Shown one piece after another: positions 1 to 23,348 of a stretch of 23,348 nucleotides of DNA. The translations under genes were made by a program, and so were the position numbers. Location of the stretch: positions 1-23,348 of IMG/VR virus record IMGVR_UViG_3300030101_002855; one strand, written 5' to 3'. This stretch comes from a virus. The notes below the pieces were generated by a model. That model worked only from the letters and a program-made list of their open reading frames with translations. It was not told where the DNA came from and did no database searches. The stretch's first letter is position 1, and each line of letters begins with the position of its first letter.

Positions 1-56
1 GAATAAGCTGATAAGGCTCTAATGATGATATTGTATTCGCTATTTGTTATCTTCAT
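1..56 (-). CDS. 5' end of an unidentified gene running out of the window
   Basis: On the minus strand an ATG at 56-54 follows the stop codon of the SSB-like gene directly (TAAATG) and its frame stays open to the window edge, giving 18 codons that begin MKITNSEYNI. There is no clear Shine-Dalgarno sequence, so translation would have to be coupled to the upstream gene. The spacing fits the packed operon, but too little is visible to name a product. Only moderately supported. Confidence 0.4.
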   Translation of the reverse strand, partial: MKITNSEYNIIIRALSAY

Positions 57-629
57 TTAGAATGGTAAGTCAGATAGGTCTTGCTTACCATTGTTCCAAG
101 TGTAGATACCAACAGCCTTAGGTGATGTAACCTCTTCTCCTTCTCTGTTAGTCCAAGTTTCGTGCTTTACTTTTATTATTGCAGGCATACCTTCGCAGTT
201 AGAGGGAGTAAATACTGGCAATGCAAACATCTTCTTACCATCTATCTCTTTCTCCTCAGGCTTAATACCTAACGAATCACAAACTTCTTTGAACTCTCTA
301 TTGCCACCAGAGTTAGGCTCTAGGTTGCTCTCTGTAGGGTTTTTAAATCTAAACAAACCCTTAGAGCGTATAGTATTACCTACAAATAAACTACCACTAT
401 GCTCTCCAAATGTCTTATCAGAGTTCTCATTAGCAAGTTTAAATGTTAAGTTGTATATATCTGCTAGATATTTACCACGTATAACAACATCCTCTTTTAA
501 TGTAAACTCTTTTACGTGAGCGTAATAGTCTCCTTCGGGTACTATAACTTTTGGTTTATCTTCTGATGGGTCATAGTAGGACTCTCCTCCCATTACCCCA
601 CCAAGTACTGCATTTACTGAGTTACTCAT
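57..629 (-). CDS. SSB-like single-stranded DNA-binding protein
   Basis: Predicted 190-aa phage single-stranded DNA-binding protein that would coat ssDNA during replication and recombination. What is seen: a Gly-rich N terminus, a central region rich in beta-type residues, and a C terminus ending DLSDLPF, which resembles the acidic D-D-D-I-P-F tip that bacterial SSBs use to dock partner proteins. The ATG at 629 is preferred over the GTG at 635 because AAGGAA lies 7 nt before it; it overlaps the 3' end of the Rad52-like gene (ATGAGTAA). The neighbouring annealing protein and exonuclease support a recombination module. I recognise the tip and context rather than a full OB-fold alignment, so a related family of phage DNA-binding protein is possible. 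Confidence 0.6.
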   Translation of the reverse strand: MSNSVNAVLGGVMGGESYYDPSEDKPKVIVPEGDYYAHVKEFTLKEDVVIRGKYLADIYNLTFKLANENSDKTFGEHSGSLFVGNTIRSKGLFRFKNPTESNLEPNSGGNREFKEVCDSLGIKPEEKEIDGKKMFALPVFTPSNCEGMPAIIKVKHETWTNREGEEVTSPKAVGIYTWNNGKQDLSDLPF

Positions 630-1239
630 TTTCACTTTCCTTTACTTGATTTATCTTGTTTATAACTTTCGCTATATCGTTCTTTTCTATATCACCATTC
701 TCTACTGATAGTGATATCTTTTCCTTCCATTCATCACTAATGCCTTCCATCTCTTCGTATATGTAGTCTATATCTTCTTGACTTAATGATGTATCTTCTA
801 CTCTGTTTCTATATACGTCGTCTGCAATGTTCATATACATATTGAATGCCTTCTTCATAGCATCTGTATTAGCTGACTTGATATCATTACCAACGTCTAC
901 GAAACCTTCCTTATCTCTTAACTTCATTATTCTGTGAGCCGCTGTCATATCCCCTTCTCTCCATATACCACCTTCAAACCACTTGAGCCTTCCGTGTACC
1001 ATAAACGCCTCACTACCTAACATCTCTGTACTTACAATAGTCCAAGACCACCCGGGATAGTACTTATCTGCTATACTTTTCATATAGCTAATCTCCACAT
1101 AGTCCATACCCATCTTCTTCTTTACGAATGTCTTAGGTGTGTCCTCCATAGATACCTTCTCGTGAAGGTCTCTAATGATGTCAAATACTTCTTGCTCTAC
1201 AATAGCACCGTTCTCTATTACTGATAACTCACTACTCAT
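622..1239 (-). CDS. Rad52-type single-strand annealing protein
   Basis: Predicted 205-aa recombinase of the Rad52/22 type, which anneals complementary single strands in phage recombination and repair. Visible features match the family core: a YPGWSW segment near residue 45, a GRLKW strand, MTAAHRI near residue 80-86, and FVDVGNDIKSANTDAMKKAF, the conserved region ending the annealing core. The C-terminal third is acidic and helical, the usual partner-binding tail. I chose the ATG at 1239, with AGGAG 5 nt upstream inside the preceding gene, over a GTG at 1245. It overlaps both neighbours by a few bases and lies between the SSB-like gene and the exonuclease operon, the expected partners of an annealing protein. 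Confidence 0.8.
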   Translation of the reverse strand: MSSELSVIENGAIVEQEVFDIIRDLHEKVSMEDTPKTFVKKKMGMDYVEISYMKSIADKYYPGWSWTIVSTEMLGSEAFMVHGRLKWFEGGIWREGDMTAAHRIMKLRDKEGFVDVGNDIKSANTDAMKKAFNMYMNIADDVYRNRVEDTSLSQEDIDYIYEEMEGISDEWKEKISLSVENGDIEKNDIAKVINKINQVKESENE

Positions 1240-1426
1240 TCTCACTCCTCTTCTTTATCTTTAGTATCTCTGCTGTTATATAGACACAAGCATCTAGTAA
1301 TTCTTCTAATGCTTCCTTAGTCCAATCTCTACCATCAAACACATCCACCTCTTGCTTGTACTCTCTTCTACCTTTCTCTAGTCTATCCTCTATTAGAGAT
1401 ACTATCTCTTTATTATGACCACTCAT
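1232..1426 (-). CDS. short MazG-like all-alpha protein
   Basis: A 64-aa helical protein containing KGRREY, DGRDW and a KEALEELLDACVYI helix. This pattern resembles the EExxD-type helix pair of phage MazG-like nucleotide pyrophosphohydrolases, although it is shorter than a full MazG domain (about 90-100 aa). If active it would hydrolyse (d)NTPs, perhaps in nucleotide-pool control; that is inference. The ATG at 1426 has AGAGG 6 nt upstream and directly follows the stop of the preceding gene. A GTG at 1450 would extend it by 8 residues but lacks comparable support. Its 3' end overlaps the annealing-protein start. It could equally be a structural remnant of the fold. Confidence 0.6.
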   Translation of the reverse strand: MSGHNKEIVSLIEDRLEKGRREYKQEVDVFDGRDWTKEALEELLDACVYITAEILKIKKRSENE

Positions 1427-1427
1427 A

Positions 1428-1625
1428 TTAAGCCTCTGCTTTATCTTCACTTATAAGTAGAGAAATAATATCTTTGTTCTTATTAGCTAAGCTCTCTGCT
1501 TTTTTAATATTCTCTTTAAACAGGGGTAGCTCTTCTTCTTGATTAGCAATAACAAACATTAGATTCATCAATGCAATCTCTAGCTGTTCTATTCTATATT
1601 CAAGGTTATTAATATCACTTGGCAT
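1428..1625 (-). CDS. small coiled-coil protein
   Basis: A 65-aa protein of unknown function. Heptad-like spacing of Leu/Ile (LEYRIEQLEIALMNLM) and a second charged helix (ENIKKAESLANKNKD) suggest a short coiled coil or helical hairpin, so it may oligomerise. There are no Cys or obvious catalytic motifs. The start has a GAGGT ribosome site that lies inside the 3' end of the 87-aa gene, which it overlaps by 11 bp. The position inside the recombination operon suggests an accessory role, but the sequence alone does not show one. Confidence 0.6.
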   Translation of the reverse strand: MPSDINNLEYRIEQLEIALMNLMFVIANQEEELPLFKENIKKAESLANKNKDIISLLISEDKAEA

Positions 1626-1878
1626 TTTTGTACCTCACTTCTGCTATTGTTGTTTTCCTACCATATAGCCTATTCATATCATTGGATTGCATAATAGCAT
1701 CATCCTTAGATTCAAATAATCTATAGTTGTATTTAGTATTTATAACATTAGAGAAAGCACCACCTCTAATCATCCACCAAGTGCTACCATCATCCTTCTC
1801 TTCTTTGATAGCCCACCTCTTTCCACTATTACTATTGTCTTCTTTGCTCTTCTTAAATACTACTTCTAACTCTTGCAT
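1615..1878 (-). CDS. hypothetical 87-aa protein
   Basis: An unrecognised 87-aa basic/acidic mixed protein with a GKRWAIKEE strand, a Trp pair (STWWMIRGG) and a YRLFESKDDAIMQSNDMN helix. The look is of a small alpha/beta domain in which a strand is followed by an 'F-x-S-x-x-x-A' helix, common in small phage proteins of unknown role. A strong AAGGAG site lies upstream of the ATG. It starts 1 nt after the stop of the exonuclease gene, so the two are probably translationally coupled. Confidence 0.65.
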   Translation of the reverse strand: MQELEVVFKKSKEDNSNSGKRWAIKEEKDDGSTWWMIRGGAFSNVINTKYNYRLFESKDDAIMQSNDMNRLYGRKTTIAEVRYKNAK

Positions 1879-1879
1879 A

Positions 1880-2755
1880 CTATTCTCCTTTATTGTATGG
1901 ACATATGTCTCTTACTGAACAGTAAGACTTACACTTTGTACCATTCCAAGTTTCTTCATCTGTACATTTATCTGGTAACTCTTCATTATCTAGCGATAAT
2001 AGTAGAGCATCTCTTTTTACTGTGAACATATCTAGTAGGTGTTCATTGTTTATGTATGGAACCTCTATCATATATATCTTCTTGTCTAGTCCTCTCTCCC
2101 TAGATACCTGCAACCCTGCATCTCTAACTGTAGCTTGTACATACATACTATCTACCGGGTATCCGTTTTGTTCTAGTAGGTATCTATAGAAGTTTACTTG
2201 CCATCCCCAATCTTCCATATCTGAAGTATCTTTATCTATATAAAACTCCTTTACTCTTCTTGGAGTACCTGCCTTACCCCACCTACCACTCTTCTTATAT
2301 ACTTCAGTAGGATGGTATCCGTGCTTTGCTTGTATACCAAGACACTTAGCTATCTTATAACTACCAGAGAACTTGTAATCTATTAACATCTTTGTATCTT
2401 TGTCATATAAATCTACAGTACCAGTTATACCATTTGATTCTACAGTAATCTCTGAACCTAGTCTATCTACTACAGAAGAAGATTCTTCTAACTTTAAATG
2501 ATGTAATGTGCCTGCTAAAGAAAACGCATTGTCATCTGGATATATATAGTAGTCTTGTGTTCTTTGTAGGTACGATTGACAAGTGCCTTGTATTAGTTCT
2601 GTTGTTGATGGTTTTCTATCTGGGTCTCTATCTTTTGACATATGTAGTAGAGTAGGTAACGATACTTGCATTCTCTCTATATCTACGTCACCCTTCTTAA
2701 TATCTATTGTAGATACTATACCACCATCAGGATATTTAAAACCTTTCAAAGGCAT
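1880..2755 (-). CDS. PD-(D/E)XK exonuclease with Cys (Fe-S-type) cluster
   Basis: A 291-aa nuclease of the Cas4/RecB-exonuclease superfamily, predicted to resect DNA ends for the annealing protein in the same operon. Seen: GTLHHLKLEE near 82-91 (the helix equivalent to the RecB-family G-x-x-x-H-x-x-x-E motif), TGTVDLYD with Asp115, and LIDYK with Asp126/Lys128, giving the PD-(D/E)XK centre. Cys59 lies in the N-terminal part and Cys264, Cys275, Cys279 and Cys285 near the end; one N-terminal plus three C-terminal cysteines is the arrangement of the 4Fe-4S cluster in Cas4/AddB-type nucleases. The start has GAGGAG upstream, and the promoter at 2781-2820 sits just ahead, making this the first gene of the recombination operon. 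Confidence 0.8.
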   Translation of the reverse strand: MPLKGFKYPDGGIVSTIDIKKGDVDIERMQVSLPTLLHMSKDRDPDRKPSTTELIQGTCQSYLQRTQDYYIYPDDNAFSLAGTLHHLKLEESSSVVDRLGSEITVESNGITGTVDLYDKDTKMLIDYKFSGSYKIAKCLGIQAKHGYHPTEVYKKSGRWGKAGTPRRVKEFYIDKDTSDMEDWGWQVNFYRYLLEQNGYPVDSMYVQATVRDAGLQVSRERGLDKKIYMIEVPYINNEHLLDMFTVKRDALLLSLDNEELPDKCTDEETWNGTKCKSYCSVRDICPYNKGE

Positions 2756-2780
2756 ATATTTACTCCTCTCTCTCTTTGTT

Positions 2781-2820
2781 AATTTACTAATATGTGATTA
2801 CTTGAAGCAAGCATTATTTT
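2781..2820 (-). promoter_or_regulatory. promoter P1 of the recombination operon
   Basis: Read on the minus strand: upstream box AAAATAATGC (2811-2820), -35 TTGCTT (2805-2810), 18-bp spacer, -10 TAAATT (2781-2786). The start codon at 2755 lies 26 nt beyond the -10. The -35 region is also part of an imperfect inverted repeat (ATGCTTG-CTT-CAAGTAAT), which may be an operator. The same box and spacing recur at 10040-10076, 10571-10610, 10612-10653 and 14636-14675. Confidence 0.65.
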
Positions 2821-3010
2821 AATTTTCTTCTTCATTGTTTAATACTTCATCATACGATATAAACCTTTCTACGTATATACCAGTATCACTTTCTATAGCT
2901 TCTAGCTCATTCTCTACAATCTCTTCTATAGATTTCCCTTCGTTTACGTGTTCATTCCTATCCATATAAACTGCTAGTTCTACTATTATTGTTTTATAGT
3001 TATCATCCAT
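2819..3010 (-). CDS. acidic 63-aa protein, last gene of the amidoligase operon
   Basis: A small, very acidic protein without a recognised family. It has an N-terminal strand-like segment (YKTIIVELAVYM), a KSIEEIVENELEAIESD helix and a GIYVERFISYDEVLN segment, then an acidic tail. The ATG has GGAGAG upstream and overlaps the end of the 373-aa amidoligase by 8 bp, so the two are translationally coupled. The clustering makes it a candidate partner or acceptor of the amidoligase, which is inference only. Its stop touches promoter P1. Confidence 0.6.
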   Translation of the reverse strand: MDDNYKTIIVELAVYMDRNEHVNEGKSIEEIVENELEAIESDTGIYVERFISYDEVLNNEEEN

Positions 3011-4124
3011 TTCTCTCTCCTTTGAATTTAGATGTTCTTTTATTTATATAGGCTTCTAACCTACGTCCAAAAATCTTAGTATTAGGCTCTAAGTCTAACC
3101 AAGACCTAAAGTTTTCCTCACTAAACTTAGATATCTCTATACCTTTATCTATTATAATATTAAGTATTGATATCCAATTAGTTATCTTCTCTTTATTAAT
3201 AGTACCTGAGTGTAATCTAAACTCTATAGTACCGTGATAGTATCTAGAGTGTATGTTCAGACCACAGTACCTAGCATCGTTATACTTATCGTCACTAGGA
3301 TATGAACCCATAGTCTCATAGTACTCATCTATTAGTTGTTGTTCTTCTGTAACTCTATGAAGATAATTCACATTCATTTCAGAATCTCTACACCAATTAG
3401 AACTCTGTCTAGAGTTAGGCATCATACCCTTTAGTATACTCTGGTACTTCTGATATACTATAGCTACGTGTGCTATCTCTCTAGGTGTCTTGTCTATAGA
3501 GTTGAAATGTACGTGGAATCCACAAGTATGATTAACCCATCCACCGTAGTAATCCTTCCATCGCATCAAGTTATCTATGTTCTGCATTAGTAGGTCTCCA
3601 CTAGCAGGGGTAGACACTAGCTCTACACCCATACTATCTTCTTCATCCGTACTAATAGAACCATCTGAGCAGTTAGTCCAGTACATAGGTGTATCAATAG
3701 ATTCTACCTCAGGCGTAATACATTCTATCTCCAAACCTACCAATGTTCTTATAGGGTATGTGAATGTATCTGCAACTCTACTACTAGAAGGTACTGTACT
3801 TGCGACCTCTAGTACAGGAGTTTCAGGTACACAACTCTCACAATACTCTTCACCTCTGTGGTATACTGTATAGTCTCTATTGGTAGCTTCTCCACAACCT
3901 TCACAATAGCAGTATAGCTCATAGAAACAATCTTCACAGTACTCATCTCCGTGAGGAGAAACATTGTAGCCACTATCATAGCTACTATGCGTATTACAAC
4001 TAGCACAGTAGTAATAGTTTTCGTCATTGCAGTCGTCACATACAGTACCACTTGGTTGTTCTTGTACATCGTTTGTAGTCTCGCAACACTCACATACTAA
4101 TTGTTCTTCTGTATCAGGCGGCAT
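3003..4124 (-). CDS. zinc-finger amidoligase 1 (Amidoligase_2 family)
   Basis: A 373-aa predicted ATP-dependent carboxylate-amine ligase with the glutamine-synthetase-like fold of the Amidoligase_2 family. The first 100 residues carry repeated CxxC pairs (Cys11/14, 29/32, 40/43, 63/66, 74/77, 95/98) that look like tandem zinc-binding knuckles. The core follows: GLEIEC at 130, DGSI with GVELVSTP at 154-173, CGFHVHFN at 201-208, and YCGLNIHSRYY plus TIEFRLHSG at 286-307; the Glu and His residues here are the likely metal/ATP ligands. The ATG at 4124 has AGGAG 6 nt upstream. It is a clear paralogue of the 607-aa ligase and lies beside a class II amidotransferase. The amine and acid substrates are unknown. 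Confidence 0.8.
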   Translation of the reverse strand: MPPDTEEQLVCECCETTNDVQEQPSGTVCDDCNDENYYYCASCNTHSSYDSGYNVSPHGDEYCEDCFYELYCYCEGCGEATNRDYTVYHRGEEYCESCVPETPVLEVASTVPSSSRVADTFTYPIRTLVGLEIECITPEVESIDTPMYWTNCSDGSISTDEEDSMGVELVSTPASGDLLMQNIDNLMRWKDYYGGWVNHTCGFHVHFNSIDKTPREIAHVAIVYQKYQSILKGMMPNSRQSSNWCRDSEMNVNYLHRVTEEQQLIDEYYETMGSYPSDDKYNDARYCGLNIHSRYYHGTIEFRLHSGTINKEKITNWISILNIIIDKGIEISKFSEENFRSWLDLEPNTKIFGRRLEAYINKRTSKFKGERNG

Positions 4125-4125
4125 A

Positions 4126-4467
4126 CTAGACTCCTATGTTAGTAGTTATTACTCCAACTATAAAGGCGTTTATTACCTTCAACCATTTCATCTCTTTTAG
4201 TGCATCATATATCTGAGATTCTACGTCATCCTTATCTAGTTCTATGTCTATATCTATAGAACCTAGTAGGTCTATCTGTCGTATTAAAAACTCTAGATAT
4301 TCATCATATGTCTTATCTGCTAGGAAAGGATTCTTCTTAGCTCTATTATATAAAGTCTCTATAATATACTTCTTAGACTTTAGCTTTACAGCTTCGGGGA
4401 ATCCTAGTAGTATTACTTTCTTAGAATGGGACATCATCATCTCTCTCATCTTCGTTACTATATCCAT
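4126..4467 (-). CDS. hypothetical 113-aa protein between ligase and amidotransferase
   Basis: Unrecognised protein with a basic, helical N-terminal half (KLKSKKYIIETLYNRAKKN), an acidic helix (DIDIELDKDDVESQIYDALKEM) and a hydrophobic C-terminal stretch (VINAFIVGVITTNIGV) that could be a buried helix or a weak membrane segment. The frame is open from 4467, overlapping the amidotransferase by 47 bp, but ATGs at 4440, 4437 and 4434 follow a GAGAGA sequence and the shortest form (starting MSHSKK) is quite possible. It ends 1 nt before the next ATG. Its place in the middle of the module makes it a candidate adaptor or substrate; no function is visible. Confidence 0.65.
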   Translation of the reverse strand: MDIVTKMREMMMSHSKKVILLGFPEAVKLKSKKYIIETLYNRAKKNPFLADKTYDEYLEFLIRQIDLLGSIDIDIELDKDDVESQIYDALKEMKWLKVINAFIVGVITTNIGV

Positions 4468-5428
4468 ACTTGTAGTCTTCTATAACCTCGCATTGTATAC
4501 ATATAGGTCTACCATCGTTAGGACTTATCTCTTGCTCAGGTGCGTACTCAAAGCAGAAGTAGCATAACTCATCCTTCTTTGTGTCACACGTACTAACTGA
4601 GTGTAGAGACTTAGTTGCAGGACTCATACTAAACCCATTACCTCTATAGTATTGAGTACCACTATATGGTTTCCATTGATAGTTGTAGTCGTACTGACTC
4701 ATAGTCTCGAACTCTACACTATCTACATTAGGCTTACTATCGAACTTATCTGTATCATAGGTATATATATAGTCTTGCCTGACATTTCTAATAGGTAATC
4801 TAAGACCAGCTCTGGTCATAGCATCCTCCATAATCTGTCTAGTAGAAGCCCATAGTAGAACTCTAGCCTTCTTCCAATAGGCAACCACCATAGGTCTACC
4901 ACTCTCTCTGGCTAGATGTACCTTCTTGTTACTATCCTTCACCCAAGTAATAGCAAAGTCTCCATCTATATCCTCGAATGCTTTACTCATCTCCAACTTG
5001 TTGAGGGCTTGGAATAGAACTTGCGAGTCTACATCTGGGACACTCTTACCTAGTATACTAGATACTTGGTTGTAGTTGTGTATTATACCATTGTGTACAC
5101 CAGTTACACTACCTATATTAAATGGGTGAGCATTCTCTACTTTTACACTACCAGTAGTTGCTAGTCTAACGTGTCCCATAAATATAGTAGTGTCTCTATT
5201 TACTTTATCTAGTAGCGTATTCCACTCAGGATAACCTACTAGTGTTGATGAATCTACTAAGGTCTTGTAGGTATATCTATTATCCTCATTGATAATAGAG
5301 AAACCTGTACTATCAGTACCTCGGATAGATGATTCATCTGTGAGTTCAGTTACTACTCTCTTGAGTATCTCTAACTGATTATCACTTTGTCTTCCGCTAG
5401 TCTTAGCGAAACCAAAGATACCACACAT
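4421..5428 (-). CDS. class II glutamine amidotransferase with zinc ribbon and SSB-like tail
   Basis: A 335-aa protein with an N-terminal Ntn-hydrolase glutaminase domain that would release ammonia from glutamine. Cys2 becomes N-terminal after Met removal (MCGIFGF); RGTDSTG (36-42), GHVRLATTG (85-93), NAHPF (99-103), HNGIIHN (112-118) and GDFAI (156-160) match class II amidotransferases. There is no synthetase domain, so a partner must use the ammonia, or the domain acts as a gamma-glutamyl hydrolase/transferase. A C-terminal zinc ribbon (Cys289/292 and Cys310/313) is followed by an acidic tail ending DDDVPF, nearly the bacterial SSB tip. AAGGAGAT-like ribosome site before the ATG. Located between two amidoligases with which it probably works. 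Confidence 0.85.
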   Translation of the reverse strand: MCGIFGFAKTSGRQSDNQLEILKRVVTELTDESSIRGTDSTGFSIINEDNRYTYKTLVDSSTLVGYPEWNTLLDKVNRDTTIFMGHVRLATTGSVKVENAHPFNIGSVTGVHNGIIHNYNQVSSILGKSVPDVDSQVLFQALNKLEMSKAFEDIDGDFAITWVKDSNKKVHLARESGRPMVVAYWKKARVLLWASTRQIMEDAMTRAGLRLPIRNVRQDYIYTYDTDKFDSKPNVDSVEFETMSQYDYNYQWKPYSGTQYYRGNGFSMSPATKSLHSVSTCDTKKDELCYFCFEYAPEQEISPNDGRPICIQCEVIEDYKYGYSNEDERDDDVPF

Positions 5429-5446
5429 ATACTATCTCCTTTTCTT

Positions 5447-7270
5447 TTAACTGTTATTATCTATTTTACTTTCTATGTATTCAGCACCACTGATACCAGT
5501 TATATCTCTAACAATATCTAGTGCTGAAAGTTTTGTATCTATAATTTTTCTGTACAACTTAGGGTTACTATATAATGACTTAGAGCTAGACATTATCTTA
5601 TTAAGGAACATTATCCATTCTTTTATATGATTAGCCCTAATAGTACCTTCGTGATATCTAAACTCTATTGAACCTAGATAAAACCTAGCGTGTATATTAG
5701 TACCTATGTATCTAGCTTCATTGTATTTGTTGTCACTTATAACAGAATCTACCATACCATAGTAGCTAGTTATTAGATGACCAAGTGTATCTATCTTAGC
5801 TATTTCTTTAGGTGTCATAGTAATTACTCTTGCAAAAGAAGTATCTCTTCTATTATCAGGTATACTGTCATATATTACACTCTGTATTCTAGACATAATC
5901 ATAAGTAGAGACTTTATCTCTTTGAACCCCATATCTAGAGCGTTCATATGTATATGTATACCACAGCTATTATCTACAGTATTCCACTCTGTTTCGTGAG
6001 CTTCTTCTAGTTGGTCTAGTGCTATCTCAACATCTTTACCTATAACAGGTTTTCTAGTAACAAACTCCACACCTCCTTGATTTAGAGAACCATCATCAAC
6101 TACTTTGAAATATCTAGGTATCTCTCTATCTTCATCTATATACTCAGTAGCACCTTCTGTCTCTGTTATCACCTCGCTTTCTATACCTACGAATGTATCA
6201 AAAACATTCTTAGCAGAATACTTTCTAGGTAGCGGACTGTAGTTGAATGGGTTAGCTAGGTATGTAGTTAGTAGAATGTCTGCACAGTCACTACAGTATT
6301 GTCTACTAAATATATATCTATAATTAGATTCTAGATTGAACTGTCTTATAGTCTCATTTCTATCATCACTCTCTCTAAGATTATCTACATCTATCATCTC
6401 ATAACATCTACACCTACTACAAGTTCTAAGAGTACCCTCATAGCAAGTAGGGCATATATTAGTTATATCACTATTTGCGAATATAACATCTGTACTGTTT
6501 CTTTGTAGAGCAGTATCTCTTGTTATACCTATTCTATTAGATATTTCCATATCTACATGGCAACAATCACAAGGTATCTCTAGTACATCATAACAAGAAC
6601 TACAAATAGGCTTTGTTACTCCATCTGGCATAGCAACATCTGTTATACTAGACCTTGGTACTATATCTCCACAGTTACCACATACTTCATATCTACCTCT
6701 AGACATTTCTATGTCGTGCTTGTCCATATATGTAGTCATATGACCAAACGTATCTCTATTTAGAAAGAATCTATTTCTATGTAGTCCGTGTCTACTATCA
6801 GTCTTATCTACAAACTCTATTTGTCTATATGCTTCCCATATTAGAAAGCACTTAGACTCATCAGATGCGTACATCTCTAACGAAGTACATACATCATATG
6901 TATCACCCTGAGAATAGAACTGTACTTCATTTACACCCTGAGGCATATGTATTAAGTATGTATCTCTAGACTGACTCCAAGTTACAGTAAGTAGTCTCTT
7001 ATCTGCAAATAGAACATCTAGGACTCTACATATAATACGTAGACCATCACTTCTTTCTAGTAGTAGGCAAGGTATATTTTGCTTATAGGTACTTGATACA
7101 TCTATTAGTTTGAATATTCTAGTAGATATACCTTCTACAGTATCCACATCTACTCTAGCACTGTAGTCTAGCATAGCACTCTCTACATCTATATCTCTGA
7201 AGCTAGTAGCTTGATGTACTGTTCTAGCGTAGTTACTATTTACTAGATAGACTTCATTTGAATAGACCAT
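5447..7270 (-). CDS. zinc-finger amidoligase 2 (Amidoligase_2 family)
   Basis: A 607-aa paralogue of the 373-aa ligase. Residues 1-190 form an additional N-terminal region without recognised motifs. Residues 197-330 hold CxxC pairs (197/200, 223/226, 234/237, 273/276, 284/287, 326/329) consistent with zinc fingers. The ligase core runs from about 360: FVGIESEV, DDGSL with GVEFVTRKP (392-408), CGIHIHMN (436-443), YIGTNIHARFY and SIEFRYHEGTI (521-544), then HIKEWIMFLN, each matching the shorter paralogue. Predicted to form an amide or isopeptide bond using ATP; substrate unknown. It is overlapped at the start by the 48-aa gene and followed 18 nt later by the amidotransferase, indicating one operon from promoter P7. 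Confidence 0.8.
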   Translation of the reverse strand: MVYSNEVYLVNSNYARTVHQATSFRDIDVESAMLDYSARVDVDTVEGISTRIFKLIDVSSTYKQNIPCLLLERSDGLRIICRVLDVLFADKRLLTVTWSQSRDTYLIHMPQGVNEVQFYSQGDTYDVCTSLEMYASDESKCFLIWEAYRQIEFVDKTDSRHGLHRNRFFLNRDTFGHMTTYMDKHDIEMSRGRYEVCGNCGDIVPRSSITDVAMPDGVTKPICSSCYDVLEIPCDCCHVDMEISNRIGITRDTALQRNSTDVIFANSDITNICPTCYEGTLRTCSRCRCYEMIDVDNLRESDDRNETIRQFNLESNYRYIFSRQYCSDCADILLTTYLANPFNYSPLPRKYSAKNVFDTFVGIESEVITETEGATEYIDEDREIPRYFKVVDDGSLNQGGVEFVTRKPVIGKDVEIALDQLEEAHETEWNTVDNSCGIHIHMNALDMGFKEIKSLLMIMSRIQSVIYDSIPDNRRDTSFARVITMTPKEIAKIDTLGHLITSYYGMVDSVISDNKYNEARYIGTNIHARFYLGSIEFRYHEGTIRANHIKEWIMFLNKIMSSSKSLYSNPKLYRKIIDTKLSALDIVRDITGISGAEYIESKIDNNS

Positions 7271-7400
7271 CTTTCACCTCTCTTGCTATCGTTACTACAA
7301 GTTCTTTGTATACTACAAAGACTCCTAGATAATACAGAGTTAGTACACTAACGTGACTCTCTCCACAAGTACCAAGTAGGTGATGAAGTATCTCTCTCAT
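7254..7400 (-). CDS. 48-aa one-helix peptide, first gene of the amidoligase operon
   Basis: A short gene beginning MREILHHLLG with a GTCGESH segment, then a hydrophobic stretch (VSVLTLYYLGVFVVY) long enough for one membrane-spanning helix, and a charged tail. An excellent AGGAG site lies 4-5 nt before the ATG, and the gene overlaps the 607-aa amidoligase by 17 bp, so it is very probably real. It is the first cistron after promoter P7. The function is unknown; a membrane peptide or holin-like role is possible, but the neighbours suggest something linked to the ligases. Confidence 0.7.
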   Translation of the reverse strand: MREILHHLLGTCGESHVSVLTLYYLGVFVVYKELVVTIAREVKDGLFK

Positions 7401-7438
7401 ACTTTCTCCTATCTTATTGTTATCTATTAACTTACATC

Positions 7439-7462
7439 TACATCAAGTATTATCTCGATGTA
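7439..7462 (-). promoter_or_regulatory. leader hairpin of the amidoligase operon
   Basis: In the minus-strand RNA, UACAUCGAG and CUUGAUGUA form a 9-bp stem with one G-U pair and a 6-nt loop; on the plus-strand RNA the same position would be an A-C mismatch. It lies about 10 nt after the predicted start of transcription from P7 and has no U tract, so it is not a terminator. It may protect the 5' end. The right half also contains an AATACTTG box with TAACAA 18 bp downstream of TTGATG, so a second promoter could be embedded here. Confidence 0.45.
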
Positions 7463-7478
7463 CGTTTTTCCTACATAG

Positions 7479-7512
7479 AGATTACGAAATTCTACTGACA
7501 AAAGCAAGAACT
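7479..7512 (-). promoter_or_regulatory. promoter P7 of the amidoligase operon
   Basis: Minus-strand -35 TTGCTT (7502-7507), 17-bp spacer, -10 TAATCT (7479-7484), with an A-rich AAAAAGTTC stretch immediately upstream. Transcription would start near 7472, about 70 nt before the 48-aa gene. It lies immediately after the 139-aa gene without an intervening terminator, so read-through from upstream is likely as well. Confidence 0.5.
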
Positions 7513-7530
7513 TTTTTAACTTTCTATCTA

Positions 7531-7950
7531 CTAAATGGGCCAATAGTAATCCATATCTCTACGTTCTTTCCATCTATACTTAGAGTAATACTCTAAGTCC
7601 TTTCTAAGTAGGTTGCTTCTATGTGAAGCGTGTACTCTATTATCGCCTATCCAAGAAGGCATCTTTATAGAATCTGGAAGACCTACAAGTTCCATAGTAT
7701 TATTATAGTCTCTAAGTATCCATTCTTCTATCATTTTGTTTTTGTAGAGCAACAACGCTTCCTCGTAGCCTTCCCACATTAGAACGGCTGGATGTCTACG
7801 CCAACCCTTGTATTTATTGCCTTGTAGAGTTGGGTTATCTACTAATACATTGTAGATTTGCAAGGCTTCTACTCTCTGCTTTCCTAGTCTACGATAGTCT
7901 AGTACTTGTGCAGATAGAGTAAAATCTTCGTATGGTAGAAATGTCTGCAT
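7531..7950 (-). CDS. MSMEG_6728-like / pyrimidine-dimer glycosylase-related protein
   Basis: A 139-aa protein starting MQTFLPYEDF and containing SAQVLDYRRLGKQRVEA, a KGWRRHPAVLMWEGYE segment, and a SHRSNLLRKDLEYYSKY segment ending in YYWPI. These match a widespread family often annotated as pyrimidine-dimer DNA glycosylase/endonuclease V-like or MSMEG_6728 family. Whether this phage version cuts at DNA lesions is not shown; the family assignment is firmer than the activity. Length is typical. The start overlaps the stop of the upstream 62-aa gene (TAATG) and lacks a strong ribosome site, pointing to coupled translation. Confidence 0.7.
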   Translation of the reverse strand: MQTFLPYEDFTLSAQVLDYRRLGKQRVEALQIYNVLVDNPTLQGNKYKGWRRHPAVLMWEGYEEALLLYKNKMIEEWILRDYNNTMELVGLPDSIKMPSWIGDNRVHASHRSNLLRKDLEYYSKYRWKERRDMDYYWPI

Positions 7951-8138
7951 TAGAAACTACTATACCTTCTATGAGCATCCTCTCTATCTAATAGGTGCAT
8001 ACCACCTACCTTATCAGCATATCTCATAGCTTCAGTTGTACTAATAGCAATAAATCTAGTACCATCTACTAGTCTATACTTGTTATACCAAGTACCATTG
8101 AACATAACTCTATCTATTGAGTCACACTTTTTACACAT
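7950..8138 (-). CDS. hypothetical 62-aa protein with N-terminal CxxC
   Basis: Unrecognised small protein with MCKKC at the very N terminus, then a compact segment (GTWYNKYRLVDGTRFIAIST) that looks like two short beta strands, a TEAMRYADKVGG helix and a basic tail. One CxxC alone is not enough for a zinc finger unless it dimerises. AAGGGG precedes the ATG by 8 nt. It is set between overlapping small genes in one direction, so it is probably expressed with them. Confidence 0.6.
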   Translation of the reverse strand: MCKKCDSIDRVMFNGTWYNKYRLVDGTRFIAISTTEAMRYADKVGGMHLLDREDAHRRYSSF

Positions 8139-8139
8139 C

Positions 8140-8322
8140 TTACTTACCCCTTTCTACTACTTCTACTACACTACCTTCATCTAGTCCTTCTACGTCATCA
8201 CACTCTAGTAACTGTTTGTACTGTTTCTCATCTAGTAAAACCACAACTACTCTTTTCTCTGTAGGGTTATGGCTGAAGTAGTCTTTTATGTCTCTACGTA
8301 ATATGTCTATTAGCTCAAACAC
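8140..8322 (-). CDS. hypothetical 60-aa protein, GTG start
   Basis: An unrecognised 60-aa protein that starts with GTG immediately after the TAA of the 39-aa gene (TAAGTG), with AGGAG about 7 nt upstream. It has an N-terminal helix (IDILRRDIKDYF), a hydrophobic strand (KRVVVVLLD), a KQYKQLLE helix and an acidic C-terminal strand. The pattern is an alpha/beta mini-domain; no function can be named. Confidence 0.6.
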   Translation of the reverse strand: MFELIDILRRDIKDYFSHNPTEKRVVVVLLDEKQYKQLLECDDVEGLDEGSVVEVVERGK

Positions 8323-8442
8323 TTATCTACTCCTACTCTTTTTACGCTTTACTCTTTCTATTTGTGCAGGTGTTCTACCATTAGCTTTTAGTAGAGCGTT
8401 CTTCTTTCTCCTAGCTACTTTAACTAGTTTACTACGTCTCAT
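8323..8442 (-). CDS. very basic 39-aa protein
   Basis: Short gene beginning MRRSKLVKVA with a near-ideal AAGGAGGT site 6 nt before the ATG, and with its stop directly joined to the next start codon, so it is very likely translated. Some 16 of 39 residues are Lys or Arg (RRKKNALLK, ERVKRKKSRSR). It could bind nucleic acid or the ribosome; the sequence shows charge and little else. It lies after a gene whose C terminus is also very basic. Confidence 0.7.
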   Translation of the reverse strand: MRRSKLVKVARRKKNALLKANGRTPAQIERVKRKKSRSR

Positions 8443-8485
8443 TCTATTACCTCCTTATAGGTATCGGTGTTGTTATTAAATCTTT

Positions 8486-8947
8486 CTACCAAGTTTTCTC
8501 TTCTCTGAGTATTGGTCGTATAAGTCTCGGGTCTAGCTTCTTACGCTTTCTACTGTGATACTTGTTCTGTACCACCATTCTTCTTCTAGTATTTCTTGCT
8601 AATTTGATCTGCCTATCTAGTGCTTCTGCTTTCTCTACTTGATTGAGCGTAGTCGCTAGTGTTATTCTACTATATCTAGTACCAGCATCTTTATCTATTA
8701 CATTGACTATCATATTATCGCCTCTAGCCTTACTCCGCATAGCTTCTATTATATGCCATAGATTAATGAGGCTACTAGTAACATTGTCAATAGACTTTTT
8801 CTCATTACCTACATAGTCAATTAGTAGAGAGTACTTTTTATCTAGACCTTTTGAATAATAGATATTTACCGCACCTACACTTTTAAATCTGTAGTCATCA
8901 ATCGGTGTAGCACTTTCCATATCTACTACTAGGTTATTGTTATTCAT
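8486..8947 (-). CDS. hypothetical 153-aa protein with basic C terminus
   Basis: Unrecognised. The first 100 residues have alternating strand-like and helical segments (FKSVGAVNIYYSKG, KYSLLIDYVGN, SSLINLWHIIEAMRSKA, NMIVNVIDKD, RYSRITLATTLNQ), while the last 45 are strongly basic (RRRMVVQNKYHSRKRKKLD), suggesting contact with nucleic acid. A GTAGGT site precedes the ATG. It is the first gene after the terminator at 9031-9065, so a promoter should lie in 8948-9030. Confidence 0.65.
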   Translation of the reverse strand: MNNNNLVVDMESATPIDDYRFKSVGAVNIYYSKGLDKKYSLLIDYVGNEKKSIDNVTSSLINLWHIIEAMRSKARGDNMIVNVIDKDAGTRYSRITLATTLNQVEKAEALDRQIKLARNTRRRMVVQNKYHSRKRKKLDPRLIRPILREEKTW

Positions 8948-8981
8948 TTTGTACCTACTCTTTTATTATTCTATAAAATTC

Positions 8982-9006
8982 GCATCTACTATTTTTGCAT
9001 CTACTA
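8982..9006. repeat. direct repeat of GCATCTACTA in the leader of the 153-aa gene
   Basis: Two exact 10-bp copies (8982-8991 and 8997-9006), one per 15 bp, lie 35-60 bp upstream of the 153-aa start codon, next to a TATAGAAT sequence (minus strand, about 8966-8974) that could be a -10 element. Tandem spacing of this kind suggests an operator, but no clear -35 accompanies it. Confidence 0.35.
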
Positions 9007-9030
9007 GATACGAAGTCTAGAGAATAGTCT

Positions 9031-9065
9031 AAGTATAAAACGAGGGTAGAGTGTACTACCCCCGT
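9031..9065 (-). terminator. intrinsic terminator after the 89-aa gene
   Basis: Minus-strand RNA forms a 10-bp GC-rich stem (ACGGGGGUAG with CUACCCUCGU, one G-U pair, 6-nt loop) followed directly by UUUUAUA. The T-rich side exists only for minus-strand transcripts. It separates the 89-aa gene from the 153-aa operon. Confidence 0.8.
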
Positions 9066-9081
9066 TCTACTGGTCACCGTT

Positions 9082-9351
9082 CTACTTTGCTATGTTAAGA
9101 GATATTTTCGTAACAGGTTCAAAACCGTTATCTGTCATCACTTCATCTACCTTATCTTTGTTAGTAGTATGAAATTCATCTAGCTTGGTCTTTATCTCTG
9201 CGAACTCTGGGAAGTTGTCGCACATTACGTCGATTTTTCCTCTCTTGCTTGCACTAGCTACTCCTAAAGTTATAGACTCTTGGAACTTTTCTGCTGTGAT
9301 TAGTCCTAAAGCTAACATCTCTCTTAGTTGTGTATTGCTGATTTTACTCAT
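9082..9351 (-). CDS. hypothetical 89-aa helical protein
   Basis: Unrecognised. It begins MSKISNTQLREMLALGLIT, a helix-turn-helix-like start, followed by EKFQESITLGVASASKRGK and a C-terminal segment with EFAEIKTKLDEFHTTNKDKVDEVM. A small regulatory or inhibitory protein would fit, but no DNA-binding motif is certain. AAGGAG precedes the ATG. It is a single-gene unit: an intrinsic terminator follows, and the Fur-like and inverted-repeat sites lie upstream, so it may be separately regulated. Confidence 0.65.
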   Translation of the reverse strand: MSKISNTQLREMLALGLITAEKFQESITLGVASASKRGKIDVMCDNFPEFAEIKTKLDEFHTTNKDKVDEVMTDNGFEPVTKISLNIAK

Positions 9352-9403
9352 TTTACTCTCCTTTGATTAGTTTGTCTAATGATATATTATCTACTACAGG
9401 TTA

Positions 9404-9424
9404 TCTATAAGCATTTCCTATAGA
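9404..9424. promoter_or_regulatory. inverted repeat upstream of the 89-aa gene
   Basis: TCTATA and TATAGA flank a 9-nt spacer; the right half also reads TTTCCTATA, a half-site found again at 10149-10158 and inverted at 10120-10128. On the minus strand a weak promoter (TTATAG, 18 bp, TATATC) overlaps it. A regulator binding site is possible. Confidence 0.3.
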
Positions 9425-9432
9425 AACCTTAT

Positions 9433-9447
9433 TGAGATTGATTCTCA
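9433..9447. promoter_or_regulatory. Fur-like 7-1-7 box
   Basis: TGAGATT-G-ATTCTCA is one mismatch from a perfect 7-1-7 inverted repeat of the Fur type (compare TGAGAAT-N-ATTCTCA variants of the Fur consensus). It lies about 85 bp upstream of the 89-aa start codon. A single site of 15 bp could arise by chance. Confidence 0.35.
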
Positions 9448-9586
9448 TTAAGACTCCCCGTTTGTTATTATAAAAATTCATATTGGAGAATGTAGCGATT
9501 ATCTGGGAGAATAGCAAGAAAATAATTTTGGCAGCTTGAAAGATTTAATTAGAGTATTTTGCCAAAAGTCAATAGTTAATTTTAAT

Positions 9587-9606
9587 AATGTGACGTATAT
9601 CACACT
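9587..9606. promoter_or_regulatory. CRP-like site
   Basis: AATGTGA-CGTATA-TCACACT contains the full TGTGA-N6-TCACA core of CRP sites. Its centre (9596.5) is about 60 bp before the predicted transcription start of P6, close to the -61.5 position of class I CRP-activated promoters. Confidence 0.5.
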
Positions 9607-9610
9607 AAAA

Positions 9611-9650
9611 AAAATAATGCTTGCTTTTGTCGTTTATTTTAACTATGGGG
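9611..9650 (+). promoter_or_regulatory. candidate CRP-associated promoter P6
   Basis: Box AAAATAATGC (9611-9620), -35 TTGCTT (9621-9626), 17-bp spacer, -10-like TATGGG (9644-9649). The -35 part matches the phage promoter family, the -10 is weak, which is usual for activator-dependent promoters. The transcript would begin near 9656 and run through the iterons, antisense to the small genes downstream; no plus-strand gene follows for 1 kb. Confidence 0.4.
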
Positions 9651-9659
9651 TTTTTTTAG

Positions 9660-9716
9660 ACTGGTCAGTCGAATATTAGACCGATAAGTCGAAAATTCAA
9701 CCAACTAGTCGAAAAT
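9660..9716. repeat. three iterons with exact 20-bp period
   Basis: AGTCGAA occurs at 9667-9673, 9687-9693 and 9707-9713, each followed by an AT-rich ATT/AAT tail and preceded by a variable AC(C/T)-type lead. The first copy also lies in a GACTG-GT-CAGTC inverted repeat at 9659-9670. Regular two-helical-turn spacing is typical of protein-binding iterons at replication origins or operators. Confidence 0.55.
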
Positions 9717-9721
9717 CAAAC

Positions 9722-9739
9722 GGGATAGGGGGAGGGGGG
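9722..9739 (+). other. G-rich run next to the iterons
   Basis: Runs of 3, 5 and 6 G separated by ATA and A, in otherwise AT-rich DNA. It could form a two-layer G-quadruplex or slow transcription. Apart from the listed sites, I see no gene in 9352-9781; the rest of that 430-bp gap is AT-rich sequence without reading frames worth calling. Confidence 0.35.
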
Positions 9740-9781
9740 TATAACGCAAATAAGAGCTACACACAAAATTATACTACTTTT

Positions 9782-10015
9782 TTAGGATAGGAAGTCTAAA
9801 CTCCCTGCAAAATCGTTCATATCTACAGACTCTAGTTCTTCTGCATTTTGTAGTCTACTTACTATTTCTGCTATTTCACCCATTATTTTACCAGATGGGT
9901 CTACTACATCGTATACTTCCATACTTTTTGCTAAAGTTATTGCAGAATTTATATTATTTATAGATGATTCATTAGAGAAATCATTACCCAGAGCTTTATC
10001 TAACCTTCTTTTCAT
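9782..10015 (-). CDS. hypothetical 77-aa protein
   Basis: Unrecognised protein with a basic start (MKRRLDKALG), a Ser/Asn-rich segment, and two helices (SAITLAKSMEVYD; IMGEIAEIVSRLQNAEELES) followed by an acidic, hydrophobic C terminus (VDMNDFAGSLDFLS). The acidic helical tail would suit a protein-protein interaction role such as an early host-takeover protein, but this is inference. Monocistronic: promoter P2 places its -10 25 nt before the ATG. Confidence 0.6.
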   Translation of the reverse strand: MKRRLDKALGNDFSNESSINNINSAITLAKSMEVYDVVDPSGKIMGEIAEIVSRLQNAEELESVDMNDFAGSLDFLS

Positions 10016-10039
10016 TTTTTCAACCTTTTTTGTTTATTG

Positions 10040-10076
10040 AATTTACTAATGAAAGGTTACTTAAAACAAGTATTTT
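10040..10076 (-). promoter_or_regulatory. promoter P2 of the 77-aa gene
   Basis: Minus strand: AAAATAC box (10070-10076), -35 TTGTTT (10064-10069), 18-bp spacer, -10 TAAATT (10040-10045). From CTTG to the ATTAGTAAATT end the layout is the same as P1, including a CTTG-TTT-TAAG inverted repeat. Confidence 0.65.
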
Positions 10077-10119
10077 TAAAATATTTTGTAATTTTTTTTA
10101 AATAGTAGGTAAGTGTACA

Positions 10120-10158
10120 ATATAGGAATAGTTCTATTTGGCTGTATTTTTCCTATAT
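10120..10158. repeat. 9-bp inverted repeat ATATAGGAA / TTCCTATAT
   Basis: Exact 9-bp arms at 10120-10128 and 10150-10158 with a 21-nt gap, directly after the 10172 stop codon. It is AT-rich and not followed by a T tract, so a terminator is doubtful; it shares the TTCCTATA half-site with 9416-9423, which suggests a common binding protein. Confidence 0.35.
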
Positions 10159-10171
10159 ATGGACATTTTAT

Positions 10172-10372
10172 TTAAAATACGGGTATATGTATAGGTTTTC
10201 TAGTTTTGAGTGAATTTTCGCCAGTTTTCGTGTCTACAATATAATAAAGATATGCAAGTATTTCGTGTTCTGCTTCATTACCACGTACTCCTGCTACCAT
10301 AGTAACCTTTTCTACCTCATAACCTTTGTCTTCTACGCTTTGTACCTCTTCCCACTTTGTTTCTTGGAACAT
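10172..10372 (-). CDS. hypothetical protein overlapping the MNGKGDK gene
   Basis: The reading frame is open from 10480, but its first part lies out of frame over a better gene (10317-10484). A likely start is the ATG at 10372 (66 aa, beginning MFQETKWEEV). The ATG at 10300 (42 aa, MVAGVRGNEA) has a better AAAGG site and lies 17 nt after the stop of the upstream gene. The segment NEAEHEILAYLYYIVDTKTGE looks like authentic protein: a helix followed by a strand. No family recognised. The exact start is unsettled. Confidence 0.5.
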   Translation of the reverse strand: MFQETKWEEVQSVEDKGYEVEKVTMVAGVRGNEAEHEILAYLYYIVDTKTGENSLKTRKPIHIPVF

Positions 10373-10484
10373 CTTGTCTAGGTTTAGTTGCTGTAGTAGT
10401 AGGTTTACTACCAAAAATCCTTTCGTAGTTATTTTTATACCTCTTAATATCAGAGGTTCTATCCTTATCACCTTTGCCATTCAT
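10317..10484 (-). CDS. small conserved-type phage protein (MNGKGDK family)
   Basis: A 55-aa gene that begins MNGKGDKDRT and continues YERIFG, a start I recognise from many small uncharacterised phage proteins (MNGKGDK-x-R...IFG). The C-terminal half is basic (RNKVGRGTKRRRQRL). It is encoded in a different frame from the longer open frame at 10172-10480, which covers nearly all of it; the family-like N terminus makes this frame the better candidate. An A/G-rich sequence precedes the ATG, 4 nt upstream of the alternative. Function unknown. Confidence 0.7.
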   Translation of the reverse strand: MNGKGDKDRTSDIKRYKNNYERIFGSKPTTTATKPRQDVPRNKVGRGTKRRRQRL

Positions 10485-10551
10485 CTTTTCTTTCTTTTTA
10501 TATTACGTTAGTAATATATTTCTTTCTTTTACTAAGTAAACTAAGTAGCTT

Positions 10552-10566
10552 CTTGGCTTAGAGCCC
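10552..10566 (-). promoter_or_regulatory. short leader hairpin after P3
   Basis: Minus-strand RNA GGCU-CUA-AGCC begins within a few nucleotides of the start predicted for P3. Without a U tract it is not a terminator; it may protect the 5' end of the message, as suggested for the P7 leader. Confidence 0.3.
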
Positions 10567-10570
10567 GTAT

Positions 10571-10610
10571 AAGTTACTAATAAAACCATATATATATCAA
10601 GTACTTTTTT
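10571..10610 (-). promoter_or_regulatory. promoter P3 (minus arm of divergent pair)
   Basis: Minus strand: AAAAAAGTAC (10601-10610), -35 TTGATA (10595-10600), 18-bp spacer, -10 TAACTT (10571-10576). ATTAGTAA lies 16 nt after CTTG, as in P1 and P2. It would drive the MNGKGDK gene with a leader of about 80 nt. Confidence 0.6.
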
Positions 10611-10611
10611 T

Positions 10612-10653
10612 AAAAAATAATACTTGTACTATATATTATCTTTTATTTAAATT
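10612..10653 (+). promoter_or_regulatory. promoter P4 (plus arm, packaging operon)
   Basis: Plus strand: AAAAAATAATAC (10612-10623), -35 TTGTAC (10624-10629), 18-bp spacer, -10 TAAATT (10648-10653). It lies back to back with P3. The first start codon (10666) is only about 6 nt after the expected transcription start, so the first gene would be almost leaderless or the actual -10 is slightly upstream. Confidence 0.6.
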
Positions 10654-10665
10654 AATGTTGAAGAT

Positions 10666-10902
10666 ATGACTAAAGTATTAAACATAGCTAGAAGTTATTG
10701 CTCTAACTGGGATGCAGGTAACTGTATAGGGTGTATATTTAGTAGAAAGAATGATAAACTATCTATTACACTAGATTCTAAGTTAAGTGGTAAGTCTTGT
10801 AGAGTAGAGAGAGGTTGTGATTTTTTTGATACTGTGGTTATACCGGGAATAACTGATGATAGAATAAGACAGTCTGCTAGATTGTCTGGGAGGAATAAAT
10901 GA
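10666..10902 (+). CDS. Cys-rich 78-aa protein, first gene of the packaging operon
   Basis: Small protein with six Cys residues: YCSNWDAGNCIGCIF, then SCRVERGCDFFDTVVIPG. Similar Cys-rich proteins (YC-x-N-x(5)-C-x-G...GC-x-F-F...VIPG) occur at this position in other phages, but none is characterised to my knowledge. The Cys pattern suggests zinc or another metal. It directly follows promoter P4, and its TGA overlaps the ATG of the next small gene (ATGA). Given the position ahead of the packaging genes it may be regulatory or an early structural accessory; this cannot be decided here. Confidence 0.7.
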   Translation: MTKVLNIARSYCSNWDAGNCIGCIFSRKNDKLSITLDSKLSGKSCRVERGCDFFDTVVIPGITDDRIRQSARLSGRNK

Positions 10903-11009
10903 GAACAGCAGTAGCAGTTATAACAATGATATCTGGAAAACTTTGGTTTTTTCTAGAAGCCATAGCTATAGTATTATTAATTAAGACAATAAAAGGTTTT
11001 GTTAGATGA
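10899..11009 (+). CDS. 36-aa single-helix membrane peptide
   Basis: A very short gene joined to both neighbours by ATGA overlaps, with GGGAGG before its ATG, which supports translation. The product begins MRTAVAVITM and has a hydrophobic stretch (LWFFLEAIAIVLLI) that should form one membrane helix, ending in a basic tail (KTIKGFVR), so the C terminus probably faces the cytoplasm. Small holin-like or spanin-like functions are possible. No family recognised. Confidence 0.65.
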   Translation: MRTAVAVITMISGKLWFFLEAIAIVLLIKTIKGFVR

Positions 11010-11767
11010 AGAGAGCTATCGTAACGCCAGATAAGCATTTTCCATATGAGGACAAGAAAGCAATAAAGGTAGTATGTAAGGCTATAGAACTTGTAAAGCC
11101 TGACATATATATAGACTTAGGTGATACTGGAGAATGGGAGTCTGTATCTCATTGGCAGTGGAAGAAGAAAAAGAGACCACCTTTGGAATATCAGCTTCCT
11201 TTTGTATATGAAGAAATAAAAGCTGTAAACAAGGGTATGGATACTATAGACGCATCTCTTGATAAAGCAGGAACTAAAGAACGTCATTTCGTGGAGGGTA
11301 ATCATGAAGACTGGCTCAATAGGTTTGTTGAAGAAAATCCATACTTGGCTAAAGAAATACTCGTTAAAAATGCATTACGTCTTAAAGAGCGTGGATACAA
11401 GTATCATAGGCTCGGAAAGATGCTCAAGATTGGTAAAATTAATTTCTACCACGGGCATCATTTTGCAGGAGTTAGTCACACTCGTAATCATCTCCTTCGT
11501 CTCGGTGGTAATGTTATGTATGGTCACCATCATGATATTCAGCAGAGCTCTGTTACACACATTGACGGAGTTAAGTCAGCGTGGTCAATAGGATGTTTAA
11601 AGGATATGAGTGCAGAAGCTAATGAATGGCTTGGTAATAGACAACATAACTGGCAACACGCATTTGCTATAGTAGACTTTCATAGAAATGGTAACTTCAA
11701 TGTTACAATACATCAAATAGTAAATGGAGTTAGTACGGTTGATGGAAAAGTTTTGAATGCAAAGTAG
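11006..11767 (+). CDS. calcineurin-like metallophosphoesterase
   Basis: A 253-aa enzyme of the calcineurin-like phosphoesterase superfamily. The metal-binding signature is complete: Asp9-x-His11 (TPDKHFP), LGD at about 38-40, GNHED at 98-102, HGHH at 149-152 and GHHH at 173-176, so a two-metal phosphodiesterase/monoesterase is expected. The substrate (nucleotide, nucleic acid end, or phosphoprotein) cannot be read. It lies in the packaging operon just before the small terminase, an arrangement seen in several marine phages, and overlaps that gene by 11 bp. Start ATGA-coupled to the 36-aa peptide. Confidence 0.85.
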   Translation: MKRAIVTPDKHFPYEDKKAIKVVCKAIELVKPDIYIDLGDTGEWESVSHWQWKKKKRPPLEYQLPFVYEEIKAVNKGMDTIDASLDKAGTKERHFVEGNHEDWLNRFVEENPYLAKEILVKNALRLKERGYKYHRLGKMLKIGKINFYHGHHFAGVSHTRNHLLRLGGNVMYGHHHDIQQSSVTHIDGVKSAWSIGCLKDMSAEANEWLGNRQHNWQHAFAIVDFHRNGNFNVTIHQIVNGVSTVDGKVLNAK

Positions 11768-12512
11768 AACCATAAAGAAGAAAGACCATCTATTATTCGA
11801 TGATGTAAATGAGTTTAACCAGTTTATGCCTAATACTGAGTTGATTGATAACTGGAGAGATGGTTTTGAAGGTGATTGGGTTCTGTGTGATGATGGTAAA
11901 GTGTGTCAGGTTTTAAAAAGAAACTATCTTAAAAAAAATGGTATTATAAAAGCTGACTACATCAGAACTGTAATGGGTACATATATATGCACAGGTAGTT
12001 ATAAAATTGCTGGAGATATGAGAAAAAACATATACACCTTCAGTCCTAAGTACGATAGTGCATATAAGGTAAAAAAAGATAGAAAGAAACCAACTAGGAA
12101 TGAGTTCTTATTTGCTAAGTATGTAGCTAAGGGCGAAGATATGGTAGATGCGTTTCTAACTGCATTTCCAGCTAATAGCAGAAAGTATGCAGAAAGAGAA
12201 GCTAAGTTTTTAATGAATACTGAAAGGGTAAAAAGTTTGATACGTGAAGAAATAGATAAGATATTGAATGAGGCAGAGATAACCCCATTGTATATCTTAG
12301 AGAAGATGAAGGATATTATAGAGTCTACTACCTCTAGAGATAGTGATAAAGTGTCCTTGTTAAAAGAATTAGTTTCTATAGCTGGTATGAAAGATACTGA
12401 AAAGAAATCTGAATCCGTTACTGTATTTCAAGGGTTCTCATCTGACCAACTAGAAGCTATTGGTGGAAACAATAAGAAACTGGCAAGTGCCAAAAGGGAA
12501 TTGAAAAGCTGA
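11757..12512 (+). CDS. terS: terminase small subunit
   Basis: A 251-aa protein whose C-terminal half has the look of a terminase small subunit: KPTRNEFLFAKYVAKGEDMVDAFLTAFP, a region like the DNA-binding helix-turn-helix, then a helical oligomerisation segment (ERVKSLIREEIDKILNEAEITPLYILEKMKDIIE). The first 110 residues form a separate beta-rich domain (DWVLCDDGKVCQVLKR, YIRTVMGTYICTGS) not typical of short small terminases. It would recognise the packaging site and load the large subunit encoded 530 bp further on. It overlaps the phosphoesterase and has GGAAAA before the ATG. Confidence 0.7.
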   Translation: MQSRTIKKKDHLLFDDVNEFNQFMPNTELIDNWRDGFEGDWVLCDDGKVCQVLKRNYLKKNGIIKADYIRTVMGTYICTGSYKIAGDMRKNIYTFSPKYDSAYKVKKDRKKPTRNEFLFAKYVAKGEDMVDAFLTAFPANSRKYAEREAKFLMNTERVKSLIREEIDKILNEAEITPLYILEKMKDIIESTTSRDSDKVSLLKELVSIAGMKDTEKKSESVTVFQGFSSDQLEAIGGNNKKLASAKRELKS

Positions 12513-12724
12513 TGAATCTATACGAAATAGTGATGGAGGTTCTAGAGCACGCTGACGACAACGATATGTCAATAGGTGATGATATGTCAAAGCAAAGCAT
12601 TGCTACTGAAATCTATGAACTGTTTTACGAAAGTCAAGTTTATTCTAGTTTTATTGATAGTGGCTATATGAGTGACATAAGTGACTATTGGCAATTTAGA
12701 CAAGACCTAGATGAAGACGAATAA
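12512..12724 (+). CDS. hypothetical acidic 70-aa protein
   Basis: Acidic, unrecognised protein between the small terminase and the cyclotransferase-like gene, overlapping both (TGATG with the first; 14 bp with the second). It has an N-terminal helix (NLYEIVMEVLEHA), a SKQSIATEIYELFYESQ helix and an aromatic, acidic C terminus. Overlapping starts indicate coupled translation; there is no sign of function. Confidence 0.6.
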   Translation: MNLYEIVMEVLEHADDNDMSIGDDMSKQSIATEIYELFYESQVYSSFIDSGYMSDISDYWQFRQDLDEDE

Positions 12725-13082
12725 GTTAGCAGTATACGGAACACTTAGGAATGGTGAGCGAGATACTTGGAAAGTAGATGGCTACTCATTAGTGTTTCCC
12801 GGACATAGAGATTATCCAGCCGCATTTATTGACGAAAATCAAAATGAGATGATTGTAGAGGTTATTGATGTTGATAATATGGATTTAGCTGGTTACGACA
12901 GGTATGAAGGTGTATCTTATGGATTATATGAAAGAAGAATGGTTAAAGCATATAACGATGATGATGAAGTAGATGCTTGGATGTATACGATAGGCCCAGC
13001 TTTGTTGCAAAATAATACCGTGTTTGAACTTGTACCTAAGAAAGATTGGATGTCAGAAGATTGTCTAAAGCTCCGAACATAA
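12711..13082 (+). CDS. AIG2 / gamma-glutamylcyclotransferase-like protein
   Basis: A 123-aa protein with the family start LAVYGTLRNGERD (the YGTLR nucleotide/glutamyl-binding loop) and YDRYEGVSYGLYERRMV, in which the Glu is in the position expected for the catalytic acid. Members cyclise gamma-glutamyl groups to 5-oxoproline, freeing the amine, so they can reverse gamma-glutamyl amides. This would complement the amidoligases on the other strand. It overlaps the large terminase start by 37 bp and shares its operon. Activity is inferred from family motifs only. Confidence 0.75.
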   Translation: MKTNKLAVYGTLRNGERDTWKVDGYSLVFPGHRDYPAAFIDENQNEMIVEVIDVDNMDLAGYDRYEGVSYGLYERRMVKAYNDDDEVDAWMYTIGPALLQNNTVFELVPKKDWMSEDCLKLRT

Positions 13083-14638
13083 ATAAAAATAACGTATCTG
13101 AAAAAGAACGTGTATTAGAACTAGCTAAAAGAGACATCATCTCTTTTGGTCAACTATTTCTACCAGAAGACTTTATGAAGTCTACCCCTGCTACGTATCA
13201 CTATGAGTTGAATGACTTACTACTAGATAACTCTAAGAAAAGAAATTGCATTATACTTCCTCGTGGTCATAGTAAGTCAACCCTAGCTAAGACAGCATTA
13301 TTATATCATTTATACTTTAACCCTGAAGGTAAGAAGGAATTTATAGCTTGGGTAGCTGAAGAACAGTCTCAGGCAATAGACCACATTAAATACATACAGA
13401 ACCACATAGAAGTTAATCCTGCACTTAATTACTACTTTGGCGACATACGTGGTAGTAAGTGGACAGAAAAAGAATTTACTACGAGTAAAGGAGATAGAAT
13501 TATAGCTAAAGGTACGTCACAAAGACTTCGTGGTAGGTCGCAACTAGGGTTGAGATATACTAAGATTGTTCTTGATGACTTTGAATCTGAGCTAAATACA
13601 AAGACTCCAGATAGAAGAAGGGAGATTAAAGAATGGGTTATGTCTACTGTAGAACCAGCTTTAGAAAATTCAGCAGATAACGAAGGTTCTATATGGATGA
13701 TAGGTACTATAGTTCATTACGACTCTTTCCTACAAAGTATATACGATGGTTATGTAGAAGCTCAAAGAGATAAGAGGAGCTATGCTTGGGATGTTATGTA
13801 TCATAAAGCAATAGACTCAGATGGCAATGTACTGTGGCCTAGTTACTTCAGTAAAGAAAAACTACAAGATATACGTAGAAGATTTGAAGATGTAGGATTA
13901 TCTCATAAGTTTGCACAAGAATACTTAAATGAGGCTAGGGACTTAGAGAATGCTAAGTTCAAGACAGACAGACTGCAGAACTATGACCATGAGTTCGAGA
14001 GTAGAGATGGCTACGCATACCTTGTAAACAAAGACGATGCTATTCCTGTTAATATCTATATGGGTGTTGACTTAGCGTATGAGGCTACAGAGTCAAGTGA
14101 TTATCAGATAATAATGGTTATAGGTATAGATAGTGATAGAAATATTTATGTTATTGATTATATGAGAGAACATATACCTTTGTATGATATGCCAGAGCAA
14201 ATATTGGAATATGCTAGAGAGTTTTCACCAGTAAAACGTGTAAATGTAGAGCACGTTGGAGCTCAGGGCATAATTAAAGATGCTGTTAACAGTCTTTCAG
14301 GTAAGGAAAGAAAGGTAGCACCGGGTATAGCGTTAGGAGTTAGACCTCCTAGTGGTATAAAAAAAGAAGACAGATTGGAATCTTTACTAGCACCAATAGT
14401 AAATAGAAAGAAAATGTTTATAAAAAGGTCTCATACATCTCTTGTAGATGAAATGTATCAATTTCCAAAGGGTAAGAACGATGACATACTAGATGGACTT
14501 TGGTATGCTATAAATAAAGCGAGACCTCCTGTTAGTAAGAGGTTTGATGCTACTGACTTCATAGAGAACAAGGTAGTAAAGCCTGTAAGTGAAACAAAAA
14601 AAAGAGTTATCTCTTGGGTGACTGGACAAAAAATTTAA
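13046..14638 (+). CDS. terL: terminase large subunit
   Basis: A 530-aa packaging motor. ATPase: an atypical Walker A (LPRGHSKST, 71-79), Walker B with catalytic acids (KIVLDDFE, 173-180) and a GTIVHYDS coupling motif near 220-227. Nuclease: MGVDLAYEATESSDYQ with Asp342, NVEHVGAQGIIKDAV near 400-414 and KGKNDDILDGLWYA with Asp479/480/483. All major parts are intact and the length is normal. The ATG at 13046 lies inside the cyclotransferase gene, in another frame, with AAGAAAG upstream; a TTG at 13061 is a possible alternative. Last gene of the operon, followed by promoter P5. Confidence 0.92.
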   Translation: MDVRRLSKAPNINKNNVSEKERVLELAKRDIISFGQLFLPEDFMKSTPATYHYELNDLLLDNSKKRNCIILPRGHSKSTLAKTALLYHLYFNPEGKKEFIAWVAEEQSQAIDHIKYIQNHIEVNPALNYYFGDIRGSKWTEKEFTTSKGDRIIAKGTSQRLRGRSQLGLRYTKIVLDDFESELNTKTPDRRREIKEWVMSTVEPALENSADNEGSIWMIGTIVHYDSFLQSIYDGYVEAQRDKRSYAWDVMYHKAIDSDGNVLWPSYFSKEKLQDIRRRFEDVGLSHKFAQEYLNEARDLENAKFKTDRLQNYDHEFESRDGYAYLVNKDDAIPVNIYMGVDLAYEATESSDYQIIMVIGIDSDRNIYVIDYMREHIPLYDMPEQILEYAREFSPVKRVNVEHVGAQGIIKDAVNSLSGKERKVAPGIALGVRPPSGIKKEDRLESLLAPIVNRKKMFIKRSHTSLVDEMYQFPKGKNDDILDGLWYAINKARPPVSKRFDATDFIENKVVKPVSETKKRVISWVTGQKI

Positions 14639-14675
14639 ATAATACTTGCATTGTATGTATATAATTTATTATATT
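14636..14675 (+). promoter_or_regulatory. promoter P5 of the virion operon
   Basis: AAATAATAC box (14637-14645), -35 TTGCAT (14646-14651), 18-bp spacer, -10 TATATT (14670-14675). The proposed AUU start at 14701 is 26 nt past the -10, the same distance as at P1 and P2. Confidence 0.6.
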
Positions 14676-14700
14676 ACACATCAAAAAGGAAGGTGCGACC

Positions 14701-16668
14701 ATTTCTAGTATTAGAGAGTTAGAAAAGAACGAATCTCAACAGTCAGAAGTTAATAGACAGTTGTGGAGAATGTGGAGAGATGCCCGTTCCGAGTGGGACG
14801 TAGAGGCAAGAGACTCCATAGACTTCTTTTTAGGTAATCATTATTCTCAAGAAGAATCAGATGCTCTACGTGCAGTAGGTCAAGGTGACTTTGTTATTGA
14901 TAGAGTATATGCCGCAATAGAAAAATTAAAATCTTTACTTACATCACGTTCTCCTAAGTATAGTGCAGTTGGTAGAGAAGATTCTGATAGTAGGATATCC
15001 AATGTGTGGAGAACTATTTTAGAGTACATATGGGATATATCAGATGGAGATACACAATTCAAACAAGCAGTACACGATTATGCTACCGCAGGTATGGGTT
15101 ACCTTTATGCTTATATAGACCCAGAGGCTGATTATGGCAGAGGAGAAGTTAAGTATACTTACCTAGACCCATTTCGTGTTTATGTAGACCCAGCATCCAG
15201 ACATAGATATGCTGATGATGCATCTGGTATTATATTATCTACTATACTTACGGAAGACCAGCTTGTTAATATGTATCCTCAGGTAGAGCCTTTCTTAGAA
15301 GATATTGATAGTTATTACGATGAAGAAGATTATCCTGAGGGTGGTAGAAAAAATTCTTCACAATCCTTTACCCCTGATGTAACATATGAATCTGAGTATA
15401 ATAGAATTAATAAATATAGAATACTAGAAAGATTTACAAAAGTAAAGGTTCCCTTCTATAGGATATTTAACAAGCAGGATGGCTCAGAAGTTATCCTAGA
15501 TATAGAAAAATATAATGACTTCATAGAATCTGAAAACGCAAAGCTTTTAATAGAAGCTGAAATGATTGAGATTGTTGAAGTAATGCAAACAAGAATTAAA
15601 GTCTCAGCAACAGCAGGTGATGTGCTGTTGTATGAGCAAATATTAAATACAGACATATATCCGATAATACCAGTTCCTAATATATGGACAGGAACTCCTT
15701 ATCCAAAGTCTGATATCGCAAAAGTCAAAGACTCTCAAAGACTTTTGAACAAGCTTTTCTCTCTCACTCTCTCACACGCTCAAGCCTCTGCTGGACTAAA
15801 ACTAATGGTTCCAGAGGGGAGCGTAGATGATTTGGGGCAGTTGGAACAGGATTGGGCTAGACCTAATGCTGTTATACCTTATAACCCAGAGTTTGGTGCA
15901 CCGCACTTCCCTGCCCCACAATCACTCTCAGGAGAGTTTTATAATTTAATGAGTAGGATAGAGCACTATATAGATTTAAGTTTCGGTATCCCAGAACTAA
16001 TGCAAGGCTTTAAAGAAGCCGCACCTGAAACAGTTCGTGGTACTGCGATGCTTGCCGAGATGGGTGAGACTCGTGGTAAATCTAAATTAAGAGATATCGA
16101 AGGAAGTTTGACAAGGCTAGGTAAGAGTTTATATAACCTAGCTAAGGGTCATTATACTTACGCAAAGACGTTTAGAATTGTACAGCCAAATAACGACATT
16201 ACGGAGTTTACGGTAAATATGTATGACGATAGGCGTCAAGAGGTTAATGCCATTACAAATGACATCACCGTAGGGCATTACGACGTGAGAATTATATCCG
16301 GTTCAACATTACCTTCTAATAGGGTAGCTGAGTATCAGATGTACCTAGAAGCGTATAGAATGAATCTGGTAGATGATGTCGAGGTTTTAAAGAAAACTGA
16401 AATCTTTGACAAACAAGGTGTTTTACAGCGGAAAGGCCAAATGGCTCAGATGCAGTCTTATGTTAAACAACTCGAAGCTCAAGTCAAGAAACTTAGTGGA
16501 GACCTTCAAACAGCAGAGCGTGAAACGCTCAACTCAAGAAAGAGGGCTGAAACTGAGAAGTTCAAGAGCAGGCTTAATGAGATTCAAAATGATACCAAGT
16601 TTAAAAGCAAGGTACAGGTTGATAATCTAAAACGAATTGTTGACTCAGAGACTCAGGCTGTAAGCTAA
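14701..16668 (+). CDS. portal protein, apparently starting at AUU
   Basis: A 655-aa head portal protein that would form the dodecameric gate for DNA entry. Visible features: an N-terminal EWDVEARDSIDFFLGNHYS segment, PEADYGRGEVKYTYLDPFRVYVDP in the wing region, DIAKVKDSQRLLNKLFSLT, and the long C-terminal coiled segment (QMQSYVKQLEAQVKKLSGDLQ). No ATG lies near the start of the frame. The first canonical codon is a TTG at 14761 without a ribosome site, whereas an ATT at 14701 has AAGGAAGG 7 nt upstream and adds a natural N terminus (ISSIRELEKN...). The stop overlaps the next ATG (TAATG). Confidence 0.85.
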   Translation: MSSIRELEKNESQQSEVNRQLWRMWRDARSEWDVEARDSIDFFLGNHYSQEESDALRAVGQGDFVIDRVYAAIEKLKSLLTSRSPKYSAVGREDSDSRISNVWRTILEYIWDISDGDTQFKQAVHDYATAGMGYLYAYIDPEADYGRGEVKYTYLDPFRVYVDPASRHRYADDASGIILSTILTEDQLVNMYPQVEPFLEDIDSYYDEEDYPEGGRKNSSQSFTPDVTYESEYNRINKYRILERFTKVKVPFYRIFNKQDGSEVILDIEKYNDFIESENAKLLIEAEMIEIVEVMQTRIKVSATAGDVLLYEQILNTDIYPIIPVPNIWTGTPYPKSDIAKVKDSQRLLNKLFSLTLSHAQASAGLKLMVPEGSVDDLGQLEQDWARPNAVIPYNPEFGAPHFPAPQSLSGEFYNLMSRIEHYIDLSFGIPELMQGFKEAAPETVRGTAMLAEMGETRGKSKLRDIEGSLTRLGKSLYNLAKGHYTYAKTFRIVQPNNDITEFTVNMYDDRRQEVNAITNDITVGHYDVRIISGSTLPSNRVAEYQMYLEAYRMNLVDDVEVLKKTEIFDKQGVLQRKGQMAQMQSYVKQLEAQVKKLSGDLQTAERETLNSRKRAETEKFKSRLNEIQNDTKFKSKVQVDNLKRIVDSETQAVS

Positions 16669-16727
16669 TGAAAACAGAAGTAGTGGGAACGTTACCCGGT
16701 TCTGCTTTTATAGACATCTTTAAATAG
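16668..16727 (+). CDS. possible 19-aa leader peptide
   Basis: A tiny frame starting MKTEVVGTLP is coupled to the portal stop (TAATG) and ends 33 nt before the scaffold gene. Coupling is the only support. It may simply be intergenic sequence. Confidence 0.25.
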   Translation: MKTEVVGTLPGSAFIDIFK

Positions 16728-16760
16728 GTGATGCTAAATTAAAAGAAATCGGAGAATATA

Positions 16761-17513
16761 ATGGAAAACACTATGCACGAAAATACCGCAATAGAAGGTG
16801 TGGAAGGCGAAGTTTTAGAACAAGTTGTTGAGCCTGTACAAGTCGGTGGAGAACCAGCACAACCTGCTGAAGAAGTTGTTGATGATTCTAAAAAGTTTCA
16901 ATCAATGTACGACAAGAAAGCCGCTGATTATGACAAACTTAATAATGAACTCGAGGAGCTTCGTAAATACGAACAACTAGGAAAGGTTCTACAAGATAGA
17001 CCTGATGTAGTTGAGGCTATGAGAAATACTTTGAGTGGTAATGAGGCTAGTAAAGAAGAAGCCCCTAAGGTTACAGAAGATTCTTTTGACCCTTGGGAAG
17101 CTTATTACAAGCCCGGTTCACCCTCCTATGAGATGAGGGTGCAACAAGAAAAGGCTGTTGCTCAGCAAGCTGTTCAAGAACAGATGCAAGGGTTTCAGCA
17201 ACAGATGGCGATAAATAACTTAAGACAAGATTTAGCTAGTAAGCACGGAATAACAGACCCTCAAATGGCTGACGACTTCATACAATTTGCAACTACACCT
17301 AGGGAAGACCTCCCTTTGGATATGTTAGTTGATGTGTATAGAAAGTATAAAGGCGGTGAGGAAAGAGTATCTCCAAACTTAGAGGCTGTTCAGAAGACCA
17401 AAACAATTCCAACTACGGCTGGAGTAGTTCAAGGGTCTGCACCTGAGCAACCAAACGAGCTAGATGATGTGTGGCAAGGAGTTATGAACTCGTCAAGAAA
17501 TACTAAAATATAG
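16761..17513 (+). CDS. capsid scaffolding protein
   Basis: A 250-aa acidic, Gln/Glu-rich, helical protein placed between portal and major capsid genes, the usual site of the scaffold. A coiled-coil segment lies at about 45-80 (KFQSMYDKKAADYDKLNNELEEL), a Gln-rich helix at about 130-155 (QQEKAVAQQAVQEQMQG) and a flexible C terminus. It would organise capsid assembly and leave the prohead. Composition and position identify it better than any motif. CGGAGA precedes the ATG. Confidence 0.75.
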   Translation: MENTMHENTAIEGVEGEVLEQVVEPVQVGGEPAQPAEEVVDDSKKFQSMYDKKAADYDKLNNELEELRKYEQLGKVLQDRPDVVEAMRNTLSGNEASKEEAPKVTEDSFDPWEAYYKPGSPSYEMRVQQEKAVAQQAVQEQMQGFQQQMAINNLRQDLASKHGITDPQMADDFIQFATTPREDLPLDMLVDVYRKYKGGEERVSPNLEAVQKTKTIPTTAGVVQGSAPEQPNELDDVWQGVMNSSRNTKI

Positions 17514-17527
17514 ACAAGGAGTCCTAA

Positions 17528-18850
17528 ATGTCAACAATCAATCAAGGGATTGTAAATGTTGGTGACCCGGGTTCAGCCTCCTCAGGCTTTCATACTCGTA
17601 GGTTATTCAACTTTAGTGACCGTGTAGCGGACTTGGCTCCAGATGAATCACCATTTTTCGTGTATCTCTCAAAGGTAGCTAAAGTTCCCACGGATGACCC
17701 ACAATTCCGATTTTTAGAAGATAGAACCAAGATTTCTATGACTGACCGAAGTTTTTTACTTGAAGGTTCTCATAGCATACCTGCGGCTGGTTCTAGCTTA
17801 ACATATAGTGTAGACACATCTGCTGGAGCATCAGTAGATTTCCTAATTAAAGGAATGGTGTTTGCAGTTGAGTACGCAGAAAATAACGCACCTGAAACAA
17901 TTATTGTAAGGGTAGAATCTTCTCCAGTAGACAATGGAGCTACAAGTTCATTTGTTGGAAAGACTATTTCTTCAGTTGATGGTGCTGAAGCACCTGCTGA
18001 CAATGCAAAGTGTACTGTAATAGGTACATCGTTTGTTGAAGGTTCTGGTTCGCCAGATGTTTTTTCAGAAGAACTATCAAGCGATTCTGGTTTAACCCAG
18101 ATTTTTAAAACAGCTTGTGAAATGTCAAATACAGCAAGAGCAACTCGCTATCGTGGTTATGCAGATGAGTTCCAAAGAGTTTGGAATCTTAAGTTACGTG
18201 AGCATAAGATTGATATTGAACGTGCTATGTTATTTGGTCAGCAAGCAACAGTTGGTGGAATACAGTACACTGAAGGTATAGCAGGGCATATTATCAAGAA
18301 CGGTACAGCCGTAGTTGATGATAGTGCTTTATCTTATTCTTCAGGTTCACCTTACTATAGGTCTTCAACAGCTTCTGAGCTTACATATGATAGAATATTA
18401 TCTGACTTTGAAGTTGTTTACGACCCAGCACGTGGTGGTTCAGATGGAAAACTAGCATTAGCTAGTTTACCAGTAATTACATTTTTCAACAAGTTAGGTT
18501 CAACATCTTTTGTTGACCAGTCCATTGCTAACGAATTGCGTTACAACATGGAAAAATCTGTTGGTTCTTTTGGACACACAGTTTTACAAGTTGAAACTAT
18601 TCACGGTACAATGAATCTAGTTAAAGAGCCTCTATTTAGAGGTTTTGCTTCTGGTTTCTTATGTATGATTGATATGGATAATGTAGCTTACAGACCATTA
18701 GTAGGTAACGGAGTTAATCGTGATACTCAAATCATGACTAACGTTCAGTCTGCTGACGAAGACCTTCGTAAAGATATGATTTTAACTGAGGCTGGACTGG
18801 AAGTTTCTCTTCCTGAAAGTCACTATTTAATCAACTTAGAAGGAGTTTAA
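17528..18850 (+). CDS. major capsid protein
   Basis: A 440-aa protein predicted to be the HK97-fold major capsid subunit. Typical features: an N-terminal RRLFNFSDRVADLAPDESPFFVYLSK segment, EFQRVWNLKLREHKIDIERAMLFGQQ (spine-helix like), a beta-rich insert with Gly/Ser/Asp, and C-terminal strands (HTVLQVETIHGTMNLVKEP). The start has AAGGAGT upstream. It is 14 nt after the scaffold and directly followed by the decoration-like gene, in one operon. Length and position agree with phages whose capsid has a moderate insertion domain. Confidence 0.85.
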   Translation: MSTINQGIVNVGDPGSASSGFHTRRLFNFSDRVADLAPDESPFFVYLSKVAKVPTDDPQFRFLEDRTKISMTDRSFLLEGSHSIPAAGSSLTYSVDTSAGASVDFLIKGMVFAVEYAENNAPETIIVRVESSPVDNGATSSFVGKTISSVDGAEAPADNAKCTVIGTSFVEGSGSPDVFSEELSSDSGLTQIFKTACEMSNTARATRYRGYADEFQRVWNLKLREHKIDIERAMLFGQQATVGGIQYTEGIAGHIIKNGTAVVDDSALSYSSGSPYYRSSTASELTYDRILSDFEVVYDPARGGSDGKLALASLPVITFFNKLGSTSFVDQSIANELRYNMEKSVGSFGHTVLQVETIHGTMNLVKEPLFRGFASGFLCMIDMDNVAYRPLVGNGVNRDTQIMTNVQSADEDLRKDMILTEAGLEVSLPESHYLINLEGV

Positions 18851-18852
18851 TA

Positions 18853-19287
18853 ATGGCTAGAGCAAGTTATTTAGAACAAAACAGTGGCAGTAGTAAGTTA
18901 AAGCTAAAGGTTGAGAATGTAACTGCGGCTAGAACATTAACAGCTAATGATTCTGGTAAAATCTTTACATTAGACCAAGATGCTTCATTTGATATTACTC
19001 TTCCAACGGCGGCTGATGCTGGAGCTGGATGGCACGCAAAGTTTATCCTAACTGATGCTGGCAGTGGAACAGTTAAGGTTATCCCAGATTCATCTGAAGA
19101 TACTTTAATTGGTATGATTCTGTCTGCAGATGGTGCGGCGGCTGAATCAGCAGAGTCTGGAGTTGATGAACTCATATGGGTTGCTTCAACTGCGGCTCCC
19201 GGAGATTGGGCTGAGTTAATGTGCGATGGCAATAACTACTATGTACATGGTCAAGAGCATGATGCTGACCATATGACATTGGCATAA
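18853..19287 (+). CDS. capsid decoration / head-fibre-like beta protein
   Basis: A 144-aa, beta-rich, acidic protein immediately after the capsid gene, with AAGGAG 8 nt before its ATG. LTANDSGKIFTLDQDASFDITLPTAADAGAGWHAKFILTD is a repeat-like beta-sandwich segment used in head-fibre and tail-fibre proteins, which often have the pattern LT-x-x-D-S-G-K-x-F-x-L...ITLP. It has no Cys other than one near the end. Best guess is a surface decoration protein that stabilises the head; a minor tail-associated role is possible. Confidence 0.65.
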   Translation: MARASYLEQNSGSSKLKLKVENVTAARTLTANDSGKIFTLDQDASFDITLPTAADAGAGWHAKFILTDAGSGTVKVIPDSSEDTLIGMILSADGAAAESAESGVDELIWVASTAAPGDWAELMCDGNNYYVHGQEHDADHMTLA

Positions 19288-19321
19288 ACTGAATAAATAA
19301 AGTTAACAGTAATTAGAACTG

Positions 19322-19351
19322 TGGGGGTTGTCGTATAAAGGATGACCCCCA
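19322..19351 (+). other. strong RNA hairpin in the gap before the zinc-ribbon gene
   Basis: UGGGGGUUGUC and GAUGACCCCCA pair as an 11-bp stem (two G-U pairs, 8-nt loop). No U tract follows; instead a ribosome site (AAGGAG) starts 6 nt later. It looks like an mRNA-processing or attenuation hairpin that could cut the level of downstream genes relative to the capsid gene. Confidence 0.55.
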
Positions 19352-19367
19352 AATCTAAGGAGAAAAT

Positions 19368-19619
19368 ATGAATTGCATACATTGTAAAACACCAAACCCA
19401 GAACAATGGTTCTACTGCAGAAGCTGTGGTAATAAGGCTTCTCAGTCTGTTTATACTACTAATTTATTTATGCAAAGTGAGATAGGTAAGAGAAGTGATA
19501 TAGAATTTTCTACAGTTAGTATGGACAGTCATATAGACAAAATTAACAAAGATAAAATTTCAAAAAGCAATAAATTCTGGAAAGAAAAAGTAAAGCAGGC
19601 GGGAATAGCAAATGGCTAA
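19368..19619 (+). CDS. zinc-ribbon protein
   Basis: An 83-aa protein starting MNCIHCKTPN with CIHC (Cys3/6) and CRSC (about Cys17/20), forming a zinc ribbon of the CxxC-x10-CxxC kind, followed by a charged helical tail. AAGGAG lies 8 nt upstream of the ATG. The gene overlaps the connector gene by 8 bp. A zinc ribbon in a structural cluster may be a small assembly factor; no virion role is established by the sequence. Confidence 0.65.
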   Translation: MNCIHCKTPNPEQWFYCRSCGNKASQSVYTTNLFMQSEIGKRSDIEFSTVSMDSHIDKINKDKISKSNKFWKEKVKQAGIANG

Positions 19620-20214
19620 TTTTGATGTACAGATACAAGATTTAATTGGAACTTTTTCAGACCAAACTGCTATGGATGATTTCATGACAGCAGGTGCTAA
19701 GGAAGTTATAAACGCATTGCCATTGTCAATGCTGTACAAGTGTTCAGATAAAACAACTTTAAATAACTCACCAAGTAGTTTGACAAATGTTGATACAAAA
19801 GGCAGAATACTAAGTGTTTTAAGACTTGATGCGGATAGTAGTGGGATTCAAAGACCTTGTAGATATGTTGAGAGTTTTAAAAGAGGAAGGGTTCAAGATA
19901 GTGTAGATATGGAGTTTGCTACAGCAACAGACCCTGTGTATTTACTCTATGATAATACATTAGAGATTTATCCTACTCCAACCGCAAACCAAACAGCAGA
20001 TGTGCAATTTGTTTCATTTCCAACTGTAGATGCTAGTGGTGAAAGCACAATAGGAGATTTTCCAAATGAGTCAGAGCACTTAGTTGTTTTATATGCATCA
20101 ATAAAGTGCCTAGAAAGGCAAATGTTTTCAGAGGAAGATATGGAGTTGTATATGCCTATAATAAAAGAATTAAAAGAAGATTATAACAGAGGGATATCGG
20201 AGATAAGGGCTTAA
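19612..20214 (+). CDS. putative head-tail connector protein
   Basis: A 200-aa protein in the connector position between capsid and fibre genes. The N-terminal helix (DVQIQDLIGTFSDQTAMDDFMTAGAKEVINALPLSML), a central beta part (DPVYLLYDNTLEIYPTPTANQTADVQFVSFP) and a final long helical segment (LVVLYASIKCLERQMFSEEDMELYMPIIKELKEDYNRG) fit the pattern of phage head-completion/adaptor proteins. I do not recognise the exact family. The gene is coupled to its neighbour 2 nt downstream. Confidence 0.6.
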   Translation: MANFDVQIQDLIGTFSDQTAMDDFMTAGAKEVINALPLSMLYKCSDKTTLNNSPSSLTNVDTKGRILSVLRLDADSSGIQRPCRYVESFKRGRVQDSVDMEFATATDPVYLLYDNTLEIYPTPTANQTADVQFVSFPTVDASGESTIGDFPNESEHLVVLYASIKCLERQMFSEEDMELYMPIIKELKEDYNRGISEIRA

Positions 20215-20215
20215 T

Positions 20216-20572
20216 ATGGCAGTGCATTCAATAAGTGTAAAAGAGTTAATAAGTAGAGTAAGGATGGTTTTTCCAAGTGCACCTGAAAAATATTTATTAG
20301 AGTTAATAAATGATGCCTTAGTAGAAATAGGAACTCATAAGGTAAAAGTTGTCCACGCTAAAATAACAACAGTTGCTGATAGAATGTATTACGACTTAGC
20401 AGATGGGTCGGTTGACTCAGCTGGCAATAGGCTAGAAGTAAATCAAGTTTTAAGAGCATATTTAATGGATAATGAAGGTGATTATATACAAATACCTAGG
20501 TTAATTGATAAAGACTTATTATTAGCCGACATAACTAGTGAATCTAATTTAAACGTACCTGACGGAACTTAA
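20216..20572 (+). CDS. head-tail connector, N-terminal part
   Basis: A 118-aa protein with VKELISRVRMVFPSAPEKYLLELINDALVEIGTH, a helical start seen in phage tail/head adaptors, then a strand pair (RMYYDLADGS) and GDYIQIPRLIDKDLL. It ends NVPDGT-stop, and the next gene starts 2 nt on with SNIKYPENQAMYFIEGDKLALI, which reads as the natural continuation. I therefore consider these two genes halves of one connector, split by a stop and a frame change. Confidence 0.6.
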   Translation: MAVHSISVKELISRVRMVFPSAPEKYLLELINDALVEIGTHKVKVVHAKITTVADRMYYDLADGSVDSAGNRLEVNQVLRAYLMDNEGDYIQIPRLIDKDLLLADITSESNLNVPDGT

Positions 20573-20574
20573 TT

Positions 20575-21006
20575 ATGGCAAGCAATATAAAATACCCAGA
20601 AAACCAAGCAATGTACTTCATAGAAGGAGACAAATTAGCTTTAATAACAAAGGTAGATTCTAGCGGAAATGGAAGAACTAGTTCTAGAAAGCAATGGAAG
20701 GCTATTTCTGAGGCAGTTACAGACGGGATACTGATACATTATTATGCCGCTCCTAATCCAATTAGCTTAACATCTAGTAACTTAGGCATTGATAATAATT
20801 TAGAATCTGCAGTAGTAGATTATGTAAAAAAATGTTTATATATGGATAGGGCTGGAGCTTCAACAGAAGCAAGCTTGGCTCAGTCATCTATGGCTATGGC
20901 TAATAAACATGAAAGAAATTTTAAAGAAGCTGTTCAAAGACACAGCGTAAGGAAAAAAGACAAGACTGGCGGTAGCCGTGTTGTCAAAGTACCAAATTTA
21001 GTTTAA
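20575..21006 (+). CDS. head-tail connector, C-terminal part
   Basis: A 143-aa protein starting 2 nt after the stop of the 118-aa gene. A beta part (MYFIEGDKLALITKVDSSG, DGILIHYYAAPNPISL) is followed by a helix (LESAVVDYVKKCLYMDRAGAS) and a basic C terminus (VRKKDKTGGSRVVKVPNLV). No strong ribosome site precedes the ATG (only GGAA), so it probably depends on termination-reinitiation. Most probably it is the second half of the connector described before it. Confidence 0.6.
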   Translation: MASNIKYPENQAMYFIEGDKLALITKVDSSGNGRTSSRKQWKAISEAVTDGILIHYYAAPNPISLTSSNLGIDNNLESAVVDYVKKCLYMDRAGASTEASLAQSSMAMANKHERNFKEAVQRHSVRKKDKTGGSRVVKVPNLV

Positions 21007-21053
21007 CCAATATAAATGCTTTTAAGCGGTGGGGGAGGAATATAGGATAAATT

Positions 21054-23348
21054 ATGTCTGACATTAATAAGTTTACTAGTAAGGAGGTACTGAATAAGGT
21101 ACTTCTAGATTCTTCCGGCAACTCAGTAGCCGCTTTTTCTCACACAACTCAAGAAGCCTTGAATGCGGCTTTAGACACTACAAACAATAGATTAAATATG
21201 TCTCTGGCTGGAGGTACTATATCTGGAGACGTAACTATTACAGGTGATTTAACTGTAAATGGTAGCGATACAAACGCAAATTTCGATGAAATAATAAATG
21301 GTAGTCTCGCTATTGGAGCAACTGATAAGTTTTATCTTGATGGTGGCACAGATACATATATTACTGAAAGTTCTGATGGTGTTATAGATTTTTATGGTGA
21401 TACTAAACTTCTACTTACACTAAAACAGAATGGAACACAAAGTGAAGTGGTAGTAAATGAAAGTAGTTTTGATTGTGATTTTAGAATTGAGTCAGATGCA
21501 AACACCCATGCTTTTTTTGTTCAAGCCTCAGACAGTAAAGTTGGGATAGGCAATGCTAGCGATGGAAATGTAGATACCCCACTTCATATTCTTGTTGAAG
21601 GTGGAGGCTCTGGAAGTCTACTCAATGGCATAAAAATGGAAGACCCAGCCATATCTGGTACTGAGCATTTAGGTATTTTATTTAGTGGAAGAAGTGATAA
21701 TGCTGGTGGTAAAGCATATATGGGAGCAGTAAGGGCTGATAACTTTGGAGTAATGGATTTAGTCTTTTATACAGATTCAGCGGCAGATGATAATAGTGTT
21801 ACAACAAGTGACAATGTAATGACTTTCACTCATGATGGGAGATTAGGAATTGGCACTGCTGGTGCAAATGTTGATTCTCAACTTCATGTTCAAGATGACA
21901 GCTCAAATTGCACAGTTAAAATAGAAGCAAGTGCATCTGGTACTGGTGCGAGGTTGCAAATGATTTCAGCAACAAACGATACTGCTGAATTTTATTTAGG
22001 TGATGCTGACGATACAAACATAGGTCGAATTAGTTACAATCACACAAGCAATTATTTAGCAATTCATACTAATGATACTGAAAAATTTAGAATTGACTCT
22101 AGTGGTGATGTCGGCATAGGAACATCAGCACCTAACTACAATTCTACTGCAATGGCACTAACTGTTCTTGGTGGTAATTCAGAAGATATAGGCTCTGTGG
22201 AAATTATAGGACATACTGATAGTGGAGGTACTGCTGTAGCTAGGCTATATATGGGTAATAGAGCTGGTAGTCAAGATGATTTAGTATATCTTGAAACTAA
22301 AACTGGCACTGGAGCATCTGATGGTGTATTGTGTTTTTACACATCAGCATCTGGTACTCCTACTAAAAATTTTGAATTAGATGCTAACTCAAGAATTTCA
22401 CTAAGCAATAATGATGCAAGTGGAGCAGTAGGCACAACTTTATTTGGCTATCAAGCCGCTTTAAATTTAGTTAGTGGGGCTGAAAATGGAACATATATTG
22501 GTCACATGGTCGCAGGAAATGGAACTATAACAAATGCCGCTGATTCAAATACTGCTATGGGTTTTAAATCAATGTTTGACCTGACTTCTGGAAGTGCAAA
22601 TACGGCAGTGGGATATAGAAGTGCTTTTGATTTGACAAGCGGAACAGGCAATACTGCTCTTGGTAGTGATGCACTAAAAGGCACAAATGATGGAACAAAC
22701 AATGTAGCGATTGGAAAAAGTGCTATTGAAGCAAATTGTGGGAATTATAATGTAGCTGTTGGGTCAGAAGCATTATTGAATACTACAGCATCTTCAAATG
22801 TAGGAATAGGATTTAGAGCTGGTAAGGCTGTTACTTCTGGGGCTGACAATATATTAATAGGACATAATGCTGGCTTGACTATGACAGATACTGCTGATAC
22901 AGTTTTAATTGGTAGGGATGCTGGAAAAAGTATTGACCATTCTGATGCAACTGGTACTGTATGTATTGGTAAAAATGCAGGTGAGCTAATTACACAAGGG
23001 CAATATTCTACTATTATAGGTTTTAATTCTGGAATGGTTATTACAACTGCTGATGCAACAACTACTTTGGGATATGAAGCAGGTAAGGCAATAACCACAC
23101 AAAATAATTGTACATTGATTGGTTATCAAGCAGGATTAGCTATAAATAATGACAATGCGGCTAATTCAACTTTAATTGGATATAAAGCTGGAGTAGCAAT
23201 TACAGATGGTAAACAGAATACTGCTGTAGGTGTCAATGCTCTTTTAGACTGTACATCAGCAGATTATAATGTTGCTGTAGGTAATAATGCCTTAGAAAAT
23301 GTTAGCACTGGTTCAAATAATATGAATACAGGCATAGGATATGCATCT
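21054..23348 (+). CDS. tail-fibre protein with beta-roll repeats (3' end outside window)
   Basis: A frame of at least 765 codons open to the window edge. AGGAT lies 5 nt before the ATG. An N-terminal segment (MSDINKFTSKEVLNKVLL) probably joins the tail. Three repeats of a GIG(T/N)...LHV type occur near residues 162, 262 and 351, as in fibres that end in an autoproteolytic S74 chaperone. From about 459 to the end, more than a dozen units with the pattern NTAVGY-x-A, NVAIGK-x-A, LIGYQAG form a YadA-head-like left-handed beta roll. It probably acts in host-surface binding. The chaperone would be expected beyond 23348. Confidence 0.8.
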   Translation, partial: MSDINKFTSKEVLNKVLLDSSGNSVAAFSHTTQEALNAALDTTNNRLNMSLAGGTISGDVTITGDLTVNGSDTNANFDEIINGSLAIGATDKFYLDGGTDTYITESSDGVIDFYGDTKLLLTLKQNGTQSEVVVNESSFDCDFRIESDANTHAFFVQASDSKVGIGNASDGNVDTPLHILVEGGGSGSLLNGIKMEDPAISGTEHLGILFSGRSDNAGGKAYMGAVRADNFGVMDLVFYTDSAADDNSVTTSDNVMTFTHDGRLGIGTAGANVDSQLHVQDDSSNCTVKIEASASGTGARLQMISATNDTAEFYLGDADDTNIGRISYNHTSNYLAIHTNDTEKFRIDSSGDVGIGTSAPNYNSTAMALTVLGGNSEDIGSVEIIGHTDSGGTAVARLYMGNRAGSQDDLVYLETKTGTGASDGVLCFYTSASGTPTKNFELDANSRISLSNNDASGAVGTTLFGYQAALNLVSGAENGTYIGHMVAGNGTITNAADSNTAMGFKSMFDLTSGSANTAVGYRSAFDLTSGTGNTALGSDALKGTNDGTNNVAIGKSAIEANCGNYNVAVGSEALLNTTASSNVGIGFRAGKAVTSGADNILIGHNAGLTMTDTADTVLIGRDAGKSIDHSDATGTVCIGKNAGELITQGQYSTIIGFNSGMVITTADATTTLGYEAGKAITTQNNCTLIGYQAGLAINNDNAANSTLIGYKAGVAITDGKQNTAVGVNALLDCTSADYNVAVGNNALENVSTGSNNMNTGIGYAS

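Follow-up and report, generated by a model that had tools for sequence, protein, structure and literature searches.

A conserved early-gene module of two zinc-finger amidoligases, a class II glutaminase and a small partner protein in a family of uncultured phages

Results

The window, i.e. the whole stretch of 23,348 nucleotides analysed here (positions 1 to 23,348 of the IMG/VR virus record IMGVR_UViG_3300030101_002855, which appears to hold a double genome), carries at positions 3003-7400 of its minus strand a module in which two amidoligases, A and B, flank a class II glutaminase (GATase). Together with a small protein, T, these enzymes are encoded in fixed order among the early genes of a family of uncultured phages. 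The module had been noticed in an earlier, sequence-only reading of the window, and both its coordinates and the observation as a whole were confirmed by our analysis.

Amidoligase A (607 aa, 5447..7270, minus strand) is composed of an N-terminal domain (aa 1-190), three treble-clef-like CxxC..CxxC fingers (aa 197-329, approximately positions 6284-6682) and a ligase core of GS/GCS fold (aa 356-607, approximately 5450-6205). Amidoligase B (373 aa, 3003..4124, minus strand) likewise has three CxxC..CxxC fingers (aa 11-98, approximately 3831-4094) ahead of its ligase core (aa 123-373, approximately 3006-3758). The CxxC pairs lie at residues 197, 223, 234, 273, 284 and 326 of A and at residues 11, 29, 40, 63, 74 and 95 of B. 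In a profile search against PF12224 (Amidoligase_2), A scored 68.6 bits and B 87.9 bits, both far above the gathering cut-off of 22 bits, so the two finger-bearing Amidoligase_2 cores of the sequence-only reading are borne out. The same applies to the glutamine-synthetase-like fold, as the AlphaFold model of A (pLDDT 89.4) matched glutamine synthetases as well as YbdK (PDB 1r8g, E 2e-4). All 45 A-type and all 60 B-type proteins examined (105 in total) have the same residues at the catalytic positions (Glu, Glu, Asp, Ser, Glu, Cys-Gly, His, His, Arg, Arg-Tyr, Asn, Glu, Arg), and the active-site Glu and His residues on which the earlier interpretation depended are thus retained; E364/E366 of A and E132/E134 of B belong to the active sites. 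With a systematic Tyr479/Trp244 difference between the two types, both ligases look active, yet not identical. They are ancient paralogues and form separate clades that were retained side by side.

The glutaminase (335 aa, 4421..5428, minus strand) was recognised by GATase_6 (64.4 bits, cut-off 27 bits) and phrog_4736 (4e-37) as a class II (Ntn) enzyme. It is closest to GlmS (62 bits), with EgtC scoring far weaker (24 bits). The enzyme is intact: its residues Cys2, Arg88, Asn113, Gly114 and Asp134 are kept in 121-125 of 125 homologues. It had been described as a stand-alone class II glutaminase domain; the class holds, but the protein is not a bare domain, as it ends in a CxxC..CxxC finger of its own (aa 289-313, approximately 4490-4564).

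Between GATase and B lies the gene for T (113 aa, 4126..4467, minus strand; dN/dS 0.13-0.38), the conserved part of which begins at an internal ATG near 4434-4437. The first half of T is basic (median charge +9 in about 39 aa), the middle is acidic and the C-terminal tail is conserved and, in most homologues, hydrophobic. T had no match in Pfam or NCBIfam and no convincing one among the PHROGs, and T and the B fingers were both without a match in any cultured phage; T is previously undescribed. Several candidate identities were rejected: assignment by fold failed, the model being weak (pLDDT 71) and without a PDB match at E < 3; relationship to the small ORF that precedes the amidoligase gene of RIO-1-like cassettes received a probability of 0.1% in a profile comparison; a universal membrane anchor is incompatible with one subclade in which the tail is not hydrophobic (mean -0.18); and a Pup-like C-terminal Glu/Gln was found nowhere in the T alignment.

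Two further small genes accompany the module on the minus strand. A hydrophobic, membrane-like ORF of 48 aa with the motif HHLLGxCGExHxS (7254..7400) leads the block and is present in 34 of 56 T-bearing loci, with a best 19-residue hydropathy of mostly 1.0-2.1. A small acidic protein, S (63 aa, 2819..3010), follows B in the nearer relatives; 28 homologues were found and 20 distinct sequences were aligned, and its dN/dS towards close relatives is 0.16-0.29.

The genes are tightly packed: the 48-aa ORF overlaps A by 17 bases, A is separated from GATase by 18 bases, GATase overlaps T by 47 bases (counting from the first ATG of T), a single base lies between T and B, and B overlaps S by 8 bases. 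Of the 61 distinct loci that carry T on a contig reaching far enough, 60 show the order GATase-T-B. Ligase A is also present in 46 of the GATase-T-B loci and absent from 14, which makes the possession of two ligases dispensable for the system. The same gene order was seen in dozens of contigs, as a survey of phages for it had been expected to show, and dN/dS of the module genes and of the cyclotransferase gene described below was 0.07-0.38 towards close relatives; on both counts the reading frames are real genes. The overlapping arrangement of the sequence-only reading is upheld, but a promoter of its own is not supported. Only 14 sigma-70-like matches were seen compared to 24.7 expected in shuffles, none of them on the minus strand at 7400-7950, and the module sits inside a larger conserved early block with a pyrimidine-dimer glycosylase on one side and exonuclease/SSAP genes on the other. 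A known anti-phage defence system was rejected as well, as none of the six proteins matched a PADLOC model. Our literature search returned nothing on zinc-finger amidoligases.

Outside the block, a GGACT/AIG2-like gamma-glutamyl(amine) cyclotransferase of 123 aa (12711..13082, plus strand; PF06094 49 bits, cut-off 22.8 bits) is encoded next to the terminase genes. It lies approximately 6-10 kb from the module and on the opposite strand in all 43 loci having GGACT within reach, and its dN/dS towards close relatives is 0.07-0.08. The GGACT gene, T, the GATase finger and the published RIO-1/phiEco32/LUZ24-type cassettes had all been missed in the earlier reading.

CxxC fingers thus occur on all three enzymes of the module. 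They are strongly acidic, with a median of -18 charges per 100 aa (n=120) and a charge of -21 in 100 aa for those of B, which argues against nucleic-acid binding and does not name a partner. In a comparison of the window copy with a second copy, identity was 0.29-0.31 for the fingers and N-terminus of A as opposed to 0.61 for its core, 0.37 as opposed to 0.61 for the fingers and core of B, and 0.44 for the GATase tail as opposed to 0.80. Such faster divergence of the fingers and of the A N-terminus is expected if they are docking parts. Co-occurrence of ligase and GATase fingers (76/9/5/26 loci, with 9 fingered on the ligase only and 5 on the GATase only) was discarded as proof of interaction because of too few independent changes on the GATase tree. 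A ligase-finger profile matched only 12 of 199 GATases (no decoys) at E 0.01, and the GATase of the window was not significantly matched. In Foldseek, the A model weakly matched FYVE and PZP structures, the finger matches being not significant (E ~0.7-1.3).

Discussion

Amidoligase_2 membership, fold, catalytic residues, the GlmS-type glutaminase and GGACT together make a gamma-glutamyl or amide-forming pathway the natural reading of the module, and to this extent the interpretation of the sequence-only reading, stripped of its private promoter, is supported. We consider it an even call that the proteins act as a docked glutaminase-ligase complex, made early in infection, through which a macromolecule acquires amide or gamma-glutamyl bonds. 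In such a complex, the glutaminase would split glutamine into glutamate and ammonia, and both A and B would use ATP to activate a carboxylate group, probably the one in gamma position of glutamate or a glutamyl residue. The activated carboxylate would then be joined to an amine, which may be ammonia in one step and perhaps a different amine in the other. The fingers and the obligate T would tether the three enzymes together or deliver them to a large acceptor, a peptide moiety (for instance a peptidoglycan precursor or a host protein) being the likeliest candidate. GGACT, whose gene lies elsewhere, would degrade misdirected or excess gamma-glutamyl-amines, with pyroglutamate and the free amine as products.

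The foremost specific version of this docked complex is a cell-wall cassette acting on the stem peptides of peptidoglycan, which its ligases and glutaminase would amidate or cross-modify so as to block superinfection by other phages; taken by itself, it is possible, though on the unlikely side. The same prediction has been published for RIO-1/phiEco32-type cassettes (PMC5498523; PMC3890496), where it is a prediction only, and MurT/GatD sets a precedent for a glutaminase and a ligase amidating the cell wall (PMC3267633). The membrane-like ORF heading the block and the mostly hydrophobic T tail would fit as well, but the tail of one subclade does not, and the module yielded no domain specific to peptidoglycan. 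Moreover, GatD is a class I and not a class II glutaminase. Rather doubtful is a protein modification in which glutamate or some other amine is conjugated to proteins of host or phage, e.g. to a defence protein, the ribosome or RNA polymerase. Fingers of the LIM/FYVE/PHD kind usually have proteins or lipids as ligands, and GGACT enzymes cut gamma-glutamylamines such as gamma-glutamyl-lysine, remnants of which would be cleared in this way. The strong acidity of the fingers and the FYVE and PZP matches agree with such a role, but the PDB matches of the fingers are insignificant and neither a target nor a motif was found.

That the products are small molecules, i.e. free gamma-glutamyl-amines or glutamine made and recycled by auxiliary metabolic genes in nitrogen metabolism or as a protecting group, appears unlikely. 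YbdK, the nearest PDB match, is a small-molecule carboxylate-amine ligase and amidoligase and GGACT-like genes are adjacent in Clostridia, but enzymes of free metabolites would not be expected to bear docking fingers, as all three do here, to have non-catalytic parts that evolve fast or to come with an obligate partner such as T that is not an enzyme. It is improbable that T, instead of being an adaptor, serves a new conjugation system as its dedicated carrier protein or substrate. Such a system would be a phage counterpart of LysW- or Pup-like carriers with GS-fold ligases: T would be bound by the fingers of all three enzymes, amines or amino acids would be ligated to it in turn and the product would be passed to a target. 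Among the substrates originally proposed (protein, peptide or DNA base), DNA is the weakest candidate, given the acidic fingers and the lack of a detectable C5-methyltransferase, and we regard amidation of a carboxylated base in phage DNA, like CmoY after CmoX, as very improbable. Amide ligation on phage DNA does exist, a glutaminase domain is part of some related ligases (PMC12783734), and the module is surrounded by DNA repair and recombination genes. However, a CmoX-like C5-methyltransferase (PF00145), as in CmoA/CmoX/CmoY, was absent from the 63.9-kb record (controls positive), and CmoY is an asparagine-synthetase-type, AMP-forming ligase of another fold.

Amidoligase cassettes are found in many phages, among them well-studied ones of Pseudomonas, Escherichia and Vibrio, and their substrate is only predicted in the publications cited here. 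The compact variant described here has few parts, a constant partner in T and recognisable docking modules, and the loci lacking ligase A provide natural controls. With it, the long-open question of the cassette target becomes directly testable by reconstitution.

The known cassettes of RIO-1, phiEco32, LUZ24, tf, PA11 and CW02, for which peptidoglycan modification against superinfection was predicted (PMC5498523; PMC3890496), are assembled from GGCT, GATase, COOH-NH2 ligase, Amidoligase_2 and ATP-grasp. The combination of GGCT, class II GATase and Amidoligase_2 in one phage is present in our case, the location in the early region is shared, and the RIO-1 GATase likewise ends in a C-terminal CxxC..CxxC finger. 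In contrast to these cassettes, the module has two Amidoligase_2 paralogues with three fingers each, the added T is unrelated to their small ORF, and GGACT is encoded apart on the other strand. A RimK-type ATP-grasp (PF08443) was absent from the 63.9-kb record (controls positive), and a search for the COOH-NH2 ligase (PF14395) gave no match either here or in the controls. The trio of Arthrobacter phage Kovu (GGCT, amidoligase, GATase) comprises the same three kinds of enzymes and no ATP-grasp, but its one ligase and its GATase lack fingers, and T is missing. Bacterial loci share the core family and some pairings (amidoligase and GGCT in Clostridia, GATase and amidoligase in Aquificota), but of the best 80 cellular matches only one, an Elusimicrobia locus (L198, 12 CxxC), has fingers, and T is absent from all of them. 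YbdK/GCS2 and glutamine synthetase have the catalytic-core fold in common with the ligases, but differ by an identity of 12-14% and by the lack of fingers and N-terminal domain. The variant is therefore new in its two ligases, its added fingers, its added T and in having no detectable RimK-type ATP-grasp, within a type of cassette that is already known and whose function is predicted.

Results

At 3003-7400 of the window (minus strand), the sequence-only reading had placed a module of two zinc-finger Amidoligase_2 ligases and a class II glutaminase, and both its coordinates and its family assignments were confirmed, with profile scores of 68.6-87.9 bits for the ligases (cut-off 22) and 64.4 bits for the glutaminase (cut-off 27). 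In transcription order, the block comprises a hydrophobic, membrane-like 48-aa ORF at its head (7254-7400; motif HHLLGxCGExHxS; kept in 34/56 loci), ligase A (5447-7270), the glutaminase (4421-5428), the 113-aa protein T (4126-4467), ligase B (3003-4124) and the acidic 63-aa protein S (2819-3010). The minus strand also carries an SSAP-like gene, an exonuclease and, upstream of the module, a pyrimidine dimer DNA glycosylase (7531-7950; PF03013, 77.6 bits; kept in 28/56 loci), and the plus strand carries a terminase and the gamma-glutamyl(amine) cyclotransferase gene GGACT (12711-13082), which is intact at profile level. Another plus-strand ORF (11006-11767), starting DKHFPYEDKKAIK and containing a GNHEDW motif, looks metallophosphoesterase-like by eye; it gave no Pfam match at E 0.01. 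Judged by profile matches to a P22-like portal (176.7 bits) and an SU10-type capsid (99.7 bits), the virus is a tailed phage.

The window covers positions 1 to 23,348 of an IMG/VR record of 63,940 bases. Along this record, one genome plan (of a phage genome of about 43 kb) occurs twice, in collinear, divergent versions about 43.65 kb apart, at record positions of about 1-19197 and 43820-63940 (67-94% nucleotide identity). Over 12 kb, a separate contig (L011) shows 99.98% identity to the second copy, and the first is nearest to another strain; hence assembly probably joined two strains into a chimera. The module is not affected, as both copies and many other contigs carry it intact.

IMG/VR scans returned 4 related loci for A, 40 for B, 80 for the glutaminase and 66 for T, counts in which the same contig may recur several times. 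After de-duplication, 46 of 63 T-bearing loci, all from uncultured relatives, had the order A-glutaminase-T-B and 14 had glutaminase-T-B but lacked A; in two the contig ended within the module and in one B was undetected. GGACT lay on the opposite strand in 43/43 T-bearing loci whose stretch reaches it. Because the neighbouring genes on both sides are likewise conserved, the loci represent a single virus group that has retained the module, and pairwise dN/dS values of 0.07-0.38 against close relatives indicate that each gene is under selection.

In an alignment of 61 A and B proteins, the finger cysteines and the acidic, histidine and arginine residues of the core were invariant or almost so, and the catalytic set was identical in 45 A-type and 60 B-type cores, with a systematic difference near the active-site arginine (Tyr in A, Trp in B). 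A and B formed separate clades, apart from a few deep A branches without resolution, and hence derive from an old duplication of which both copies were kept. Searched against the PDB, the structure model of A (pLDDT 89.4) matched YbdK, glutamine synthetase and bifunctional glutathione synthetase; its fingers are modelled as hairpins followed by a helix bearing the second CxxC and may be of the treble-clef, LIM-like type. The B fingers had no match in any phage record searched. In a second, distant phage group (L033-L050), T is missing and the fingered ligases, most of them with 7-9 CxxC, precede a short glutaminase that is usually fingered as well, which suggests that finger fusion arose more than once.

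The glutaminase most resembles GlmS, and almost all of 125 homologues retain its catalytic residues. In near relatives the glutaminase tail has a single CxxC..CxxC unit; distant relatives have two or three. T (46 distinct homologues) is basic in its first half and acidic in the middle, and its tail is conserved; no recognisable family was found for it, nor any match among 50,697 phage records.

Discussion

The predicted parts list supports glutamine hydrolysis as well as ATP-dependent carboxylate-amine ligation. The finger-like domains in common, the acidity of the fingers, the basic half of T and the fixed gene order suggest that the enzymes and T would form a complex; in a test on the glutaminase tree, the presence of fingers on the ligase was not significantly associated with their presence on the glutaminase. 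The fingers and the N-terminal domain of A diverge fast whereas the cores diverge slowly, which suggests that the former contact a partner that itself changes, possibly one from the host. For this reason, we favour a macromolecular target over a free metabolite. A peptide-type target in turn seems preferable to DNA, given the strongly acidic fingers and the absence of a match to the C5-methyltransferase family PF00145 from the 63.9-kb record.

Bacterial genomes contain finger-less amidoligases, which frequently adjoin GGCT. In many Clostridia (bacterial loci L147-L212), a GGCT-like gene comes immediately after a finger-less amidoligase, and these loci are possible cultured models. Arthrobacter phage Kovu encodes a GGCT-amidoligase-glutaminase trio, but without fingers. 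Published cassettes of RIO-1, phiEco32, LUZ24, tf, PA11 and others combine GGCT, glutaminase, COOH-NH2 ligase, Amidoligase_2 and ATP-grasp (PMC5498523; PMC3890496), that of RIO-1 being also visible in its annotation; their peptidoglycan-modifying or superinfection-blocking role is a prediction only (PMC5498523; PMC3890496). Gene sets resembling these cassettes occur in OM43 phages and phage ZRK32. In contrast to RIO-1-type cassettes, no RimK-type ATP-grasp was detected in the 63.9-kb record, and the present variant differs from the RIO-1/phiEco32/LUZ24 type in that its ligases are duplicated and fingered and T has been added.

Follow-up and report, generated by a model that had tools for sequence, protein, structure and literature searches.

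A phage glutamine amidotransferase with a C-terminal end resembling the SSB tip, encoded over the start of the downstream gene

The C-terminus of a phage glutamine amidotransferase reads DDDVPF, which raises the question of whether an enzyme can carry a docking peptide of the single-stranded DNA-binding protein (SSB) type, or whether its end has a simpler origin in the way the locus is encoded. The gene lies in a 23,348-nucleotide stretch of viral DNA (the window), which opens a virus record of 63,940 bases (IMGVR_UViG_3300030101_002855). A sequence-only reading had drawn attention to this end and proposed that the enzyme is brought to the replication or recombination machinery by imitating the SSB tip, thereby linking amidoligase chemistry to DNA. 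Direct reading of the codons confirmed the starting observation, namely that DDDVPF differs from the E. coli SSB tip DDDIPF by one conservative change, and the features concerned are:

4421..5428, minus strand: class II glutamine amidotransferase (GAT), 335 aa, consisting of an Ntn domain, a CxxC...CxxC zinc-ribbon-like segment and a predicted disordered C-terminal tail
4421..4441, minus strand: codons for D-D-D-V-P-F and the TAA stop, by direct reading (six codons at 4424-4441, stop at 4421-4423)

GAT is a class II glutamine amidotransferase by its Ntn fold, its N-terminal Cys nucleophile and its catalytic residues. It matches PF13522 in Pfam with an E-value of 1.3e-17, its structural model matches the fold of the GlmS glutaminase domain in Foldseek (E 6e-12), and its N-terminus is MCGIFGFA. 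The residues C2, R88, N113-G114 and D134, as well as the four cysteines of the ribbon, are invariant across 20 relatives. This four-Cys ribbon sits beside the catalytic domain and precedes the tail, in which residues 314-335 have pLDDT values below 50 in AlphaFold and are thus predicted to be disordered. The C-terminus of the ORF reads ...CIQCEVIEDYKYGYSNEDERDDDVPF*, with NEDERDDDVPF as the last residues, and the tail peptide is SNEDERDDDVPF.

We examined the fate of this end in 57 related loci from IMG/VR; an alignment-based scan added only distant ones. In a tree built on the GAT catalytic domain the tail was confined to one clade of 39 members, with 17 phages as the outgroup. A terminal Phe is seen in 29/39 clade members and Pro-Phe in 18/39, the latter as DDDVPF, DNDVPF, DNTPF, EDSCPF, EGSCPF, EEAPF, EDFPF, EEFPF, DRVPF and DRFPF. 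The penultimate Pro, although present in the window's GAT, is not kept among its orthologues: of the 29 proteins that end in Phe, 11 have S, K, G or L in its place (WFSF, WFKF, WFGF, WSLF, NESLF, KVLF). Ten further members, falling in two sublineages, have lost the Phe end altogether (CDKK, CGG, GEK; GVS, RVS, RIS), and basic residues lie near the end in several lineages, as in DDRSWFSF, KDDRFPF and DDKVLF. No PF end was found outside the clade in the 17 outgroup phages, in 46 more distant loci or in eight named phages with the module, and we rejected the tip as a trait of the GAT family on account of the latter two sets. The sequence-only reading had stated that homologues with the module but no acidic PF end would speak against its proposal; this is largely the case outside one clade and partly the case inside it. 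Among 654 distinct ORFs of at least 70 residues in the related loci, 60 have a terminal Phe; Pro-Phe ends number 41, and all 41 are copies of GAT or of an SSB-like protein (see below). A Pro-Phe end is therefore not a common accident in these loci, but its presence in GAT may go back to a single event. In the GAT clade the terminal (Pro-)Phe is of long standing and has been retained through much drift.

A second GAT is encoded in the same record. From about 43.8 kb onwards the record repeats the gene order of the window at about 67-92% DNA identity; it joins two related phages, the second of them partial, most likely through an assembly join. The sister GAT (48136-49065), which is nearly identical to the GAT of contig L007, ends EGVNTCDKK, and the sister SSB-like protein ends DLSDMPF. 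This second GAT was considered as independent support for the tip and rejected, because it belongs to the joined sister phage and has no tip.

The codons of the tip are shared with the start of the next gene downstream, an overlap that had escaped the sequence-only reading:

4126..4467, minus strand: D113, the conserved gene downstream of GAT, with the core SKKVILLGFP...KLKSKK, present in nearly all relatives at 36-98% identity
4432..4440, minus strand: three consecutive in-frame ATG codons of D113, which read D-D-D-V in the GAT frame
4441..4447, minus strand: purine-rich, Shine-Dalgarno-like GAGAGAG, which reads E-R-D in the GAT frame; AGGAG or GGAGG stands there in most relatives

The D113 protein is small, rich in lysine at its start and hydrophobic at its C-terminus; no Pfam family matches it, its PHROG match, to a family of unknown function, is weak, and it has no named relatives in the phage collection searched. 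The longest D113 ORF begins at 4467, and the likely starts are at 4440, 4437 or 4434. In the GAT frame the junction reads GAG AGA GAT GAT GAT GTC CCA TTC TAA, that is, E-R-D-D-D-V-P-F-stop, and in the D113 frame the end of GAT reads ATG ATG ATG TCC CAT TCT AAG, that is, M-M-M-S-H-S-K. Each D113 codon thus spans the second and third positions of a GAT codon and the first position of the next, such that the first position of each GAT codon is the wobble position of D113. Wherever D113 has an ATG, the GAT frame must accordingly carry a codon with AT as its last two bases, here Asp or Asn, and then one with G as its first base, which encodes Val, Glu, Asp, Ala or Gly. Each of the 29 Phe-ending relatives has a D113-frame ATG, which lies 11-26 nt ahead of the GAT stop and is itself preceded by a run of mostly purines. 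None of the 17 outgroup phages has the tail; in 12 of them the start of D113 coincides with the GAT stop or lies beyond it and in two the overlap is a single base, while three (L035, L051 and L052) have a longer overlap yet lack an acidic Phe end.

As a control from the same genomes we considered an unrelated overlapping junction, at which a Rad52-like ORF runs into the gene for the SSB-like protein. Here the Shine-Dalgarno sequence and AATGAG give rise to the acidic tails KESENE, KGKDNE and KEEVNE, which shows that acidic tails are generic at overlapping gene junctions. Since the overlapping start of D113 yields acidic residues by itself, the acidity of the GAT tail needs no docking function. 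Neither is the acidic run conserved for its own sake, as its codons are also those of the D113 Shine-Dalgarno region and ATG triplets, and basic residues intrude in several lineages.

These observations lead us to the account that we prefer, to which we give an even chance: DDDVPF would be a lineage-specific disordered tail of an ordinary phage GAT, encoded at the overlap with the D113 start, with a retained terminal Phe of minor use. The acidic residues would mostly be overprinted, the Shine-Dalgarno region giving E/R/D and the ATG codons giving D-D-D-V, and the arrangement would be expected to couple translation of D113 to termination of GAT. The terminal (Pro-)Phe would probably add weakly to a protein contact, being dispensable and not maintained as an SSB tip.

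One alternative, which we consider unlikely, is that the whole of DDDVPF, Phe included, follows from the coding of D113 and has no role at all. In the first part of the tip the three Met codons leave DDD-V no freedom, and in the last part TTC TAA is a Ser-Lys codon pair of D113 read in the other frame. One contig (L018) illustrates this dependence directly: its GAT ends in Lys because the Ser of D113 is coded there by AGT instead of TCT. Likewise, the terminal Phe codon is TTC in 29/29 cases and never the commoner TTT; D113 may hold the second and third bases of this codon, because both are the first two of its Ser codon and TTC is always used. Nevertheless, the N-terminal extension of D113 and its Ser vary outside the Phe-ending group (Asn, Asp or nothing), the outgroup proteins starting almost directly with the lysine-rich core. 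As the residues of this extension are not conserved, D113 alone does not explain the Phe. It also leaves the first T of TTC free, as this is its wobble base, and still this T never changes.

We used the tree to gauge whether the terminal codons are under selection on the GAT side. Within the Phe-ending group the TTC codon shows no changes, against 3-6 changes at each of the six preceding bases. In simulations on the tree the probability that the first T never changes was 0.033 given an ancestral T and 0.017 unconditioned, and 4/40 conserved four-fold columns were equally invariant. The C that Pro requires at the D113 wobble position persists in 21/29, with P = 0.19 given an ancestral C and 0.016 unconditioned, and no four-fold column has that many C. 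Synonymous sites between lineages are mostly, and not fully, randomised (a match of 0.59 versus 0.44 expected if independent). Recoding of D113 by codon usage produced, depending on the locus, a Phe in 9-43% of cases and Pro-Phe in 0-14%. The Phe-ending group is defined by the Phe end itself, which weakens any test of selection on it. We rejected strong selection on PF, the signal in the codon statistics being only modest; these comparisons weakly suggest some selection on the GAT tail itself, at its terminal Phe.

The proposal of SSB mimicry needs to be weighed against the protein of the same phages that most resembles an SSB:

57..635, minus strand: SSB-like protein ending DLPF, with a predicted OB-type fold and a PF end in 40/40 complete relatives

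This protein does end in DLPF (DLSDLPF*), as the sequence-only reading had stated. It had also placed the gene in the next operon, a placement that is not clearly borne out, as the genes from 7270 to 57 all share one strand and are spaced by short gaps only. Bacterial SSBs are the best Foldseek matches of its model (top probability 0.98, but an E-value of only 0.03), with a TM-score to the target of about 0.5; Pfam and PHROGs searches with the protein gave no match, and no named relatives were found in the phage collection. The label 'SSB-like' appears reasonable on the strength of the structural model. Its PF tip is kept in all 40 complete copies at identities down to about 40%, nearly always as D-x-P-F, with a few GLPF or ELPF. 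Directly upstream, at 622-1245 on the minus strand, lies a possible Rad52/annealase-type protein (weak PF04098 match, E 0.03), and a PD-(D/E)XK nuclease is encoded at 1880-2755. The three likely form a recombination set.

Genuine mimicry would mean that the GAT tail docks on SSB-tip receptors of the host or the phage, in their Phe pocket and on their basic ridge, and carries GAT to sites of replication or recombination, which we hold to be unlikely. The single conservative change from DDDIPF, the 18 clade members with PF ends, the restriction of such ends in these phages to GAT and the SSB-like protein, the weak signs of selection on Phe and Pro, and the accessibility of a tail that is predicted to be disordered all speak in its favor. 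Against it, the D113 start region explains the acidic residues, basic residues adjoin the end in several lineages, and the tip is lost in two sublineages and absent from the wider GAT family. The replacement of Pro in 11/29 also tells against it: in E. coli ssb-113, a change of the penultimate Pro to Ser leaves a much lower affinity for SSB-tip receptors, and without the Phe that affinity is abolished (PMC10164576). Nor did we see co-variation of the two tips across phages. They do not vary together because PF is constant in the SSB-like protein while GAT ends in WFSF, WSLF, NESLF, KVLF, WFKF, WFGF, NTPF, SCPF or EDFPF, and the sister phage without a GAT tip keeps DMPF on its SSB-like protein. 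A literature search for a described phage non-SSB protein with an SSB-tip mimic found nothing relevant.

Hence the likeness of the tip stands, and mimicry of SSB is possible, but mimicry as a conserved function is not supported, and the link of GAT chemistry to DNA is weak. For the Pro-Phe lineages, those with DVPF, FPF and CPF ends among them, we hold docking at SSB-tip receptors to be unlikely. That the tip in the DVPF, FPF and CPF lineages is a working SSB-tip mimic, which was made by overprinting, was kept for its Pro-Phe and draws glutamine-dependent amidoligase chemistry to complexes of replication or recombination, is less likely still.

The remaining alternative concerns the neighbors of GAT, which include two amidoligases:

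5447..7270, minus strand: Amidoligase_2 protein with Cys-rich segments, directly upstream of GAT (PF12224, E 1e-18)
3003..4124, minus strand: second Amidoligase_2 protein, downstream of D113 (PF12224, E 1e-24)
12711..13082, plus strand: gamma-glutamyl cyclotransferase, AIG2-like (PF06094, E 1e-12)

The GATase is adjacent to the Amidoligase_2 genes, an arrangement that nearly all close relatives share. In the upstream amidoligase the ligase domain is preceded by a long region rich in Cys, with several CxxC pairs; among relatives this protein diverges much faster than GAT, to identities as low as about 25-40%. The gamma-glutamyl cyclotransferase gene sits between the terminase genes, away from the amidoligase module. 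Beside the module a pyrimidine dimer DNA glycosylase is encoded at 7531-7950 on the minus strand (PF03013, E 1e-21), and it is found near the module in many relatives. That the Phe tail makes a contact within an amidoligase/GAT assembly, for example by docking on one of the flanking amidoligases, with the SSB likeness incidental, is the least likely of the readings considered here, for although the Phe end persists while the penultimate residue varies among P, S, L, K and G, the GAT gene keeps company with the amidoligases and the tail follows the four-Cys ribbon beside the catalytic domain, two sublineages without the tail still keep both amidoligases.

We accordingly return to the overprinted tail of an ordinary GAT as the preferred account. 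The enzyme itself would most likely supply glutamine-derived ammonia to the flanking amidoligases, in a pathway of peptide ligation or peptide modification. For phage amidoligase/amidotransferase modules, an SSB-tip mimic, if true, would point to DNA-associated chemistry. The useful point of the present case is the codon-level explanation of the acidic tip. In compact phage genomes, acidic C-termini at gene junctions arise where the translation signals of the following gene, its ribosome-binding site and start codon, are read out of frame, so that a motif match at a junction should be tested codon by codon before mimicry is claimed.

The GAT tip shares with that of E. coli SSB (...DFDDDIPF) an acidic run, a hydrophobic residue, Pro and a terminal Phe, at the end of a predicted disordered tail. 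It differs in being borne by an enzyme, in having its acidic residues imposed by an overlapping gene start, and in the poor conservation of the Pro and of the whole tip in close relatives. Phage modules of amidoligase, Gn-AT-II and COOH-NH2 ligase genes (phiEco32-type) were reportedly described by Iyer et al. in 2009, and the module of the window is itself of this known kind of phage amidoligase/GATase module. As in the phiEco32-type modules of RIO-1, PaP4 and QDWS535, a class II GATase stands beside Amidoligase_2, with a gamma-glutamyl cyclotransferase elsewhere in the window. The latter enzyme is a usual partner in the modules of other phages and is also encoded near the module in RIO-1 and PaP4. 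Unlike those modules, that of the window has a GAT whose C-terminal region is different, with a four-Cys ribbon and an acidic tail, and two flanking Amidoligase_2 proteins. It belongs to an uncultured, probably marine, phage group without a close named relative. The roles proposed for such modules, as cited in PMC10580990, include modification of the cell wall against superinfection and the making of secondary metabolites. The marine OM43 phages MEP401 and MEP402 (PMC10580990) encode a PF12224 amidoligase, a PF13522 GATase and a metallophosphoesterase, the last of which is likewise present in the window's phage by a PHROG match, and the likeness to these phages is one of gene content.
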